NCBI GenBank assembly: GCA_035559535.1
Contig: DATMBG010000006.1
Coordinates: forward strand, 1 to 64,000
Length of the DNA stretch: 64,000 nt
Direction of reading: 5' to 3'
Origin: Candidatus Limnocylindrales bacterium
GTDB taxonomy: Bacteria; Moduliflexota; Moduliflexia; Moduliflexales; JAUQPW01
The notes below the pieces were generated by a model, which saw only the letters and a list, made by a program, of their open reading frames with translations, was not told the DNA's origin and did not search any database. Below, piece after piece: positions 1 to 64,000 of this stretch. A program made the position numbers and the translations under genes. Positions within the stretch are counted from its first letter, which is position 1. The number at the start of each line of letters is the position of its first letter.

Positions 1-2169
1 GATGGAGGTAATGAGGCCGGTTTCTTCGGCCAGTCGGATAAAGTTTCCTGGGAGGACCAGTCCCAATTCTGGGTGTTGCCAGCGGATCAAGGCTTCCACG
101 CCGACCATCTTTCCGGTTTTGAGATTTACCTGGGGTTGATAATATACCACAAATTGTTCTTGTTCCACGGCACGGCGTAATTTGGTTTCCAGGGCCAGGC
201 GCTCCATGGTCGCCTTGTTCATGGCCGGTGTATAGAACTGATAGTTATTACGCCCCTGCTCTTTAGCCCGGTACATGGCAATATCGGCGTTTTTCAGTAG
301 GGTTTGAGTATCCTGACCGTCTGTAGGGTAGATGGCAATCCCTAAACTTGTAGTAATATGGAGTTCATGTCCATCCAGATAAAAGGGGGGTTTAAGGGTG
401 TCCAGGATTCTTTGAGCAATCCTGGCTATGTCGTTTACATGATTGACTTTAGGTAGGAGAATGGTAAATTCATCCCCTCCCAAACGAGAGATGGTATATT
501 TATCGCTTTTGAAACGAGAGATGGTATCTCCTTTACGGAGACAGTTTGTGAGCCGGTCGGAGACCTCGCGCAACAACCGGTCTCCGAGGGTATGACCCAG
601 GGTATCATTGATGGTTTTAAAGCGATCCAGGTCGAGGAAGATCAGGGCCAACATGTGCTGGTCGCGGGAGGCTTGAGCCAGGGCCAGATTGAGGCGGTCG
701 TTGAAGAGAGCCCGATTAGGTAGACCTGTGAGGGCATCAAAGTAGGCTAACTGCTTAATAGTTTCTTCTGCCCGCTTACGCTGGGTAATATCCTGAAAAT
801 AAACGGTGAGTCCCTCCTTAGACGGATAGGCTCGTACTTCAAACCAGCTATTGAGGGGCGAATAAAAATACTCGAACTCAACCCTTACCTGCTCGGTGAT
901 GGCACGATGGAATTGCTCATATACTATCGAGTTCCCCAGATGGGGGAACAATTCCCAAACATTCTTGTTAAGCACCTTCTCGCGGGTCAATTGGAGGCGT
1001 GTGAGGAGTTTTTCTGCTTCCTGATTTAAATATGTGATACACCATTCTTTGTCGAAGGTGCAAAAGCCATCGGCGATACTTTCAAGGATATTAGCGATTT
1101 GTTTTTGTGTTGCCTCCGCCCGGGTTCTTTCATTTTGGACCAATTCAAACAGCCGGGCGTTGTCTATGGCGATGGCTGCCTGGGCTGCAAGCCCCACTAC
1201 GATCCGCTCGTGGCGTTCTGTGAAGACTCCGGCTTCCGGATGCCCAAAGAAAAGTCCGCCCAGTACCTCACCTGAACGGGAGATAACCGGAGCAGCCAGA
1301 TAACTGGTCACAGGTAAATGACCGGGAGGCATTCCATAGTAAGGAGGGTTTTTTCCATAACGGGGATCCTTCGTCACATCGGCAATACGAATAACCTCCT
1401 CACCCCGAAAGGTAGGTCCAAAAAGATCTGTGTTGTGCGGCATGGGAAAATGACCAAAGGCCTCACGGGGAACGCCTGAGAGGGTGTAAAGCATGTAAGA
1501 TTCGCCACGTTCATCTATAACATTGTAGAAAAAAGAGCCAAATGCGGCACCTGTGAGTTCGGTAGCAGCATCGGTCAGAGCCTGCACGACCTTTTGCAGA
1601 TCAAGCTCTGCTGACAGTATTTGCCCGATACGGTTGATGGTCTCAACCACCTCGGTTTGCTCACGCAGGTTGGCCTCCGTCTGCTTACGCTCGGTAATGT
1701 CCTCCATGCTCCCAGTGAGGCCAGAGAGTTCTCCATGCTCATCCCAGACTCGAAAGGCACGATTTTGGACCCAACGTATTGACCCATCGGGTCGCAGGAT
1801 ACGAAACTCCTCATCCAAATCTGCCCGGCCTTCCATGAGTCTGGCTAAACTGTCAACCACTCGCCCACGATCCTCGGGAAGGATGGCCTCAAGAAAGGAT
1901 TTCGGATCCTTGTAAAAACTTTCGCAGGTACGACCCCATACCTTCTCATAGGCAGGACTCATATAAAAACACCGGGTCATCGGAGGATCGACCATCCAGA
2001 GAACCGCAGGGATATTCTCCGCCATCTGGTGAAATCGCCTTTCGCTCTCCCGTAGTGCTTCCTCTCTTTTCTTACGTTCCATCTCTCTTACTTCGAGCTC
2101 GGCCAGTCGTCGGCGGAGTTCCGTTAATTCATTTACAAGCTGTCCTTTGGTTTTCGCTTCATCTTTCAT
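1..2169 (-). CDS. PAS-GAF-PAS-GGDEF-EAL c-di-GMP signalling protein (3' end outside window)
   Basis: I read this frame directly from the minus strand; it is open from ATG at 2169 to the window edge (723 codons). A short coiled coil is followed by a PAS domain (about residues 45-165), a GAF domain (about 180-335), a second PAS (about 350-465), a GGDEF domain with an intact GGDEF motif (residues 564-568, nt 466-480), and the start of an EAL domain (VEALIRW near residue 692). It should make and/or hydrolyse c-di-GMP in response to ligands of the PAS/GAF domains. The visible EAL part has the glutamate of the EAL motif; the rest lies outside. A 30-bp duplication inserts ten residues just before GGDEF. 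The start is supported by a purine-rich GGAG about 10 bases upstream. No membrane segment is visible. Confidence 0.9.
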   Translation of the reverse strand, partial: MKDEAKTKGQLVNELTELRRRLAELEVREMERKKREEALRESERRFHQMAENIPAVLWMVDPPMTRCFYMSPAYEKVWGRTCESFYKDPKSFLEAILPEDRGRVVDSLARLMEGRADLDEEFRILRPDGSIRWVQNRAFRVWDEHGELSGLTGSMEDITERKQTEANLREQTEVVETINRIGQILSAELDLQKVVQALTDAATELTGAAFGSFFYNVIDERGESYMLYTLSGVPREAFGHFPMPHNTDLFGPTFRGEEVIRIADVTKDPRYGKNPPYYGMPPGHLPVTSYLAAPVISRSGEVLGGLFFGHPEAGVFTERHERIVVGLAAQAAIAIDNARLFELVQNERTRAEATQKQIANILESIADGFCTFDKEWCITYLNQEAEKLLTRLQLTREKVLNKNVWELFPHLGNSIVYEQFHRAITEQVRVEFEYFYSPLNSWFEVRAYPSKEGLTVYFQDITQRKRAEETIKQLAYFDALTGLPNRALFNDRLNLALAQASRDQHMLALIFLDLDRFKTINDTLGHTLGDRLLREVSDRLTNCLRKGDTISRFKSDKYTISRLGGDEFTILLPKVNHVNDIARIAQRILDTLKPPFYLDGHELHITTSLGIAIYPTDGQDTQTLLKNADIAMYRAKEQGRNNYQFYTPAMNKATMERLALETKLRRAVEQEQFVVYYQPQVNLKTGKMVGVEALIRWQHPELGLVLPGNFIRLAEETGLITSI
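482..527. repeat. In-gene 16-bp direct repeat, 30-bp offset
   Basis: The 16 bases at 482-497 recur exactly at 512-527. In the encoded protein this reads TISR-FKSDKY-TISR immediately before LGGDEF, where relatives have a single copy of the strand. It looks like an in-frame 30-bp duplication that kept the reading frame. Confidence 0.85.
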
Positions 2170-2909
2170 TGCATCTTCTCTCCTGGAGGTCATGGGGTGA
2201 ACCATCAAAAACCATCAAAAATAAAGATAAAAATGTCCCAAACTGATACAGTAATAAATTAGAAGGTCTTTCAAAGCCGAAAGGCAATCCATGGCACCCT
2301 GTTAGGCTAATGAAGCCGAATCAACTGAAAGATGAGGTTCTTAAGTGCAAAATATATGCGATGTATCTGTTGATAATAGAAACTACCCGATTCCCCTCGG
2401 CCTTTCCGGGGTAGGGTTTTTCTAACCTAACCCTTTCGCCCCCTACACGCCAGGTTATGGTGCCTCCCGCCCAGTCCTTCCTCCCTTTCCTGAAGAAGGG
2501 AACTTCGTTTCAGAGCTCCTTCCCCAATAGATTTGTCGAAAGTCTTTTTTCTCAAAGACTTCCAAGAGATGTGGGTAATGTATAGCTTGAGGGAGGAAGG
2601 GGATTCGGAGGGGTCAGGCCCAAAAAACCTGTCCCAGAAAGCCCTTGACCTCCCCTTTGGAGTAACTGAAGAAAGCAAAGAGGTGAGTATCTTATTCAGC
2701 TTGTCTTCCGTCAAAGTATAGAAGAAGAAACTGGATTCCGGCTATTTGCCGCAATTCGCAGAACCGGGTAACAAATTTTTATGGGATGTAATAAATGAGA
2801 TCTTGACAAGAAAAAAGAATTCACACAATTTTTTAGCATGGTTTTTGATGGATGATATCAAGAAACTTAATTTCTGGTATAAGGCTTAGTAAAGGAGGAG
2901 AGGTAACTC
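2170..2909. other. Intergenic region, divergent promoter space with a repeat arm
   Basis: No convincing gene. It separates the divergent c-di-GMP gene and the SDR gene, so promoters for both should lie here. A TTGACA at 2803-2808 could be a -35 box for the SDR gene, but no good -10 follows. It contains one arm of a 25-bp inverted repeat (2409-2433). Short open frames on both strands (2427-2714 and 2533-2721) have no recognisable protein character. Confidence 0.6.
2409..2433. repeat. 25-bp inverted repeat, left copy
   Basis: This 25-base sequence reappears as its exact reverse complement at 4532-4556. The two copies bracket the SDR and ABM-fold genes. Confidence 0.8.
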
Positions 2910-3668
2910 ATGAGTGTACTCAGAAAGGTTGCTATTGTTACAGGAGCAGGGACGGGAATTGGTAAAGCTGTCTCACTCGCTCTTTTACGGGAAGGATATT
3001 CAGTTGTTCTGGCTGGGCGTCGTTTGGAGCCTTTAGAGATGGCTGTAAAGGAAGCCGGGCCGCTGGGTTCTCAAGCGCTGGTTGTGCCTACCGACGTAAG
3101 AGAGCCTGAATCGGTTCGCGCCTTGTTCGCCAAGACTAAGGAGACCTTTGGTCGACTGGATCTTTTGTTTAACAATGCCGGGGTCGGTGCCCCCCCTGTA
3201 CTTTTAGAAGATCTAACCTACGAGCAGTGGAAAACCGTCGTGGACATCAACCTGACCGGAGCCTTCCTGTGCACGCAGGAAGCCTTCAAGATTATGAAAA
3301 GTCAGACTCCCCGGGGAGGCCGCATCATTAATAACGGGTCTATCTCAGCCCATGCTCCCCGCCCTAACTCGGCACCCTATACGGCTACCAAGCATGCCAT
3401 CACAGGTCTCACCAAGTCAACAGCCCTGGATGGACGTAAATATGATATTGCCTGCGGTCAGATCGATATCGGTAATGCGGCAACTGAATTGACGGCAAGA
3501 ATGAAGGATGGGGTCTTACAGGCCAACGGGACAATTGCGGTTGAACCGACTATGGATGTCGAGCATGTAGCGCGTGCAGTGGTATATATGGCCAGCTTAC
3601 CACTAGATGCGAATGTACTCTTCATGACCGTTATGGCAACCAAGATGCCCTTCGTTGGACGGGGTTGA
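2910..3668 (+). CDS. Short-chain dehydrogenase/reductase (SDR)
   Basis: A 252-residue classical SDR. The Rossmann cofactor motif TGAGTGIG is at residues 11-18, NNAG at 88-91, a serine in NNGSIS (144/146), and the catalytic YTATK at 157-161, so an active NAD(P)(H)-dependent oxidoreductase is predicted. An Arg pair (RR, 37-38) after the second strand suggests NADP(H) preference. The substrate cannot be read from the sequence. ATG is preceded by a strong AAAGGAGGAGAGG ribosome site. The ABM-fold gene follows 66 bp downstream on the same strand and is probably co-transcribed. Confidence 0.93.
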
Positions 3669-3734
3669 TCGAAAGATCACAAGATCTCCCTCTACGTCGC
3701 TGAAGCTTAGTCTATAAGGGTCTTTGAGGCAAAA

Positions 3735-4046
3735 ATGATACGTGTGGTCTATCGGTGGAAAGTAAAGTTAAGTGAAGAAGACCTGTTCGTGAAGGCATGG
3801 ATTCGGGTAACCAGGGCGATTCGAGCCCAACTCAAAGGAGCCCGGGGAAGTCAGCTACTTCGGAGCCGTAACAACTCTCAGGAGTTTATGGCCATTGCCC
3901 GTTGGGAAAGTTTCGAGGACTGGCAGGCTTTTCGACAGGGTGAGAGGGTAGATCTGGAGGGTATTGAAGCGATGCATGCCGTAGGGGAGCTTTTGTCCAT
4001 GGAGGTATGGGACGAAGTGGAAAATCTCTTGAAGGAAGAGGTATAG
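3735..4046 (+). CDS. Small ABM-fold (dimeric alpha/beta barrel) protein
   Basis: A 103-residue protein resembling the antibiotic biosynthesis monooxygenase (ABM) fold: an N-terminal strand IRVVYRWKV, an amphipathic helix, then FMAIARWESFEDWQAFRQG, the strand plus W-x-S/D-x2-D-W element common in this family. Members are small cytosolic dimers that act as cofactor-independent monooxygenases, haem-degrading enzymes, or proteins of unknown role; the specific function is not inferable. It lies 66 bp downstream of the SDR gene and may share its transcript. A giant palindrome follows immediately. Confidence 0.7.
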   Translation: MIRVVYRWKVKLSEEDLFVKAWIRVTRAIRAQLKGARGSQLLRSRNNSQEFMAIARWESFEDWQAFRQGERVDLEGIEAMHAVGELLSMEVWDEVENLLKEEV

Positions 4047-4053
4047 CTTCCAT

Positions 4054-4125
4054 CCATTGGAGTCGGGGCCAGGTAAACACAGGGACTGAGGAGTCCCTGT
4101 GTTTACCTGGCCCCGACTCCAATGG
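4054..4125. repeat. Perfect 34-bp palindrome with 4-nt loop
   Basis: The left arm (4054-4087) and right arm (4092-4125) are exact reverse complements over 34 bp with a GAGG loop. It starts 8 bp after the ABM-fold stop codon. No T-tract follows, so it is not a standard rho-independent terminator, although it could stop transcription or protect the 3' end. A perfect stem this long suggests recent origin or ongoing gene conversion. Confidence 0.95.
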
Positions 4126-4382
4126 TATTAAGTTAAGATCAAATAGTAAAGCTGAAGGGCTTTTAGCTCCGTCAGGAGTGTTCTCTTTATAATCAAGGTG
4201 CGCGTCTAAAACCCTAAACCCTTAGAAGAGAACGGTAGAAGAGAACGGCGTTAAGTTAAGGTCTCCTTCCTGACCTTCCTCTGCTATCGCGGCTTTCTGG
4301 ACTTAACCCCTCTGACTCCTATAGGCGCCAGGATAAGAAGGTCAGCCCCAGCGGGGCGACCTGTGGATAGCCCCTGGCGTAA

Positions 4383-4407
4383 GGGCACGGCGCCGCCGTG
4401 CCCCTAC
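4383..4407. repeat. Dispersed GC palindrome (GGGCACGGC type), copy 1
   Basis: A 9-bp perfect stem (4383-4391 with 4395-4403) and 3-nt loop, followed by CCTAC. Relatives of the same plan occur at 55564-55592 and 60584-60603, each ending in CCCCTAC. Confidence 0.7.
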
Positions 4408-4531
4408 AACGTCGTCGTCTCTTTTCAGCTTAAAAAAGGCGCCTATGCCTCCGACTTTCCTTCCCTGTGAAGGAAGGGAAGAGTGGGGACCTGTACAATC
4501 TCCGAGTTCTCTCTTCCTGGGTCGGGAAGAG

Positions 4532-4556
4532 GGGTTAGGTTAGAAAAACCCTACCC
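4532..4556. repeat. 25-bp inverted repeat, right copy
   Basis: Exact reverse complement of 2409-2433, about 2.1 kb away. Confidence 0.8.
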
Positions 4557-4671
4557 AGAAAGTACTATCGCAGGGGAAGGAACGTTGCAGTCAAGATCTC
4601 TGCCCCTTTAAAGCAAGGAAGGGAATTGTGTCATTGCAAAGGCCGATGAGCCGAACAAAGCTCCGCTAACC

Positions 4672-5904
4672 TTAACCCCTCAGATAGCTTGTTGAAGATT
4701 CCTTTTTTTTAACTCCGACGGATCCTTCCACCTCATCGGAAATAATAATTTCTATAAAACGTTCCATCACCTGATCCCATTGAAAATTTTTTGCTACATA
4801 GGCCTGCCCGTTTTCTCCCATCCTTTGACGTTTTTCAGGATGGTTTAAGAAAAAATGAACACATTCCTCAAATTCTAAATAGTTCTTAAAAAAAAGCCCT
4901 CCTTGACTTCGACGGCAATGATCTGAGGTCACGGCACACCGTGCATGGACCAGAACCGGAGTTTTACAGACCCAGGATTCCATAATAACATAGGAAAAAC
5001 TCTCATGGATAGAAGGCTGACAGGTGAAGGTAGCCGCTGCAAAAGCATCATACTTATCCGTTTCAGAAAGAAATCCCAGGTCCAGAACTTCCCCTTGCAA
5101 AGACTCCGGAATAACGACCTGACCTCCTCCACTGAGAACGAGTTTTAAAGGAGTCGAGTGACGGTCTTTATATTTTTTAAAATACTCCAGAAGCAAAGGG
5201 GTATTTTTCTCCGGAAGTTTTCTTCCCGGACAGAAAATAAAATCTTCGTTCAGAGAAAATTTCTTTCTGAAACGACTTCCATCAAAATCTTTTCGCAGAT
5301 CTATCCCTAATCCTAACACAAGGGGCTCCCTTTTGAGATCTAATACCCGTTCTGCCAGTTGCTTTTCGGGTTCTGCATATAGAATGAGCCGTCGAACTCG
5401 CTCCAGGGCCTTACGATAGCCGATTAGATTTAGGTAATTTTCTTCATGTAAGCAAGGGATAATAAAGGAATTTTCCGGCGTAATCCAACTGCCCCAATAG
5501 GTCGTTCCGAAGAGATAAGGGGTAAAAATAAACCAATACTTATCTCGATGCTCTGCGATGTAGTGGTAAAGATTCTGACTGTTGATCATCTCTTCTATGA
5601 AACTCCTGGCTTCATCGACCGTCAGGGGTTCTCCCCGGAGAATTTTTAAGTTAATTCGATCGAAACAGAACCGATCCCTTGGATCTACTTCAAAACGTCG
5701 CACTTTTATCCCATGGACTTCATAAATTCCTTCTTCATAAAAATTTTCCCAAAAATAAAAATCCCGTGCACAAGTGGTCAAAATTTCTACGGGAATTCCC
5801 CTTTGATAAAGATGTTCTGCCAGCTCCCGACAGGCTCTCTCGGCTCCTCCCAGGAGGTTCTCCCCATACCAGGGAATAACAAAGGCAATGGGTTTGTGTA
5901 TCAT
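4672..5904 (-). CDS. GT4-type glycosyltransferase
   Basis: A 410-residue GT-B glycosyltransferase of the GT4 type. The N-terminal domain begins IAFVIPWYG...GGAERACRELAEHL. The nucleotide-sugar domain has the E-x7-E signature HESFSYVIMES (E301, E309), followed by TPVLV. It should transfer a sugar from a nucleotide donor in the cytoplasm to a growing glycan. The whole protein is clearly paralogous to the second half of the 801-residue double glycosyltransferase upstream (shared EILTTCARDFYFW / EVLTTCAMDYNLW). It is the last gene of the minus-strand glycan operon, 87 bp after the coiled-coil gene. The stop is near a repeat-rich spacer. Confidence 0.9.
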   Translation of the reverse strand: MIHKPIAFVIPWYGENLLGGAERACRELAEHLYQRGIPVEILTTCARDFYFWENFYEEGIYEVHGIKVRRFEVDPRDRFCFDRINLKILRGEPLTVDEARSFIEEMINSQNLYHYIAEHRDKYWFIFTPYLFGTTYWGSWITPENSFIIPCLHEENYLNLIGYRKALERVRRLILYAEPEKQLAERVLDLKREPLVLGLGIDLRKDFDGSRFRKKFSLNEDFIFCPGRKLPEKNTPLLLEYFKKYKDRHSTPLKLVLSGGGQVVIPESLQGEVLDLGFLSETDKYDAFAAATFTCQPSIHESFSYVIMESWVCKTPVLVHARCAVTSDHCRRSQGGLFFKNYLEFEECVHFFLNHPEKRQRMGENGQAYVAKNFQWDQVMERFIEIIISDEVEGSVGVKKKESSTSYLRG

Positions 5905-5991
5905 GGTTAAAAGTCGAAAATCAGGGAAGAAAGATCACGGTTTTCTATCTTCTATGCCGGATCTTTTCAAGGAGAAAGTTAGATGTTGGAT

Positions 5992-6828
5992 TTAGAGGTT
6001 TAATTTTTTCTCCAGTTCCTGGATCTTTGTTTGCAATTCTTTAATTTGGGTTTCCATAATTTCCTGCCGGTGTTCCATAAACGCACAGTAGCTGGATACG
6101 GACGATATGGCATCTAACTTGGTCGTCAGATCCTGGATCAGTCTGGATTCGTGGGCCAGTTTTCTGTCTATTCTAAAGGTTTCCCGATCTATTTTTCGAT
6201 CGATCCGAGTGGTCTCCTCTATCAGAAAGCGAACCACTTCATTGTAGAACTTAACCGCTTCTCCGCTCAAGGCTCTCTGCTTATCCAGCTTTCGTTCAAG
6301 CCTTATGATTCGTGAGAGAAGCTGAACCAGGCGGTCTACAAGTTCGTTAATGAATTGCACTAAAGTGCTGTTAAAGATCTGCTGAGCTTCGAGTACAGGG
6401 TGGAGCCAGGTATAGAGTTTGAGCCTGAGAGAGTTAAGAATTCGACCTATCAAAGGTCTGGGAGAAGCCGGAAGAGGTTGGATATGGGTGAGTTGCCATT
6501 TTTGATTGAGCGCCGTTAAGAAACGGTGCCAAAACTCAAATTTAACCACCTTTGTTTCTTCGCTCTCCAACTGTTCCTCGGTCATAAGTTCTTTCCATAG
6601 ATTGTTGATCAATAAAAGATGCCGATCCCAGAAATGAAACTCCAGGTTCTTTCTATGCTGTTCCCAAAAGGCGTCCTGTTTGGCTTCATCGAAATTTCCC
6701 TCTTCTTCAGGCGATTCTAACTCAGGTGGAAGGACTTCTGCTCCTTGCTCTCGCTCGATCTTTTCGTATATCTTAGCCATGATTTCCTCAACCCTGAGGG
6801 GTTCTTTTTCTGAATTAAGTTCTGACAT
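5992..6828 (-). CDS. Coiled-coil protein of the glycan operon
   Basis: A 278-residue charged protein without an enzymatic motif. Residues about 60-80 and 96-113 carry two related aromatic/Trp-rich helices (FHFWDRHLLLINNLW and FEFWHRFLTALNQKW). Residues about 125-170 form a hydrophobic helix pair. From about 170 to the end it is coiled coil, including 11-residue (hendecad) units around 203-236 (RIDRKIDRETFRIDRKL). The second Trp-helix and the following module match the N terminus of the methyltransferase at 12620-14137. I infer a scaffold or length-measuring partner of that enzyme and the glycosyltransferases. It sits 36 bp from the double glycosyltransferase gene. Confidence 0.8.
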   Translation of the reverse strand: MSELNSEKEPLRVEEIMAKIYEKIEREQGAEVLPPELESPEEEGNFDEAKQDAFWEQHRKNLEFHFWDRHLLLINNLWKELMTEEQLESEETKVVKFEFWHRFLTALNQKWQLTHIQPLPASPRPLIGRILNSLRLKLYTWLHPVLEAQQIFNSTLVQFINELVDRLVQLLSRIIRLERKLDKQRALSGEAVKFYNEVVRFLIEETTRIDRKIDRETFRIDRKLAHESRLIQDLTTKLDAISSVSSYCAFMEHRQEIMETQIKELQTKIQELEKKLNL

Positions 6829-6864
6829 TGTTCTTATTTATTGTCGGTTGTCCGTTGCCGGTTG

Positions 6865-9270
6865 TTATCTGGCCGATCGATCTGCCAACCTTACTCCAGA
6901 CAACTGACGGGTGATAAAATCCACATACTTTTTTTCTATGACATCTTCCGGATAACGGGCTTTAACATATTTTTTTCCCTGCTTTCCTAAATGATGGCGC
7001 AGGTTATCGTCTTGGAGCAGCAGGTCGAGACAGGCGGCAAATTCTGGATAATTTTTGTACCATAAACCCGCCTGGCTTTGGATACAATGATCCCTTAATA
7101 CATCGCATTGTCCATTAACCAGAACCGGTTTTCCGGATCCCCAGGCTTCCAATATGGCAATGGATAAACTTTCAAAGGGAGAGGGGTTGACGATCACGGT
7201 GGCTGCGGCAATGGCATTGTATTTATCCGTATCCGGAACAAAACCTACATAACGAATTGCTGCATTCTGGGGAAGTGTCCCGTTCAGCCTTCCCATTAAT
7301 ACCAGTTGGATCTGTTGGTCTGATTCACGTCGGTATTTCAGAAAATAATCGAAGAGTTCCTCACAACCCTTGGATTTGGCAATTCGACCCATATAGAGAA
7401 GGAACTTTCCCTCGATTCCGTATTGTTTACAAAACAGATGAGGTTCTACCTTTTCAGGAAGGTTTAATCCTATCCCGATCACCTCAGAGGGAATTCCTTC
7501 ATTATGGAAAACCCGGTTCACCAGGTTTTTTTCTTCTTCTGTCAGGTAAATAATGGCTCGAGGCTTACGGAAGACCGGCTCGAAGATTTGGAGGAAGAGC
7601 GGAGGTTCATTATGGGCGGTGGGAACTAAAATACTTTTATCGGGATTGAGCTGAATCCCGAAGTAGGTGGGGTAATACAGGTAAGTGAAGAAAATTATCA
7701 GGTCGTATCGGTCCTGGTGCTTCTGGAGATACTCCACCAATCGCGTCGATTGGGGACCTTGTTTCTTCATCCACTGAAGTTGATCATAATAGCTGGTCCC
7801 TGGTTGGAAAACCTTCTGAGATTGTTTAAGGAAGTCTTCGTAATTCCGTTCCGCCTCTACCGGAAACCGTCGAACCTTGACCCCATTAAGCCGTGTTTCT
7901 CCTTCAGGATACACATTGGTCCAGAGGTTATAATCCATGGCGCAGGTGGTTAAAACTTCCAAGTCAAAGTATCTGGATAGGTGCTCTGCAACCCACCGAC
8001 AAAGGAACTCCGACCCCCCGGTGACTTCTAAGCCATAGCGTTGGACGACAAAAGCAAGTCGAGGACGTGACGATGCCAGGATAAGTTCTTCCTTCTCAGG
8101 TTTCTGTATCTTCCTGTCTCCGAGTTTCCATCTTCCCCTGTCATTATCAAAATGGGTCTTAACCAGTTGTATCAGTTCCTCCTCTAACCGCTTTTCGGTA
8201 AAGAGTTCTGCCCGTTCCCGGCATTTAATTTTTAGCTTTTGATAGGTATCCAGATCTTCCCATATCTGTTGGATGGTTTGAGCAATAACTTCGGGTTCTA
8301 ACTTATCCACCAGGATTCCGGCATCTTCCAGAACTTCTGGAATCGCAGTAGCATTATAACCGATAACGGGAGTTCCGAAGAACATGGATTCGAGTAACGG
8401 TACACAAAAGCTTTCCCATTTGGAAAGGTAGAGGGAAAATCTGGCATGTTTATAGAAGCTGGCCAGTTGGGCAGGTTTAGAAATTCTTCCGGTAAATAGA
8501 ATATCCTTTTCCAGCTTCAATTGTTTAACTAAATCTAGAGCTTTTAAATAATACCGATCTTGAGGAAAGTAGTGACCGACCAGAAAGAGTTTGATTTTGG
8601 AAGGGTCTGAGGTCTGGGGTTTATTTTCTCGTAGCTTTTTAAAATGGTAGAAGGTTTCCAGAATTTCTAAAATGGATTTCTGGGGAGTGATTTTTCCCAC
8701 AAACAGAAGGTAATCCAATCTCTTTAAATAAGAGGAAAGTTCCAGATCTTCGATTGGCCGTTTTTCGTTATTCATTGTCTGTTGCGGGGGGGGAGGGTCT
8801 ATGGGAGACGTAAATCGGGAAGTATCTACCACAAGGGGGATTTTGATAATGTGGGGGTAGCCCTTTTCTCGGAGCAGAGAAGCCGAATATTCAGAATGGG
8901 CTATGCAGAGGTCGAATTCTCCAGAAAGGCGGTTTAATAAAAGTTCCCCGCGTTGACACAGTTCTTCAATCCCCGGGTTATATTCAGCGGGAGATACGCC
9001 ATGGAAGTCCATGATCTTAAAATCCTTGCTTTGTTGAATGATACGTAAATTCGGGGAGGCAATGGAATAATGATACCAGAGAATGTCGTGTCCGGTGGGA
9101 CGATAATAGCTCGAATGTTGGCAATGGGACTTCAGATGGGGCTCATAATGATCTGCGAAGACCTTCACCGTAAAGCCCAGCTTAGATAAAATACGAAGCT
9201 GGGTTTGAATCCAATTGCCGATGGCATCCCCCTGGATATAGGTAGCCGTCATGATATTTATCGTAGGCAT
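6865..9270 (-). CDS. Fused double GT4 glycosyltransferase
   Basis: An 801-residue protein with two complete GT-B units. The first (about 1-375) has the E-x7-E element in KWESFCVPLLESMFFGTPVIG, then EDAGILVD. After a charged linker, the second (about 400-795) starts LAFVVQRYGLEVTGGSEFLC and carries PFESLSIAILEAWGSGKPVLV. Both appear catalytically intact, so the protein probably adds two sugars in sequence. The C-terminal unit is a paralogue of the single GT at 4672-5904. The exporter permease gene lies upstream with only 5 bp between them, so translational coupling is likely. Confidence 0.9.
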   Translation of the reverse strand: MPTINIMTATYIQGDAIGNWIQTQLRILSKLGFTVKVFADHYEPHLKSHCQHSSYYRPTGHDILWYHYSIASPNLRIIQQSKDFKIMDFHGVSPAEYNPGIEELCQRGELLLNRLSGEFDLCIAHSEYSASLLREKGYPHIIKIPLVVDTSRFTSPIDPPPPQQTMNNEKRPIEDLELSSYLKRLDYLLFVGKITPQKSILEILETFYHFKKLRENKPQTSDPSKIKLFLVGHYFPQDRYYLKALDLVKQLKLEKDILFTGRISKPAQLASFYKHARFSLYLSKWESFCVPLLESMFFGTPVIGYNATAIPEVLEDAGILVDKLEPEVIAQTIQQIWEDLDTYQKLKIKCRERAELFTEKRLEEELIQLVKTHFDNDRGRWKLGDRKIQKPEKEELILASSRPRLAFVVQRYGLEVTGGSEFLCRWVAEHLSRYFDLEVLTTCAMDYNLWTNVYPEGETRLNGVKVRRFPVEAERNYEDFLKQSQKVFQPGTSYYDQLQWMKKQGPQSTRLVEYLQKHQDRYDLIIFFTYLYYPTYFGIQLNPDKSILVPTAHNEPPLFLQIFEPVFRKPRAIIYLTEEEKNLVNRVFHNEGIPSEVIGIGLNLPEKVEPHLFCKQYGIEGKFLLYMGRIAKSKGCEELFDYFLKYRRESDQQIQLVLMGRLNGTLPQNAAIRYVGFVPDTDKYNAIAAATVIVNPSPFESLSIAILEAWGSGKPVLVNGQCDVLRDHCIQSQAGLWYKNYPEFAACLDLLLQDDNLRHHLGKQGKKYVKARYPEDVIEKKYVDFITRQLSGVRLADRSAR

Positions 9271-9275
9271 TTCTT

Positions 9276-10079
9276 TTAAATCTCCTCTGCAAAAGTTCCA
9301 CGTAATTTTTCGAAAATAAGGTGTCCGACCACATAAGTGATTATACCAATGATAGCTACACGTGCCAGTTCATAGTAATTGGGAGCGCGCCCATAGTAGA
9401 TGATATCATGATACGCGGCAATGAGAGATGCGACCGGGTTTAAAACGATGGTGAATCGCCATTTCTCGGGAATATCCAAGATTCGGTAGATGACCGGGGT
9501 TACAAAAAACCAGAGAGTTAGTACATTGGCCAGGATGTGTTGAATGTCCCGGAAATGAACGCAAAGGGCTGATACCATCAAAGCCAGGCCTAGGGTGAAA
9601 ATCAACTGAATCAGCATAATAAGGGGTAAAACCAACATGACCGAATGGAGCTTAAATCCAAACAGCAGGCTGAGTAAAATGAGAATGGGCAACCCCAGGA
9701 GAAAATTAACTAAATTGGAAAGAACGGTCACAATAGGAAGAACTTCGGCAGGAAATAGAACTTTCTTAACCAGACTTCCACCTGCTAAAATAGAAACAGA
9801 GGCTTCCTGGAGTGAACTGGAAAACCACAACCAGGGGAGTAGGCCACTGAATAGGAAAACAACATAATGATCCATTCCAAAACGGAAATAAATGGAAAAA
9901 ACCAAGGTGTAGACGGAAATAAGTAAGAGGGGATTCAAAAAAGACCATAAAAATCCTAAAATAGAGCCTCGATATCTTGCTTTTAATTCTCTGATTACAA
10001 GGCTTTGGATAAGGCTTCGAAATTTATAGAGTTCTTTCAATTGTGCCCAGATGTCATGAATCCACATAATACAAACCAT
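9276..10079 (-). CDS. ABC-2 type polysaccharide exporter permease (Wzm/TagG-like)
   Basis: A 267-residue integral membrane protein with about six transmembrane segments and the family's N-terminal pattern (IRELKARYRGSILGFLWSFL) followed by NPLLLISVYTLVF. Members move undecaprenyl-linked glycans across the inner membrane together with a Wzt/TagH ATPase. No such ATPase is encoded in this operon or elsewhere in the window, so the partner must be distant. The start is uncertain: Met1 or Met5 (MWIHDIW); GAAGG lies only 2 nt before the first. Gene spacing to both neighbours is short (5 and 42 bp). Confidence 0.9.
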   Translation of the reverse strand: MVCIMWIHDIWAQLKELYKFRSLIQSLVIRELKARYRGSILGFLWSFLNPLLLISVYTLVFSIYFRFGMDHYVVFLFSGLLPWLWFSSSLQEASVSILAGGSLVKKVLFPAEVLPIVTVLSNLVNFLLGLPILILLSLLFGFKLHSVMLVLPLIMLIQLIFTLGLALMVSALCVHFRDIQHILANVLTLWFFVTPVIYRILDIPEKWRFTIVLNPVASLIAAYHDIIYYGRAPNYYELARVAIIGIITYVVGHLIFEKLRGTFAEEI

Positions 10080-10121
10080 AGACCTTCAGGGTTTTAAAAA
10101 TCTGAGAGATCCGTAAAGGAT

Positions 10122-12623
10122 CTATTTTACAACTTCGATTTCCTCGATCATAACCCCTAAATCCCGTAAATCTGGAACATTCAAAGCATCTCTGGGATTC
10201 CAGGTGGGTACGACCAGGGTTAGAGTTAAGGGATCTTCGATGAGATTTGCCGGTATGACCACCTCGTAATCCTGAAAATCTGAGGGTGAGCTACCGGGGG
10301 TAAGGAGTTGAATAACTGCAGCCAGGGTATTTTTGGTAAAAACTTCCATGTTAACTTTAGGGAGAAAATCGGGTCGCCAGGCTCGCATGCGAATCCGAAA
10401 TTTAGACTCTCCAGGAACAAGTACTTTAGCCGTTCCCTTTGTCCAACGATACTTCCTGTTTCCATCGGGTAAATCCTCAATGTGATAAAAGCCTTCAATC
10501 AACCCAAAATCGTTAATTCCTAATTTCAAAAGATATTTACTTACTCCATCCTTTTCTGTCAACCGGTAAACATATAAATCGCTGTAAAGTTCATTGATTT
10601 TCTTCGGTAAATGTCCAATGGCATACTCCATTTCAGGTACTTTCAGGGTAAATTTTTTGGTCAGTTCCAAACTCTGAGGGAGCGGGGTTACAAAATAAAC
10701 CTCCTGCCCTTCCTGGATCCACCGATGGACCAGTTGAATAAACTTTTGATAACTCTCCAGGGTGTTCTGATAAAGGACCAGGGCTTTTTTCTGATAAATA
10801 TATTCTAAGGGAGGAGCGATCCGGATTGTGACATCAAAATTATCCATCACCACAACAGCATTACCCGGAAATACCTTGGCTATTTGATCCATCAGACGAA
10901 TAATCCCTGAATATTCCCGGTGGGTCAGTATAGGTCTGGCAACCACCAAAGAATACGTCAGCAAGAAGATTAAAACGACGGAAAAGATCAATTTGGGGAG
11001 TTGAGGAGTTCCGTTGAAACTTAAGGTGCGAAACTTAAGAAGGTGCCAGAGTGCGTAGGCTGTGAACAGGAGAAACACCGGGATTACCACCGGTACAAAT
11101 CGCCGCATGATCCAAAAATGATCCCAGGCATCTTCGGTACCCTTTAAAACAGAAAAAGAAAAGGTCAAACCGATGAGAAGAAAAAACAGGTTAACCCGGT
11201 CCAGCCGGTTGTGGATGAATAAACAGGCCCCCAGGACTCCCAGAAAAACGGCAACCGGAGATATGTACCATCCCAGATGAACCAGACTATCCATGGCGTA
11301 ATCTCGATCCAGTCGGGCCATCTCGGGGTGATAGACTTCTTGGGCCAGTTGAGGCCGTATAAAGTATGCGTACAGGCTTAAAGCGATAACCAGGAGGGAC
11401 AGGGAAAGGCGGAAATAGGGAGAGGTAAAAATCCCTTGGGATACTAAAATACGAAGGCGTGGAGATAATTTGATGCTTAACCAGAAAAGGATCCCCAGGA
11501 TGATCAGCAGGGAGATTAAAAACTTATGGGATTGGAGTCGTTCCAGGTGTCCCAACATGTAATAAGAATTAAACCAGTAGATGTGAAGAACCGCATGGAG
11601 TAAATTCAGCAGGAAAGGAAAGATAAAGTATCCCTCCAGGGGGGTATAACCCAAAGAAGTTTTTCCATAAACATACAGACCGATGGGGATGAGCAAGAGA
11701 AAGGCCAGAGGTTTAACCAAAAGAGTTAGCCCCAGGGCAACAGCCGAAATCATACCTAACCACCTGTTGGTTTCACGTTGATAGCGGTCATAGGTATAAA
11801 TTCCGGCAAAAATCAGAAATTGGAGCAAAATTTCCGGGGAAGGATAGCGCATATACCAGATTTGAGTTGCATTAACGGTCAGGAGAAGCGCGGATAGAAG
11901 TCCTACCAGGGGGTGGAATATTTGCCTTCCAGCCAGATAAACTCCAAAAATACCTAAAATCCCGAAGAACCCACTAACCCCCAAAGCTCCTTTTAATCCA
12001 AAGGTTAAATAAAAAATGGCTATCCAGACAGAAAATAAAGGAAGAAATTGAGGTAGGATCGTCGACCCTTCTCCAAAAAAGCCCGGATATTTCGCATAAT
12101 TATAATAGGCCGGTTTGTAAAAAAGCTCTTGCTGGGAGGTATCCATACCTTCCAGCAGCTTATCCTGGATTATGAGGGAACCGGTATGGGCCAGGTTAAT
12201 TCCAGTATTTATATAGACACCGGGATCCCGACCACCTAAAATGTACTCAAAAGAATAACTCCCTAAACCCAAGGCAAGTAAGAGGATACAAATAAAAAGA
12301 AACTGATAGAATGAAGGGGTCGGAGAAGGGGTAAGATCTCCTGCTCTTTCGGCCATCCATTCTTTGACCCGTAATTTCTTGGTGAAGAATAATCCTGCTA
12401 ACAGCAAGAGACAATAAAACCCTGACAAAATTAAAAGCCTGGGGAGTGAAAAAACACTTAACTCGGCCAGGATGACTCCAAGGATAGAAACTACCAGGAT
12501 ACTGATCAGTAAAACGAGGAAGGAGGTCTCAAAAAAATCCCATGCTTTCTTTTTCACATAAGGAAAGGTTACAAGTCCTGGAAGAAGAAGGATACCGATG
12601 AGAAGGAGACCTTTTATTATCAT
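10122..12623 (-). CDS. Polytopic membrane glycosyltransferase (GT39/ArnT-like)
   Basis: An 833-residue protein: about a dozen transmembrane segments over residues 1-560, then a periplasmic region of about 270 residues. The first large periplasmic loop contains GGRDPGVYINTGINLAHTG, with an acidic residue placed as in lipid-linked-sugar glycosyltransferases of the GT-C fold, so transfer of a sugar from a polyprenyl-phosphate donor outside the membrane is likely. The C terminus looks like a beta-rich domain. Its ATG overlaps the stop of the upstream methyltransferase gene (ATGA at 12620-12623), indicating coupled translation. The acceptor is unknown; export-linked glycan modification fits the context. 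Confidence 0.8.
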   Translation of the reverse strand: MIIKGLLLIGILLLPGLVTFPYVKKKAWDFFETSFLVLLISILVVSILGVILAELSVFSLPRLLILSGFYCLLLLAGLFFTKKLRVKEWMAERAGDLTPSPTPSFYQFLFICILLLALGLGSYSFEYILGGRDPGVYINTGINLAHTGSLIIQDKLLEGMDTSQQELFYKPAYYNYAKYPGFFGEGSTILPQFLPLFSVWIAIFYLTFGLKGALGVSGFFGILGIFGVYLAGRQIFHPLVGLLSALLLTVNATQIWYMRYPSPEILLQFLIFAGIYTYDRYQRETNRWLGMISAVALGLTLLVKPLAFLLLIPIGLYVYGKTSLGYTPLEGYFIFPFLLNLLHAVLHIYWFNSYYMLGHLERLQSHKFLISLLIILGILFWLSIKLSPRLRILVSQGIFTSPYFRLSLSLLVIALSLYAYFIRPQLAQEVYHPEMARLDRDYAMDSLVHLGWYISPVAVFLGVLGACLFIHNRLDRVNLFFLLIGLTFSFSVLKGTEDAWDHFWIMRRFVPVVIPVFLLFTAYALWHLLKFRTLSFNGTPQLPKLIFSVVLIFLLTYSLVVARPILTHREYSGIIRLMDQIAKVFPGNAVVVMDNFDVTIRIAPPLEYIYQKKALVLYQNTLESYQKFIQLVHRWIQEGQEVYFVTPLPQSLELTKKFTLKVPEMEYAIGHLPKKINELYSDLYVYRLTEKDGVSKYLLKLGINDFGLIEGFYHIEDLPDGNRKYRWTKGTAKVLVPGESKFRIRMRAWRPDFLPKVNMEVFTKNTLAAVIQLLTPGSSPSDFQDYEVVIPANLIEDPLTLTLVVPTWNPRDALNVPDLRDLGVMIEEIEVVK

Positions 12624-14137
12624 GGCAGCTTTCTGGCTATAATGGCATAGTCCCGGTAGCCAAATAAAAGTGTATTCAGCTTTTCCAGGTTTTCGTTCAT
12701 GACCTGAACATAACTTTGCAGGTCGGTATTTTTTAAAGTTTCCGTAAAAGTGAGAAGCTTTACCCCATCGGGTACCGGTGAAGTATATCGAATTTGTACA
12801 TCTGTGAACCCATGGGCCTTCATAAGAAATTCTGCTGTCTGGGGATGGAGAGGTGTTTTATGGGAGAGGTCTACAAAGAAGAATAAAAAGGGTAAAATCG
12901 AGGAGACATTGACCGTCTCCAGAACCACATAGGAATCAGGTTTCAATTTGGCATAGCATAATTTGATCAACTGAATCAGGCTGTCCGGGTCCAAATGTTC
13001 TATCACTTGAGAAGAAAAGATCCCGTCCAGGGAGTTATCTGCCAGGGAATTCAGGTGAGTTAAGGCGTCTGCAACTTCGGCTTTGAGTCCTTTCCCTGTA
13101 CAGTAGGCCACCATCTCCCCGTTGGTATCGATTCCATAGCCTCCAATGTGGTTTTCCCGCATCAGTTCAAGGAATTCTCCTCGCCCACAGCCAATATCCA
13201 GAACCTGTTCACAGTGTTGGAAGAAGGGGAGATAATCGGCCTGCCGCTTTTTGATTTCTAGAGGATCTCCCCGGAATTGATTCTCAAACTGAAGGTACTT
13301 ATGGGCATCGATTTCCCTCCGGTACCGGGATAGCTCTTCTTTAAATTCAGCCGATAAAGAATTTCGATCTACCGGGTGGGGATAAAGTGCTGAATTATCC
13401 GGGTTTAGAATCGACAGTATCCGCTCGAACTTTCGGTTTTGAATATAATAGCCTTGCAAACAGCTCTCCAGCTTCTGTCGAAGCTCCGAGAGGGTTTCTT
13501 TACCAAAAGATATTTTTTCAAAGATAATTTGTTGGATATAGGCCGTTCTCTCGTTCAACACCTGACTGATATAGGCGATTCTCTCATCCAGAATCTGCTG
13601 GGTTTTCAAGGATCGTTCATCTAACAACTGACGAAACAGTTCCGTACGCTCGTCCAGCATTTTTTTTAATCCCATAACCTCTTTCTCCAGATATCTCAAA
13701 ATGTCTCGATCGATATAGTCTATCAAGGCATTGAAGGATTGAACGAATTTGGCATTAACCTCTTTTTGAAGTTCTATCTTCTGAACCAGGATATCCAGGT
13801 GATCGGTTATTTTACCAAGGGTTCGTACAGTTCGGGCATTAAATTCCCGCTGATCTGAAAAAACAGGAGTAAGATACGCATGAATCCAGCGATAAACCAG
13901 CTTTTTTAAAGGAAACAGGAGATACCCCAGCCAGGAGGATGGGGGGGATAGGATGGGTTTTGGCTCGACCTGCCAGGAGTGATGAAGTTCCGAAAGACTT
14001 TCGCCTATGTTACCGGACTCGGGTGGGGTTCGTACACCTTCTAGATCCCAGATTCGGTTTAAGACCTTTAGATATTGGTCCCACATTTGAAAATGAAAAG
14101 AAGAGCGTTCAGATTGTGGAGAATTGCTTTCAGGCAT
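12620..14137 (-). CDS. Hendecad coiled-coil SAM-dependent methyltransferase
   Basis: A 505-residue protein, first gene of the minus-strand glycan operon. Residues about 14-33 form a Trp-rich helix (HFQMWDQYLKVLNRIWDL) and about 70-130 a hydrophobic helical module, both shared with the coiled-coil protein at 5992-6828. Residues about 161-215 hold five 11-residue repeats (LDERTELFRQL, LDERSLKTQQI, LDERIAYISQV and two more). A class I methyltransferase domain follows, with the SAM loop VLDIGCGRGEF at 312-322 and GYGIDTN as the acidic strand. In other O-antigen systems, coiled-coil methyltransferases cap chains and set their length (WbdD-like); I infer a similar role. Confidence 0.85.
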   Translation of the reverse strand: MPESNSPQSERSSFHFQMWDQYLKVLNRIWDLEGVRTPPESGNIGESLSELHHSWQVEPKPILSPPSSWLGYLLFPLKKLVYRWIHAYLTPVFSDQREFNARTVRTLGKITDHLDILVQKIELQKEVNAKFVQSFNALIDYIDRDILRYLEKEVMGLKKMLDERTELFRQLLDERSLKTQQILDERIAYISQVLNERTAYIQQIIFEKISFGKETLSELRQKLESCLQGYYIQNRKFERILSILNPDNSALYPHPVDRNSLSAEFKEELSRYRREIDAHKYLQFENQFRGDPLEIKKRQADYLPFFQHCEQVLDIGCGRGEFLELMRENHIGGYGIDTNGEMVAYCTGKGLKAEVADALTHLNSLADNSLDGIFSSQVIEHLDPDSLIQLIKLCYAKLKPDSYVVLETVNVSSILPFLFFFVDLSHKTPLHPQTAEFLMKAHGFTDVQIRYTSPVPDGVKLLTFTETLKNTDLQSYVQVMNENLEKLNTLLFGYRDYAIIARKLP

Positions 14138-14431
14138 ATAGGTTTCCTATCAACAGCTTGATTTGGTCAAGATGGTTAAGATAACCCTTGCAAATAGATC
14201 AATGAATTATCAGTTACCAGGTTTTGGAGGTATTGTCAAGGAAATGTTAGGGTCTGTCCTGTAATCCTCGGATAGGCGGTATCTAAAAGTGTTATAGATT
14301 CCGGCTAAAAAAATCTTGACACCTTTTAAGGACAGGGGCTAGTCTGGAAGAAAAAAAGTCAGACTTTTTCTCAACTTAACTAAACCTACTGATGGGATGG
14401 GATATCTACTCTAGGAAGGAGACTTCTACCT
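14138..14431. other. Divergent intergenic region with two -35-like boxes
   Basis: It separates the minus-strand glycan operon from livK. A perfect TTGACA occurs on each strand: minus strand at 14239-14234, and plus strand at 14316-14321. Neither has a good -10 hexamer at 16-18 bp, so these are weak promoter candidates only. Confidence 0.35.
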
Positions 14432-15655
14432 ATGGTTAAAAGAAAACTCTGGACGTGTTGGATTATTCCATTAATAATGGGGATTATACATTTAGTTTTG
14501 CTATTTATTAACTCGGGAAATCTTGTTTTGGCTCGGGATGCTATTTTAATCGGAGGTACCCTTTCTGAGACCGGTACTTTTAATACCGACGTAGGTCCTT
14601 TTCGAAAACTTATGGAAAGCTGGGCCGCCATGATCAATGAACGGGGAGGATTACCGGTGGATGGACAAAAGCTTCCCGTTAAGTTCATCCTTTACGATGA
14701 TAAAAGTGATCGGGATACGGTTTTGAAGTTTTATGAGAAGTTGGTAACTGAAGATAAAGTAGATTTACTCATAGGTCCTTACAGCAGCTTTCTGACCCTG
14801 GCAGCCAGTACCGTTGCTGAGAGGCATGGGATTCCCTTTATTGCGGTTGAAGCCAACTCACCCAAGATCTACGAAAGGGGATTCAAATGGATTGTAGGGG
14901 TTTTAGCTCCTGCAACAATCTGGTCTGAGCATTATTTCAATATGATCCGGGCGGAAGGTAAAGCTAAGAGTATCGCTTTTATCTCGGAAGATATCGTTCA
15001 TGCACGGGAAGTTTACGAAGGTGCCATCAAAAAGGCTGAAGAAATCGGGCTTAAAGTTCTCTTTAAAGAAATAGCACCCTCCAAAACAGTAGATTTCAGT
15101 GCACCTATCGCTAAAATGAAGGAATTGGATCCCGATATCGTTTACATTTCCTCTTTCCATCCCTTTGCGGTTGCCTTTATGAAACAGGCTAAAGAGTTAG
15201 ATCTCAATCCCAGGGAGTTTCATCCTATCCATCATGGTATTGGTTTTCTAAGTGCTTTGGGCAAAGATGCCGAGTATGCCGTCGGTGAAACCTATTGGGT
15301 CCCAGGGATTCAAAAAGGGGATGCTAAATTCTTCGAAGAACTTCTCAAAAGATCTGGAATTGATGTAGGAGAGTGGCCCTGGGCAGGTATTCGAATGGGT
15401 GCCTTTGACGCCATTAAGGCAGGAATCGAAAAAGCAGGAACTCTAGAACCTGCCAAATTGATGAACGCTTTGAAGACTCTGTCGGTGGAGACCATTACGG
15501 GAACTCTTCGATTCGATGAAAAAGGGGTAGGTACGATGAATACGATTCCAACTCAGATTCAAAATGGGAAATATGTTTTGATCTGGCCAAAAGAGGAAGG
15601 GATGCCCACCGGTAAACACTGGTATCCGACACCTAAATGGTCAGAACGCCGGTAG
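14432..15655 (+). CDS. livK: ABC transporter substrate-binding protein, branched-chain amino acid type
   Basis: A 407-residue periplasmic binding protein of the LivK/Peripla_BP_6 family. It has an N-terminal signal peptide (KRK, a hydrophobic stretch to about residue 34, LVLA before RDAILIGG), then the family opening IGGTLSETGTFN and conserved VDLLIGPYSS and ADPD-like elements. The ligand may be an amino acid, amide, urea or aromatic compound; the family name does not decide it. livH and livM follow on the same strand, separated by an octamer-repeat island and a hairpin. No livG or livF gene follows. A GAAGGAG site lies upstream of the ATG. Confidence 0.9.
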   Translation: MVKRKLWTCWIIPLIMGIIHLVLLFINSGNLVLARDAILIGGTLSETGTFNTDVGPFRKLMESWAAMINERGGLPVDGQKLPVKFILYDDKSDRDTVLKFYEKLVTEDKVDLLIGPYSSFLTLAASTVAERHGIPFIAVEANSPKIYERGFKWIVGVLAPATIWSEHYFNMIRAEGKAKSIAFISEDIVHAREVYEGAIKKAEEIGLKVLFKEIAPSKTVDFSAPIAKMKELDPDIVYISSFHPFAVAFMKQAKELDLNPREFHPIHHGIGFLSALGKDAEYAVGETYWVPGIQKGDAKFFEELLKRSGIDVGEWPWAGIRMGAFDAIKAGIEKAGTLEPAKLMNALKTLSVETITGTLRFDEKGVGTMNTIPTQIQNGKYVLIWPKEEGMPTGKHWYPTPKWSERR

Positions 15656-15672
15656 ATTGCAGGAGTAAGGAA

Positions 15673-15768
15673 GTGTGGAAGTGTGGGGGTATGGGGGTAT
15701 GGGAGTGTGGAAGTGTGGGAGAATAAGTACTTATATTCCCATACCCCCACACTCCCATACCCCCATAT
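15673..15768. repeat. Octamer tandem repeat island, palindromic (GTRTGGRR)
   Basis: Six consecutive 8-bp units of consensus GTRTGGRR run from 15673. After a centre containing AATAAGTACTTAT, the same units appear in reverse orientation to about 15768. The island lies between livK and livH. An open frame through it (from 15683) adds a meaningless Tyr/Pro/His-rich leader to LivH. Confidence 0.85.
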
Positions 15769-15793
15769 ATTCTACCTTTATTCAGTCAGCGCA

Positions 15794-16669
15794 GTGTCAG
15801 CTCAACTTTTTATACAGATCCTGATAGGGGGACTTCTCCAGGGTGGAATCTATGCCCTGGCAGCCTTTGGGCTTTCCATCTGCTTTGGGGTTTTGGGGGT
15901 TTTAAATGTAGCCCATGGGGAGTTCTTGATGCTGGGGGCTATAACAGCTTATGGACTTTTTAAGTTCTTACATTTTCCCCCCTTATTAACGGCTGTAGGG
16001 ATTTTTCCTTTGTTTCTACTGATCGGTTTTCTCTTTGAACGCTGGCTACTACGACCTATCCGGGCAGGTTCACAACATGAGTTCTTAATTGCTTCGATTT
16101 TGGTGACCCTGGGGGCTTCCTTAACCATAGAGGACGTAGCTTTCTTCCTGCTGGAACAGGCTTCTATAAGTATTCCTTTTTCTCTACCTTCGCTGAAATG
16201 GAGGGGAATTGTCATTCCTTCGATTCGATTAATCATCTTAGGCATTATAGTTTGTTTAACCTTACTGGTTCACTTTTATCTCAGGTATTCCTTTACAGGA
16301 AAAGCAATGCGGGCTATTACCCAGAATCGAGAGGGCGCTCTGGTTGTGGGAGTGAATGTCTCCCGTATCGCCATGATTACCTTTGGAATTGGCACGGCTC
16401 TGGCCGCTACCGCAGGAGCGTTCTATGTGATTCTCTTTGCGGTAACCCCCTCTATGGGCATTCCCCTGACAGTTCGCTATCTTTCCATAGTGGTTCTGGG
16501 TGGACTCGGTAGTTTAATGGGCTCTTTACTGGGTGGGATCATCCTGGGTCTTACTGAGGCGATTACCAGCTTTTATGTGGGAGGTCATTGGGTTCCGGCT
16601 TCGTCTTTTTTTCTCTTAATTTTGGTTTTGCTTCTAAGACCTCAAGGATTGCTGGGATATAAATCTTAG
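15794..16669 (+). CDS. livH: Branched-chain amino acid type ABC permease LivH
   Basis: A polytopic permease with about eight membrane segments and the family's opening QILIGGLLQGGIYALAAFGL and the GVLNVAHGEFLMLGA signature. I chose GTG at 15794 (VSAQLFIQ) because the longer frame from 15683 translates the octamer-repeat island. No clear Shine-Dalgarno precedes this GTG, so the exact start is uncertain. The protein would form half of the membrane channel with LivM. A 9-bp hairpin lies between the two genes. Confidence 0.88.
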   Translation: MSAQLFIQILIGGLLQGGIYALAAFGLSICFGVLGVLNVAHGEFLMLGAITAYGLFKFLHFPPLLTAVGIFPLFLLIGFLFERWLLRPIRAGSQHEFLIASILVTLGASLTIEDVAFFLLEQASISIPFSLPSLKWRGIVIPSIRLIILGIIVCLTLLVHFYLRYSFTGKAMRAITQNREGALVVGVNVSRIAMITFGIGTALAATAGAFYVILFAVTPSMGIPLTVRYLSIVVLGGLGSLMGSLLGGIILGLTEAITSFYVGGHWVPASSFFLLILVLLLRPQGLLGYKS

Positions 16670-16683
16670 TTTTGCCATTTTAT

Positions 16684-16705
16684 CTATCTGCCTGCTGGCA
16701 GATAG
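16684..16705. other. Intercistronic hairpin livH-livM
   Basis: A perfect 9-bp stem (CTATCTGCC / GGCAGATAG) with loop TGCT and no T-tract. It is the first of several similar spacer hairpins on this strand. Confidence 0.6.
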
Positions 16706-16756
16706 AAACCAGGATCATCTATTATCTCCTTTGCCTATGGTCAATAGAGGCAGTAA

Positions 16757-17761
16757 ATGATAGCAAGAACAAATGGCAAAGAGGGTAAGTTACAACGATT
16801 GGCATCCCTGTTCAGTTTGCAACGCCTTCCGATTTTCATTATTTTAGTTATCCTCTTGCTTGCTCCCTACCTGGTAGGGTCCTATAAGGTGATTTTCCTT
16901 TACCTGATCTTTAAATATTTATCCCTGGCCGCCAGCTATGATATAATAGGTGGTCGGATGGGGTATATGAATTTAGGGCATTCGTCATTTTTCGGTATTG
17001 GGACTTACACGTTTGGTATTCTTTTCTCCAAAGGATTTGGAATGGTTTTCTCTCTCACGGCGGCAGTTATATTGGCCGTTCTCTTTGCTTTAGGTATAAG
17101 TTACCCGCTCTTTCGCCTTAGAGAAGCGTACTTTGCTCTGGCTACCTTTGGCTTGATGACACTCCTTGAATTGCTGGCCTTCAATCTAACGGGTCTGACA
17201 GAAGGTGCAGCCGGATTATCCATTATGCCAGGGGTATCCGGTAGGTGGCTTCTTCTGATTTCTTACTATCTGGCTTTGACCACAGCCCTGGTAACGTTGA
17301 TAACCAATTACTTGATTGCCAACAGTCGATTTGGACTTGCCCTCGCAAGTATTCGAGAAGATGAAGAAGTTGCAGAAACCTCCGGAGTTCCTACCTTTCG
17401 ATATAAGCAACGGGCCCTGGTGATAAGTTCTATTTTTCCGGCTCTCATGGGTGGGATTAACATGTGGCAGTTAACTTTTACAGATCCCGAAGGAGCTTTT
17501 GGTATTGAAGTTGCACTAACACCCGTTATCATGGCTATGCTCGGTGGTACCGGGACTCTTTGGGGTCCCGTAATTGGAGTTGTTTTTGTTACCCTTGTCC
17601 AAGAACTTCTCTGGACGCGAATGCCATATTTGCATCTGGCTGTTTATGGAGTGGCGTTGCTTTGGGTAGGCCTTCTTTTACCAGGTGGCCTGGTGAGTAT
17701 TAAAGGATTTAATTTTTTTAAAAAGCTATTTTTACCCATTGGTAAAAACAGTCGGAAATAG
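16757..17761 (+). CDS. livM: Branched-chain amino acid type ABC permease LivM
   Basis: A 334-residue permease with about nine membrane segments. The family signature GGRMGYMNLGHSSFFGIGTY is near residues 66-85 and the cytoplasmic coupling region ANSRFGLALASIREDEEVAE is near 189. It pairs with LivH. The next gene is a response regulator, so the two ATPases (LivG, LivF) normally found downstream are missing from the locus. They may be encoded elsewhere, or the operon may have been truncated. GAGG lies 6-9 nt before the ATG. Confidence 0.92.
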   Translation: MIARTNGKEGKLQRLASLFSLQRLPIFIILVILLLAPYLVGSYKVIFLYLIFKYLSLAASYDIIGGRMGYMNLGHSSFFGIGTYTFGILFSKGFGMVFSLTAAVILAVLFALGISYPLFRLREAYFALATFGLMTLLELLAFNLTGLTEGAAGLSIMPGVSGRWLLLISYYLALTTALVTLITNYLIANSRFGLALASIREDEEVAETSGVPTFRYKQRALVISSIFPALMGGINMWQLTFTDPEGAFGIEVALTPVIMAMLGGTGTLWGPVIGVVFVTLVQELLWTRMPYLHLAVYGVALLWVGLLLPGGLVSIKGFNFFKKLFLPIGKNSRK

Positions 17762-17965
17762 TTGGATGGAGGTAAGTTAGAAGGAATTTAACATCGCCAG
17801 GATAAGTGGTTTTGAGTAGAACAGCCTGCTTCCGGCTGTCCTGTTTAAAGGCAATTAGAAAAATTACCCCAAGGTAATCAGATAATACCTTCTTTAAGAG
17901 ATCGGTATAAGAAGAGAGAATTAGAATCAAAAAAGATCTAAAAACCTCTTCTGGGAAGAATAACC

Positions 17966-19852
17966 GTGAGCAATCGGACCATTTTAATTGTTGACGATAA
18001 CGAAACCGTTTGCAACCTTCTGAAAGCCCAACTTCAGGCAAAAGGATTTCCCCATGTTTTGACGGCATTTAATGGAAGCGAGGCCCTAGATGTTATTGTA
18101 AAGCAAACACCAGATCTTATTATTTCAGATATTCATATGCCCGTTCTAGATGGGTATCAACTCTGCCGGGTTTTGAAATCTGAGGAATTCCGAGAGTATA
18201 ATCATATTCCCGTTATCTTGATTTCAAAATTTTATCAGGATAGCGATGCAGAGCGTCAGGCCAGAGAAGTTGGAGCTATTGCCTGCTTGCAGGTTCCTTA
18301 TCAGGAAAAAGCCTTGCTGGATCTCATCCACAATAAACTGACGACCCCGACAACCCCTTCGCTGGAGCAGGTCAGGTATAAAGGGAAGCTTCTCATTGCA
18401 GAAAATGATCCTGAAGTCGCCAGAACCCTGGAACAATGCCTGGTTAAGCATGGATATCAGGTGGCTGTTGTTGAGGATGGGATCCGGGCCATGAATTATA
18501 TTAAAAACCAACACCCCGAGTTGATTCTCTTAGACTTTCAGCTTCCTGAGCTTAGCGGTATAGAAATATTGAAATGGATTAAAACCGAGTATCCCGAAAT
18601 CCTCATCATAGTCATGACCAATTTTGTCTCTGAACAAACGGCAGTAGAGCTTTTTAAGGCCGGGGCCGATGAATATCTTAGAAAACCCTTTGATGCCGAG
18701 CTGGTTCCTATAATCTGCGATAATGTCTTCAAACGTGCAAATATTCGGCTCATCTCAAAACAATTTGAGAAAAGAGCCAACATGCTGGCTGAACTTTATC
18801 AGAAAGAGAAAGAGGCCAGGCGGAGGGAGGAGGAAAAAACCCGGAAACTGATGGCCCTTATGAAGGCTACTCAATTTATGACCTCTTCCTTAAATCTGGA
18901 TCAGGTTCTTAATTCTATCATTCGTTTATCTCAAGATTTTATCTACGGATCCGAATGCAGTCTTATGTTGTTAACAGAGAATCAAGAACTTAAGGTAGTA
19001 GCCAGTACGGCAGATTTTGAAGGTTGGGGGGCTCTACGAATTAGAGTAGGGGAAGGCTTACCGGGTTGGGTCATCGAGAATAAAGAAACCTTAGTCGTTC
19101 CAGATCTTCTCTCAGATGCACGTTGTTCTTCTTACGAGCTGGCTCGGGCCCATCAGTTTAAATGCTACCTGGGAATTCCGCTCCAGGTTAAAGAAAAAAT
19201 CATCGGGGTTCTTAATGTTTATGCTGCCGGACCGGGCTCTTTTTCCGAAGAAGATATTCATCTGCTTCAAAGTTTCGCAAACCAGGCCGGTATTGCCATT
19301 GAAAATGCGCAACTTTACGAACGTGAACAAAGGGATAGGCAAATTCAAGAAAAACTGGCTATTACCGATGGACTGACGGGAATTCCTAATCATCGACATT
19401 TACAGGATTTCCTGGCTAAGGAATTTGAACGGGCCCGGCGCTATATGCATCCGCTCTCACTTATCATGCTGGATATCGACTCTTTCAAAAATATTAATGA
19501 TACCTGTGGACATGAAGTCGGTGATTTGGTTCTGAAGGAAATAGCCAAACTTTTGGCTATTTCGGTTCGTGAAGTCGATCTGGTGGCCAGATACGGTGGT
19601 GAGGAATTTGCCATTGTCTTGCCGGAAACCTCTCTAGAAAGTGCTTTTAATACCGCTGAGCGGCTCCGGCTGAGAATAGAGAGGAGCAAAATCCAGACCC
19701 CTAAGGGAGAGCTTCAAGTAACAATCAGCCTGGGTATTTCTTGCCTGAAAGCCAGCCATCAAACAAAGGATGAATTAATTAGCGCGGCAGATGAAGCTTT
19801 ATATAGAGCAAAAAGAGGTGGAAAGAACCGGGTCGAGCTTCAACGTGAATAA
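17966..19852 (+). CDS. REC-REC-GAF-GGDEF response regulator (diguanylate cyclase)
   Basis: A 628-residue protein starting at GTG. Domains: receiver 1 (residues 1-125; acidic pair DD10-11 and phosphoacceptor D55 in IISDIHMP), receiver 2 (about 138-260; LLDFQLPELSG), a coiled coil (about 262-295), GAF (about 300-450), and GGDEF with RYGGEEF (GGEEF at 544-548), a sequence compatible with catalysis. A cognate histidine kinase would phosphorylate one or both receivers; none is adjacent. The product c-di-GMP commonly controls exopolysaccharide production, which fits the glycan loci on either side, but a direct link is only inferred. Confidence 0.93.
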   Translation: MSNRTILIVDDNETVCNLLKAQLQAKGFPHVLTAFNGSEALDVIVKQTPDLIISDIHMPVLDGYQLCRVLKSEEFREYNHIPVILISKFYQDSDAERQAREVGAIACLQVPYQEKALLDLIHNKLTTPTTPSLEQVRYKGKLLIAENDPEVARTLEQCLVKHGYQVAVVEDGIRAMNYIKNQHPELILLDFQLPELSGIEILKWIKTEYPEILIIVMTNFVSEQTAVELFKAGADEYLRKPFDAELVPIICDNVFKRANIRLISKQFEKRANMLAELYQKEKEARRREEEKTRKLMALMKATQFMTSSLNLDQVLNSIIRLSQDFIYGSECSLMLLTENQELKVVASTADFEGWGALRIRVGEGLPGWVIENKETLVVPDLLSDARCSSYELARAHQFKCYLGIPLQVKEKIIGVLNVYAAGPGSFSEEDIHLLQSFANQAGIAIENAQLYEREQRDRQIQEKLAITDGLTGIPNHRHLQDFLAKEFERARRYMHPLSLIMLDIDSFKNINDTCGHEVGDLVLKEIAKLLAISVREVDLVARYGGEEFAIVLPETSLESAFNTAERLRLRIERSKIQTPKGELQVTISLGISCLKASHQTKDELISAADEALYRAKRGGKNRVELQRE

Positions 19853-19878
19853 AGGGTCAAAACCCTGGAGGTTCACTT

Positions 19879-20685
19879 TTGATTTCTCTTCCCTCTTTCA
19901 AAATAGTTAAAGGAGATCTGATCTCCCTCATCGGAAGTGGCGGCAAAACCACCCTGATGTATAAACTGGCCCGGGAAGCCACCCGTATGGGAATGAAGGT
20001 TATCTCTACCACGACAACCCATATGTATGTTCCCACGCCGGGTCAGACGGAGAAGTTTATCCTCCTCCGTCAAATACAAGGAGGAATGATGGTAGGTCAA
20101 CCGTCCCCGGTTGATGAATACGAACGGATAAAGACTTCCTCCCCCTCTTCATACTCTCAGACTCCTCTCTTTGATTATTTAAAGGCCCAGTTTCATCAAT
20201 ACTCTCATATTACTTTAGCACAGGATTATGTAGAAGATCGCAAGGTCAAAGGTCTTCCACCCGATTTAATTTGTGAGATTTATGCCCAAAACCTGGCGGA
20301 TCTGATCTTAGTTGAGGCTGACGGAGCCAGACAAAAACTCTTTAAGGCCCCTAAAGACCATGAGCCGGTTGTTCCATCCTGTAGCTCAGGCTGCATTCTT
20401 GTTGTTAATCTGGCGGTCATTGGAAAGCCTTTAGATGAAAGATATGTACATCGGATCCAGCTTGTTTCTGAAATTACGGGTTTGACTCCAGGAGAAACCC
20501 TGACCCCTCAAGCGATTTGTGAAGTGATCAACAATCCAAAGACTTATCGAAATAAGATTCCACCCTCTGCACGAAGAATCCTTTTTTTGAATGGGATCCA
20601 AACTTTGAAAAATCAAAGCTGGGCGGAAGAAGTAAAAGCGAGAGTAGATCCGGAATTCATTCAGGAGATTGTAGGAGGGGATTGA
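19879..20685 (+). CDS. yqeC: YqeC-family P-loop protein (selenium-dependent hydroxylase accessory)
   Basis: A 268-residue protein starting at TTG, supported by GGAGG 7 nt upstream. A Walker A loop (SLIGSGGKTTLMYKL) and the family's TTTTHMYVP, LILVEADGARQKLFKAPKDHEPVVP and LNGI elements identify YqeC, annotated as an accessory protein of selenium-dependent molybdenum hydroxylases, probably handling the molybdenum cofactor. No hydroxylase, selD or moc gene is nearby, so its role here is unsupported by context. It starts 26 bp after the response regulator and converges on wecB with a 6-bp gap. Confidence 0.85.
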   Translation: MISLPSFKIVKGDLISLIGSGGKTTLMYKLAREATRMGMKVISTTTTHMYVPTPGQTEKFILLRQIQGGMMVGQPSPVDEYERIKTSSPSSYSQTPLFDYLKAQFHQYSHITLAQDYVEDRKVKGLPPDLICEIYAQNLADLILVEADGARQKLFKAPKDHEPVVPSCSSGCILVVNLAVIGKPLDERYVHRIQLVSEITGLTPGETLTPQAICEVINNPKTYRNKIPPSARRILFLNGIQTLKNQSWAEEVKARVDPEFIQEIVGGD

Positions 20686-20691
20686 CCGTAT

Positions 20692-21843
20692 TCAAAGTTC
20701 TGAGAGAATTTTCACAATCCGCTCGGCCGTCTTTCCATCCCACAGCTTGGGAATGCGACCTGCTTTTCCTTCCCCCCGTAGGATCTTTTGACTTTCGAAG
20801 ATAATCTTCTCCGGGTCTGTTCCGACCAGGGTATTGGTTCCTTCGGTAATGGTTACAGGGCGCTCCGTGTTTTCTCGTAAGGTTAAACAGGGTATTCCCA
20901 GTGCTGTGGTCTCTTCCTGTAAACCCCCAGAATCTGTGAGGATGAATTTAGCCCGGGACATTAAACCGAGAAAATCCAGATATCCCAAAGGTTCTATCAT
21001 TCCAATGAAGCCTTTGGTTGATTCTACCGAAGTAGTTTCCAGATCTTTAAAAAAAGATTGATAGCCAAAGGCTGCTATCTGTTTTCGGGTTCTGGGATGT
21101 ACCGGGAAGATAATAGGGAGATGTTGAGAAACCCCGGTGAGTGCCTGGATAATTCTCAAGAAGACCTCAGGATCGTCTACGTTAGAGGGACGATGGAGGG
21201 TCAATACGGCATAGTCCAGAAGATTTTCCACCATAGGAGCAGTTTTCAGATTCTTCTGGATCAATCCTAATTTCTTCAAAATATGGGTCCTTTTAGCTTT
21301 TTCCAGATGTTGAAGTAGACTATCGATCATGACGTTGCCGACAAAAAAGATTTTTTCTTCCGGTATTCCTTCCCTTTTTAGATTGAGGTTTGCGTCTTCG
21401 GAGGTTGTAAACAGATATTCACTCAAGGCGTCTGTTACCACACGGTTAATTTCCTCGGGCATCGTGCGATCGAAACTCCTCAATCCAGCTTCCACATGGG
21501 CGATAGGCACAAGCAATTTTGCCGCTACCACCGAGCAAGCCAGGGTTGAATTCACATCTCCAACCACCACAATGAGATTTGGTTTTTCCTGTTCCAGGAC
21601 CTTCTCAAATTCTACCATGATTCTGGCCGTTTGAGCCGCATGACTTCCAGAGCCAACTCCCAGGTAAATATCCGGTTCTGGAAGTTCCAGATCCTCAAAA
21701 AAAGCCCGAGACATGGTTACATCATAATGCTGTCCAGTATGAACGAGAATCGGGTTAAGCCGGGGATAAGAGGACATAACTTTCAGGATGGGAGCCATCT
21801 TCATAAAGTTAGGTCGAGCCCCTACCACATTGATAATTTTCAT
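20692..21843 (-). CDS. wecB: UDP-N-acetylglucosamine 2-epimerase (non-hydrolysing)
   Basis: A 383-residue enzyme that interconverts UDP-GlcNAc and UDP-ManNAc, supplying ManNAc for surface glycans. It starts with KIINVVGARPNFMKMAP and contains GDVNSTLA, HVEAGLRSFDRTMPEEINR, HPRTRKQ and LTDSGGLQEETTALG, all hallmarks of the family. I place the start at 21843 (MKIINVV, with AAGGGG upstream). A longer frame from 21951 only translates the octamer-repeat island. The gene is co-oriented with cysC but separated from it by the long palindromic repeat, so separate transcripts are possible. Confidence 0.94.
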   Translation of the reverse strand: MKIINVVGARPNFMKMAPILKVMSSYPRLNPILVHTGQHYDVTMSRAFFEDLELPEPDIYLGVGSGSHAAQTARIMVEFEKVLEQEKPNLIVVVGDVNSTLACSVVAAKLLVPIAHVEAGLRSFDRTMPEEINRVVTDALSEYLFTTSEDANLNLKREGIPEEKIFFVGNVMIDSLLQHLEKAKRTHILKKLGLIQKNLKTAPMVENLLDYAVLTLHRPSNVDDPEVFLRIIQALTGVSQHLPIIFPVHPRTRKQIAAFGYQSFFKDLETTSVESTKGFIGMIEPLGYLDFLGLMSRAKFILTDSGGLQEETTALGIPCLTLRENTERPVTITEGTNTLVGTDPEKIIFESQKILRGEGKAGRIPKLWDGKTAERIVKILSEL

Positions 21844-21867
21844 TTTCAACGACCCCTTGAGAAGGGG

Positions 21868-22049
21868 GTGCAGAAGTATGGGAGTGTGGGGGTATGGGGG
21901 TATGGGAGTATAAGTACTTATTCTCCAGTACTTATTCTCCCACACTTCCACACTTCCCTACTTCCCTACTCCCACACTTCCACACCCCCATACTCCCGTA
22001 CTCCCATACCCCCATACCCCCATACCCCCACACTCCCATACTTCTGCAC
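21868..22049. repeat. Octamer repeat island with near-perfect inverted arms
   Basis: The left arm (21868-21909) and right arm (22000-22049) are reverse complements, except that the right arm has one extra GTATGGGG octamer. Between them are further TTCCACAC/TTCCCTAC-type units and the ATAAGTACTTAT centre motif also seen at 15673-15768. The island lies between cysC and wecB and generates spurious Pro/His/Tyr-rich frames on both strands. Confidence 0.88.
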
Positions 22050-22050
22050 T

Positions 22051-22668
22051 TTATAAATACCCCAGCGTGCTTAATCGAATCCGAACTTTTTCTTCCTCTT
22101 CGGGGGAGTAGATTTCTGTACCAAAACCGTCCGATGGCGACAGATAACCCAGTTCTTCCAGTTTTCTGATGACTTTCATGGCACTCTCCTCTGGAGTTTC
22201 CTTATCGGTTTCCAGGACAACTTCCGGATTTAAGGGTTCTTCATAGGGATCTGAAATACCCGTAAAAGCTTTTACCTCCCCGGCCAGAGCTTTCTTGTAA
22301 AGTCCCTTGACATCCCGCTGAATGCAGGTTTCTAGAGAGCATTTAACGTAGACTTCTATGAAATGCTGGATTTCTTTTCGGGCATATTCCCGGGCTTCCC
22401 GATAAGGAGAAATGGCCGCTGCAATATTGACGACTCCATTTCGGGTTAACAGTTTACAGACAAAGGCAATTCTCTTAATATTGGTATCTCGATCTTCTTT
22501 ACTAAAACCTAAGCCTTTACTTAAATTTTCTCTGATAACATCCCCATCCAGAATTTCTACGTTGGGAATCCCTCGATCCAGAAGTTTATTTTTTACAATA
22601 TGAGAAATGGTTGTTTTTCCTGCTCCAGAGAGCCCTGTAAACCAAATCGTAAATCCTCGTCTATTCAT
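22051..22668 (-). CDS. cysC: Adenylyl-sulfate (APS) kinase with C-terminal LGYL tail
   Basis: A 205-residue kinase that phosphorylates APS to PAPS, the sulfate donor for sulfotransferases. The P loop GLSGAGKT is at 12-19, DGD at 41-43, followed by RENLSKGLGFSKEDRDTN and the FTGISDPYEEP signature. The canonical enzyme ends near residue 180. Here it continues with a charged tail ending EEEEKVRIRLSTLGYL, closely matching the C terminus of the alkaline-phosphatase-superfamily protein at 23327-25027. Together with the sulfotransferase at 27259-28161 it points to sulfation of a glycan rather than cysteine synthesis. Confidence 0.93.
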   Translation of the reverse strand: MNRRGFTIWFTGLSGAGKTTISHIVKNKLLDRGIPNVEILDGDVIRENLSKGLGFSKEDRDTNIKRIAFVCKLLTRNGVVNIAAAISPYREAREYARKEIQHFIEVYVKCSLETCIQRDVKGLYKKALAGEVKAFTGISDPYEEPLNPEVVLETDKETPEESAMKVIRKLEELGYLSPSDGFGTEIYSPEEEEKVRIRLSTLGYL

Positions 22669-23326
22669 GACCGGTATGATTAACCTCCTTTAATAAGCCG
22701 TTGATATTAAACCTAGAGTTCTGTCGGTTAAAGTATCTAAAAGGTAATTCCAAATTGAGCAAGAGACCAGCCCAGGTTTCTTATATGCTAAAAATGAGCC
22801 AAAAGATAAGGCATCGTAATGAAATAAAATAATCATAACAAAAGTAGAGTGTAAATACCTTCTAAAATTTTATATTTTATATTTAAGGTTTGGAGTGTGC
22901 CAGGAATTTTACAGAAAAGCAAAAACCTTTTCGCATTTATCCGGGTACTTTTGGTGTTGATGAAGGGAAAAAGTTCCCCCCTGTTCCCAGTCGGACCTTC
23001 GGTCAGTTAAGGATTAAAATCCCTCAGAGGCGGTGGACATAGGGTCACGGGAGTGTAATCTTTCTCAAAACCCTATAGAAGCGCTCTGAATAAGAGGGTA
23101 CTTCCTGGAATAAGCTCAGAACCGTGACCCAAGGGCTCATGGGATGAACATCCTGGTCTGGCAGGTGGGGTTCTGAAGGATAGCCTGCCGGTGCGAATGG
23201 ATGGAATCAAGATTTCCTGGTGTAAACCTTGCACGATGTATAAAGGAGAAAATCTCCTATTAACCCGGCTCCTAAGATTTAAGAAATTAGGAACTTAGTG
23301 TATTTAGCTTAGAGGAAAAAAGAATC
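22669..23326. other. Long divergent intergenic region
   Basis: 658 bp between divergent cysC and the alkaline-phosphatase-like gene. The left half is AT-rich (about 22830-22890 is almost all A/T) and should hold promoters. A small hairpin with a CUUCGG-type loop lies near 22991-23004. The right half carries the structured-RNA candidate listed separately. Confidence 0.6.
23042..23235 (+). ncRNA. Candidate structured RNA / leader upstream of AP-superfamily gene
   Basis: A chain of helices can be drawn on the plus strand. A 9-bp closing stem GGGTCACGG (23042-23050) pairs with CCGTGACCC (23122-23130) around an internal hairpin. Next come GGAT-gaac-ATCC (23142-23153) and GGCAGG (23160-23165) with CCTGCC (23184-23189). 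Last is GTGC (23191-23194) with GCAC (23231-23234), enclosing a GGAA/TTCC stem and GGT-GTAA-ACC, a GNRA-type tetraloop. No open frame fits. It could be a riboswitch-like leader, a small RNA, or a relic of a group II intron domain; I do not recognise the family. Confidence 0.4.
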
Positions 23327-25027
23327 ATGCAGCCCTATAAAGTACTCGTTATTGGAATGGATGGAGCAACTTTTGATCTCATTTTACCTTGGACGGCCGA
23401 TAATCGGTTACCCAACCTGGCTTCCTTAATTCAAAAAGGAACCAGATCCTTTCTTAGATCTACGATTCCGCCCATGACTCCGCCGGCCTGGGCTTCTTTT
23501 TTTACCGGTAAAAATCCGGGTAAGCATGGAGTTTTTGACTTTATCGAACTAAAACCCGGAAGCTACGACTTTCGTTTCACGAACGGTGCTTCGGTTCAAG
23601 CCAAATCCCTATGGAGTCTGTTAAGCGAGGCTCGCAAAAAAGTTGGGGTTATCAATGTTCCCATGACCTATCCCCCTGAGGAAGTAAACGGGTATTTGAT
23701 TTCGGGATTGGATGCCCCGGATGAAAAAAGCCGGTTCACCTATCCGGGTGAACTTTACAAGATCCTGAAGGAGGCCATTGGTGATTACCAGATTGATATT
23801 CGACATCTAGGTAATATGCGAGGAGATAAAGAACGTGACCTGACCCTGGAGGCCTTCCATGAGATTGAAGAACGACGGGGAGCCGCTGTCCGATTTCTCA
23901 TGGAGAAGTATCCGGCCGATTTGACCGTAGTTGTCTTTAACGCAACCGACCAGGTTCAACACCATTTCTGGCATTACATGGATCCTCAACACCCTCAGCA
24001 TGATCCCATAGGGGCCAGGAAATATGGTCAGGCTATTTTGGATATTTATCGGTGTGTGGACAGGGAAATCGGCAAACTGCTCCAGAGCCTCTCTGAAGAT
24101 ACCATTGTTTTAGTCATCTCCGATCATGGGGCCGGGGCTACCAGCAACCTGGGGCTTTATTTAAACCATTATTTACAGGAAATAGGTTTACTCCGATTCG
24201 AAAGTAGATCTCTTTCTAAGAATTGGCTACATCAGGGTGCCGAAAAAGTGGATAAACTTCTACGGGGGACCCTTTCATCTAAGCAAAAGGCCCGGTTAGC
24301 TAAACTCTTTCCCCAACTGCGTACGAAGTTGGAATCCTGGGCCACGGCTCCTCTAGATTGGGAGTCGACCCGGGCTTATGTTAACGAAGCTTATATCTTC
24401 TCGCCGGGTATTTGGGTCAATTTGAAAGGTAAAAGACCCCGGGGAACTGTGGAACCCGGCAAAGATTATGAAAACCTGATTCAGTTTCTTATTGAGAAAC
24501 TCTATGAACTAAAAGATCCTGATACAGGGCAGCAGGTCATAAAAAAGGTTTATCGCAAAGATGAGATCTACCAGGGTCGCTATATCGATCAGGCTCCGGA
24601 TCTGATCCTTTCCTGGTGGGAGGAGAATAGTTTTACGGTCAAGGCCAGTCAGCCTGAGCGAAAAGGACTTCCCATTCTGGAACGAGATCTGGGCCCCATC
24701 GTAGGAGGTCGAGATTTGAGTGGGGCTCATCGATTACATGGGGTTTTGATTATGAGTGGAGGACCCATCAAGCAAGGTCTTTCTCTGAAGGAAACTCAAA
24801 TTCTGGACGTAGCTCCCACAATCCTTTATTTGATGGGAATGCCGGTTCCAGGAGATTTTGATGGACGTATCCTGACCGAAGCCATCGAAGAAGATTTCTT
24901 ACGGGAAAATCCCCCCCAATATGGACGAGATCTGGCATCTCCCGATGAACGGTCGGGTACCGGTTATTCAGAAGAAGATATGGAGAAAATTCGGGAACGA
25001 CTCCAGGGCATAGGATACTTAGATTAA
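23327..25027 (+). CDS. Alkaline-phosphatase-superfamily phosphodiesterase/pyrophosphatase (NPP-like)
   Basis: A 566-residue metal-dependent hydrolase of the type I phosphodiesterase/nucleotide pyrophosphatase group. Metal and nucleophile positions are present: D12 in VIGMDGATFD, Thr51 in PPMTPPAWASFFTGKNPGKHG, the DQVQHHFW and ISDHGAG metal ligands, and a late His (AHRLHGVLIM). There is no signal peptide or membrane helix, so it appears cytoplasmic. The natural substrate is unknown; nucleotide-sugar or PAPS-related compounds are possible given cysC next door. It ends EEDMEKIRERLQGIGYLD, the tail shared with APS kinase. A structured leader candidate precedes it. Confidence 0.88.
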   Translation: MQPYKVLVIGMDGATFDLILPWTADNRLPNLASLIQKGTRSFLRSTIPPMTPPAWASFFTGKNPGKHGVFDFIELKPGSYDFRFTNGASVQAKSLWSLLSEARKKVGVINVPMTYPPEEVNGYLISGLDAPDEKSRFTYPGELYKILKEAIGDYQIDIRHLGNMRGDKERDLTLEAFHEIEERRGAAVRFLMEKYPADLTVVVFNATDQVQHHFWHYMDPQHPQHDPIGARKYGQAILDIYRCVDREIGKLLQSLSEDTIVLVISDHGAGATSNLGLYLNHYLQEIGLLRFESRSLSKNWLHQGAEKVDKLLRGTLSSKQKARLAKLFPQLRTKLESWATAPLDWESTRAYVNEAYIFSPGIWVNLKGKRPRGTVEPGKDYENLIQFLIEKLYELKDPDTGQQVIKKVYRKDEIYQGRYIDQAPDLILSWWEENSFTVKASQPERKGLPILERDLGPIVGGRDLSGAHRLHGVLIMSGGPIKQGLSLKETQILDVAPTILYLMGMPVPGDFDGRILTEAIEEDFLRENPPQYGRDLASPDERSGTGYSEEDMEKIRERLQGIGYLD

Positions 25028-25031
25028 TCCT

Positions 25032-25072
25032 TCTCGTGCCTATAGCCTTTTTTAAAAGGTTAAACCACGAGA
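25032..25072 (+). other. Nested hairpin in gene spacer
   Basis: TCTCGTG (25032-25038) pairs with CACGAGA (25066-25072), and within it CCTTTT pairs with AAAAGG. It lies 5 bp after a stop codon and lacks a trailing T-tract. Confidence 0.6.
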
Positions 25073-25100
25073 GTGCCTGGAATCCCTCGATAGAGAACTT

Positions 25101-25823
25101 ATGAGCCTAAACCTAGAAAATTATACCAAAAAACCCAGTTTATCTCTCATCTTTCCAGCTTATAATGAGGAACTTAACATCGAGCAGGTTGTTAAATCTG
25201 CCTTGATAGTAGCACCTAAAGTTGCAGAAAAGTACGAGATCATTGTTGTCAATGACGGTAGCCGGGATCGAACCGGCGAAGTTATTAACAAACTGGCCGG
25301 TCTTCATCCCCCGGTAGTTGCGATCCATCACCCGATTAATCAGGGTTATGGGGCAGCTCTTAAATCGGGTATTAAAAGGGCTCAAAGTCAGTTTATCTTT
25401 TTCTGTGACTCGGATTGCCAGTTTGATCTCTTCGAGCTTCCCCTTCTGCTGAATTGGATCGACCATTATGATATGGTTATCGGATATCGCCAATCCCGTA
25501 AAGATCCTATTCACCGACTGATCAATGCCTGGGGATGGAATATGTTGGTTCGTTTGCTGTTGGGATTAAAAGTTCGGGATATCGACTGCGCCTTTAAACT
25601 GTTCCGCCGGGAAATTTTCGATCGAATTGAAATTAATTCTGTCGGGGCTATGGTCAATACCGAAATTCTCTCCAGAGCCGTCAAATTAGGATTTACCATC
25701 AAAGAGGTTCCGGTTACCCACTATCCCAGGTTTCGTGGCCGGCAAACCGGAGCCAGGCTCCGGGTTATTGTGAAAGCCTTCAAAGAACTTATTCGGCTGC
25801 ATAAGGAACTCCGCCTCTATTAA
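25101..25823 (+). CDS. GT2 polyprenyl-phosphate sugar transferase (DPM1-like)
   Basis: A 240-residue GT-A glycosyltransferase: LSLIFPAYNEELNIEQV near the N terminus, VVNDGSRDRT (49-58), and DXD at D103-S-D105 in FFCDSDCQFD. The IDCAFKLFRREIF segment is typical of dolichol/undecaprenyl-phosphate mannosyl- or glucosyltransferases. It would make a polyprenyl-phosphate sugar at the inner face of the membrane, the donor type used by GT-C enzymes such as the one at 34581-37985. It lacks the C-terminal membrane helices of longer family members. Confidence 0.9.
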   Translation: MSLNLENYTKKPSLSLIFPAYNEELNIEQVVKSALIVAPKVAEKYEIIVVNDGSRDRTGEVINKLAGLHPPVVAIHHPINQGYGAALKSGIKRAQSQFIFFCDSDCQFDLFELPLLLNWIDHYDMVIGYRQSRKDPIHRLINAWGWNMLVRLLLGLKVRDIDCAFKLFRREIFDRIEINSVGAMVNTEILSRAVKLGFTIKEVPVTHYPRFRGRQTGARLRVIVKAFKELIRLHKELRLY

Positions 25824-25908
25824 GGCCTCTTCCTTTTAAATAAGCTTACCGGAGGCCCGATCTCCCAGAGGTTGGACCTCTTCTTTCACTCTTTCTCATA
25901 TCTCTTCA

Positions 25909-26022
25909 CCGGGAAAGGGTTACCTGAAGAATCGAAGCGATCCCTTATACCTCAAGCTTTCATCCCCTTTCCATATGGAAACATCTCCTAAGGAGTAAGG
26001 GTAACCCCTGATAGTTACCCGG
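25909..26022 (+). promoter_or_regulatory. Candidate leader RNA with mutually exclusive helices upstream of gmd
   Basis: In the 351-bp spacer before gmd, CCGGG (25909-25913) can pair with CCCGG (26018-26022) and GGGTTACC (25917-25924) with GGTAACCC (26000-26007). The segment GGGTAAC (25999-26005) can instead pair with GTTACCC (26014-26020), giving a competing hairpin. Inside are local palindromes ATCG-aag-CGAT, TTCCATATGGAA and CTCCTAAGGAG. Competing folds are typical of attenuators or riboswitches, but no known class was recognised. The rest of the spacer is AT-rich and holds no gene. Confidence 0.4.
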
Positions 26023-26174
26023 TTTCTTTGTCCAAACCAAAAATATATTTTAACAAAGCTTCGAAGAAAGTTATATCTAGCTTTAATAAAAAACCTAGCA
26101 TTATATTAAATAAGTTTGTCTGGACTTAGATTTTAATCTGGAAATGATGGGCGAAATGAAGGAGGCGAGAAAGA

Positions 26175-27146
26175 ATGAAGCGAGCTTTAATTACCGGTAT
26201 TACAGGACAGGATGGGTCCTATTTGGCTGAGTTTTTGCTAGATAAAGGCTATGAAGTTTACGGGATGGTAAGACGATTAAGCGTTGAGAATTATCTTCGC
26301 ATTGAGCATATTAAAGACCGGATTGTTTTACGTCAGGCGGATCTTTTAGACCAACTCTCTATCATTAATTTGATCCGTGATATCCAGCCCGATGAGATTT
26401 ATAATTTAGCGGCACAATCTTTTGTCCCGACTTCATTTGAGCAACCTGTGCTAACCGGCGAATTTACTGCGTTGGGGGTTACGCGTATGCTGGAAGCTAT
26501 TCGTTTAGTGAATCCCCACATTAAGTTTTATCAGGCCTCTTCATCTGAAATGTTTGGAAAAGTACGGGAAACACCCCAAAACGAATTGACCCCGTTTTAT
26601 CCCAGATCCCCCTACGGGGTAGCCAAGGTATATGGGCATTGGATTACGGTGAATTATCGGGAGAGTTATAATATTTTTGCCTGTTCGGGTATCTTATTCA
26701 ACCATGAGAGCCCGCGCCGTGGGTTGGAATTCGTGACCCGTAAGATTTCTTACCATGTGGCTAAAATCAAGTTAGGATTGGCCAACGAACTCCGGTTGGG
26801 TAATCTGAAAGCTCGAAGGGATTGGGGATTTGCCGGAGATTACGTGAGGGCTATGTGGCTCATGCTGCAACAGGAGGTTCCCAGTGATTATGTCATTGCA
26901 ACCGGAGTTACGCACTCGGTTCAGGAATTTGTGGAGATTGCCTTTGATCATGTGGGATTAGATTGGAAAAAATATGTCGTGGTCGATCCCAAATTTATTC
27001 GACCGGCTGAGGTGGATTTTTTGCAAGGAAATGCCCAAAAAGCCAAACAGGAGTTAGGCTGGGAACCCACGGTCTCCTTTGAGGAATTGGTTAAAATGAT
27101 GGTCGATGCAGATCTAGAACTTTTATCCAGAAAAAAGATAAATTAA
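26175..27146 (+). CDS. gmd: GDP-mannose 4,6-dehydratase
   Basis: A 323-residue extended SDR. The cofactor loop [10 protein letters not shown] (G8-x2-G11-x2-G14) and the family-typical [29 protein letters not shown] (with E125) and SPYGVAK (Y147, K151) match Gmd, which makes GDP-4-keto-6-deoxymannose. [16 protein letters not shown] is a diagnostic Gmd segment. No fcl or rmd gene is in the window, so the final deoxyhexose (fucose, rhamnose or perosamine type) is undetermined. A strong AAGGAGG site precedes the ATG. The leader RNA candidate lies 150 bp upstream. Confidence 0.93.
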
Positions 27147-27205
27147 TCTTCGCCCGACTTTTGCAGATCCGGAGGAAACATGGGGTATTAAAGCTGCTTA
27201 ACAAG

Positions 27206-27223
27206 GTGGAAAAGGTTTTCCAC
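27206..27223. other. Spacer hairpin gmd-sulfotransferase
   Basis: An 8-bp perfect stem, GTGGAAAA with TTTTCCAC, and a 2-nt centre. It is palindromic on both strands, without a T-tract. Confidence 0.5.
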
Positions 27224-27258
27224 TCTTTCCAGTAGTAAGTATTAGAGGATTTCAGTTT

Positions 27259-28161
27259 ATGTCCAGTGATAAAATCAAGGTCTTATATATCGCCGGTGCC
27301 CCAAGAACTGGGAGCACGCTGCTGGCTCTTCTGCTGGGCGAATTAGATGGCTTCTGGAGTATAGGAGAAGGTGCAAGGGCTCTTTTCAATACCAGATTAA
27401 GATCACAGGTAGTTCCCTGTAGTTGTGGCTCTCAAGTTTCTGAGTGTCTGTTCTGGAAAGATATCATCCGGGGGATCGATAGCGAAACCGAAAAGTTCGG
27501 TAGAGAGAAGATCCGAATCCCCTATCTTCCTTTTTTAGTAGGACCTGTGAAGCCTCGCACTTTTCAGAATCAATTCCAACACTTTCTATCCAAAACAGAA
27601 AATTTGTATAAACTCATTGCTAAAAATGCCGGTTGTAGGGTGATGGTAGACTCTTCCAAGAACCCACCCCATGCGTTCATGCTAGGTCAGATCCCCAGTG
27701 TTGACCTCTATGTAGTGCATTTAGTCAGAGATCCCCGGGGTGTGATCAGCAGTTGGTCTAAACCCAAAAAATATCTGAAAAAATTATCTGTAAAAAGAGT
27801 TATTTTGAATCTGTTATCCTTTAACTTTCTCTCTGAGTTGTTACGTAGGTATGCCAAGGGATATTTGTTAATTCGATACGAGGATTTGGTCTATAACCCT
27901 CCGGAGACCCTCAAAAAAATTGCTAACTTTGTGAACGAAGACGCTAAGGATCTGGATTTTCTGGAGAAGACCAGAGCGTGCATAGGGGTTCAACATTTAC
28001 TGGCCAGTAATCCCGATAAATATACCCAGGGATGGATTTCCATTGAAGAACAAACCTGGAATCTCTCGCGGCAAAAACACCTGTTGGTTTCCTTAATGAC
28101 GTTTCCTTTGCTTTATAGATACAGATACCCATTCTCTAAAACTTTTTCCTATGAGAACTAA
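27259..28161 (+). CDS. PAPS-dependent sulfotransferase
   Basis: A 300-residue sulfotransferase. The 5'-phosphosulfate loop GAPRTGSTLL is at 13-22 and the 3'-phosphate-binding strand LVRDPRGVISS at 155-165, followed by LLIRYEDLVYNPPETL, a standard element of the family. It would transfer sulfate from PAPS, made by the nearby APS kinase, to a hydroxyl of a glycan or lipid acceptor. Three cysteines in PCSCGSQVSEC (54-63) are unusual and could bind a metal or form a disulfide. There is no signal peptide, so sulfation would be cytoplasmic, before export by the Wzx protein encoded 17 bp downstream. Confidence 0.9.
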   Translation: MSSDKIKVLYIAGAPRTGSTLLALLLGELDGFWSIGEGARALFNTRLRSQVVPCSCGSQVSECLFWKDIIRGIDSETEKFGREKIRIPYLPFLVGPVKPRTFQNQFQHFLSKTENLYKLIAKNAGCRVMVDSSKNPPHAFMLGQIPSVDLYVVHLVRDPRGVISSWSKPKKYLKKLSVKRVILNLLSFNFLSELLRRYAKGYLLIRYEDLVYNPPETLKKIANFVNEDAKDLDFLEKTRACIGVQHLLASNPDKYTQGWISIEEQTWNLSRQKHLLVSLMTFPLLYRYRYPFSKTFSYEN

Positions 28162-28178
28162 CTAAAAAATCGGAGCAG

Positions 28179-29618
28179 ATGAACCCAGAGCGAAATGTAT
28201 TTAAAAATTCTATTGAAGGTGTCCTGTCCCTGGGATTGGGATCTCTTCTACAACTTTTAGCCTTCTCTTTATTGGCCCGTTATTTAGGAACCGTAGGGTT
28301 CGGTCAGTACTCCTATATTATGGCCTTTGTAGGAGCCTTTCAGTTGTTTGCAGAGATGGGATTAACCCTTGTACTGGTTCGAGATATTACTTTAGATAAA
28401 AAAAATGTTAATAAATACATAGGCCAGGCTCTTCCTCTGTTGTGGGTTCTGGCTATTATAACCTTAGCCTTAATTATTCTGGCTGCTCGTCTTTTTCGTC
28501 TGACTCCAGAGCTTTTGTACCCTCTTTATATTGCCGGAATTGCCACGGTTGCAACTATTCAACCGAATATTTATGTTGCCGTTTTCCGTGCCTTTGAGAG
28601 CATGGAAATTAATAACCTTGGGTTTGTCTTACAAAAAGTTTTCTTTCTGGGGCTTATTTACCTGCTGGTTATTAAAGGAAAAGGACAGGTCGTTAGCTCA
28701 TTTTTGGCCCTTGCGGGAGCTAATCTGCTTGTATGGTTTTTTTATTATCTCTGTGCTATCCGAAAATACGGTCGATCTCAACTTAGGATCAATTTCAGGT
28801 ACTGGGTCTCCCTGTTAAAGGAGGCTGTCCCATTAGGCTTTGGGGCCATTTTGCGGAAGATTACTTGGCAGGTCGACACGCTTATCTTGGGAATTATAGA
28901 TACGGCAGTTTCGGTTGCCTTTTATAATAGTGCTTATAGACTTCTGGCTGCGTTAAATATGCTTCCTCAAGTCCTTGCTATCTCCATGTTTCCTTATTTT
29001 ACCCGATTAGCAGAGAATTCTCAGGATGATTTTGCAAAGGTCTATCAGAAGAGTTTGAAGTTCCTGTGGATTTTGAGTTTGCCTATCGCTATTGTAACAA
29101 CGGTACTCGCCGACCGAATCATCCTTCTCTTTTTTGGAAGTAGCTATGAGGGAGCAGCGGCGGCTTTAAAGATTCTTATCTGGGCTTCTATTTTTCTTTT
29201 CCTTTCCTCCCAGTATAAGCATATTTTCACAATCCTGCGAAAGCAACATCTTTATACGTATCTGGTGATCTTCGCCCTGGTGGTGAACGCTATCTTGGAT
29301 CTGGTTTTGATTCCGATATTTAGTTATATCGGCGCTTGTTTTGCAACTCTGATAACTGAAATTCTCCTGTATGTAGTAGGCTACTACCTTCTCAGAAGAT
29401 TAGGGGTTTCCATTGCTCTCTTTACAACTGCAGTTAAACCTGTGCTGGGAGGGTTTATAACAGGAGCGATCCTTTACTTGGTTCGGGATCTTTCTTACTT
29501 ACTTTTAGGGCTGGTTATTATTGTCGATTTTGGACTCTACTTTGCCCTGCTTTTTTCCTTCGGAACTTTTTCCCAAGGTGAGATAGACCGTATGCTTCGA
29601 TTGGTAAAAAGATCTTAA
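28179..29618 (+). CDS. wzx: Wzx-type lipid-linked oligosaccharide flippase
   Basis: A 479-residue integral membrane protein with about 12-14 transmembrane helices and the family's N-terminal pattern (GLGSLLQLLAFSLLARYLGTVGFGQYSYIMAF). Members of this polysaccharide-export group of the MOP superfamily flip undecaprenyl-linked repeat units across the inner membrane. No Wzy polymerase was recognised nearby. The start lies 17 bp after the sulfotransferase gene, consistent with one operon. An intercistronic hairpin follows the stop. Confidence 0.9.
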   Translation: MNPERNVFKNSIEGVLSLGLGSLLQLLAFSLLARYLGTVGFGQYSYIMAFVGAFQLFAEMGLTLVLVRDITLDKKNVNKYIGQALPLLWVLAIITLALIILAARLFRLTPELLYPLYIAGIATVATIQPNIYVAVFRAFESMEINNLGFVLQKVFFLGLIYLLVIKGKGQVVSSFLALAGANLLVWFFYYLCAIRKYGRSQLRINFRYWVSLLKEAVPLGFGAILRKITWQVDTLILGIIDTAVSVAFYNSAYRLLAALNMLPQVLAISMFPYFTRLAENSQDDFAKVYQKSLKFLWILSLPIAIVTTVLADRIILLFFGSSYEGAAAALKILIWASIFLFLSSQYKHIFTILRKQHLYTYLVIFALVVNAILDLVLIPIFSYIGACFATLITEILLYVVGYYLLRRLGVSIALFTTAVKPVLGGFITGAILYLVRDLSYLLLGLVIIVDFGLYFALLFSFGTFSQGEIDRMLRLVKRS

Positions 29619-29626
29619 TGGCTTTT

Positions 29627-29662
29627 GTCTGTTATTCTTTACAGTAAACAAAGATAACAGAC
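29627..29662. other. Spacer hairpin, 13 bp with one bulge
   Basis: The arms at 29627-29640 and 29650-29662 are complementary apart from one bulged base; the loop is ACAGTAAAC. It fills most of the 67-bp gap between wzx and the next gene. Confidence 0.6.
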
Positions 29663-29685
29663 AATATAGACAACAAGAAAGTAAC

Positions 29686-31704
29686 ATGAAAGTTCACATA
29701 AAGGCCGGGGTTTGGAGCGGTATTTTGACCGGTTTTTTGGTTAGCTTCCTGGAATCGATATTTTTATTGTTTACCACCGGGAGCATTCTGGCAAACTTCC
29801 TCTTTTTCCTGAAGGCTGCACTCCTCTATGGAATCGTTGGAGTCGTAGGGGGATTGTTGATGGCTGCCCTTTTGAAGGGTTCCTTATTACGGGATGTCCC
29901 TTGGGAAGAGGAAAAGCTAAAATCCTTTTACTTTTCTCTGTTTCTCGGAATATCTCTTTTTGTAGAAATAACGGTTTATTTACTGGATATAGTTTTTCCC
30001 GTTTTGGGACGAGCCCCCAGTAACCTTCTCTATATTGGACTTGTGGCCGCCTTTTCAGCCATTTTGAGCTGGCTGCTGTTTAAATTCCTTCCTATCTCAA
30101 AGTGGGGTGGGAGCCGCAGAGGGTTTATTCCCCTCAGTTTGGTAATTTTGCTGATGGTTTATTACGGATTGTTTTTGATGGAAAAAAACAATGAACAAGA
30201 GTTCTATATGGCCAAAAAAATTTCCTCTTCAGATCAAAGGCCTAATTTCTTGATCATTTCCATGGATACAACCCGAGCCGATCGTTTTTCTTGTTATGGA
30301 CATTATCGGCAGACCACGCCCCATATTGATCAGATAGCCAGAGAGGGTAGACTTTTTAAAAATGCCATCTCACCTTCGACCTGGACGGTTCCCTCCCATA
30401 TGTCTCTGTTTACGGGAGTTTATCCCTCCAAGCATGGCGTGGGTTATCTGAATACTCATTTACCAGAGGATCTACCTACCCTGGCAGAAATTTTATCCAG
30501 AAATGGTTATCGCACTTTCAGTATCTATAATAATCCCTTTGTAGGAAGAATGGTGGGAGGGACAAAAGGCTTTAACGAAGCCATAGGAGTTAATCTGGAT
30601 CGTCGGGTTAATTTAACCCTTGAGAGATTGTTCGAACGGTTTGTCTATAATGATATCGGAGCAAATTCCAAGAAAACGGTGGATCTGGCTTCTAACTGGA
30701 TCAGTACCACCGCTCATACAGGGCTTCCGTATTTTGCCTTTGTCCATTTTAACGATGCCCATTCCCCCTATCGGGCTCGAGAACCTTACTTCAGCGAGTT
30801 TGTTAAGGACCTGGATCTTACTCAGGTGGATCTTTCTAAAGTTCAAAAAGTTAACGCCCATCGCCGGGCTTTTCACAAATATCTTACCGGAGAAGTACAA
30901 CCCTCCCGGGCAGATTTCGAATATTTAAAAGCTTTATACGATAGTGAAATTAGGTTTGTAGACGAACAGATTGGAAAATTACTTGAATTTCTAAAACAGA
31001 AGGGACTCTTAAAGAACACCCTGGTCATTATTACGGCAGACCACGGAGAGTATATCGGGGAACATAACCTGATGAATCATCATTTTTATCTTTATAATAC
31101 TGTACTCCACATCCCTTTGATCTTTTGGTATCCGGAACGGATTCAGCCGGGGGTGGACCTTCGCTATGCCTCTCTGGTGGATATTCTACCAACCGTTCTA
31201 TCATTAGCAGGTCTGGAAGGTCAAATACCTTCCCATGTTCAAGGTGCAAATCTGATCACTCCGGAGAGCCAAGACGTGAGGGTTGTTTCATTAGAACAAC
31301 CCAGGCCTGTTTATTCGGAGTGGTGGGGTTGGTTGTTAGGGGAAGCCGGCCAAGACAAGGCCCAAAGTGTATCTAAAGATGGGAGCAAAGCCATTTTGAA
31401 AGAAAATCTGACCCCGGCTGAAATTTTGAACTTTGCCAACCAATCCTCTAAAGATAGTTCAAAGGCTATTTACAACGGAGTTTGGAAATTAATCTGGTTG
31501 TCTAATGGCAAGCATGAATTGTATAACCTGGCTTATGATCCAAATGAACAGAGAAATCTTATAGAGGCTTATCCTGAAAAAGCTCAGGAATTGGAGGCTA
31601 AACTGGATCAATGGTTAGGTTCTTTTCAGCAAGCGCGTGCAGGGTCGAGTACAAATAAAAAGCAATTTAGGCAGATGTTAAGATCCCTGGGTTATGTACA
31701 ATAA
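29686..31704 (+). CDS. Membrane-anchored sulfatase-fold enzyme with Thr nucleophile
   Basis: A 672-residue protein with five N-terminal membrane helices (about 10-165) and an exported alkaline-phosphatase-superfamily domain (about 186-610). Metal motifs SMDTTRADR (D194) and TADHGEYIGEHN are intact. At the sulfatase C/S-x-P-S-R position it reads TVPSH (T234-H238), so there is no formylglycine precursor. It is more likely a phosphatase, or a phosphoethanolamine/phosphoglycerol-type transferase, than a sulfatase. It ends KKQFRQMLRSLGYVQ, a variant of the LGYL tail. Spacers on both sides contain hairpins. Confidence 0.88.
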   Translation: MKVHIKAGVWSGILTGFLVSFLESIFLLFTTGSILANFLFFLKAALLYGIVGVVGGLLMAALLKGSLLRDVPWEEEKLKSFYFSLFLGISLFVEITVYLLDIVFPVLGRAPSNLLYIGLVAAFSAILSWLLFKFLPISKWGGSRRGFIPLSLVILLMVYYGLFLMEKNNEQEFYMAKKISSSDQRPNFLIISMDTTRADRFSCYGHYRQTTPHIDQIAREGRLFKNAISPSTWTVPSHMSLFTGVYPSKHGVGYLNTHLPEDLPTLAEILSRNGYRTFSIYNNPFVGRMVGGTKGFNEAIGVNLDRRVNLTLERLFERFVYNDIGANSKKTVDLASNWISTTAHTGLPYFAFVHFNDAHSPYRAREPYFSEFVKDLDLTQVDLSKVQKVNAHRRAFHKYLTGEVQPSRADFEYLKALYDSEIRFVDEQIGKLLEFLKQKGLLKNTLVIITADHGEYIGEHNLMNHHFYLYNTVLHIPLIFWYPERIQPGVDLRYASLVDILPTVLSLAGLEGQIPSHVQGANLITPESQDVRVVSLEQPRPVYSEWWGWLLGEAGQDKAQSVSKDGSKAILKENLTPAEILNFANQSSKDSSKAIYNGVWKLIWLSNGKHELYNLAYDPNEQRNLIEAYPEKAQELEAKLDQWLGSFQQARAGSSTNKKQFRQMLRSLGYVQ

Positions 31705-31733
31705 CAATTATCAATTACCGGTTGTTAATTGTT
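31703..31733. other. Spacer hairpin at stop codon
   Basis: Arms 31703-31714 and 31722-31733 pair over 12 bp with one mismatch and overlap the TAA stop. It is followed by TATTAAAA rather than a T-run. Confidence 0.55.
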
Positions 31734-31754
31734 TATTAAAACAATTGTTAACTT

Positions 31755-32999
31755 ATGAACAAAAGAAGAGTGGTTGTTACAGGATTAGGAGTGGTTACAC
31801 CTCTTGGAAATAACGTCCAGGAGTTCTGGGAAGGACTTTGTGCCGGCAGGTCGGGGATTGGCTATATTACCCGATTTGACACTCAAGACTTCCCAATTAA
31901 GATTGCCGGCGAAGTAAAAGGATTTGATCCTCTTCAATATATAGATAAAAAAGAAGTTAAGAAAATGGATACTTTTATTCATTATGCCCTGGCAGCCAGC
32001 GAAATGGCTGTGCAAGATGCAGGGATTAAGTTAGATGATCTGGATAAGGATCGTGCCGGCGTCCTCATTGGGTCTGAAGCAGGTGGCCTCCCGGCCATCG
32101 AGGAAGAACACAAGCTCCTCCTGGAGAAAGGTCCCAAACGTATCTCTCCCTTTTTTATTCCAAGCCTTTTGATTAACCTTGCTTCGGGTCAAATCTCTAT
32201 CCGTTTTGGATTTCGAGGCCCCAATCTGGCTGTAGCTACCGCCTGCGCTGCGGGAACCCATGCCATTGGCGATGCCTTTAAGATTATCCAGAGAGGCGAT
32301 GCCGACCTCATGATCAGTGGTGGAACCGAAGCGGAAATTACTCCCCTTGCCATTGGGGGTTTTAATGCCTTAAAAGCCCTCTCTCGACGGAATGAAGAGC
32401 CTCAAAAAGCCAGCCGTCCTTTTGATAGAGATCGAGATGGTTTTGTCATGGGAGAAGGATGTGGTCTTCTCGTGCTGGAGTCTCTGGAACATGCTCTGAA
32501 AAGGAATGCGGATATCAAAGCGGAAATTGTGGGTTATGGACTGACGGCAGATGCCTATCATATGACCACACCTTCCCCTGGGGGAAGAGGAGCTGCCCAA
32601 TGCATGAAAATGGCCCTGGCGGATGCAGGATTGGTACCAGAGGAAGTAGATTATATCAATGCCCACGGGACTTCCACTCCTCTCAATGATGCTATAGAGA
32701 CTGCTGCTATCAAAGCAGTCTTTGGTAAGCATGCCTATCGGCTGGCCGTTAGCTCCACCAAGTCCATGATAGGGCACCTCTTAGGTGCCGCCGGAGGAGT
32801 TGAAGCGGTTGCAACCGTTTTAACCATTCGAAATAATCTCATCCCTCCCACCATTAACTATGAAACCCCAGACCCCAATTGTGATTTAGATTACGTGCCA
32901 AATAAGGCACGGCCTGCAGAGGTTAATGTAGCCTTATCCAATTCCTTCGGTTTTGGGGGAACGATCGGTTGTATCGTTTTTAAGAAATTTCAGCAGTAG
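31755..32999 (+). CDS. fabF: Beta-ketoacyl-ACP synthase II
   Basis: A 414-residue ketosynthase that condenses malonyl-ACP with acyl-ACP. The Cys-His-His triad is complete: C164 ([15 protein letters not shown]), H304 ([11 protein letters not shown]) and H341 ([15 protein letters not shown]). Length and motifs are those of housekeeping FabF, but it is isolated from other fab genes and placed within a glycan locus. It may supply acyl chains for a glycolipid or simply be a relocated housekeeping or duplicate copy. The ATG is only weakly preceded by purines. Confidence 0.93.
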
Positions 33000-33012
33000 G
33001 TCTTAGGTCTGT

Positions 33013-33061
33013 GGTCCGTTGTGGGGAGTAACACAAATTACCTTATGTTTTACAACGGACC
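33013..33061. other. Spacer hairpin, 10-bp perfect stem
   Basis: GGTCCGTTGT (33013-33022) pairs with ACAACGGACC (33052-33061). It lies between fabF and the TPR membrane protein. Confidence 0.55.
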
Positions 33062-33076
33062 CCAGATGGCAGTCTT

Positions 33077-34522
33077 ATGCCAGTCAGACTTTTTAAACCC
33101 CTCGATAAGGGACTGGATCTCCTGATAAATCTTTTAGAGAGTTTGTCGGTTGCGACTATTTTAGCGGGTATAGGAGCCGGTTTTTTTTTAGGCGGCTTTA
33201 TTCTGGGGTGGTATAATGACCAGATTACCATCCCTGCAGGAGGTTATCTTACCCCTATTTTAGAGAACTCCCTGGGGAATCCCGGGTGTAAACTTCTCTC
33301 CTACATGAGCTTAACCATCTCAGCACCCGAGATAGCCTGTCATAATACACGTCCTGGATTAATGGAAATATTACATGCCATTCCTCGTCTCTCCTTTGGA
33401 AATCTGGCTCTGATATTTGGAATGTTGGGAAGTCTGACTATTTTTCGCCCCTTTCGTTTCCTTCGGATCCCCATTGGAACGGCATCTTTACTTCTAGGGA
33501 TAACCTTCATTGCTAAGTTGACGTGCTTCCATTCAAACCTTTTAGAGCCTTTAGTGGATATCAATGACCAGCATATGAAGCTTCTGTTTTTCAGTACCGT
33601 GAATCTCCCTCCTAATAATCTGGCCTTTGAGCCGAGTTTTATACCTGGATTTAAAACAGATTATTTGTTGGATCGGATCGATTCGACTTTTTACTTTTTA
33701 AGCTGGGGCTGGTATCTGACTATGGCCGGAGGGGTACTTCTCGTAAGTACGGGTTTACCTATAGGTATAGAGAAATCTAAGTATCTGCCTTTATCGGTTA
33801 TATTACGCAGGATTGGAATGGTTCTTTTCTTTTTATTTGTTTATAGCCTTGGTTTATTCCTGCCCTGTATGTTGGCCGAGTATGAACAGATAGAGGGAGA
33901 TAATTACCTGGCTCAGGGGAACTACGAACAGGCCTTGATAAAATATTTTTCAGCCCAACGTTTGAATAATCAACTTTTTTATCATCAGGTCTTCCGTGAA
34001 AATTTGGGTGAAGTTTACTATAAGCTAAATCGAGCAGATACCCCTGAGTATTATATCTATCGAGGAACTCTTCTTTCTAAGGAAGGTAAAACCCTGGAAA
34101 CCCTGGCGACTTACCAACAGGCTCTGAGGATGAGTCCGGATGATCCGGTGATAAAGAAATATCTGGTTTCCCTCTATATTCAGCAGGGATTAGATTATTT
34201 TAATGCCGGTTCCAATGAGTATAGTGCCATCCAAAGTTGGAAGGCTGCTCTAGAGATCGATCCTCGCCAGTTACAAGCCCACTTTTATATGGGGAAAGCC
34301 TATTTTGATATGGGTAATTATGAACAAAGCATCATAGAAAATCAGACTTTTATTGCTAAAACTACCAATAGCATTTTGAAAGCCAATGCTTATTCTAACA
34401 TTGGGGATTGCTATGTCAAGATGGAAAAACCCAAAGAGGCTAAGGCTGCCTATTTACTATCAAGAAGTTTAGATCGAGTTCTCAATAACCGGATGACAGA
34501 TAGTCTGGCCGGAGGTATATAG
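33077..34522 (+). CDS. Five-helix membrane protein with C-terminal TPR domain
   Basis: A 481-residue protein. Five hydrophobic segments lie within about residues 15-270, and a TPR superhelix follows from about 275 (repeats such as GDNYLAQGNYEQALIKYFSA, YRGTLLSKEGKTLETLATYQ, AHFYMGKAYFDMGNYEQSII). TPR-containing membrane proteins in exopolysaccharide loci often act as assembly or docking factors; no catalytic motif is visible. It sits between fabF and the large GT39-like gene with hairpins in both spacers. Specific function unknown. Confidence 0.75.
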   Translation: MPVRLFKPLDKGLDLLINLLESLSVATILAGIGAGFFLGGFILGWYNDQITIPAGGYLTPILENSLGNPGCKLLSYMSLTISAPEIACHNTRPGLMEILHAIPRLSFGNLALIFGMLGSLTIFRPFRFLRIPIGTASLLLGITFIAKLTCFHSNLLEPLVDINDQHMKLLFFSTVNLPPNNLAFEPSFIPGFKTDYLLDRIDSTFYFLSWGWYLTMAGGVLLVSTGLPIGIEKSKYLPLSVILRRIGMVLFFLFVYSLGLFLPCMLAEYEQIEGDNYLAQGNYEQALIKYFSAQRLNNQLFYHQVFRENLGEVYYKLNRADTPEYYIYRGTLLSKEGKTLETLATYQQALRMSPDDPVIKKYLVSLYIQQGLDYFNAGSNEYSAIQSWKAALEIDPRQLQAHFYMGKAYFDMGNYEQSIIENQTFIAKTTNSILKANAYSNIGDCYVKMEKPKEAKAAYLLSRSLDRVLNNRMTDSLAGGI

Positions 34523-34535
34523 GAGGCTGATAGTA

Positions 34536-34569
34536 AAGTGTTTAAAGTTTCTTTTAGCTTTAGACACTT
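34536..34569. other. Spacer hairpin, 12 bp with one mismatch
   Basis: Arms 34536-34547 and 34558-34569. It is followed by GGTATTTTT just before the next ATG, so it could also act as a weak terminator or attenuator. Confidence 0.55.
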
Positions 34570-34580
34570 CAGGTATTTTT

Positions 34581-37500
34581 ATGGAAGAGCGTGGGGATAT
34601 AGAGAAAAAGGACGGAATGATAGAGGGATATGGAAGTGAGGGGACTCTCTCTGCATCTTCATCCTCGCGTTTCCAGGTCCCTATTTCGCTGACCTGTGCG
34701 CTCCTGGTTGCAGGATTTGGAGCCCTTTTGGGCTATTTTGTTTGGAATACTTACGCCAACCGTACACTCATTCATTCTTACCCCTTGAGCTGGGGAAATG
34801 CCCAGTGGATCGCGACTCAGACAGAAGCACCCCAGGGATATTTCCGCAAAAATCTTTACCTGCCGCGCAAAGTTAATCATGCCTGGATTAAAGTGGCCGC
34901 CCCGGATTCCTATACCCTTTTGGTCAATGGAATATCTGTAGGTAAAAAGACTTTTCATGCCATCAATGTTTCTGGGGTTTATGATATTACTCCCTATTTA
35001 CGTACCGGAAAGAATGTAATTGGGGTCTTGGTTCGATTATCCGTTTATCCCGGAACAGGTCGAACTTTAGTGGAGGGGGCTTATGTCGATGATGTGAATC
35101 AAGAAACTCGATTCATCTCAGATGGTACCTGGAAGGTTAAGATTGTTGAGGAAAGACAGGGAGAGGGAACTATTTTGTGGTCAAGTCCGTCGTTCGATGA
35201 TGGTAACTGGCCTTTTGCTAAAGTCCTGGGCCCTGCCAATATAGAAAGGGTTTACCCCCTCAACGTGGATTATGGAGCTACGGAGGATTCCGTCACGGCT
35301 ATCGAAATCCCCCCCACGCATCCTCAGCTTATTACAGAGGCTCCACACGGGGAGTGGATCTGGTATCCGGATCCAGAGGTACGAACAGCCTATTTCCAGA
35401 AAGTACTGGATTTATCCCACCGAATCCGGGAGGTTTGGATTCGTGTTGCGGCCAGCCAGCGCTATAATTTAGAAGTCAACGGTATTGAAATTGCGAGTAT
35501 TGATCAATCCCTTAATCCCACCATTCAATCCACCAGCACCACAAATATCGTTACATCGACCACTTCTATCGCTCCGGTAACGCCTACCCGTTCTACAAAT
35601 CGCATACCTGCTGGAGTTCCTCAGAATCCGGCTGAAGGAACCGGCTCCCCCGCTCCCTCTAAATCCGGTCAGCTATCGGGATCATTGGATATCTATAACA
35701 TTACTCCTTTTATCCATCCGGGCTCGAACAGGATAGGAGTGAGTGTTCACGGGGAGCGCTCCTCACAGGCCTTACTTGTAGATGGCCTCATGGTTCATCA
35801 AAATGGCGAGGTAGAATGGTTTAAATCCGATTCTTCCTGGAAAACCTTACCTGTAGAGGATCTGAGTCCGCAACACTCCCTGGAGACAGTCCCTTCAAAG
35901 TCCTTACTTAAAGATGCCCGAATCGTGGGGAAATATCCGGATCTGCCCTGGGGTCTTCTCAAGAAAAACGCAAAAATTATAACCCTACCGAGTAATCTTC
36001 AAACCATCGCCTGGCTACTCCTGCTGGCTTATATGTTGGCAGGTGCTCTGATCATGGTATTCTTCTGGATTCTCTCCGGCTATTTACGCTATCGGCTTAA
36101 TCCCGAAAGCATTCGGCAGAAAGCCGGGAGGAGTAAATTACCCGTTGGTTTAAATCAGGCCCTTAGTTTAGATACCCTCGCTCACGTTCCTCCTGCCCTT
36201 TTTCTGGGTATTTGCTACCTGCTCCAGTATGATGTACGCTTTGATTATTCTTTTCCCTTTCAACCCTGGATTATTGCCGTGGCTATCTTGCTTCTGATAG
36301 GATTCAAACTGGCTTTCATTTTGGAAGCTAAAAAGGTAATGCGAAATGGTATTTCACGCTACCTCCCTTCGGTTTCTCGCCTTCCTGTTGATACCCTCAC
36401 CTTAACTACTCTGGAGGAGAGTAAAAAATTTCAATTGGGGTGTTTGTTGGTTATTTTGATCTGTGGGACCTGGTTGCGAATTCATAATATAGATTTTGAA
36501 TCCATCAACGGAGATGAATGTGGAACCCTGCGGGATGCCCTATCCATTCTTGTCCGTGGGTATGCTTTCAGGACCTTGGGAATTTATGAGAAACCCCTGG
36601 TAACCTATGAACTGCTTCCTTATCCCATTTCCATTTCCTTCTTACTTTTCGGAGTTAGCGATTTTGCTTTGCGTCTCCCTTCAGCCCTATATGGAATTTT
36701 CAGTATTTTTCTGATCTTTTACGTGGGGAGTAAATTGTTCAATAAAAGAATAGGTCTACTCGCTTCCGCTATCTTCGCGTTCATTCCTCTTTCTATCCAT
36801 TGGGCACAAAACGATCGCTATCCACAACCTACCCATACCTTGGGTCTGATAGTTAGCTATCTCTTCTACCGGGCCATCAATGAAGAAAGAATAAGACCTC
36901 GATACATCTACCCTATTGCTGTTTTATATATCTGGATGTTCTTGACCTGGGAAGGAACCGGCTTTATGCTTGGAGCTCTTGCTTTGGGTCTGGTTCTGGT
37001 TAGATGGAAAGATTACAAATGGATAAAAGAGCCCCATCTTTGGGCGGCTCTCATAGGAATTGTAACGGTTGTTCTGGTCCAGGGATTCCGACGTAAGGTT
37101 TATACGGCAAAATACCTGGTAATTGGAGAAGGGCTCTTAAGTGGAGTAACTTTAGCACCTGTTTTTTTCGATCCTTTATACGATCCGTATTATTATGTGG
37201 ATAACTTTTTCCGGGCTGAGAATCATTCAATTATGACAGCCCTATCCCTCGTCGGATTACCCCTTTTTGTTATGAATCCGGGATTGCGCTTCTTTGCTAC
37301 TATTCTGATTACCGTCTGGTTTCTGTTCACCAACCTCTTTCCCTTGCCTACCAACCGATATCTTTATCATGTTCAACCGTATCTAATTATTCTGGCTGCG
37401 GCTACCTGTGTTTATTACGGAGATTATCTCATTTCCCTTGGCAAAGGGGTTATTTCTCAAACTAAAAGCTGGATCAATACGATGATCCTGGTTATTCCTC

Positions 37501-37985
37501 TTTTGGTTCTATTCCTTGCCACGAATCCTTTTATTTTACAATTGTACCGACTATCGAGTCTTCCTAATACCGGAGTCGTGGATACGCGCTACCGTACCTA
37601 TCAGTCGGATCAAAAGACCTCCAATCAGTATATAAGAGACCATTGGCAGGAAGGAGATTATGTGATAAGCGCAACTCCTGATGTGACAAAGTATTATGCC
37701 GGGCAATCCGATGCCTTTCTGGAAAGTTTTACTACCCTCATCGTAGTATATGCCGAGCAGGGAAAGGACTTCATATTGCAGGATAAATCTATCGGTGTAC
37801 CCTCTCTCATAGGACTACGAGATTTAAAAGACGCTGTAAACCAACATCAACGGGTCTGGATTGCGGCCGTCCCAAACAGTATGTTTAACAAGCTAAATAC
37901 GCCTGAAGTGTTAAACTATATTAACACAAATTTCAAGGTCGTATATGAATCCTACAACGCAAAGATTTACCTTTGGGAAAAATAA
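34581..37985 (+). CDS. GT39/PMT-like glycosyltransferase fused to two beta-sandwich domains
   Basis: An 1134-residue protein. After one N-terminal membrane helix (about 31-53) come two periplasmic beta-sandwich domains (about 65-225 and 245-430) with the pattern AxWI...YFRK/YFQK...WIKVAAPDSYTLLVNG...DITPYLRTGKNVIGV. This is typical of carbohydrate-binding modules at the N terminus of alpha-L-rhamnosidases and GH2 enzymes. The second is interrupted by a Ser/Thr/Pro-rich insert (about 315-370). A GT-C membrane region (about 475-1020) follows, with an acidic pair in SINGDECGTLRDA in the first loop. It probably transfers a sugar from a polyprenyl-phosphate donor and holds the glycan through its sandwich domains. 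Confidence 0.82.
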   Translation: MEERGDIEKKDGMIEGYGSEGTLSASSSSRFQVPISLTCALLVAGFGALLGYFVWNTYANRTLIHSYPLSWGNAQWIATQTEAPQGYFRKNLYLPRKVNHAWIKVAAPDSYTLLVNGISVGKKTFHAINVSGVYDITPYLRTGKNVIGVLVRLSVYPGTGRTLVEGAYVDDVNQETRFISDGTWKVKIVEERQGEGTILWSSPSFDDGNWPFAKVLGPANIERVYPLNVDYGATEDSVTAIEIPPTHPQLITEAPHGEWIWYPDPEVRTAYFQKVLDLSHRIREVWIRVAASQRYNLEVNGIEIASIDQSLNPTIQSTSTTNIVTSTTSIAPVTPTRSTNRIPAGVPQNPAEGTGSPAPSKSGQLSGSLDIYNITPFIHPGSNRIGVSVHGERSSQALLVDGLMVHQNGEVEWFKSDSSWKTLPVEDLSPQHSLETVPSKSLLKDARIVGKYPDLPWGLLKKNAKIITLPSNLQTIAWLLLLAYMLAGALIMVFFWILSGYLRYRLNPESIRQKAGRSKLPVGLNQALSLDTLAHVPPALFLGICYLLQYDVRFDYSFPFQPWIIAVAILLLIGFKLAFILEAKKVMRNGISRYLPSVSRLPVDTLTLTTLEESKKFQLGCLLVILICGTWLRIHNIDFESINGDECGTLRDALSILVRGYAFRTLGIYEKPLVTYELLPYPISISFLLFGVSDFALRLPSALYGIFSIFLIFYVGSKLFNKRIGLLASAIFAFIPLSIHWAQNDRYPQPTHTLGLIVSYLFYRAINEERIRPRYIYPIAVLYIWMFLTWEGTGFMLGALALGLVLVRWKDYKWIKEPHLWAALIGIVTVVLVQGFRRKVYTAKYLVIGEGLLSGVTLAPVFFDPLYDPYYYVDNFFRAENHSIMTALSLVGLPLFVMNPGLRFFATILITVWFLFTNLFPLPTNRYLYHVQPYLIILAAATCVYYGDYLISLGKGVISQTKSWINTMILVIPLLVLFLATNPFILQLYRLSSLPNTGVVDTRYRTYQSDQKTSNQYIRDHWQEGDYVISATPDVTKYYAGQSDAFLESFTTLIVVYAEQGKDFILQDKSIGVPSLIGLRDLKDAVNQHQRVWIAAVPNSMFNKLNTPEVLNYINTNFKVVYESYNAKIYLWEK

Positions 37986-37989
37986 CTCA

Positions 37990-38024
37990 TTGTCCCTTGT
38001 CTAAGGACTCTAGGCAAGGGACAA
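37990..38024. other. Spacer hairpin, 10-bp perfect stem
   Basis: TTGTCCCTTG (37990-37999) pairs with CAAGGGACAA (38015-38024). It is followed by an A-run on the plus strand, so it is not a plus-strand terminator. Confidence 0.55.
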
Positions 38025-38046
38025 AAAAAGACAAAGGATAAAGAAT

Positions 38047-38724
38047 ATGTTTTATAATCCCGCTTATTTTGATTTTGTAAAACTCCTTGAATCTAACTGG
38101 CTAAAGATCAGAGCAGAGGTTGAGCGGCTCCAGGGGGAGAATTTTAATCCCTGGTACGAGAAACACCTTTATAATAAGGACTGGACTGCCTTTGGTTTAT
38201 ACAATGGATATAAACAGGAGAGGGGGCAAAAGATAGAGGAAAACTGTGCCTTATGTCCGGAAACTACCAGGATTATTGAAGCTATTCCGGGTTTGATGAC
38301 GGCGGGTTTTTCGTGTCTGGCTCCGGGTACCTATATAAGACCCCATAAGGGTTATGAAGGAAATGTGCTGCGTTGTCACCTTGGCTTGATTGTTCCAGAA
38401 GGGTGTGGCATAACCGTTCAGGGAAAAACTAAAACCTGGACGGAGGGAAAATGCATTGTATTTGATGATACTTTTGTTCATGAGGCCTGGAATTTTGGAA
38501 AGAGTAAAAGAATTGTATTGCTGATGGATATTAAAAAAGATAAGGATGTCCTGGGAATAGATCTTTCTGATGAAAAGTATATAGAACCTTTCACATGGGG
38601 TGAAATTCTTAGAAGAGAGTTTCAGTATACCCGGCTTTTCTACTATAAAGTAACGACTAAGTTAGCTAAGATGAAGCAGGCCTTGAAGGGTTCTGGTGAA
38701 AAGCCATACAAATCCGCTGCCTGA
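38047..38724 (+). CDS. Aspartyl/asparaginyl beta-hydroxylase-like Fe(II)/2-oxoglutarate dioxygenase
   Basis: A 225-residue protein of the Asp/Asn beta-hydroxylase family, which also includes the lipid A hydroxylase LpxO. Likely iron ligands are His100 (YIRPHKGY) and His145 (FVHEAWNFG), with Arg155 positioned for 2-oxoglutarate; RCHLGLIVP and CIVFDDTFVHEAWN are family-typical segments. It would hydroxylate a lipid, peptide or glycan-linked group. It is soluble and the last gene of the plus-strand glycan run. An imperfect inverted repeat follows. Confidence 0.85.
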   Translation: MFYNPAYFDFVKLLESNWLKIRAEVERLQGENFNPWYEKHLYNKDWTAFGLYNGYKQERGQKIEENCALCPETTRIIEAIPGLMTAGFSCLAPGTYIRPHKGYEGNVLRCHLGLIVPEGCGITVQGKTKTWTEGKCIVFDDTFVHEAWNFGKSKRIVLLMDIKKDKDVLGIDLSDEKYIEPFTWGEILRREFQYTRLFYYKVTTKLAKMKQALKGSGEKPYKSAA

Positions 38725-38740
38725 CCCCCTTCTCTGTTTT

Positions 38741-38810
38741 GAGGACGAGGCATTCTTCAACGGTCAGGGTTATCCTCTCCTACTTTCACCGATGAATGCT
38801 TTGTCCTTAC
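38741..38810. other. Imperfect inverted repeat after the dioxygenase gene
   Basis: The segment at 38741-38764 and the reverse complement of 38788-38810 agree at most positions (GGAC-A-GCATTC core). It may form a stem ending the glycan transcript, but no T-tract is seen. Confidence 0.35.
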
Positions 38811-38956
38811 TCAAAATATTGCTTGATAAATCTGGATTTTAAGCCTATCTTATTGTCGATAAACGCTGGTAAGTTATGTCTCACTTTAAGAGCCGGTGGT
38901 TCTTGCTCCTTATTTTTTAGAGAGGAATATCTAAAATTAAATCCAATGAGATCGTC

Positions 38957-40006
38957 ATGCGTAAAATTCGACCTATTCTGTATGTAAGTATCCTGGTAAT
39001 TCTTTTATTTGCAGTTTTCCTTAAAAGACATCACTTCTTCAAAAAAATCCTCATAACCCAGAGCCAACGAACCTCCGAGCAAACTCAAAAAATCAATCGA
39101 ATCAAAAAAGATGTGAATATCATTCAACCCGAGCTAACCGACCCCAATATTGATACCTACCTTCATCCCCATATTGCTTATCGAAATTTAGAGGTTCCCG
39201 GGAAAGATAAACTCTTTGTGTTTCTGCCGGGTACCGAAGCTAAACCCAGTGGCGTGAAGCAACTACTTAAAGTAGTTGCGGATACCGGAACCCCCATTAT
39301 TGGGCTAAGCTATCCTAATGAGCCTAGTGTTCGAGACCTCTGTCGGAGTGATTCGGAATGCTATGGTAAAGTTCGGGAAGAGGTCATTTACGGAGCGGAT
39401 ACATCTCCACTGGTTAATGTAAATCGTGCAAATTCTATTATGAACAGGCTCATCAAGCTGCTGCAATATCTGGATCGCCAATCTCCGGAGGAAGGATGGG
39501 GGGAGTTTCTTAGGGAGGGTAATCAGATTAACTGGGCAAAGATTATCATTGCAGGTCATTCCCAAGGAGGGGGACATGCCGCCTTTATTGCAAAAAATCA
39601 TCTGGTGAGTCGTGTGGTTACCTTGGCTGCACCTTTTGATTCGCCCAACGAACCGGAGGATCCGAAAATTAAACCTGCCAGTTGGTTACTTGAACCCCAT
39701 GTGACCCCGGGTAACCGTTATTATGGTTTTGGTCATGTAGAGGATTTTGCATTAACGGTTCTTGTACCGATCTGGAGAACTTTACAATATCCTGGGGAAC
39801 CCGTGAATGTTGATAAAACAAGTCCTCCCTATAATAATAGTCATCAACTTTATACTGCTTTGGAACCTTCTGCAGTAAAAAACGTCCGTATAGGTATCCA
39901 AAAGGAAGCTCATATGATGATTGTATCCGATATAGCAACACCCCTCGACAAAAATGGAGAACCGGTATTTGCTCCGGTGTGGAGGTATATGTGTTGCCAA
40001 GAATAG
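38957..40006 (+). CDS. Membrane-anchored alpha/beta hydrolase (lipase-like), copy 1
   Basis: A 349-residue protein with one N-terminal hydrophobic helix (about 6-23, no lipobox) and an exported alpha/beta-hydrolase domain. The nucleophile elbow IIIAGHSQGGGHAAF places Ser202 in G-H-S-Q-G, and LFVFLPGTEAKPSG provides the oxyanion-loop region. It belongs with serine esterases/lipases; the substrate is unknown. It is a tandem paralogue of the next gene, with long blocks of identity around INW-KII-AGHSQGGGHAA and NRYYGFGH. Confidence 0.8.
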   Translation: MRKIRPILYVSILVILLFAVFLKRHHFFKKILITQSQRTSEQTQKINRIKKDVNIIQPELTDPNIDTYLHPHIAYRNLEVPGKDKLFVFLPGTEAKPSGVKQLLKVVADTGTPIIGLSYPNEPSVRDLCRSDSECYGKVREEVIYGADTSPLVNVNRANSIMNRLIKLLQYLDRQSPEEGWGEFLREGNQINWAKIIIAGHSQGGGHAAFIAKNHLVSRVVTLAAPFDSPNEPEDPKIKPASWLLEPHVTPGNRYYGFGHVEDFALTVLVPIWRTLQYPGEPVNVDKTSPPYNNSHQLYTALEPSAVKNVRIGIQKEAHMMIVSDIATPLDKNGEPVFAPVWRYMCCQE

Positions 40007-40025
40007 AATGCCGTGTAAAGATGAG

Positions 40026-41051
40026 ATGTCTATTATTCATAAAATCTTTTTCATTCTCTATAACCAGGGAATTCTTCTTTTTTTACTTGTAATTCTTCTG
40101 GGATGTACCCAAATTGGGAGGGGGAGCCCTGTGGGTAGATTACCACCCGAATTTGAACAAATTAGAAGAGAGGTTCATATCATTCGGCCTTATCAAACAG
40201 ACCCCAATATTAATACCTATCCTAATCCGCATATTGCCTATCGAAATTTACGGGTTCCAAGGAAAAACAGACTTTTCGTGTTTTTACCGGGTACAGAAGC
40301 GAAGCCCAGCGGGGTTAAACATCTCCTTAAAGTCGTTTCAGATACCGGCATACCGGTTATTGGGTTGAGTTATCCTAATGAACCCAGTGTTCGAAGTCTT
40401 TGCCAAAACGATCCTGATTGTTATGGTAGAGTCCGCCACGAAATTATCTATGGGGTCAATACCTCTCCCCTTGTTAATGTAGATCCTGCAAATTCCATTG
40501 TCGGCAGACTCACCAGACTATTGCAATATTTAAATTACCAGTTTCCCCAAGAAGGATGGGGAGAATTTCTTATCAATGGTAATCAAATTAACTGGTCCAA
40601 GATCATTCTGGCGGGTCATTCTCAAGGAGGAGGACATGCAGCCTATATTGCTAAGGATAACGTGGTCAGTCGCGTCATTACCTTTGCTTCACCTTTTGAT
40701 ACCATCAGTCAGCCGGGAGATCCAAGAATCAGACCTGCAAACTGGTTACTCCAACCCCATGTAACTCCTGCAAATCGTTATTACGGTTTTGGTCATATTA
40801 ACGATTTTGCACTGGATGTTCTTGTACCCATCTGGAGAGCCCAGCAATACCCGGGCGAACCTGTAAATGTAGACAGCGCAAATTCCTGGTACAATTACAG
40901 CCATCAACTTTATACTACCAGACCTCCTCGAACCGGAAATACCTATCGCGATGCGCACATGAGTATTGTTTTGGATATAGCAACCCCCTTGGACAGGAAT
41001 GGATATCCCGTTTTTGCTCCTGTATGGAGGTATCTCTGCTGCTCAGGTTAA
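40026..41051 (+). CDS. Lipoprotein alpha/beta hydrolase (lipase-like), copy 2
   Basis: A 341-residue paralogue of the upstream gene. I start at 40026 (MSIIHKIFF), which yields a signal peptide with lipobox LLGC (Cys27), making this an outer- or inner-membrane lipoprotein. A longer frame from 39954 overlaps the previous gene and is unlikely. The elbow IILAGHSQGGGHAAY keeps the Ser nucleophile. The two copies share most of their catalytic domain but differ in anchoring: a membrane helix in copy 1, a lipid here. The gap between the genes is 19 bp. Confidence 0.82.
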   Translation: MSIIHKIFFILYNQGILLFLLVILLGCTQIGRGSPVGRLPPEFEQIRREVHIIRPYQTDPNINTYPNPHIAYRNLRVPRKNRLFVFLPGTEAKPSGVKHLLKVVSDTGIPVIGLSYPNEPSVRSLCQNDPDCYGRVRHEIIYGVNTSPLVNVDPANSIVGRLTRLLQYLNYQFPQEGWGEFLINGNQINWSKIILAGHSQGGGHAAYIAKDNVVSRVITFASPFDTISQPGDPRIRPANWLLQPHVTPANRYYGFGHINDFALDVLVPIWRAQQYPGEPVNVDSANSWYNYSHQLYTTRPPRTGNTYRDAHMSIVLDIATPLDRNGYPVFAPVWRYLCCSG

Positions 41052-41089
41052 CCACGTATATTTAAAGGGGCTGGTTATTTTCCTTAGAG

Positions 41090-44000
41090 TTATCTTCCAC
41101 CCGAGGCCGCTACAGGAATATCTCCGGGCTGACCCCATATATTGAGAGTAGAAATTCTAAACCCGGAGGAAGAAGTCAGGATAAACCATTCTCCCGTAGA
41201 AGCCTGAAAAATTCCCAAGTCAGTCCGTCTATCCCCGTCAAAATCTGCCTGAACCGGGAAATCGCCAGGTCGTGATACTTTTTGAACCATTTCACCTTTT
41301 TTGAGCAAAACGATCCAGGTATGAGTGACCGATCTCCAGATGGCTACATCAGCCAGTCCATCGCCATCGTAATCTCCAGGTACCGGAAAATCTCCCGGCT
41401 GTCCCAGGATGGAAATAGTACTCCCTCCACTGGAGTTAAGGATGTACCAGGTTCCGTTGGAAGGTCGAAAAACGGCTATATCCGTTTTTCCATCTCCATC
41501 ATAATCGGCCGGTGTAGGGATATCTCCGGCAATACCCCAGGAGGTAACCATAAAGTTAATGGGATTGGAGGGGGAAGATCCCGATAAAGAAATCCACCAT
41601 TCTCCTGTCGCAGGCCTCCAGATAGCACGATCTGTTTTTTTGTCTCCGTCATAGTCCCCCGGAACTGGAATATCTCCCCGGATACCCCAATTCTGAACGT
41701 CCTCACTCCCATTCAAAAGAACATGCCAATCTCCTGTAGAAGGTCGCCAGAAGGCAAAATCTGCAGTTCCATTTCCATCATAATCGCCTGGAACCGGAAT
41801 ATCTTCAGAGGATCCGAAAAATACAGGAGAAGTTCCCAGAACTAACCACTCCCCGGTAGAAGGTCTATAAAGGGCAATATCGGCTTTACCATCTCCATTG
41901 TAATCTGCCGTGTAGGCTACCGGGACTGTGTCAGAAATTTTAGCGATAAAAGCGTCTCCGAACCCCCCCCCAAAATTTGGTTGAAGCGCATTTACGGTTG
42001 GGAAGTTGGTTGAAGCGGCTCCACCGGCTATGTAAGCGGCACCTGCCGCGTCTACGGCCACCGCAAGACCAAATTCTCGGAAAATATCATTATTACCGCC
42101 GAGGTAAGTTGCATAAACAATGGAAGAACCTGTGGCATCCAACTTCGCTAGGAAGGCATCGCTAAATCCTCCTCCAAAAGTGGATTGTATAGAATTTGCT
42201 GTAGGCATGTCGGGTGAGCTGGTATCACAAACCACGTAAATATTCCCGGAGGTATCCACGGCGATATCGTTACCGATGTCAAAGTCACTACCTCCGAGAT
42301 AGGTCGAAAAAACCAGAGAAGACCCTGTTGGATTCAACTTTGCGACAAAGGCATCAAAAGCATCACTGGGATTGGTATAACCCCCCCCAAAAACTGCTTG
42401 CAGGGCATTCACGGTGGGAAAATCTAAAGAACGGGTAAAACCGGTCACATAGGCATTACCGTATTTATCTACGGCAATCCCGTGCCCAGTTTCTCCCTTA
42501 CTGCCACCCAAATAAGTGGAGTAAATAAAAGCAGTACCGGTAGCATTTAGTTTTACCACGAAGGCATCGGTGGGGAAGTCTGAATCTCCCCCCGCAAAGG
42601 AAGGTTGCAAAGCCTGAGCTGTCGGAAAGTCGACCGACTCGGTAGTGCCCATGATGTAAGCATTACCCAGGGTATCGACTGCAATATCATAACCCGATTC
42701 TCGACCACTCCCCCCCAGGTAAGTAGAGTAGACAAGGGCAGAGCCTGTTGAATTTAACTTGGCCACGAAGACATCCTCGCAGGGAGGAAGGGCACAAAGA
42801 TCTGCGCCCTTATTTGGCTGCAAGGGGTTCATAACGGGAAAGTTGGTGGATCGGGTCCCCCCGGTTATATAAGCATTGCCAGAAGCATCTACGGCGATAC
42901 TGTGACCCAGATCACTCTCACTGCCCCCGAGATAGGTGGCATAAATGAGTTTAGAACCTGAGGAATTCAATTTTACTACAAAGGCATCATCAAATCCGCC
43001 TCGTTTGGGTTGTAAAGGATTTACCAATGGGAAATCCGGAGAACTGGTCTGACCGGTCAGATAGATATTATTCAGAGGATCCAGGGCAATCCCATAGCTA
43101 AAATCACGGCCACTACCCCCCAAATAGGTGGCATAGAGGAGGGTAGATCCTGTGGAATCTAGTTTTGCAACAAAGGCATCGATGAAGCCGTTAAAAGTAT
43201 TCTGGAAAGGTTTCTGGGTAGGAAAGTTAATCGAATCCGTGGTGCCCGTTACATAAACGTTACCTAACGTATCTACAGCGATGGCACGGCCAAATTCACC
43301 ATAAATGTTGGTACTCCCCCCCAAATAGGTTGAGTAGATTAACACGGGATCTATAATCAGGGTTTTGGAAGCCATGTAAGTACCCAATTGAAATCCGATT
43401 TTAGCTGGCTTTCTGTCTTTTTGTAGGAAGGGATTCTCCGTAAGCTCCTCCTGGTTGAGTATCACATAACGACCAGGAATTACCTGCCTTGTACCATTGA
43501 TCTCTTGATAGATAACCGGCTTTTGTTGCCGGATTTCGCCTATGGGAGTGTAAAGTACAAGATCCCCATTGAGATCAATTTCAAGTTTCTCTACCCCTTC
43601 AAAAGAGAATTGGATAGCCGTAAGGTCTGCACCTGGAGTAATGACCCAATCATACTCTAAATGGCCTTGGTGACTGTGATAAACCAGATTTACACCGGGA
43701 TACACATCCTGATACACCACTTTTCCATAAGTTGGGATCTCCGTACGCCACCTGTCAGGATCATTACCGATAAAATAATTGCGCTTGCCTGGTAATTCAT
43801 CTAGCCCATTTATAAGGGGCTGAGGGTTAGCACCTATGAGTTGCATTCGAAGTACTGCGCTCGTATCCCTGTATAAATCGCTATCTTGTTTAAATAAATC
43901 CTCGATTTGTTCTACCTTTCGAGCCTTCCTTTCTTCCTTCTTAAGGATCCATACCGCCTCGGTAGGGGTCAAATACAAGTGGTAACCGCTCCCACGAACC

Positions 44001-44221
44001 AGGAACTTTACTTCAGGATCGGTTTGGCCTTGATTGATCTCAAAACTCAGGGATGGTTGTGTATAGGTCGGGGGTATCTGGGTTGGTTGTTCAGGAGTTA
44101 AGGGAGGTTGTGGTGGGGCCGCGAATACTGGCTGCAAATAGGCTGTCGGTCCTGGAAACCCCGATACAAGCCAGACTAAATACCCAACCCAGAGGATCAG
44201 GTGTTTTAAGTAGTACTTCAT
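41090..44221 (-). CDS. Secreted double beta-propeller protein (SBBP + FG-GAP/VCBS-like)
   Basis: About 1043 residues with a signal peptide (MKYYLKHLILWVGYLVWL...VFAAPP). An N-terminal domain of about 300 residues (FEINQGQTDPEVKFLVRGSGY onward) of the type preceding SBBP propellers is followed by seven SBBP blades (YSTYLGGS...IAVDTLGNVYVTG...FPT...DAFVAKLN). Six C-terminal repeats follow, of the form GDIPVPGDYDGDGKTDIAxWRPxTGxW, whose DxDxDG loops should bind calcium. Likely a surface or secreted binding protein; partner unknown. I prefer 44221 over an upstream in-frame ATG at 44257 because of the signal peptide. It converges with the lipase genes. Confidence 0.88.
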   Translation of the reverse strand: MKYYLKHLILWVGYLVWLVSGFPGPTAYLQPVFAAPPQPPLTPEQPTQIPPTYTQPSLSFEINQGQTDPEVKFLVRGSGYHLYLTPTEAVWILKKEERKARKVEQIEDLFKQDSDLYRDTSAVLRMQLIGANPQPLINGLDELPGKRNYFIGNDPDRWRTEIPTYGKVVYQDVYPGVNLVYHSHQGHLEYDWVITPGADLTAIQFSFEGVEKLEIDLNGDLVLYTPIGEIRQQKPVIYQEINGTRQVIPGRYVILNQEELTENPFLQKDRKPAKIGFQLGTYMASKTLIIDPVLIYSTYLGGSTNIYGEFGRAIAVDTLGNVYVTGTTDSINFPTQKPFQNTFNGFIDAFVAKLDSTGSTLLYATYLGGSGRDFSYGIALDPLNNIYLTGQTSSPDFPLVNPLQPKRGGFDDAFVVKLNSSGSKLIYATYLGGSESDLGHSIAVDASGNAYITGGTRSTNFPVMNPLQPNKGADLCALPPCEDVFVAKLNSTGSALVYSTYLGGSGRESGYDIAVDTLGNAYIMGTTESVDFPTAQALQPSFAGGDSDFPTDAFVVKLNATGTAFIYSTYLGGSKGETGHGIAVDKYGNAYVTGFTRSLDFPTVNALQAVFGGGYTNPSDAFDAFVAKLNPTGSSLVFSTYLGGSDFDIGNDIAVDTSGNIYVVCDTSSPDMPTANSIQSTFGGGFSDAFLAKLDATGSSIVYATYLGGNNDIFREFGLAVAVDAAGAAYIAGGAASTNFPTVNALQPNFGGGFGDAFIAKISDTVPVAYTADYNGDGKADIALYRPSTGEWLVLGTSPVFFGSSEDIPVPGDYDGNGTADFAFWRPSTGDWHVLLNGSEDVQNWGIRGDIPVPGDYDGDKKTDRAIWRPATGEWWISLSGSSPSNPINFMVTSWGIAGDIPTPADYDGDGKTDIAVFRPSNGTWYILNSSGGSTISILGQPGDFPVPGDYDGDGLADVAIWRSVTHTWIVLLKKGEMVQKVSRPGDFPVQADFDGDRRTDLGIFQASTGEWFILTSSSGFRISTLNIWGQPGDIPVAASGGR

Positions 44222-44329
44222 GGTAATGTTATAACTCCATCCGGGGCGAGTAAGCAAATGAAGCCATAAGGGAATGAAGCATTTCTCCTCCCTGACTCCC
44301 GTCGACGAGGGAACGAGGGACCGGTCAAA

Positions 44330-44695
44330 TTAGCTATTTTTTTTAAACGGTCCAAAAATCATCCCTATGATGGCTCCAACGGCTGCCCCCATAAGCCCTA
44401 TGAAAATGACTCCAATGGTACCCTGGAAAATACTCTCCAGAATAGCTCCGAGAATTTCCATACCAGTCCCTTCATGCACTCCGATTAGTATTCCAAAACC
44501 CATTCCAAGCATTGCTCCGAGGATCGCGCCAACCGTACCTCCCACCAGAGCCCCTCCGAGCGCCCGGTCTGGGAGACGGTGGGACTGTAATTCGGGAGGC
44601 AGTAGACGATAGATCTGGGATATGCTGTTTTCTAATCTCTTTTTTCTATCTGGGGTTGATCCGGTTTCAAACTTTGAGCCTTTATCCGTGTTCAT
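44330..44695 (-). CDS. Small glycine-zipper membrane protein
   Basis: A 121-residue protein with a charged N terminus (about 1-45) and two Gly-rich hydrophobic segments (GGALVGGTVGAILGAMLGMGFGILIG and a second ending IGLMGAAVGAIIGMIFGPF) separated by an acidic loop. The G-x3-G spacing is that of glycine-zipper helices that pack tightly in membranes. No family identity or catalytic role can be assigned. It has no strong ribosome site. It lies between the two propeller-protein genes on the same strand. Confidence 0.6.
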   Translation of the reverse strand: MNTDKGSKFETGSTPDRKKRLENSISQIYRLLPPELQSHRLPDRALGGALVGGTVGAILGAMLGMGFGILIGVHEGTGMEILGAILESIFQGTIGVIFIGLMGAAVGAIIGMIFGPFKKNS

Positions 44696-44815
44696 GGGTC
44701 AAGGAAAGGGAGACTATACAGGATGTATTTACCAGGGTTTTATATTCTTTATTCAAATTACTACTACACTGTTTACTTAATTTTAGCCTCATAGGGCTAC
44801 TTTCACTCCCCAGCT

Positions 44816-44890
44816 CCCCTCTCCCGCAGCGTGGGAGAGGGGCCGGGGGTGAGGGTAACTCTATAGGATCAAATTTAACTTTACAAAGTA
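44816..44890. repeat. Dispersed 75-bp palindrome-plus-tail repeat, copy A
   Basis: A palindrome CCCCTCTCCCGC/GGGAGAGGGG is followed by a tail ending AAATTTAACTTTACAAAGTA. Copies recur at 51893-51965 (opposite strand) and 63175-63250. It lies directly downstream of the PhoD-like gene. Confidence 0.8.
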
Positions 44891-47800
44891 TTACTGTCCC
44901 TCAATAATTGTAATCTCCTGGTTGACCGGAACATTCTTCAAGGTCTGTTTTATACCACTGGGCCATTCGATTGAAATCCGATCAACCAAGGTAATCTGGC
45001 CCAACCCAAAGTGGAGAGGGCCGGCTCCCTGGGAAAGATAATGTCCACCTCCACCACCATTGGCCTCTCGATATTGAATAGTTTGGCCGCTCTTGATCTG
45101 AACCTTGGTTCCCAACCCTTGTCGGTCGCTTAGGGTTCCTATGAGCTTGATCTTAAGCCAGTTGTTTCCATTTCCTTCGTTATGATAAAGAAAATGCGGT
45201 CCTTTTTGAAAGGGAAAGGGATCCTGTCCATTGGTAACAAAGAGATCTAGAAATCCATCGTTATCATAATCCCCCCAGGCAGCACCACGGCCTCGACCTT
45301 CCCCTAAAGCTTCAACACCCCTCAAGCTGGCTACGTTGGTAAAAGTTCCATCCCGATTGTTTCTATAGAGATAGTTGGGAGCATCTCCTGCAGAAGCACT
45401 TCCAGAGTTGACTACATAAAGATCTAGATAACCATCGTTATCGAAATCTCCCCATACCGCAGCGTTGTTATTACTGGTGCTTCCGACTCCAGCTTGATCG
45501 GTTACATCTGTAAACGTCCCATCTCCATTATTCCTATAAAGGGTATCCTTCAAAATTTGCGCTTGAGAGGATGGCGTAATGCGGAGAAATCCTTGTAAGG
45601 GAGTAATCGAGGTTAGGCAACACCCCGTAATGACCCCATAAAATTGGTAATTGCCATTACCATCTCCACTCCATCGAACGTGCCAGATTCTTGTGGAAGA
45701 AGTTCCATCCAGGTTATCTGCCCAAATGAAGAAACCTAAATTAACTCCCGGTACATAAATGGGTTGTCCAAGACTGGAATCTCCGGTTATCGAAAAGGGA
45801 ATTTCTCCCGGATGAATCCCTCCCTGCCCTATGAAAACCAACGTGGGCTGGTGATTTTTTCCCACATATAAATCGAACGTAAGGGACTCTGCACTCGTTT
45901 GAAAGTCAAATCCTGTACCGGTATGACCGGTTATTTTATCGGTGAAGGAAACCACGGAAGCATTCCAGGACAGGCTCCCATTTTGATCATTGAAACCTCT
46001 GGATATGAAAAGATCCAGGTTACCATCGTTATTATAATCCCCCCAGGCAATACCTTTTCCATTGGTTAGAGGACCAAGACCTGCAGCCTCTGTGACATTC
46101 TTAAACTTTCCATGTTTGTTATTCTTCAGCAAAATATCAGGCCCATCCCCTACACAGAGGATATCCGGAAAGCCATCTTTATCATAATCTGCAAAAGCGC
46201 ACTCGGGATACTGAAGTCCCCCAAGACCGGCCTGTGCCGTCACATCTGTAAAGGTCCCATTTCCATTATTCCTATAGAGGACTAAAGGCGTGTCCAGATT
46301 CCCAATCAGAAGGTCCAGGTATCCATCGTTATCATAATCTCCCCAGGCTACACTTCGTCCCCTCCCAAAAGCATTGGGAACCCCTGCTAACAGGGTAATA
46401 TCCCTGAAATGTCCGGCTCCGGTATTCAAATAAAATCTATCCCGCTTCCCACCCACATCGGTTCCGTTACTTGCTCCGATAGTTATGAACAAATCCAGAT
46501 CCCCGTCATTATCGAAGTCTCCCCATGCGGAGCCGTGATAGTCTTGCTCTGCTACAATACCGGAGTTTTGTTGAATATTCGTAAACGTTCCATTTCCATT
46601 ATTTTGATACAACCGAGGAGCAAGTTCATAGTGATTATCCACAAAGAGGTCGAGATTTCCATCATTATTGAAATCACCCCAGATGGGATTTCCAAAGGTA
46701 TAGCCTTCCGGGGAAAGTCCTGAAGAAAGTGTAACATCGGTAAAAGTGGGAATTACCAGTCGTTTTCGTAGCTCCCCCTGAACTCCCTTTGCTTCTAACA
46801 CAATTCGATCGGGATTAGTCAATACAGTGACGAGGCCATATCCCGCATTTCCATTGTTACCGGATATAATTCCTTCACTCCAGGTTCCTTTGGGACCAGA
46901 GTCTCCACTCAAAAGGTTCGTATGGGGAACATTAAGCTCAGGAAGCCCGGCAAAAGTTCCGTCATCGATCCCACCTCCTGAATGTAAGTCTGCAGAGATA
47001 AGGATAACCCCCTGGATGTTGTTCTGTCGGATAAAATCTAAAATTTCGATCCGTTCTGTGTTATAAGCTCCCCAACTATCCCTGGGCTTACAGGTGGGAT
47101 TAAAGCATACGGTGGAGATCAAAAACTTCCATCGAGCTGTTGAGGCTAATAAGCCGGCTTTTAGCCAATCTTTCTGCCCATCGGGAATATGATCCCCGTC
47201 AAGCATGGACTTCTCCGGTCCATCCGGGTCGGTACTGGGATCTCTTTGGGACCGTAGGTCCAACATGAAAAATTCGGCCTGACCGTAAGTAAATTTATAC
47301 CAGATACCGCCTGTGGGGTTCGCCAAGTCAGGGGATGGGTAATACTCCCGAAAAGCTCGTATGGCATCTGCCCGCCCCGGAAACGTCTTGTCCCCATTAT
47401 TGGTTCCATAATCATGATCGTCATAAACATGGAATAAAGGAAATCGAGGAGCGAGGTAATAAAAGAAATCAAACCCCGAAGCAGTATATAATCCTCGAAC
47501 TTCCCGGTGCATGCGCCGCATCTCTTCCAGTGTCTGAGGATCTCTGTGATCAAAATCGCCAATCTGAAGGATAAAGGCCGGAGACTCTGCGGTTACCTGG
47601 GTATAAACCGGAGCCGGAACGGTAGGATATTTTTTAGTATTGATGAGATCTGCCAGAATAGCAAAACGGAAATCTCTAGCTGTACCGGGAGGAGGAAAGG
47701 TGGTAAAGGAGGGAAAAGGAGTAATCTGTTGAGGAAAACCATCCACCAGAACACGATAAGAGTAACGCGTCTCAGGTTTCAGGCCATTAAGCGTAATAAG

Positions 47801-48163
47801 GGTTGTAAAGTCCGTATCTGTTCCTGTCAGAACAGGAGCAGTCTGAAGAGGTGAGGTAAGGGCCGCATCCTCAGAAAATTCAATAACCACAGACGCGGCA
47901 CTATCGGTCCGGACAAAAACTTTGGCAGAAGTATCTGTTACAGCGCCAACCAATGGACCATCGGTCTGAACAGCAGCTAACAAAGGTTCTACCGGTAAAA
48001 GTAAGAAGACGAAAGACAAAAGACAAAAAATAAAGACCCCAGGTAGGGTGTCTTTATCGAATCTAACTGAAGAAATAAAAGGGAAAAGATCATGGTTCGT
48101 AGGTTCTTTTGGTTTTTGCTTTTTTAAATAAAAAAGCGAGAGCAGGAAAACTCTCCTTTTCAT
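44891..48163 (-). CDS. PhoD-like phosphatase fused to FG-GAP repeats and ASPIC/UnbV domain
   Basis: About 1090 residues. A hydrophobic signal segment (GVFIFCLLSFVFLLLPVEPLLA) precedes a fibronectin-like N domain (TDGPLVGAVTDTSAKVFVRT) and a PhoD-type metallophosphatase domain with LQIGDFDHRDP and VYDDHDYGTNNGDK metal ligands. A propeller of FG-GAP/VCBS repeats (WGDFNNDGNLDLFV, WGDYDNDGFLDLFVTN) follows, interrupted by an insert of about 170 residues, and an ASPIC/UnbV domain ends the protein (DRISIEWPSGIKQTL). Likely a secreted, calcium-binding phosphodiesterase or phosphatase. I prefer ATG 48163; the longer start at 48202 overlaps the upstream gene by 23 bp. Confidence 0.88.
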   Translation of the reverse strand: MKRRVFLLSLFYLKKQKPKEPTNHDLFPFISSVRFDKDTLPGVFIFCLLSFVFLLLPVEPLLAAVQTDGPLVGAVTDTSAKVFVRTDSAASVVIEFSEDAALTSPLQTAPVLTGTDTDFTTLITLNGLKPETRYSYRVLVDGFPQQITPFPSFTTFPPPGTARDFRFAILADLINTKKYPTVPAPVYTQVTAESPAFILQIGDFDHRDPQTLEEMRRMHREVRGLYTASGFDFFYYLAPRFPLFHVYDDHDYGTNNGDKTFPGRADAIRAFREYYPSPDLANPTGGIWYKFTYGQAEFFMLDLRSQRDPSTDPDGPEKSMLDGDHIPDGQKDWLKAGLLASTARWKFLISTVCFNPTCKPRDSWGAYNTERIEILDFIRQNNIQGVILISADLHSGGGIDDGTFAGLPELNVPHTNLLSGDSGPKGTWSEGIISGNNGNAGYGLVTVLTNPDRIVLEAKGVQGELRKRLVIPTFTDVTLSSGLSPEGYTFGNPIWGDFNNDGNLDLFVDNHYELAPRLYQNNGNGTFTNIQQNSGIVAEQDYHGSAWGDFDNDGDLDLFITIGASNGTDVGGKRDRFYLNTGAGHFRDITLLAGVPNAFGRGRSVAWGDYDNDGYLDLLIGNLDTPLVLYRNNGNGTFTDVTAQAGLGGLQYPECAFADYDKDGFPDILCVGDGPDILLKNNKHGKFKNVTEAAGLGPLTNGKGIAWGDYNNDGNLDLFISRGFNDQNGSLSWNASVVSFTDKITGHTGTGFDFQTSAESLTFDLYVGKNHQPTLVFIGQGGIHPGEIPFSITGDSSLGQPIYVPGVNLGFFIWADNLDGTSSTRIWHVRWSGDGNGNYQFYGVITGCCLTSITPLQGFLRITPSSQAQILKDTLYRNNGDGTFTDVTDQAGVGSTSNNNAAVWGDFDNDGYLDLYVVNSGSASAGDAPNYLYRNNRDGTFTNVASLRGVEALGEGRGRGAAWGDYDNDGFLDLFVTNGQDPFPFQKGPHFLYHNEGNGNNWLKIKLIGTLSDRQGLGTKVQIKSGQTIQYREANGGGGGHYLSQGAGPLHFGLGQITLVDRISIEWPSGIKQTLKNVPVNQEITIIEGQ

Positions 48164-48179
48164 TTTTATTGGTTTCCTT

Positions 48180-49763
48180 TCATTTTTCCAGAGGCGATTC
48201 ATTTAAAACTTCTATTTTTGCCGACCTCAGGATCTGGAGGGTTTCTCGATATAATCGCCTGGCTTCAGGCAGGTTATTACGATGGAGATGATCTATGATT
48301 TGGTTCAGTTTGGTTTGAGCTTCAAGAAGTTGATCCCCAACCTGGGGATAGTCTTTCTGGAGGAGATCCAGGGTATTTCTGGCTTCCTGGAATTCCTCTA
48401 TGGATTTAGGTAAGTCCCGGGTAGAAAGTGCCCTTCTAGCCTGGCGCAATTGTTGGGTTAGTTGGCGAATTGTAGAAGTGGAAAGTTCATTGCCAAGGGG
48501 TTTCGATCCTTCCAGGGTGGAGGTTCCATTATCTATTGTTTCTGAGCTTTTACTTGTACCGGACTTTTGAAATTCAGAAGATTTGACCGAGACCCTTTGA
48601 AGTTGGGTAGCTGCAAATTGGATATCTTCCCTAAACTCTGGATTAACCACATCAAACTCATAAATTTCCAGGTAACTCGCTCCTCCTGCAAGGCCATTTT
48701 CTATAGCTTTTCGTAAGTTCCCCACCCGATTGGCCGTACCCAACATCTGAAATCCAATCGTCGTTTGCTTACTGAACTGTTGCAGGACCTTTAACCTTTC
48801 GGGGGAGGTATTAGCACTTAACCAATTTCCCTGGATAAACAACCGGCTCTTATAGGTCCCGAGGCCATAATCGATAATTTGTTGAGGAAGCTCCCGGTTT
48901 CCTAGGATTTGAAAAGCCATGTTTAAGACAATCGCTTTATTTGGAAAGGCCCTGGCATAGGCATCTATGCATTGTTTCCAGGCATCGAGTAGTTTAGCCG
49001 GGGTATACCCAAAACTTTCCCAGTCTTTTTCTTTACCTCGGAGATGGAATTCCACTGAAGTAACGGTAGGCCCTGCAACGGCAACCGCATAAAGGTTAGG
49101 ATTGGCCCGGTATCGCTTTCCCAGATTATCGATAAAATTTGTCCACTTAGCTAAATAAACGGGATCCCAGGGGACCGGTAGAGAAGGCAGTCTATCCTGA
49201 ACAGGGGGTCCACCATCTGGAAGCCCTTGTTCATTGCCTATAAAGGTCTCTCCTCTATCAGGGTTGGAAGAAAAGCGCTTTTTGCGGGGAGAACGTCCCC
49301 TATCGTCTGGTCGCTGAACCCTTTGAGCGCCCGCTTGATAGACCCACTCGGGTGTAAAAACACCGGGGTGAACCCGAAGGATAACTTTTTTATTGTATTG
49401 GGCGGCCGTTTGAAAAACTTCATCGAGATAACTCCAGACATAATGACCTTCCACAGGCTCTAGGGTCCACCATTTAACCCGGGGACTTATTCCTCGAACA
49501 TACGGAGAATTTAACCCTGTTGGATTAAAAGGTTCCTCCATTTTATTCAGGACATAAACCCCATAACCTTCGCTAGAGATGCCACTCATCTCCGTTCCTT
49601 CTTCCTGCGGTGAGTCTGTCGAATCCATAAAAGCTAAAGAAGAAGTAGGGACACAGCAGGTTGTGCCGGTACGGGATGAAGGGACAGAAGGTAGAAAACA
49701 AAAAACAAAAAGTAAAGAAAAGAAGAAAAAAAACCTCTTTCTGATTAATAACCAAAATTGCAT
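48180..49763 (-). CDS. Secreted TIM-barrel (GH42-like) protein with helical C-terminal domain
   Basis: A 527-residue protein with a very hydrophobic signal sequence (RKRFFFFFSLLFVFCFLPSV). Residues about 70-390 resemble a beta-galactosidase/GH42-like barrel (GISPRVKWWTLEPVEGHYVWSYLD, KKVILRVHPGVFTPEWVYQAG, YAVAVAGPTVTSVEFHL, KAIVLNMAFQI). I cannot assign the two catalytic acids with certainty. Residues about 430-520 are a helical, TPR-like region (RQARRALSTRDLPKSIEEFQEA). It is probably an exported glycan-binding or glycan-cleaving protein. It precedes the PhoD-like gene by 16 bp, suggesting co-expression. Confidence 0.65.
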   Translation of the reverse strand: MQFWLLIRKRFFFFFSLLFVFCFLPSVPSSRTGTTCCVPTSSLAFMDSTDSPQEEGTEMSGISSEGYGVYVLNKMEEPFNPTGLNSPYVRGISPRVKWWTLEPVEGHYVWSYLDEVFQTAAQYNKKVILRVHPGVFTPEWVYQAGAQRVQRPDDRGRSPRKKRFSSNPDRGETFIGNEQGLPDGGPPVQDRLPSLPVPWDPVYLAKWTNFIDNLGKRYRANPNLYAVAVAGPTVTSVEFHLRGKEKDWESFGYTPAKLLDAWKQCIDAYARAFPNKAIVLNMAFQILGNRELPQQIIDYGLGTYKSRLFIQGNWLSANTSPERLKVLQQFSKQTTIGFQMLGTANRVGNLRKAIENGLAGGASYLEIYEFDVVNPEFREDIQFAATQLQRVSVKSSEFQKSGTSKSSETIDNGTSTLEGSKPLGNELSTSTIRQLTQQLRQARRALSTRDLPKSIEEFQEARNTLDLLQKDYPQVGDQLLEAQTKLNQIIDHLHRNNLPEARRLYRETLQILRSAKIEVLNESPLEK

Positions 49764-49778
49764 ATATCTTCTTTGATT

Positions 49779-50774
49779 TTATTCTATATGGGTAAGTCCT
49801 GTCGCAAGCAATAATTGAATCACAGGAACTCCATTTTCAACTCTTTCCTTCTCCATACGTGTCCAATAAAGCCAGCTATCTGGATATCGCGCAACATAAT
49901 ACTCCAATTGTGTGAAGTAATTCTGGACAATTCCTTTGAAGACTTCCTCATCTTCTTGCTGGACTTTGATAGGTTCCTTAAAAACAAAATGATGGGTTCC
50001 GTCTTCCCGTCGGATTACAAAGCTTAGAACTATAGGCGCACCGCTTTTTGCAGCCATAAGAACAGGTCCAAGCGGCGCTTTCAGCTTGACATTAAAGAAG
50101 TTGACTAAGGTGAATTTTTTTCCTAGAGGTCCGTCCCCGGCTGCACTGATAACTCGATTTTCTGCCAGGGATCGATACTGGTTTATAACTGCAGAAACCA
50201 GGGATTTTGAGGAGGTAATAATCTGGAAATTTCCTCGTTCTTTCCAGATCGAAGATCTGAGGTCTAAGATTTTCTGGGAAATCCAGGGACTTGCCCCTTT
50301 CGTCCCTGTTAATACCAGGATAGGACTCATTTTGTAGCCTTTATAGGTCAGATAAGTAGCTATCAGATTGGCAGAGCTAAAATGAAAATTTACTCCTACA
50401 ACACCTTTCCCTTCGGCTAAGGCCTGATCTAGATAACTTATCCCTTCATTGCTACAGGCGTCAAAATATTTTTTATAATCCTCTCTCGCCATAATAAAGA
50501 GATCGGTATAGGCCTTTTGTTTATGGATATAAATACCCCGTACAACGGCTTTTTTCTCCTGAAAATTAAGTTTATCTCCCAAAACCATATCCAGATTATG
50601 GATTATTTTACGTTTTTGTTTAGAAGGGACAAACAAGTAATGGATACTACCCAGTAAGGTGGCTATCTGATAACCGATCCGGAAAGGTAAAACTTGAATT
50701 AGCCAGCGATAGGGATAATAAACCAGAAGTAAAGAAAAATCCTTAAGATAGCGCTTTATGGGGAATTCTTTCAT
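49779..50774 (-). CDS. LpxL/HtrB-family acyltransferase, variant motif (copy 1)
   Basis: A 331-residue protein of the lipid A/lysophospholipid acyltransferase family, with an N-terminal membrane helix (LLLVYYPYRWLIQVLPFRIGY) and GKGVVGVNFHFSSANL where the family has the HX4(D/E) catalytic dyad. Here the motif reads H131-FSSA-N136, so the acidic partner is replaced by Asn. Later blocks (AAGDGPLGKKFTLVNFFNVKLKAPLGPVLMAAKSGAPIV) match the family. It could be an acyltransferase with altered chemistry or an acyl-binding protein. Closely related copies lie at 50802-51773 and 57776-58756. Confidence 0.85.
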   Translation of the reverse strand: MKEFPIKRYLKDFSLLLVYYPYRWLIQVLPFRIGYQIATLLGSIHYLFVPSKQKRKIIHNLDMVLGDKLNFQEKKAVVRGIYIHKQKAYTDLFIMAREDYKKYFDACSNEGISYLDQALAEGKGVVGVNFHFSSANLIATYLTYKGYKMSPILVLTGTKGASPWISQKILDLRSSIWKERGNFQIITSSKSLVSAVINQYRSLAENRVISAAGDGPLGKKFTLVNFFNVKLKAPLGPVLMAAKSGAPIVLSFVIRREDGTHHFVFKEPIKVQQEDEEVFKGIVQNYFTQLEYYVARYPDSWLYWTRMEKERVENGVPVIQLLLATGLTHIE

Positions 50775-50801
50775 AGAGTTTGACTGAGCTCACCAGAGGT
50801 T

Positions 50802-51773
50802 TTAATCGGTTATTCCGGGAATTACCTGCATTACAGGAACTCCATTCTCAAAACCTTCCTTCTCCATGCGTGCCCAATGGGTCCAATAATCGGGATGCTG
50901 GGAAATATAATGCTCTAAATGCCGGATATATTCCTGAACAGCTCCTTTTAAGATTTCTTCCTCCTCTCCCTCGACCTGAATCGGTTCTTTAAAGACGAAA
51001 TATTGCGTAAAGTCTTTTTGCAAAATCACAAAACCAGGAACTATCCCTGCGCCGCTTTTTGCAGCCATGAGGACAGGTCCCAGAGGAACTTTTAGTTTTA
51101 CATTAAAAAAGTCTACCAGAGTAAATCTTTTCCCAAGTGCCCCATCTCCCGTTGCATCGATAATTTGATTCTGCTTTAAGCACTCATACTGAATTCTAAC
51201 TAAAGACAACAGAGATTTCAAGGAGGTAATAACTTGATAATTTCCCCGTGTTTTCCAGATGGAACTTTTAATACCCAGGACCTTTTGTGAAACCCAGGGG
51301 CTGGTATCCTTGAGATGGGTGGGCAATACCAGTAAAGGAGTTATTTTATAACCTCGATAAGCTAAATAGGCTGAAACCAGATTAACAGGACCAAAATGAA
51401 AGGTGACGACTACTAAACCTTTACCTCGAGATAAAACTTCGTCTATATAATTCAGACCTTCTACCTTACAGGCCCGGAAATACTTCCCATAATCTTTTCT
51501 TCCCATAATAAAAAGATCCATGAGGATCCTGTGTTTAGTAGCATAAAAACGTTTTAAAATAGTTTTCTTTTCTTGAAGGTTAAACTTATCGCCAAAAATG
51601 AGATTTAAGTTAGTAAGAATTTGATGTTTTTGTTTAGGGGAAGCGAAGAGATATTGGATATTTCCCAATAAAGTAGCCAGCTTATAGCTAATCCGAAAGG
51701 GTAAAGTCTGGATTAGCCAACGATAGGGAAAATAAACCAGCAAAAGCAGGAGGTTTTTGAAATACAGCTTCAT
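50802..51773 (-). CDS. LpxL/HtrB-family acyltransferase, variant motif (copy 2)
   Basis: A 323-residue paralogue of copy 1, located 27 bp upstream of it on the same strand. I set the start at 51773 (MKLYFKNLLLLLVYFPYRW), aligned with the other copies. The longer frame from 51932 only adds repeat-derived residues, including a translated palindrome. The dyad position reads H126-FGPV-N131, again lacking the acidic residue. The family block ATGDGALGKRFTLVDFFNVKLKVPLGPVLM is conserved. Tandem duplication with copy 1 is evident; function is as uncertain as for copy 1. Confidence 0.84.
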   Translation of the reverse strand: MKLYFKNLLLLLVYFPYRWLIQTLPFRISYKLATLLGNIQYLFASPKQKHQILTNLNLIFGDKFNLQEKKTILKRFYATKHRILMDLFIMGRKDYGKYFRACKVEGLNYIDEVLSRGKGLVVVTFHFGPVNLVSAYLAYRGYKITPLLVLPTHLKDTSPWVSQKVLGIKSSIWKTRGNYQVITSLKSLLSLVRIQYECLKQNQIIDATGDGALGKRFTLVDFFNVKLKVPLGPVLMAAKSGAGIVPGFVILQKDFTQYFVFKEPIQVEGEEEEILKGAVQEYIRHLEHYISQHPDYWTHWARMEKEGFENGVPVMQVIPGITD

Positions 51774-51892
51774 GTTAATGATCCGGAGCGCCCTTGAACC
51801 CGGTACCCGGTTTTGTGAAATCGTATATGCACCTGTATAACAGAGGTTACGGCTTAAGACCTTAACACAGGCACAGCATGCTGTGTCCCTGC

Positions 51893-51965
51893 TACTTTGT
51901 AAAGTTAATGCTGTGTAACGCTCTGCCCTCACCCCAGGCCCCTCTCCTACGCTGCGGAGAGGGGT
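51893..51965 (-). repeat. Dispersed 75-bp palindrome-plus-tail repeat, copy B
   Basis: Read on the minus strand it matches copy A across both the CCCCTCTCC...GGAGAGGGG palindrome and the TTAACTTTACAAAGTA tail, with substitutions in between. Confidence 0.8.
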
Positions 51966-52068
51966 GAGAAGATCTCTGGGTTAGCTTCTGGTGAACCCCT
52001 TCTTCCGAAGCTTCGGGAGAGGGGTGCTTTGGGAGTTGGCCTGTTTAAGGACTAAATCTCTATTCGTC

Positions 52069-52235
52069 CTATTCGATGAGATTCGGTCTCAACAAATTGT
52101 TCTGCCACCCCTTGTACCCATATAACCGATCATTTGGATGCTCGGCAATCCCATAGGCGAGTTAGATAAATACTCCCGGGCAATACCCTTTAGCCTACCT
52201 GATCGGTCAAGTGCATAATTCCTGCCAGAAGTGGA
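52069..52235 (-). pseudogene. Decayed 3' end of a further LpxL-like acyltransferase
   Basis: Minus-strand translation gives LKGIAREYLSN in one frame and LAYGIAEHPNDRLYGYKGW then a stop (52069-52071) in the next. Joined, these align with the C-terminal stretch of the neighbouring acyltransferases (FKGIVQNYFTQLEYYVARYP). One frameshift (near 52153-52167) and upstream stops break the frame. No more 5' portion is readable, so it is a short relic. Confidence 0.5.
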
Positions 52236-52355
52236 TTTTTATGGATTGCCTACTTCATAAGTTCAAGGGTAAGAATCGAAATCTTCGGGAACTTTGAACG
52301 TGTCTTTAAGGCAAGGGGAAAATGGAGGTTTTAAGTGGGATCGGAGAGATCAATG

Positions 52356-52411
52356 AAAAAGCCTAACTTCCTCCCTCCTGTCCTACAGAACCAGGAAGAT
52401 GAAAGTTAGGC
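52356..52411 (-). terminator. Rho-independent terminator of the Cys-rich protein gene
   Basis: On the minus strand GCCTAACTT pairs with AAGTTAGGC (plus positions 52403-52411 and 52361-52369), with additional inner pairing, directly followed by TTTTT (52360-52356). It lies 29 bp beyond the stop codon of the 120-residue secreted protein. Confidence 0.8.
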
Positions 52412-52439
52412 CGATAAAAGCTACTTTATAAAGGTTGAA

Positions 52440-52802
52440 TTATCGTGGAACACATAAACAAACGAAGTTTTTCTGGGCATACTCTTTCCCGTTAAAAGGC
52501 ACCAGGCAATTAAAGGTATCAGTTACATTCTTACCGGGAACATAACCTGAAGAATATTGTCTTCTCCCCCTCTTTGCTGATGTGGGTACACCGCAGACAA
52601 ATAGCTGAGCCGTTGCACCTGACTTACTTCCTTCAGCTCCCGCATAAACCGGAGCCTGACCGGCTCTGGTACAGGTCGTATCGCAATTGGTTCCAGGAGG
52701 TGCAGCTAACCAACTATAGTTGGCAGCCCAAACCAGATCTTCTACTAAAGAAATTCCTGTCAGTAAAACAGCTAAAGAGGCAATTAAAATTTTCGTTTTC
52801 AT
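52440..52802 (-). CDS. Small secreted six-cysteine protein, copy 1
   Basis: A 120-residue protein with a signal peptide (1-27, ending LVWA). The mature part has six Cys (40, 44, 70, 99, 115, 117) in the order NCDTTC, FVCGV, NCLVPF, VCLCVPR, suggesting three disulfides in a compact extracellular domain. GTNCDTTC, SGYVPGKNV and PFNGKE are the conserved blocks shared with the copy at 52992-53348. I do not recognise the family and assign no function. It has a good ribosome site (GGGAGG) and its own terminator. Confidence 0.85.
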   Translation of the reverse strand: MKTKILIASLAVLLTGISLVEDLVWAANYSWLAAPPGTNCDTTCTRAGQAPVYAGAEGSKSGATAQLFVCGVPTSAKRGRRQYSSGYVPGKNVTDTFNCLVPFNGKEYAQKNFVCLCVPR

Positions 52803-52935
52803 AGCTAACCTCCCTTTTTAGAGAAAAATTATAAAAACTGCCCACCTTCGATCCCTTTATAAGAAGACGCACAAATAACTTTAAGGTTTCTAGGCTGATA
52901 AAGAAATGTCTCCTGGGCTTACTTCTCATTAACCT

Positions 52936-52969
52936 CCCTTGTAGGAAAAAATTTCTTTCCCTACAAGGG
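52936..52969. other. 10-bp hairpin between the two Cys-rich genes
   Basis: CCCTTGTAGG (52936-52945) pairs with CCTACAAGGG (52960-52969). It lies in the spacer downstream of the second Cys-rich gene, without a T-tract on the minus strand. It may cause partial termination or stabilise the upstream message. Confidence 0.55.
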
Positions 52970-52991
52970 ATTTCCTCCTTAGAAGGATAAA

Positions 52992-53348
52992 TTATCGAGG
53001 AACACACAAGCAAACAAAGCTTTGTATGACGTTTTCTTTTCCATTAAAAGGTACATTGCAGGTCGTTGTTGCCACTACATTCTTACCGGGGACAAATCCG
53101 GAGGAATATTGTTGTCTCTGTCTCTGATATATTTTAACATCCACGCCACAGACGTAAAGTTGCGTAGCTGCACCTGATTTGCTCCCCTCGGTTCCAGAAT
53201 ACACCGCGACCTGACCGGCTCTTCCGCAAGTGGTATCACAGTTGGTTCCCTGGGCAGGTATCCAGGTGTAATTGGCGGCTAAAGTACTCTGGGAGAATAA
53301 AAAAATTCCTACCACCAGCAAAGAGGGTACTAAAACTTTGGTTTTCAT
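52992..53348 (-). CDS. Small secreted six-cysteine protein, copy 2
   Basis: A 118-residue tandem paralogue of the downstream gene: signal peptide 1-24 (STLA before ANYTW) and six Cys at 37, 41, 67, 97, 113, 115 in identical spacing pattern. The central part (VKIYQRQRQQYSS) is Arg/Gln-rich, as in copy 1 (KRGRRQYSS). AAGGAGG lies 6 nt before the ATG, and a good promoter lies about 80-110 bp upstream. High predicted expression and small size suggest an abundant secreted protein; function unknown. Confidence 0.86.
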   Translation of the reverse strand: MKTKVLVPSLLVVGIFLFSQSTLAANYTWIPAQGTNCDTTCGRAGQVAVYSGTEGSKSGAATQLYVCGVDVKIYQRQRQQYSSGFVPGKNVVATTTCNVPFNGKENVIQSFVCLCVPR

Positions 53349-53427
53349 AGGAGCCTCCTTTTTATCCGAAAGGTTAACAGTTGTTTTACTAACTTTTGTT
53401 AATTAAACGGATTATTACGGAGGCTAG

Positions 53428-53456
53428 ATACTAACGTTTTTTTATTCTTCCGTCAA
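53428..53456 (-). promoter_or_regulatory. Sigma-70-type promoter for the Cys-rich protein genes
   Basis: On the minus strand TTGACG (53456-53451), a 17-bp A-rich spacer, and TAGTAT (53433-53428). This is five of six and four of six matches to the consensus with ideal spacing. It is correctly placed for the gene starting at 53348. Confidence 0.55.
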
Positions 53457-53499
53457 TCAAAAAGTTTATAAATTTTCTCCGGGTAACGGTATTTTTTCT

Positions 53500-55512
53500 T
53501 CAAAACCGCCAGGTCATTGACGCAAAAACCAATCTATCCAGGACGGCAACTTCACTTTCAGCATGGGGATCAACAAGATTTTGACCCGTTACGGCGACTT
53601 CAAGGGTATCATTCAAGAAAGTTTTAGCCACTCGAACATCCAATCGGGTGTATGGAGGCAAGGAAATAGTTGGATCGGAGAGGGGCGCAGTATGATCCAC
53701 GTAGCTTAACTGAAGATTGGTCGAAAACCCATTTGGAAACTTAGCCCTCAATCCCAGATTGACTTTATGCCGGGGCGTTGACTTATCCAGATCTCCGGGG
53801 CGCAAAGCGCCCTCATCGCTAATATCAATAAACTCATAGGTATAATTGGCTCTTCCCTGTAACCAGTCTGTTAAAGGGGTCATGACCTCTAATTCAACTC
53901 CCTTGGAAAAACCATTAAATCCATCACTGATAAAAGTAGCTCGTGTGACCCCTGGAGGAGGTGGTGCAGGAGCGCTCCTGGGGAATTTGTCGATATCATT
54001 ATAGTAGAGTTCTACGTTAAGGCGGAGTTTATCCCACAGATAAGTCCGGTAGCCTATTTCATAGGCGGTATTAATTGCAGAATCCAGGTTTGGGTTGGAA
54101 AGTCGAGCAACGATGGCACCGGTTGGTAGAGTTACCCGGGTTTCATTAAAGACCTCAAATTGGGAGGGGGGTAGGATGGCCTGTCCCATAGCAAATCGAA
54201 AGGTATGATTCTTCCAGGGAGTATAAAGGAGAGTTCCTCGGGGGGCCACATCGGTTCCAGAAAGAGTATTATCCTGAACCCGTATTCCGGCAACCAAAGT
54301 TAACTGATCTGATGGTTTGTATTCATCCTGAATATAGAAGCCCAAGGCGCTATCCTGGCGACTGTGGATATTACCCTGGGGAGCATCCAAAAAATCCAGA
54401 ATATAATCTCCACCGAATACCAATTGATGTTGGGGGAGGAAAGAGAAGTTATATTGAAATTCTGCACCCAAAGTATCCATATCAAACTCTCGAATCCCGG
54501 AGACGGGATTCAAGAAGATGAACTTTGCGTTGGTGACATTCCAGTATCCTTGAACAAAAAGAGTTGAAGTGGGAGAAAACCGATTTTCATACCAACTCTG
54601 TAGGAAAAAACTTTCGAACTCTTCATGACCCGGTTCTCCGGCCGGATTTGCAGGAACGGGAAAACTTCCGGATCGGTCTCCGGTAAGATAACCTGTGGAG
54701 AGATGAAAATCTGAATCTTCAGACAGGTGATATTTAGCCCGAAAGGTCGCCTTGGGAATACGTTTTGCGTCCTCTAAGGGAGTTCCCTGCAGGCTCTTAT
54801 CGAAACCGGTATCCTGTTCATAACTGGTGGAGAGCCGATAGGAAAATTTATCATTATACACCTGATCATAAATGAGCGTTGCGAGGCCTAATTCCTCATT
54901 ACCTCCAAGGGTAGAGGAGAGAGTCCATCCCTTATACTTTTCTGGATCTTTCGTAATGATATTAATAACCCCTGTAAAGGCATTAATCCCATACAAGGTA
55001 GAACCGGGACCTCGAAGGATTTCAATGCGCTCGATATCCTCTAAAGAAAGGGGGAAGGTTCTCCAGAAAGTTCCACCCTGTTGATGGAGAAAAATAATAC
55101 GTCGATCGATCATCACGAGCATGGTTCTGGCGGTTTCCGAAGCAAATCCACGGGCTGACACTACAGAGCGAGGCCCATCCAGGGTTATAACATCCATACC
55201 CGGGATCATCCTGAAGAGATCTATAACATTCGTAGCTCCAGACTGTCGAATATCGTCAGCGGTGATAACGGAAACTGCTGAAGGGGATTCACTTAGATGC
55301 TGGAGTCTCCGGGAACCGATGGCAACAAGTTGCTCAACACGAAAAAACTCTTCTTCCCGGAAGATCGATCTATCCTCAGAAATAACCTGAGCGAGTATCT
55401 GGGGAGTTAAGAGATAAGAGATAAAAGATAAAAGAAAAAAAGTTCCTTCTAACAGCCGGACCCAAAAGGTCTCGCATTTCCAAGTAGAATGGCCTGGTCG
55501 TATGCTTTTCAT
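53500..55512 (-). CDS. TonB-dependent outer-membrane receptor
   Basis: About 670 residues. I start at 55512 (MKSIRPGHSTWK), giving a signal segment (GTFFLLSFISYLLTPQILAQ); the longer frame begins in a palindromic repeat. The plug domain reads AVSVITADDIRQSGATNVIDLFRMIPGMDV, then ARGF and RIEILRGPGSTLYGINAFTGVINIITK. The barrel ends ASMTWRF with the terminal aromatic used by outer-membrane proteins. No canonical TonB box was located with certainty. The ligand is unknown; the plug resembles vitamin/siderophore-type receptors. It shows the host is a diderm. Confidence 0.92.
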   Translation of the reverse strand: MKSIRPGHSTWKCETFWVRLLEGTFFLLSFISYLLTPQILAQVISEDRSIFREEEFFRVEQLVAIGSRRLQHLSESPSAVSVITADDIRQSGATNVIDLFRMIPGMDVITLDGPRSVVSARGFASETARTMLVMIDRRIIFLHQQGGTFWRTFPLSLEDIERIEILRGPGSTLYGINAFTGVINIITKDPEKYKGWTLSSTLGGNEELGLATLIYDQVYNDKFSYRLSTSYEQDTGFDKSLQGTPLEDAKRIPKATFRAKYHLSEDSDFHLSTGYLTGDRSGSFPVPANPAGEPGHEEFESFFLQSWYENRFSPTSTLFVQGYWNVTNAKFIFLNPVSGIREFDMDTLGAEFQYNFSFLPQHQLVFGGDYILDFLDAPQGNIHSRQDSALGFYIQDEYKPSDQLTLVAGIRVQDNTLSGTDVAPRGTLLYTPWKNHTFRFAMGQAILPPSQFEVFNETRVTLPTGAIVARLSNPNLDSAINTAYEIGYRTYLWDKLRLNVELYYNDIDKFPRSAPAPPPPGVTRATFISDGFNGFSKGVELEVMTPLTDWLQGRANYTYEFIDISDEGALRPGDLDKSTPRHKVNLGLRAKFPNGFSTNLQLSYVDHTAPLSDPTISLPPYTRLDVRVAKTFLNDTLEVAVTGQNLVDPHAESEVAVLDRLVFASMTWRF

Positions 55513-55563
55513 CAACTTATTAAGTAAAGAAAGACACTTAAATTCAGAAAGGCAGTAACCCTC

Positions 55564-55592
55564 GTAGGGGCATGGCGGTGCCATGCCCCTAC
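55564..55592. repeat. Dispersed GTAGGGGC palindrome, copy 2
   Basis: A 13-bp perfect stem GTAGGGGCATGGC / GCCATGCCCCTAC with 3-nt loop, in the 110-bp gap between the TonB receptor start and the ketosynthase stop. Confidence 0.85.
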
Positions 55593-55621
55593 ATAATCGG
55601 TTAGTAGCCAAGGGAACTTAT

Positions 55622-57424
55622 TTATCTCCGTTTGCCAGGTTCCAGCCAGCAGCGTTCCCGCTGCCAGGGATAAGAGGGCAGTCCGACGCACTGCCCGTCG
55701 GTTGGATAGAGCCAGCTCCAGTCGATGGAATACCCCAAGGTATAGAGGGCACCCAGAGACCGAAGCATGGTCATTCGGTCTTCTTTTCCATCGAGAGGGG
55801 ATCGATCCATGATTCCTTTCTGGTCATTAGAGTTTGAAGTCTTTCGGCCTGAAGAGATATTCGGGTGAACTTCTCCCCGAAGAAAAATCTCCAGACACCG
55901 GATGAGTTCCTCCCGCGAGCGAAATACCAGGGCCAGGCGGTAGTCGTGATGACTTCGCCGTACACTGGCCGTATAACACAGATCTCGTAACGAAACGGCA
56001 GAGCCAGTATTTCCAACTCCTAAAAAGCTCTGATATGCCTGTACAAGAGCCTGAAGAGCTTTCTGGCTGTGTGCGGATAACGGAAGCAGGTACGGTGGAT
56101 CCAAAGGGAGGTCTTTCTCCTGTTTATAGGCTTCTGGAACTCCTGGAGTTCCCTCTAAAACGGCATGGGCGTTGGTTCCCCCGAAGCCAAAGGAACTCAC
56201 TCCGGCGAGAGTTGGACCGGATTCCTGGGGCCAGGGGCCCAGAGTTTGTTGAACTAGCAGTAGGAGCTCCTCAAAAGGGATATGTGGATTAGGTTTGTGG
56301 AAATGTAAGCTCGGGGGGAGCTCGCGGTGTCTAAGGGCCAATACGGTTTTAACCAGACCGGCGATACCTGCTGCGGTTTCCAGATGTCCAATATTGGTCT
56401 TGACTGAACCTATAGCACAATAGTGTCCGGGAGGACGGTCTATTGCAAGGACAGTCCCCAGTGCCTGGGCTTCAATGGGATCCCCCAAGAGGGTTCCTGT
56501 ACCATGGGCTTCAATATACTGAACCTGACCCGGTGAAACTTCGGCCTGCCGGTAAGCTTCTCGCAACACCTCTTCCTGAGCCCACCGGTTAGGAGCCGTG
56601 AGTCCGTTGGTGCGTCCGTTATTATTGATAGCACTTCCCCGAATAACAGCATAAATCGGATCATGATCGGTCAGGGCGTTTGACAGGGGTTTTAAGACCA
56701 CCATACCGGCCCCTTCACCACGAACATAGCCATTTGCCCCTGCATCAAAAGCCTTGCAACGACCCTCGGGAGATAGAGCCCTTGCTTTACTGAAGCCAAT
56801 GGTAAGTTCTGGTGATAGGATGACGTTTACCCCCCCGGCCAGGGCAAGGGAAGATTCATGGGTCCAGAGACTTTGGCAGGCAAGATGGACGGCAACCAGG
56901 GAGGAGGAGCAGGCCGTATCTATGGAAATACTGGGTCCTCTAAAATCAAAGAGATAAGAAATACGATTCGATGCAATGGATAATAAGTTACCGGTATTCG
57001 TGTAAGCATTGATGAAATCAGGATTGCTTAATTGCATCCGACCGTAATCTCCGGGTCCAATTCCAATAAATACCCCCGTTCGGGTACCTGCCAGCCGATC
57101 TACCACCTGTCCGGCATCTTCGAGGGCTTCCCAGGCTACCTCCAACAAGAGTCGTTGTTGGGGATCCATTCGAGCAGCTTCCCATGAGAGGATCTTGAAA
57201 AAGTGATAATCAAATTGATCTATCTGCTCCAGAAAGCCCCCCCAACGCGTGTTCATTTTGCCCGGTGCTTTAAGATCGGGGTGGTAAAAGGCTTGCAAAT
57301 CCCAACGATCCGCCGGAACTTCTGTGACGGCATCTACTCCGTCCCGGAGAAGCCGCCAGAAAGCCTCTAGATTTCCGGCACCCGGGAAACGACAAGCCAT
57401 ACCGATAACCGCGATAGGTTCCAT
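55622..57424 (-). CDS. Polyketide-type ketosynthase with linker, AT domain absent
   Basis: A 600-residue type I PKS-like ketosynthase: PIAVIGMACRFPGA at the start, C172 in DTACSSS, H307 in EAHGTGT, H347 in KTNIGHLE, so the active-site triad is intact. The KS-to-AT linker follows (about 430-520). Then, without an acyltransferase domain, comes the post-AT linker GYSIDWSWLYP and LPSYPWQRERCW (582-593). An AT has thus been lost or is supplied in trans. The protein would extend an acyl chain held on one of the two carrier proteins. It is the last gene of the lipid cluster, 27 bp after an ACP gene. Confidence 0.92.
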   Translation of the reverse strand: MEPIAVIGMACRFPGAGNLEAFWRLLRDGVDAVTEVPADRWDLQAFYHPDLKAPGKMNTRWGGFLEQIDQFDYHFFKILSWEAARMDPQQRLLLEVAWEALEDAGQVVDRLAGTRTGVFIGIGPGDYGRMQLSNPDFINAYTNTGNLLSIASNRISYLFDFRGPSISIDTACSSSLVAVHLACQSLWTHESSLALAGGVNVILSPELTIGFSKARALSPEGRCKAFDAGANGYVRGEGAGMVVLKPLSNALTDHDPIYAVIRGSAINNNGRTNGLTAPNRWAQEEVLREAYRQAEVSPGQVQYIEAHGTGTLLGDPIEAQALGTVLAIDRPPGHYCAIGSVKTNIGHLETAAGIAGLVKTVLALRHRELPPSLHFHKPNPHIPFEELLLLVQQTLGPWPQESGPTLAGVSSFGFGGTNAHAVLEGTPGVPEAYKQEKDLPLDPPYLLPLSAHSQKALQALVQAYQSFLGVGNTGSAVSLRDLCYTASVRRSHHDYRLALVFRSREELIRCLEIFLRGEVHPNISSGRKTSNSNDQKGIMDRSPLDGKEDRMTMLRSLGALYTLGYSIDWSWLYPTDGQCVGLPSYPWQRERCWLEPGKRR

Positions 57425-57451
57425 TTTCTCCCGTCCTCTATAGCTTTTCCA

Positions 57452-57757
57452 TTAAGTACGGGCGATCTGCTGGTCGCTCCTACCGTTCCAGGATTGTTCC
57501 AGGATCAGATTAATCAGGTCTTCAACGGTACTAACTTTTGTAAAATCCACCGAATCCAGCCGGATAGAAAATGCTTTTTCTATAACAATAATCATCTCTA
57601 CCGTATCCAGGGATTTGATACCCAGATCTTCTTGCAAGCGGGTATCCAAAGTAAGGAATTCAATATCTTCGGGATTCAAGATATCCCTTAAAAGGGTCCG
57701 AAGATTTTCAAAAACCTCTTCCTTGGATAAGGTTTGATTTTGTTTTACAGATGACAT
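57452..57757 (-). CDS. Acyl carrier protein
   Basis: A 101-residue carrier with a Ser for 4'-phosphopantetheine in DLGIKSLDTVEMIIVIEKAF (the usual LGxDSL motif, here with Lys before Ser). The length and acidic helices are those of a freestanding ACP. It lies between an LpxL-like acyltransferase gene (18 bp) and the ketosynthase gene, and is the most likely partner of both. No phosphopantetheinyl transferase is encoded in the window. Confidence 0.92.
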   Translation of the reverse strand: MSSVKQNQTLSKEEVFENLRTLLRDILNPEDIEFLTLDTRLQEDLGIKSLDTVEMIIVIEKAFSIRLDSVDFTKVSTVEDLINLILEQSWNGRSDQQIART

Positions 57758-57775
57758 GTAGCCCCTTCCTTTCTA

Positions 57776-58756
57776 TTAAGTTTCAAAAGGTTTTCGTGTA
57801 ACCAGCCGTATCAAAGGTATACCACCCTCAAACCCTTCTATCTCCATCCGATTCCAATAACCCCAATGGGCCGGATATCGGGAAACATAATGTTCCAGAC
57901 GTTGAATGTATCTCTGAACGGCCATCTTCAAGGTTTCTTCCTCTTCATTAGCTACTTGAATCGGTTCTTCAAAGATAATATGGTGCGCATTATCTTTTCG
58001 TCGGATTACAAAGTTCGGAACCAGGGCTGCTCCGGTTTTTGCGGATAAAAGAGCAGGTCCAAGGGGAACTTTCAGTTTTACATTGAAAAAATCGACCAAG
58101 ATAAATCTTTCCCCCAGAGCTCCATCTCCGGCTGCACTGACAATATAGTTCTGTCTTAGATGCTGATATTGGGCTACAACCATGTAGGTAAGAGATTTCA
58201 GGGAAGAAAAAATCTGAAAATTCCCGCGTTCTTTCCAAATAGAATGCTTGATATTTAGAACTTGTTGGGAGAGCCAGGGATTAACTCCTTCGATAGGAGA
58301 CTGCAGGACCAGAAAACCGACGATTTTTTTATAGCCCTTATAAAGGGCAAAAGGTGGAATCAGGTGAGCAAAACCAAAGTGGAAGTTGAGTCCGATCATT
58401 CCCTTTCCTTGGGATAAAACCTGATCCACATAATCCAGACCTTCTATACTGCAAATCTGAAGATAATTTTTGTAATCTTTTCTTCCCAGGATAAAAAGAT
58501 CCACAATCTTTTTCTGTTTCTCAACGTAGAAGTCCCGCAGGATGGTTTTTTTCTCCCGAGTATCGAGTTTATTACCGAAAACTAAATCAAGATAGGAAAA
58601 GAACCGATGTTTTTGATGGGAGGAAAGAACTTTGTATTGGATATTTCCAAACAGAGTAGCTATTGAACAGCTTATTTGAAAAGGTAAAGCCTGAACGAGC
58701 CAGCGGTAAGGGAAACAGACCAATAACAGAAAAAAGTCTTTAAAATATTGTTTCAT
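57776..58756 (-). CDS. LpxL/HtrB-family acyltransferase, variant motif (copy 3)
   Basis: A 326-residue paralogue of the genes at 49779 and 50802, embedded in the carrier-protein cluster. It has the same N-terminal helix (LLVCFPYRWLVQALPFQIS) and conserved block (AAGDGALGERFILVDFFNVKLKVPLGPALL). The catalytic-dyad position is H126-FGFA-H131: the acidic residue is replaced by His. Its placement between the P450 and ACP genes suggests it accepts the modified acyl-ACP and transfers the chain to a lipid or sugar, if it is active. Confidence 0.86.
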   Translation of the reverse strand: MKQYFKDFFLLLVCFPYRWLVQALPFQISCSIATLFGNIQYKVLSSHQKHRFFSYLDLVFGNKLDTREKKTILRDFYVEKQKKIVDLFILGRKDYKNYLQICSIEGLDYVDQVLSQGKGMIGLNFHFGFAHLIPPFALYKGYKKIVGFLVLQSPIEGVNPWLSQQVLNIKHSIWKERGNFQIFSSLKSLTYMVVAQYQHLRQNYIVSAAGDGALGERFILVDFFNVKLKVPLGPALLSAKTGAALVPNFVIRRKDNAHHIIFEEPIQVANEEEETLKMAVQRYIQRLEHYVSRYPAHWGYWNRMEIEGFEGGIPLIRLVTRKPFET

Positions 58757-58815
58757 TTTTCTTTCTGTTTATCGTCTCTAACCAACCTTTTCTATAAAAA
58801 AGGTCTCGTTTTGGA

Positions 58816-60210
58816 TTAAGGTACAGGTGTTATGTTGGATTTAAAATCGGTTAACTTGAGATTTAACGAAGGTTTTCTTTTTTCCAGGATTATCCGCATA
58901 CCATATTTAGGTCGTAGCGTCACACTTAACATAATCTGGACAGGATGGTTTGGGACGAGCCGCATCCGCCACCTCTGGGCCAGTGTCGCGATCAAAAGGA
59001 TTCCTTCCATCCAGGCAAAAGACTCGCCGATACACTGTCGGGGACCGGCTCCGAAAGGAAAATAGGCACATCTGGGCAACCTGATTTCTGGTCTGGGAAG
59101 CCACCGCTCGGGATCAAATTTAAAAGGATCGGGAAAATATCGAGAATCATGGTGGGTTACATAGGGACAGATCATAATAACCGAGTCAGCAGGCAAGAGA
59201 TAGTTTTCAATTCTGTAATCCTCAAGAACTCTGCGGCATATCCTCCAGGTTGGCGGATAAAGGCGCATGGCCTCCATAAACACCATCCGGGTATAGGGTA
59301 ACTGTTCCACATCGCTGGCTGTGGGAGGTCTATCTGCCAGAACGGTATCGATTTCAGCGTGAAGTTTTGCCTCCACATCGGGATATTGCGACAATAAATA
59401 CCAGGTCCATGTCAGGGCAAGGGCTGTGGTTTCATGACCTGTTATAAAAAGGGTCATGATCTCGTCACGTATTTGCCGATCCGTCATGCCACTTCCGTCT
59501 CCCTCCACGTCCTGAGCTTGCAATAGCATAGAAAGCACATCACCTGGATCTACGCCGCTGATCCGACGTTCATTAATCATTTTATGGACAAAGGTATTTA
59601 CTTGATTCAAGGCTTTCTGACGGCGATGGACACTGGGCAGTGAAAGTTTCTCTAACAATCTATAAAAGGGTCCTGGAGTGAGGCCCCACTTTATGAACAG
59701 GTTGAAGGTCTCACTGATCTCCCCCGTTTCTGATTCAAGATCCCTATCAAAGAGTGTTTTCCCGACAATTCTTAAAGTCAGGTGGGTCATTTCCTCTAAT
59801 ATATCCAGATTCATACCTTCTTGCCATCGTTGCTGCATTTCCAGGCTGTATTTTGTCATTACCTCTGCATAAGTCAAGATACGCTGTCGATGAAAGGCCG
59901 GTTGTATAAGCCGTCGTTGGCGAAGGTGGAAATCACCCCTGCTATAGAGCAATCCTGTTCCCATCACCTGTCGGGCAGGTGGGGTTTGTCCTTTTTTTTC
60001 GAAATTTCGGTTATGTCTTACCAGTACGTCTTCGAGATGATCCGGGTGATTCAGTAAGAAAAAATTCCTGGGGCCAAGCCTGAAATGGACGATATCGCCA
60101 TAGTTGCGGATAGCTTTCATTAAAAAGCCAATCGGATCACGCCGATAAGAAAAAAGATGACCGATGAACGGTAGACCCACTGGACCAGGAGGATATCGGA
60201 TTATCGTCAT
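58816..60210 (-). CDS. Cytochrome P450 (fatty-acid hydroxylase-like)
   Basis: A 464-residue soluble P450. The I-helix oxygen motif GHETTALALTW, the K-helix E-x2-R in EAMRLYPP, PERW (FDPERWLPRP) and the haem loop FGAGPRQCIG with Cys393 are all present. The sequence opens RYPPGPVGLPFIGHL. It resembles class-I bacterial P450s related to fatty-acid/CYP110-type enzymes, so hydroxylation or further desaturation of the chain is plausible. No ferredoxin or reductase gene is adjacent. AAAGGAG lies 6 nt before the ATG, and the carrier gene upstream is 24 bp away. Confidence 0.93.
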   Translation of the reverse strand: MTIIRYPPGPVGLPFIGHLFSYRRDPIGFLMKAIRNYGDIVHFRLGPRNFFLLNHPDHLEDVLVRHNRNFEKKGQTPPARQVMGTGLLYSRGDFHLRQRRLIQPAFHRQRILTYAEVMTKYSLEMQQRWQEGMNLDILEEMTHLTLRIVGKTLFDRDLESETGEISETFNLFIKWGLTPGPFYRLLEKLSLPSVHRRQKALNQVNTFVHKMINERRISGVDPGDVLSMLLQAQDVEGDGSGMTDRQIRDEIMTLFITGHETTALALTWTWYLLSQYPDVEAKLHAEIDTVLADRPPTASDVEQLPYTRMVFMEAMRLYPPTWRICRRVLEDYRIENYLLPADSVIMICPYVTHHDSRYFPDPFKFDPERWLPRPEIRLPRCAYFPFGAGPRQCIGESFAWMEGILLIATLAQRWRMRLVPNHPVQIMLSVTLRPKYGMRIILEKRKPSLNLKLTDFKSNITPVP

Positions 60211-60234
60211 GTAAATCTCCTTTAGAGGTAGATC

Positions 60235-60561
60235 CTAGGCTTTTCCAACTAAATATCGAGCAAGGACCTCAATGTTAGGATAATCATACACAAGGGTGGG
60301 AGGAAGTCGACATCCCAACCAGTCTTGTAACTCACCGGAGAGAATTGCGGCTTGCCTGGAATCCAGGCCATAATAAGCAAAAGGTTGTTGCACCTCAATA
60401 TCTTGAGGATCAACTTCTGTCAATTCAGAAAGCTTAGAGATTAACCAGGTTCGAATGGCTTCCTCATTTTGAGGTTGTTTTGGAGGATCTATCTGGTTGT
60501 TGGAGCCCTTTCCATGAGAAAAACCGGATGATTTACTATCTTTCGGATTTAGAATTCCCAT
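60235..60561 (-). CDS. PKS-type acyl carrier protein
   Basis: A 108-residue carrier with an unstructured N-terminal tail (about 1-32) and a PKS-like carrier domain: SELTEVDPQDIEVQQPFAYYGLDSRQAAILSGEL, whose Ser in GLDS bears the phosphopantetheine arm. It differs clearly from the ACP at 57452-57757, so the cluster uses two distinct carriers. It lies between the desaturase genes and the P450 gene. An AGGAGGGAAG site precedes the ATG. Confidence 0.9.
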   Translation of the reverse strand: MGILNPKDSKSSGFSHGKGSNNQIDPPKQPQNEEAIRTWLISKLSELTEVDPQDIEVQQPFAYYGLDSRQAAILSGELQDWLGCRLPPTLVYDYPNIEVLARYLVGKA

Positions 60562-60583
60562 TTTTTTCTTCCCTCCTGTGTAC

Positions 60584-60603
60584 GGGCGTACGGCCGTACG
60601 CCC
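60584..60603. repeat. Dispersed GGGCGTACGG palindrome, copy 3
   Basis: A perfect 20-bp palindrome followed by CCTAC, sharing the plan of the copies at 4383 and 55564. It lies between a desaturase gene and the carrier gene. Confidence 0.8.
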
Positions 60604-60621
60604 CTACTAGAAGGGGTAGCC

Positions 60622-61629
60622 TTAATAGCCCGTCTTAGCCTCCGCTATCATACGCGATGTGGGGATTTTAACATCCCAGGCAAGACCCACCATTTCAAAG
60701 ATGCGAATGATCCAGGCGCTTAAGTCGGGTTCCCACCATCTTAATCCATGTTTTGCTGAACTGGGGAAAGCGTGATGATTGTTTTGCAATCCTTCCCCAA
60801 ACGCGATGAGAGCGACCCAAAAATTATTCGCACTGTAATCATGGGTATTGAAAGGACGACTGCCAAAGGTATGGCCTATTGAACCAACAGCCCAACAGGC
60901 CTGGTTTACCAGGAAAATTCGAACGAGCCCTCCCCACAGAAATCCCTGGGAGATCCCGGTCCAAGTCCCCGTTAGAATCCCTCCTAAAACAGCCGGGATA
61001 ACTAAACCCAGGGATACCCAAACAAAATAGAGTTGATTTATCCTAAAGAGGGTAGGATCCCGAAGAAGATCCGGTGCGTAATAGAGGGAGTTGGCGATTT
61101 TATCGGAGAACATCCAACCTATATGGGCATGCCACAATCCCCGAACTAAGTTCCATATTCCTTTTCCCTGGAGATGGGGTGAGTGGGGGTCACCTGGCTG
61201 GTCACTGTAAGCATGATGGCGGCGATGGGAAGCTACCCAGAAGAGGATAGGGCCTTGAGCAGCCATAGAACCGAGGATGGCCAGGATGATCCGTAAGACT
61301 CTACCAGCTTGAAAGGCACGATGCGCAAAATAGCGGTGGAAGCCGACCGTAACACCTATCATGATGGCCGTATACATGCTGACGAGGATTCCCGCCTCTA
61401 CACGATCAATTCCATATTTCCAGGCTAAAATCATGGCTACAACAAACCCTAGAAAAGGTATGACTATCACCGCCAGCGCGATACTTCGTTGAAGTCTTCG
61501 GGCAAAAGGGCTTATGACTATGACTCCTGGAATCTTAGGTAAATTCGTAGAAGTTTTAAACGGGGGTCGGAAATTACTTTCACCTGATGAGGTAGTGGGT
61601 TTACTATTTTCTGAATTCTGGATTTCCAT
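60622..61629 (-). CDS. Acyl desaturase-like membrane di-iron protein with altered ligands
   Basis: 335 residues from ATG 61629, chosen because GGGAGG lies just upstream; an ATG 27 bp earlier also exists. It belongs to the acyl-CoA/acyl-lipid desaturase family, with His boxes HRYFAH (H98, H103) and HRRHH (H135, H138, H139) and four hydrophobic membrane segments. The third box reads QNNHH (Gln282 for the first His), and the NSxxH element reads GSIGH (Gly249 for Asn), so two of the usual di-iron ligand positions are lost. It may be inactive, structural, or catalyse a different reaction. The intact paralogue is upstream. Confidence 0.9.
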   Translation of the reverse strand: MEIQNSENSKPTTSSGESNFRPPFKTSTNLPKIPGVIVISPFARRLQRSIALAVIVIPFLGFVVAMILAWKYGIDRVEAGILVSMYTAIMIGVTVGFHRYFAHRAFQAGRVLRIILAILGSMAAQGPILFWVASHRRHHAYSDQPGDPHSPHLQGKGIWNLVRGLWHAHIGWMFSDKIANSLYYAPDLLRDPTLFRINQLYFVWVSLGLVIPAVLGGILTGTWTGISQGFLWGGLVRIFLVNQACWAVGSIGHTFGSRPFNTHDYSANNFWVALIAFGEGLQNNHHAFPSSAKHGLRWWEPDLSAWIIRIFEMVGLAWDVKIPTSRMIAEAKTGY

Positions 61630-61668
61630 TTTTCCTCCCTTCTCGATAGGATCCATTCTGGGTTTGAT

Positions 61669-62643
61669 CTAACGACTCTTTCTGGACTCTACGAGCATAC
61701 GCGCTGTGGGGACTTTGACATCCCAGGCTAAACCTATTCTCTCAAGGATACGGATAACACAACCATTCCAGTCAATCTGCCACCACTTTAACCCATGTCT
61801 GGCTGAGCCTGGGAAAGCATGGTGGTTATTGTGCCAACCTTCACCGAAGGCAAGAAGGGCAATCAAGAAATTGTTTCTACTTTCATCACGACTATGGAAG
61901 GGACGGGTACCACAAACATGGGTAATGGAGTTAACACTCCAGGTGGTATGGTGAACCAAAAAGGTCCGTATGAGTCCTCCCCATAAAAATCCCTGGAGGG
62001 CTCCTATCCAGGTCCCTGTCAGAATTCCACCCAGAAGAGTGGGAATAAGGAGGCCCAGGAACACCCAAACAAAATAAAGCCGATTAACTTTAAAGAGAAG
62101 AGTATCTCGAAGTAAATCGGGTATATAATGGCTCCAATCGGTAACTTCGTGGACAAATAGCCATCCGGTATGGGCATGCCATAGCCCACGGAGCAAACCG
62201 GAAATTCCATCCCCATGGAGATGAGGTGAATGAGGATCGCCTGATTGATCGCTGTAAGCGTGATGGCGCCGATGAATAGCTGCCCAAAAAAGGACAGGCC
62301 CTTGAGCAGCCATGGAACCGAGGATGGCAAGAATAACCCGTACTACCCGGTTGGTTTTGAAAGCACGATGGGAAAAATGCCGATGGAACCCCACTCCAAT
62401 TCCAATTATGGTGGCCGCGTACATACCGATGAGAAGACCTAACTCCACAAGACCCAGAGCATATCCCCAGAATAGAATAGTGGCAGCAAGGAACCCGAGA
62501 AAGGGCGTAATGACAACCACCAGGGCAATAGTTCGTTCGAACTTTTGGGCAGGTAAACTGGCCATTGCTATCCCAGGAAACTCAGATGGCTTTGAAGGGG
62601 TTTTAAATTTTGCCTGGCTTCCTAATTTAGTGACCTCTGACAT
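61669..62643 (-). CDS. Acyl-CoA/acyl-ACP desaturase (membrane di-iron)
   Basis: A 324-residue desaturase with a complete ligand set: HRHFSH (H87, H92), HRRHH (H124, H127, H128), N238 and H242 in NSITH, and HNNHH (H271, H274, H275). Family members introduce a cis double bond, and some (JamB-like) make a triple bond, in acyl chains attached to CoA, lipid or ACP. Carrier genes downstream suggest acyl-ACP here. It is the first gene of a probable operon, with AAAGGAGG 6 nt before the ATG, and precedes its altered paralogue by 39 bp. Confidence 0.94.
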   Translation of the reverse strand: MSEVTKLGSQAKFKTPSKPSEFPGIAMASLPAQKFERTIALVVVITPFLGFLAATILFWGYALGLVELGLLIGMYAATIIGIGVGFHRHFSHRAFKTNRVVRVILAILGSMAAQGPVLFWAAIHRRHHAYSDQSGDPHSPHLHGDGISGLLRGLWHAHTGWLFVHEVTDWSHYIPDLLRDTLLFKVNRLYFVWVFLGLLIPTLLGGILTGTWIGALQGFLWGGLIRTFLVHHTTWSVNSITHVCGTRPFHSRDESRNNFLIALLAFGEGWHNNHHAFPGSARHGLKWWQIDWNGCVIRILERIGLAWDVKVPTARMLVESRKSR

Positions 62644-63281
62644 GACTGGCCTCCTTTAGGTTTTCTTATTAAAAGGATTTTAATTGCAAAAATCACACTC
62701 TATCTAACCGATGGTCCACTTACTGCCTAAGGTATTGAGAGATTTTGATAGAAAAGATTTGTTTCAGGCAGTGTCCTATTAAACAGGAAAGTAACGAAAC
62801 ACCATACTTACTTAATCCCGTAGAGTAAGTCAACTGGAAAAATACGGAATAATTAAATTAGTTGGTATGAGGTTACTTAGATGCAAAGAGTGAACCATTT
62901 ATTTTAAGGGATAAAAGAAGGCTTATAGCTTATACCCATCCCTATTTCATGGGGTAATTATACGATCCTGGGAATTATAGGACTCCAGTAGGGGTAAATG
63001 TCAAACCGGCTCCTATTTATAGAAAACTTCTTGATACTACCTGTGGAAAGGAATTTTAAAAAGTTGAGATTTCAGTGGCATTCCTTGAGCTTCTAAACAG
63101 TAACCTTCGGTTTCCTGAAGACTGGAAAAAACTTTTCGCAGAAGCTATTTTTACAGGAATTTTATGGCTCTACTCCCTCACCCCCGGCCCCTTTCCTGAA
63201 GCCTGGGGAGAGGGGTATAAATAATTGTTCAAATTTAACTTTACAGAGTATGAGTTATCCCCTTCAATTCAGATACAGACT
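62644..63281. other. Promoter region of the desaturase operon, with dispersed repeat
   Basis: No gene recognised. It should contain the desaturase operon promoter, though no strong -35/-10 pair was found. ACTGCCT (62722-62728) and AGGCAGT (62766-62772) can pair or act as a binding site. Copy C of the dispersed repeat lies just beyond the end of the upstream ligase gene. Confidence 0.55.
63175..63250. repeat. Dispersed 75-bp palindrome-plus-tail repeat, copy C
   Basis: A CCCTCACCCCCGGCCCC...GGGGAGAGGGG palindrome, then a tail CAAATTTAACTTTACAGAGTA matching copies A and B. Here it lies just downstream of the acyl-AMP ligase stop. Confidence 0.8.
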
Positions 63282-64000
63282 TTACTCTTCCAGCACGTTT
63301 AGGCTTCCAGATAGAAATCCGGCCCGGCAGGCATAATGCTGGATTTTGCCACTGGAGGTTTTAGGAATGCTATTTGCTTTAAGTAGCAATACAGCATGAA
63401 TGTGCATTTCGTGATTTTCTACTACCGCCTGTCGAATGCTCCCAACTATTTCCTTGATGCTCCAACGTCTTAAATCATAGGAATGCTCCAGTTCGGCTAC
63501 AATAACGAGTCGTTCTTCACCATTCTGATCTATGGAAAATGCTGCACAGCAGCCCGGGCGTAAAGCCGGATGGCTCTGTTCCACGGTCTGTTCGATATCT
63601 TGAGGATAATAATTACGACCCCCTAGGATGATCAAATTCTTCAGACGACCCGTGACGAACAGCTCCCCCTTCTTCAAGAATCCTAAATCTCCTGTACGAA
63701 GAAAGGGGCCCTCACCGGTATCTGCCAGATAAGCCTTGAAGGTCTGCTTTGTCTCTTCGGAGCGATTCCAGTAGCCTTGAGCAACGCTGGGTCCTGATAC
63801 CCAAATCTCTCCCACCCGGTCAGGTGAACATAGGGTTAAGGATTCTGGATCGACAATAATAATCTTCTGACCCGGTAAAGATCGACCACACCCTATGAGT
63901 TTTTGGGTATCCTTTGTAGAACTATCGAGAGGGGATGCTTCTACTACCTGGTTCTGTTTTAGAGCAGTTCTCAGAACGCTGAGAACCGTGGGAAGGGTTC
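63282..64000 (-). CDS. Fatty acyl-AMP ligase (5' part outside window)
   Basis: The frame stays open to the window edge. Visible C-terminal part of an ANL-superfamily ligase: KLIGCGRSLPGQKIIIVDPE, VGEIWVSGPSVAQGYWN, LRTGDLGFLKKGELFVTGRLKNLIILGGRNYYPQDIE, and the lysine motif KTSSGKIQH. The GRNYYPQDIE element and wording around it are those of fatty acyl-AMP ligases, which activate fatty acids as adenylates and load them onto carrier proteins. It would feed the carriers encoded downstream. An earlier GTG (63815) is internal, not the start. Confidence 0.9.
   Translation of the reverse strand, partial: TLPTVLSVLRTALKQNQVVEASPLDSSTKDTQKLIGCGRSLPGQKIIIVDPESLTLCSPDRVGEIWVSGPSVAQGYWNRSEETKQTFKAYLADTGEGPFLRTGDLGFLKKGELFVTGRLKNLIILGGRNYYPQDIEQTVEQSHPALRPGCCAAFSIDQNGEERLVIVAELEHSYDLRRWSIKEIVGSIRQAVVENHEMHIHAVLLLKANSIPKTSSGKIQHYACRAGFLSGSLNVLEE

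Follow-up and report, generated by a model that had tools for sequence, protein, structure and literature searches.

Three LpxL-like acyltransferase paralogues without the HX4(D/E) acid retain a block-3 Asp predicted to form the catalytic dyad

The motif HX4(D/E) is often given as typical for LPLAT enzymes (so described in the VexE report, PMC9597891), yet its acid is missing from three paralogous genes of Candidatus Limnocylindrales bacterium, which raises the question whether these proteins have changed their chemistry or keep their catalytic acid elsewhere. The genes lie in a window of 64,000 nucleotides (contig DATMBG010000006.1, positions 1 to 64,000), all on the minus strand: LPLAT-1 (49779..50774, 331 aa), LPLAT-2 (50802..51773, 323 aa from the ATG at 51773, which the ORF lister over-extends to a GTG at 51932) and LPLAT-3 (57776..58756, 326 aa). 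They share 52.5–59% pairwise identity and score 63.7–74.4 bits against PF03279 (Lip_A_acyltrans; Pfam cut-off 22.3). Where HX4(D/E) is expected, block 1 reads HFSSAN in LPLAT-1, HFGPVN in LPLAT-2 and HFGFAH in LPLAT-3; as the earlier note had claimed, the acid is absent from 3/3 paralogues, and Asn (N136, codon AAT), Asn (N131, AAT) and His (H131, CAC) stand in its place. The catalytic His of block 1 (H131, H126 and H126, respectively) is present in all three, and the family core is kept too. Additionally, every paralogue has an invariant Asp within a GDG motif in block 3 (D214, D210 and D211), 83, 84 and 85 residues from the His. This second acid, common to the three proteins, was left out of the earlier note on HX4.

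All three genes, with identical motifs, were also found in the only genus-mate genome recovered (G001, locus L005). The orthologues are 89–95% identical, and dN/dS against the genus-mate was 0.092, 0.104 and 0.223 for the three genes, indicating purifying selection. With the motifs kept in the genus-mate and dN/dS low, the pattern is real and conserved, the product neither of error nor of decay.

Studies of characterised relatives place the acid next to the catalytic His in block 3. In PatA, a phosphatidylinositol mannoside acyltransferase (PDB 5f2t, 5oce, 7ojt), the E200 carboxylate lies 2.8 Å from ND1 of H126; according to the same report, the E200A mutant is inactive, D131A (the HX4 Asp) retains 37% of activity, the HX4 residue is not catalytic, and HtrB and MsbB were suggested to use the block-3 acid as well (PMC4792965). 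For LpxM of A. baumannii, H122 and D192 are described as bonded (2.6 Å), with E127 of HX4E 7.6 Å from H122 and paired with R159, both E127 and R159 being critical (PMC6286764). VexE, the Vi antigen C-6 beta-hydroxyacyltransferase, is reported to be active with a natural Tyr at HX4, where Phe is also tolerated, and to lose most of its activity when D532, the equivalent of PatA E200, is replaced (PMC9597891).

The block-3 Asp of the trio aligns with these residues. By HMMER, the GDG Asp of a profile of the trio (A1) and that of a profile of the wider clade described below (A8) both fell opposite PatA E200, and the Asp of A8 also fell opposite LpxM D192; PatA was the best solved match of A8 (E = 4e-21), and LpxM was matched with E = 1e-16. 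Offsets between chain and published numbering (4 for PatA 5f2t, 6 for LpxM) were derived from the printed alignments. HHalign paired H126, N131 and D210 of the LPLAT-2 protein (P0002) with H132, E137 and D200 of E. coli LpxL (probability 100), and a rerun with five sequences gave the same residue pairing. An AlphaFold2 model of P0002, also made with five sequences, reached a pLDDT of 38.6 and was set aside. On these alignments, the trio is predicted to have the dyad acid of the PatA/LpxM type, an Asp/Glu contacting the catalytic His, in block 3. The earlier note had claimed that the dyad acid was lost and the chemistry changed, and had named a structural alignment with a nearby Asp/Glu in the catalytic position as the finding that would refute this; alignment to HtrB/LpxL/PatA enzymes, which it had proposed, revealed such a residue, located by sequence-profile alignment, not structural superposition, and the claim is not supported.

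To place the trio among its relatives, we analyzed 112 loci, drawn from the window's genome, from searches covering 97 and 385 genomes and from follow-up stretches, which yielded 93 distinct members of the family; the sample is biased in that the loci are the top of rankings from profiles that include the trio. The block-1 His is present in 93/93 homologues and the block-3 D/E in 91/93, which makes block 3 the better marker in this sample, as an acid occupies HX4 in only 61/93. The HX4 acid therefore does not define the Lip_A_acyltrans family, and entire subfamilies would be misclassified if activity were judged from HX4 only. The two homologues without a block-3 acid (L015 and L108) lack the HX4 acid also. 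In a quick tree from which the trait columns had been excluded, rows with Gly or Pro after the block-3 acid formed one branch of 23 rows (SH-aLRT 86), hereafter the 'DG' clade, which includes the trio and was drawn from at least 10 of the 385 genomes by reading of the locus handles. Both the His and the block-3 acid are invariant in this clade, and its HX4 residues are Q (11), N (4), H (4), E (2), K (1) and L (1). Across the tree, the HX4 acid changed six times and the block-3 acid once. These results support the assignment of the trio to a subfamily and show that the HX4 acid is the labile position. Thus, of the earlier proposal of a subfamily with changed chemistry, the subfamily stands, backed by the clade and by purifying selection against the alternative of decay, and the lost dyad acid is not supported, given the block-3 Asp. 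As for conservation of N/H at HX4, which the earlier note had proposed to check, the hydrogen-bonding residues Q/N/H make up 19/23 in the clade, but the residue varies among Q, N, H, K, L and E. Searches for further relatives returned one locus from genome contigs by profile, none from the viral contigs scanned by profile, and only remote matches (23–26% identity) from plasmids by tblastn.

Among the alternatives, the one that fares best holds that the trio adopted another mechanism after losing the HX4 acid, or that the Asn/His itself became a new catalytic partner. The clade's preference for Q/N/H is in its favor, as are the activity losses reported for E. coli LpxL, where E137A (~3000-fold) is worse than H132A (1000-fold), R169A (170-fold) and D200A (only ~15-fold) (PMC6286764). 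However, the dyad residues are invariant in the clade while HX4 drifts, and the published PatA D131A (PMC4792965) and VexE (PMC9597891) enzymes retain activity without the HX4 acid, so we regard this explanation as unlikely. Because of the loss in LpxL E137A and the critical E127 and R159 of LpxM, the absence of the HX4 acid is nonetheless not trivial and could matter more than the reading favored here allows; in the trio it may mark a changed substrate site.

The Arg associated with the HX4 acid (LpxM R159; LpxL R169) was examined in the same homologues. In the MAFFT alignment, its column holds Arg in 59/61 rows with the HX4 acid and 7/32 rows without it (59 both, 25 neither, 9 discordant; Fisher p = 3e-14, the rows being related). 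Among 21 rows with DG, 19 have neither the HX4 acid nor the Arg and 2 have both. Alignment to PatA by HMMER places a clade Glu opposite R164 (read off the alignment), in agreement with MAFFT. In the trio, the Arg is absent under MAFFT and HMMER-to-PatA, and in the HHalign register its column falls four residues upstream. A test of phylogenetically independent pairs for HX4 acid and Arg, with four pairs, gave no support. As the rows are related, the pairs test lends no support and HHalign differs in register, co-variation of HX4 and Arg is not claimed.

Comparison with named enzymes does not assign the trio to any of them. Like PatA, the trio has a His and a block-3 acid, predicted to form the dyad, but PatA is described with an Asp at HX4 with an Arg partner, an acyl-CoA donor and PIM acceptors (PMC4792965), and the trio reaches 40.5–48.3 bits against the PatA equivalog NF005919, below its cut-off of 209. 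VexE shares an HX4 site without an acid and, by its report, uses a His and block-3 Asp in an ACP-dependent reaction; compared by that description, it differs in an extra TPR region and a UDP-GlcNAc acceptor (PMC9597891). LpxL/HtrB and LpxM/MsbB belong to the same Pfam family, and the His and block-3 Asp of the trio align to H132 and D200 of E. coli LpxL, whereas the HX4 acid is missing from the trio, which falls below every curated cut-off.

Lipid A acyltransferases are nevertheless the best curated family names for the trio, so the three genes could be extra LpxL/LpxM copies with relaxed motifs. We consider this quite improbable. Against the NCBIfam LpxL/LpxM profiles the best score of the trio is 78 bits (cut-off 248), and a canonical LpxL (HFGNWE, 214 bits) is found elsewhere in the genome, beside a gene that is lpxK-like by sequence reading, a name with no family call behind it. 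The neighbors of the trio are, furthermore, FAAL, PKS and desaturase genes. That the paralogues are pseudoenzymes, inactive or binding-only, is very improbable: one conserved family residue has gone from all three copies, but all three keep the catalytic His and the block-3 acid as well as the family core, at dN/dS of 0.09–0.22 and 89–95% identity to the genus-mate.

On the minus strand, the order of genes is a membrane-fusion protein, a FAAL (fatty acyl-AMP ligase), two desaturases, ACP2, a P450, LPLAT-3, ACP1, a ketosynthase and a TonB-type receptor, followed by two small proteins that look secreted, then LPLAT-2 and LPLAT-1, and lastly a weak GH42-like protein and a PhoD/FG-GAP protein. The C-terminal part of the FAAL (63282..64000) lies in the window and the gene runs past its end (63282-65108 on contig C6); it is similar to FadD32 and to further fatty acyl-AMP ligases. 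Two membrane fatty acid desaturases (61669..62643 and 60622..61656, both PF00487) precede ACP2 (60235..60561), a PKS-type carrier protein whose closest NCBIfam stretch is the N-terminal ACP of Pks13, and the cytochrome P450 (58816..60210, PF00067). The carrier protein ACP1 (57452..57757, PF00550) is 18 nt downstream of LPLAT-3, a stand-alone ketosynthase of the modular type I PKS kind (55622..57424, PF00109 and PF02801) follows 27 nt downstream of ACP1, and the TonB-dependent receptor-like outer-membrane protein (53500..55611, PF00593 and PF07715) 10 nt further on. The GH42-like protein (48180..49763, PF02449 at 29.2 bits) is 15 nt downstream of LPLAT-1. All these genes are on the minus strand.

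Gaps are 10–60 nt from the first-transcribed desaturase (61669-62643) through the receptor and -23 to 27 nt from LPLAT-2 through the PhoD protein. The two wide gaps, 638 nt after the FAAL and 666 nt before LPLAT-2, suggest that there are probably at least two transcription units, and LPLAT-2 and LPLAT-1 may form a separate operon; scans for promoter-like and terminator-like signals were near shuffled expectation. The order FAAL-desaturase-ACP resembles that described for the JamABC-type starter module (FAAL, membrane desaturase, ACP; PMC4356899); the present cluster differs in having two desaturases and the 638-nt gap after the FAAL. We take the resemblances to JamABC and Pks13 as leads only.

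Given a lipid-type cluster here and a canonical LpxL elsewhere, the trio probably acylates something other than lipid A. We are fairly confident in the reading, drawn from sequence, that the three proteins are working acyltransferases of the LpxL/PatA fold, with a His and block-3 Asp dyad, a separate, remodelled HX4 subsite and a role in a dedicated lipid pathway other than lipid A; catalytic competence, the ACP donor and the acceptor are what we infer from the observed motifs, acid alignment, clade membership and neighborhood. The dyad would be H126-D210 in P0002, as H126-E200 in PatA, H122-D192 in LpxM and H466-D532 in VexE. In the proposed mechanism, the acceptor hydroxyl would be deprotonated by the His, itself tuned by the block-3 Asp, and the acyl group would move from ACP to the acceptor. 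HX4 would be a separate subsite, which forms an ion pair with Arg in LpxM and a structural contact in PatA and is occupied by Asn, His or Gln in the 'DG' clade. ACP1 is the likely acyl donor carrier. By adjacency to the cluster genes, the trio most likely acts in a pathway in which the FAAL, two desaturases, ACP2, P450, ACP1 and ketosynthase, together with export and receptor genes, would place modified acyl chains onto a glycolipid or other lipid; most simply read, the trio would move tailored acyl chains from ACP onto an acceptor that is not lipid A.

We further propose, as a tentative generalization about which we are slightly doubtful, that the 'DG' clade is an unnamed clade of the PatA/LpxL fold that gave up the subsite of HX4 acid and Arg (for LpxM, proposed as a second dyad), HX4 often being Gln/Asn/His and the Arg column Glu/Trp, and that would act on non-lipid-A acceptors with a single His-Asp dyad, elsewhere beside radical-SAM/B12 and exopolysaccharide genes and here, in the trio, within a FAAL-desaturase-ketosynthase pathway for a multiply acylated lipid. 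Such a clade would supply natural enzymes with one of the two proposed dyads of LpxM, in which the debated part played by the HX4 Glu would be directly testable. Around clade members in other genomes, BLAST clustering identified a related radical-SAM/B12 gene in 7 of 11 context loci, and polysaccharide flippase-like and phosphodiesterase-like genes lie near several of them; with such neighbors, the acceptor may be something other than a lipid made by the genes around the trio. At each of the four loci scanned with Pfam (L040, L042, L073 and L074), the radical-SAM and B12 domains are in one protein.

In the alignment of 93 homologues, two Lip_A_acyltrans proteins, at L015 1489-2415 and L108 278-1201, were found to lack both the acid of the HX4(D/E) motif and the block-3 acid (aligned to PatA E200 / LpxM D192), with K/R at the former position and Thr at the latter. 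The two are related to each other, and their host genomes share one family code. Judged from sequence, they make stronger candidates than the three window paralogues, whether for changed chemistry or for inactivity.

From 60235 to the window end at 64000, and beyond it to 65108 of contig C6, consecutive genes encode a fatty acyl-AMP ligase (FAAL), a pair of membrane desaturases and an ACP. This row resembles starter modules for terminal alkynes or alkenes such as JamABC, although 638 nt separate FAAL from the gene that follows it. Between the receptor and LPLAT-2, two small Cys-containing proteins with signal-like N-termini form a tandem pair (52440-52802 and 52992-53348). Their similarity to DM9 is weak and under the cut-off, and their dN/dS values against the genus-mate genome (0.04 and 0.07) are the lowest among the genes compared.

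Several type I phosphodiesterase/nucleotide pyrophosphatase-like proteins are encoded in this genome, at 23327-25024 of the window and at 6807-8861, 9024-11327 and 15386-17116 of its locus L036; similar genes lie close to members of the 'DG' clade in the loci L040, L041 and L073. L036 also encodes an RND-type membrane-fusion protein (3160-5490), in which repeated segments were seen by eye in a long internal run.

Follow-up and report, generated by a model that had tools for sequence, protein, structure and literature searches.

A candidate jamABC-like fatty-acid modification operon with two desaturases, an AT-less ketosynthase and an LpxL-like acyltransferase

Introduction

Cassettes made up of a fatty acyl-AMP ligase (FAAL), a desaturase and an acyl carrier protein (ACP) have been described in the biosynthesis of soluble antibiotics and lipopeptides. 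The JamABC-type terminal alkyne cassette combines a FAAL, an SCD-like membrane desaturase and a dedicated ACP (PMC8406139), and in many cyanobacterial loci of this kind a ketosynthase (KS) follows. The bacterial polyynes caryoynencin, cepacin, collimonin, ergoyne and protegencin depend on a seven-gene cassette with a FAAL, an ACP and three desaturases, together with a thioesterase and a rubredoxin, although some actinobacterial polyyne clusters carry a P450 instead (PMC8406139).

Two other systems are relevant to the fate of such chains. In aryl polyene clusters, an acyl-ACP synthetase occurs with two ACPs, KSs and a lysophospholipid acyltransferase, and this last enzyme has been proposed to attach the chain to a lipid of the outer membrane (PMC8253772). 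VexE, of Vi-antigen synthesis, is an ACP-dependent sugar-nucleotide acyltransferase of the LpxL superfamily. The acidic position of its HX4(D/E) motif is occupied by Tyr, yet the enzyme, which retains the catalytic His and an Asp further downstream, is active (PMC9597891). Here we describe an operon that has parts in common with all of these systems, and which is best read as a FAAL/desaturase/ACP cassette in a variant form whose ending has been seen nowhere else.

Results

An intact operon conserved within the genus

The window, that is, the whole stretch of 64,000 nucleotides analysed, carries eight genes on the minus strand, all intact, in the order FAAL–desaturase–desaturase–ACP–P450–LpxL-like acyltransferase–ACP–ketosynthase. 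The gene set listed by the initial annotation is thus entirely present, on one strand and in the place it had given. The features of the region are:

63282-64000, minus strand: FAAL, 3' part (PF00501, 220 bits; DIP2-like C-terminal domain)
62644-63281, minus strand: non-coding gap, probable promoter region (without an open frame; about 81% identical in the sibling genome G001)
61669-62643, minus strand: D1, membrane fatty acyl desaturase, 324 aa (PF00487, 82 bits; SCD1-like by phmmer)
60622-61656, minus strand: D2, membrane fatty acyl desaturase, 344 aa (PF00487, 81.6 bits)
60235-60561, minus strand: ACP1, PKS-type acyl carrier protein, 108 aa (PF00550, 55.8 bits; GLDS motif)
58816-60210, minus strand: cytochrome P450, 464 aa (PF00067, 313 bits; ExxR and FGAGPRQCIG haem motifs)
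57776-58756, minus strand: LpxL3, LpxL-like acyltransferase, 326 aa (PF03279, 63.7 bits, cut-off 22.3; HX4H for HX4(D/E))
57452-57757, minus strand: ACP2, FAS-type acyl carrier protein, 101 aa (PF00550, 36.3 bits; NCBIfam acyl_carrier, 45 bits)
55622-57424, minus strand: free-standing PKS-type ketosynthase, 600 aa (Cys-His-His kept; AT excised, both linkers kept)
53500-55611, minus strand: TonB-dependent receptor (PF00593, PF07715), directly after the ketosynthase and in the same position in G001
50802-51932, minus strand: second LpxL-like paralogue (PF03279, 73.7 bits; HX4N; 57% identical to LpxL3; likely real start about 51776)
49779-50774, minus strand: third LpxL-like paralogue (PF03279, 65.8 bits; HX4N; 54% identical to LpxL3)

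Every Pfam match of the operon is well above its curated cut-off. The FAAL is truncated by the window edge only: the whole gene occupies 63282-65108 on contig C6 (L003:11282-13108) and encodes 608 aa. From D1 to the ketosynthase the genes are separated by 12-60 bp, while 638 bp of non-coding DNA lie between the FAAL and D1, with AAAGGAGG immediately ahead of D1. A promoter scan performed no better than shuffles, and an Rfam scan of 48000–64000 returned no RNA family. A HlyD gene sits immediately upstream of the FAAL, and perhaps the FAAL, 638 bp upstream of D1, belongs to the HlyD transcript.

The comparison within the genus involved one sibling genome, G001, and was extended to two order-level relatives. 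The same gene order is present in G001, split there across two contigs, and the eight proteins are 83-94% identical between the two genomes. The dN/dS values against G001 were 0.13-0.24 for seven of the eight genes; ACP2 gave 0.47, with a misalignment at its C-terminal end. These values indicate that the eight genes are real and constrained, and the operon is under purifying selection in the genus, as judged from the one sibling compared. The linkage on which the initial annotation had made its proposal depend is therefore conserved within the genus, in both gene set and order. One of the order-level relatives has no such operon; it encodes a FAAL–PKS fusion, and its desaturase gene lies some 110 kb away from that fusion. 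The genome with the operon also encodes two PPTases that could arm the carriers.

The core resembles alkyne-type cassettes

The FAAL scored 415-432 bits against the NCBIfam FAAL models, under their equivalog cut-offs; its nearest solved structures are FAALs, and it is about 50-61% identical to the enzymes of cyanobacterial FAAL-(desaturase)-ACP-KS loci. ACP1 is about 40-49% identical to its counterparts in those loci, with 40-45% for the ACP that follows the FAAL, and is probably the carrier for the FAAL and the desaturases.

D1 and D2, 59% identical to each other, fall inside a clade of 33 desaturases (support 98/97) that is distinct from the free-standing enzymes and in which 31 members are FAAL-linked. 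D2 groups (97/95) with a FAAL-linked desaturase of Xanthobacteraceae and with the second desaturase of the polyyne-type cluster of Streptomyces goshikiensis, which has the full set by annotation. In this tree, FAAL-linked cyanobacterial, burkholderial and actinobacterial desaturases stood in for JamB and TtuB. As this placement separates D1 and D2 from the free-standing enzymes, they do not group with housekeeping delta-9 desaturases, the outcome that, with no conserved linkage, would have spoken against the cluster. They are the only membrane desaturases in the genome and so could serve the membrane, but it is highly improbable that they are ordinary membrane-lipid desaturases in a chance neighbourhood, given their phylogeny with FAAL-linked enzymes, their 12-bp spacing and the order kept in G001.

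The kinship of the core to alkyne-type cassettes is thus borne out by the desaturase tree and by the FAAL and ACP1, both nearest to cyanobacterial FAAL-ACP-KS loci. As in JamABC-type cassettes, the FAAL adjoins the desaturases and the ACP, across the 638-bp gap; in contrast to these, the operon has two desaturases, a P450, an LpxL-like acyltransferase, a FAS-type ACP and a KS without AT. With polyyne cassettes it shares the FAAL, the ACP and more than one desaturase. However, the genome has no third desaturase, and neither thioesterase nor rubredoxin was found among the neighbours scanned, about 41 to 71 kb of contig C6. The operon is therefore not a polyyne cluster, and a caryoynencin-type reading, raised initially, was not sustained.

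The solved P450s nearest to the operon P450 are 7wzl and 3dbg. Orthology with the P450s of other FAAL clusters was ruled out, identity being only 19-25%; a P450 matching at 29.5% comes from a locus that has no FAAL.

A ketosynthase that has lost its AT

Residues 2-533 of the ketosynthase match CurL 39-577, and residues 542-595 match CurL 883-937; thus about 305 AT residues are missing. The clean excision agrees with the AT-less ketosynthase of the initial annotation, and the AT is likewise excised in G001. The triad motifs (DTACSS, EAHGTG and NIGHLE) are intact and dN/dS is 0.19. The protein is about 50-62% identical to the KSs of cyanobacterial FAAL-(desaturase)-ACP-KS loci, its nearest relatives being cis-AT cyanobacterial KSs, and it is the only PKS-type KS in the genome. 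It has the Cys-His-His of a cis-AT type I PKS module, with no AT in the same protein; nor does it have the dedicated free-standing AT of a trans-AT PKS, the single AT-family protein of the genome (PF00698) lying near an ACP gene on another contig (C44), outside the cluster. The operon itself encodes no thioesterase, KR or trans-AT.

A mycolic-acid-like Pks13 route was considered, as ACP1 and the KS match the Pks13 model. We rejected it on two grounds: CurL-type KSs give higher scores, and in place of the single ACP-KS-AT-ACP-TE protein that accompanies FadD32 the operon has separate parts, without AT and without TE, and with its second ACP unfused.

FAAL-desaturase(s)-ACP-tailoring-KS loci with the same backbone and order are found in Cyanobacteria and Burkholderiales, for example in Nostoc sp. 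B(2019) (L043), Pleurocapsa (L049), the Polaromonas JS666 plasmid (L031) and Aquabacterium A7-Y (L086). Between ACP and KS they carry a CMAS, a CylC-like halogenase or another tailoring enzyme. A KS behind the cassette is common in both groups, and its AT is often decayed (about 9 of 15 cases), through independent losses. In all of these loci at least a vestige of the AT persists, in some together with fused ACP or TE domains, whereas in the operon the AT is gone. Searches of the open-access literature turned up no account of KSs lacking an AT behind a FAAL–desaturase cassette. The initial annotation regarded both the KS and the acyltransferase endings as foreign to the known alkyne sets; this does not hold for the KS, common there even with a decayed AT, but it does for the LpxL-like enzyme, as none of the loci found in Cyanobacteria and Burkholderiales has such a gene. 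Two features of the operon are unusual: an LpxL-like enzyme accompanied by a FAS-type ACP, and an AT that has disappeared completely.

ACP2 keeps its serine but in a KSL motif instead of DSL, also in G001; KSL is unusual for phosphopantetheinylation.

The loss of the AT suggests an alternative in which chain extension no longer takes place and the ketosynthase either shuttles the acyl group from ACP1 to ACP2 or uses another nucleophile. The repeated loss or decay of the AT in such loci, the lack of a trans-AT in the cluster and the FAS-type ACP2 with its odd KSL motif would fit this, but both His for decarboxylative condensation are intact (EAHGTG, NIGHLE) and malonyl-ACP from fatty acid synthesis is at hand in any cell. 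We consider a non-extending ketosynthase unlikely.

LpxL-like acyltransferases without the canonical acidic residue

LpxL3 has the PF03279 domain of the late acyltransferases LpxL and LpxM. Their HX4(D/E) motif is replaced in the three local paralogues by HX4H, HX4N and HX4N, respectively. Alignment with the canonical LpxL of the genome showed that all three retain the catalytic His and an Asp downstream of it, which in LpxL3 are His126 and Asp211; neither residue varies among the paralogues or in G001. The trio lacks the acidic residue, and apparently also the Arg that pairs with it in LpxL. As the canonical LpxL is encoded separately, on contig C32, with HX4E, the paralogues are cluster-specific, and we infer that the second and third belong to the same system as LpxL3. 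No close homologue of LpxL3 was found outside the genus in 385 genomes. An AlphaFold2 model of LpxL3, computed from the three paralogues of the window, had a mean pLDDT of 40.

The same pattern, His and Asp kept and the acidic residue replaced, is seen in VexE (PMC9597891), Asp211 being equated with the VexE Asp through the alignment with LpxL and not through structure; the TPR domain of VexE is absent from the operon's enzymes. VexE shows that loss of the canonical acidic residue need not abolish activity in LpxL-like enzymes, the acceptor in its case being a sugar nucleotide (PMC9597891).

An alternative is that the product is released or secreted, as a free unsaturated acid, beta-keto acid or methyl ketone acting as antibiotic or signal, exported via HlyD and perhaps recovered by the TonB-dependent receptor, with the LpxL-like enzymes serving a neighbouring envelope pathway. 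HlyD directly upstream of the FAAL and the receptor directly after the KS, both kept in G001, would suit such a product, and characterised polyynes are diffusible (PMC8406139). However, LpxL3 lies within the tight operon, 59 bp from the P450 and 18 bp from ACP2, there is no thioesterase, and no ABC or RND partner was seen near the HlyD gene. A secreted product is possible, but we regard it as rather doubtful.

Discussion

Our main reading, to which we give a probability of about 0.5, is a jamABC-like fatty-acid modification operon that would deliver an unsaturated, oxidised and probably beta-keto chain to an envelope (glyco)lipid. The FAAL would adenylate a fatty acid and load it on ACP1, where D1 and D2 would introduce two unsaturations, as double or triple bonds, and the P450 would oxidise the chain; the P450 may instead act after acyl transfer. 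The ketosynthase would take the chain off ACP1 and condense it with malonyl on ACP2, which, since the enzyme has no AT of its own, we propose is charged in trans by the housekeeping malonyltransferase. The predicted outcome is a beta-ketoacyl-ACP2 with no further reduction, from which LpxL3, through a VexE-like His-Asp site, would move the acyl group to a sugar nucleotide or an envelope (glyco)lipid. The observations behind this scheme are the genes and their order, their conservation and selection, the placement of the desaturases, the missing AT and the state of the catalytic residues; the chemical steps, the part played by ACP2 and the acceptor are predictions, among them the single extension and the transfer to a lipid that the initial annotation had proposed.

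Aryl polyene clusters offer a parallel, with an acyl-ACP synthetase, two ACPs, KS and putative anchoring acyltransferase (PMC8253772), but they lack desaturase and P450 and have many more KS/KR/DH genes, of FAS type, and no PKS-type KS. More tentatively, the product may be a structural or signalling lipid that is not secreted: an alkyne- or diene-bearing beta-ketoacyl chain, built on carrier proteins with an AT-free KS fed by housekeeping FAS, which VexE-like acyltransferases would attach to a glycolipid of the envelope.

An LpxL-superfamily acyltransferase at the end of such a cassette, here in a bacterium whose lineage has been little sampled, would link the chemistry of the cassette to the cell envelope. 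Our survey also indicates that the KSs behind these cassettes have shed their AT repeatedly, which raises the question of where their extender unit comes from, or whether they extend the chain at all.

Operon layout and conservation

All eight genes proposed in the initial annotation were found on the minus strand: a FAAL, two desaturases (D1 and D2), a carrier (ACP1), a P450, an LpxL-like acyltransferase (LpxL3), a second carrier (ACP2) and a ketosynthase (KS). The window edge truncates the FAAL, which extends further on the contig (C6, DATMBG010000006.1).

63282-65108, minus strand, full extent of the FAAL on C6
57452-57757, minus strand, ACP2
50802-51932 and 49779-50774, two LpxL-like paralogues downstream of LpxL3

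From the first desaturase to the KS the intergenic gaps measure 12-60 bp, a strong ribosome-binding site (AAAGGAGG) precedes the first desaturase, and a non-coding spacer of 638 bp, with about 81% identity across the two species compared, separates this gene from the FAAL. The transcription unit is therefore probably a seven-gene operon with a separate FAAL, and the latter may be co-transcribed with the upstream HlyD gene. This gene, directly upstream of the FAAL (C6 65160-67490, corresponding to L003:13160-15490), encodes a HlyD-family protein with many coiled-coil unit repeats (EELVAAVKSAEA...KAKLEE...), and no ABC or RND partner was seen beside it.

The only genus sibling compared (G001) has the same gene order, across two contigs, with 83-94% amino-acid identity over the eight genes and dN/dS of 0.13-0.24 in seven of them (0.47 in ACP2, whose C-terminal end is misaligned). 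The operon was absent from both order-level relatives examined, one of which carries a FAAL-PKS fusion and a distant, unlinked desaturase. Two tandem small secreted proteins (window 52440-52802 and 52992-53348; 118-120 aa, 63% mutual identity, weak DM9 match) rank with the most strongly conserved genes of this region, at 98% identity between the two species and dN/dS of 0.04-0.08. At 44891-48202, a 1103-aa fusion protein joins a PhoD-like phosphatase to FG-GAP repeats and an ASPIC/UnbV end.

FAAL-linked desaturases

D1 and D2 are the sole membrane desaturases of the genome. A tree was built from 96 desaturases, drawn from plasmid loci and from the closest matches in about 85,000 genomes. It set both inside a 33-row clade (support 98/97), 31 of whose members lie no more than about 8 kb from a FAAL; free-standing enzymes from Planctomycetota, Verrucomicrobiota and Actinomycetota branched outside. 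The pattern that the initial annotation had named as counting against it, a grouping solely with housekeeping acyl-CoA delta-9 desaturases together with an absence of conserved gene linkage in related genomes, is therefore not seen. D2 groups with a FAAL-linked Xanthobacteraceae desaturase and with one from Streptomyces goshikiensis, the second of three in a cluster that also encodes a FAAL, an ACP, a hydrolase, a rubredoxin and a P450.

Fatty acid activation and carrier-bound desaturation, the first half of the pathway, are likely (roughly 0.85; the grades of this and the other four steps are judgements, not computed values). That D1 and D2 form triple rather than double bonds is a tentative, somewhat doubtful proposal. 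A FAAL followed by four consecutive desaturases and an ACP occurs in Dolichospermum (L040), L192 and L195, candidate highly unsaturated acyl cassettes; L192 shares its gene order with L040 and is perhaps the same record.

ACP1 is of PKS type, resembling the carriers that follow other FAALs, and the P450 probably oxidises the chain. ACP2 is of FAS type; in both species the motif around its phosphopantetheine serine reads KSL rather than DSL. The genome has nine PP-binding matches and two PPTases. The location of ACP2 between LpxL3 and the KS fits a putative double role as extender carrier and as acyl donor for LpxL3.

A ketosynthase without AT

The KS retains its Cys-His-His triad and is the genome's sole PKS-type ketosynthase. 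Its residues 2-533 align to residues 39-577 of CurL and its residues 542-595 to CurL 883-937, so that about 305 AT residues are missing and the two linkers are joined. The closest relatives (62% identity) are cis-AT ketosynthases behind Nostoc FAALs, in loci ordered FAAL+ACP, P450, PKS, whose P450 is only 20% identical to that of the window and not an orthologue. The single AT-family protein of the genome, encoded close to an ACP gene on a different contig, is presumably FabD. Chain extension by the KS is slightly favoured.

The KS ending, initially placed outside the known alkyne sets, is less unusual than that, as ketosynthases with decayed ATs follow FAAL-desaturase-ACP cassettes elsewhere. 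We surveyed the first KS after such cassettes in Cyanobacteria and Burkholderiales. In eight loci the AT was shortened to 125-238 of 323 aligned residues, with GHSxG missing or altered.

Table. AT motifs in the loci with decayed ATs (L031, L043, L086/L203, L194, L195, L199, L201, L202)
Polaromonas JS666 (plasmid, L031): GRGIG
Nostoc sp. B(2019) (L043): GYGVG
Aquabacterium A7-Y (L086): VGGVG
Five further genomes: GHNVG; GYSMG; GTGLG; GDGTG; one without the motif

Six other desaturase-cassette ketosynthases had intact ATs, and all five FAAL-KS loci without a desaturase had full-length ATs (one reading GYSLG). Well-supported branches of the KS tree call for three or more changes in AT state; AT decay behind these cassettes represents several independent losses. 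Given the small sample and the non-independence of related loci, the link between desaturase cassette and AT loss is only suggestive. Loss is most extreme in the window genus, where the whole AT has been removed.

Altered LpxL-like acyltransferases

LpxL3 and its two downstream paralogues (54-57% identity to LpxL3) match PF03279 above cut-off, and a canonical LpxL with HFGNWE is encoded elsewhere in the genome. Outside the genus, no homologue of the trio exceeded 107 bits among 385 sampled genomes. All three keep the catalytic His and the downstream Asp, with His or Asn replacing the acidic residue of HX4(D/E), whose Glu matters in E. coli LpxL (PMC6286764). VexE, which uses acyl-ACP to acylate UDP-GlcNAc, has Tyr at that position and works with His and the downstream Asp (PMC9597891), so by analogy the change need not mean a dead enzyme. 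The altered motif suggests a role outside the lipid A pathway, perhaps with a sugar nucleotide or glycolipid as acceptor. We lean towards LpxL3 transferring the chain to an envelope acceptor; its structure prediction was too poor for use.

LpxL-like enzymes without the acidic residue were also seen in two distant genomes (L135, 8936-11566; L136, 6147-7067 and 9838-12429), adjoining type I phosphodiesterase (alkaline phosphatase superfamily) and radical-SAM-like genes. Three such phosphodiesterases lie near the trio on C6 (within 68807-73327 and 77386-79116), and these neighbourhoods are possibly an unrecognised envelope-lipid system.

Comparison with known systems

FAAL, desaturase and ACP make up the widespread alkyne cassette, which the polyyne set expands by two desaturases, a thioesterase and a rubredoxin (PMC8406139). 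By gene content and phylogeny the window operon belongs with the former; it departs from the latter on three counts. Related cyanobacterial loci carry, between ACP and KS, cyclopropane-synthase-like enzymes or a protein weakly similar to AurF that is most likely a CylC-type halogenase (for CylC loci, see PMC8406957), whereas the window has the P450 and LpxL3 there. Aryl polyene clusters offer the best analogy for an ending on an envelope lipid (PMC8253772), but have no close homologues in common with the operon. That this operon is a previously unknown variant of the FAAL/desaturase/ACP cassette is well supported.
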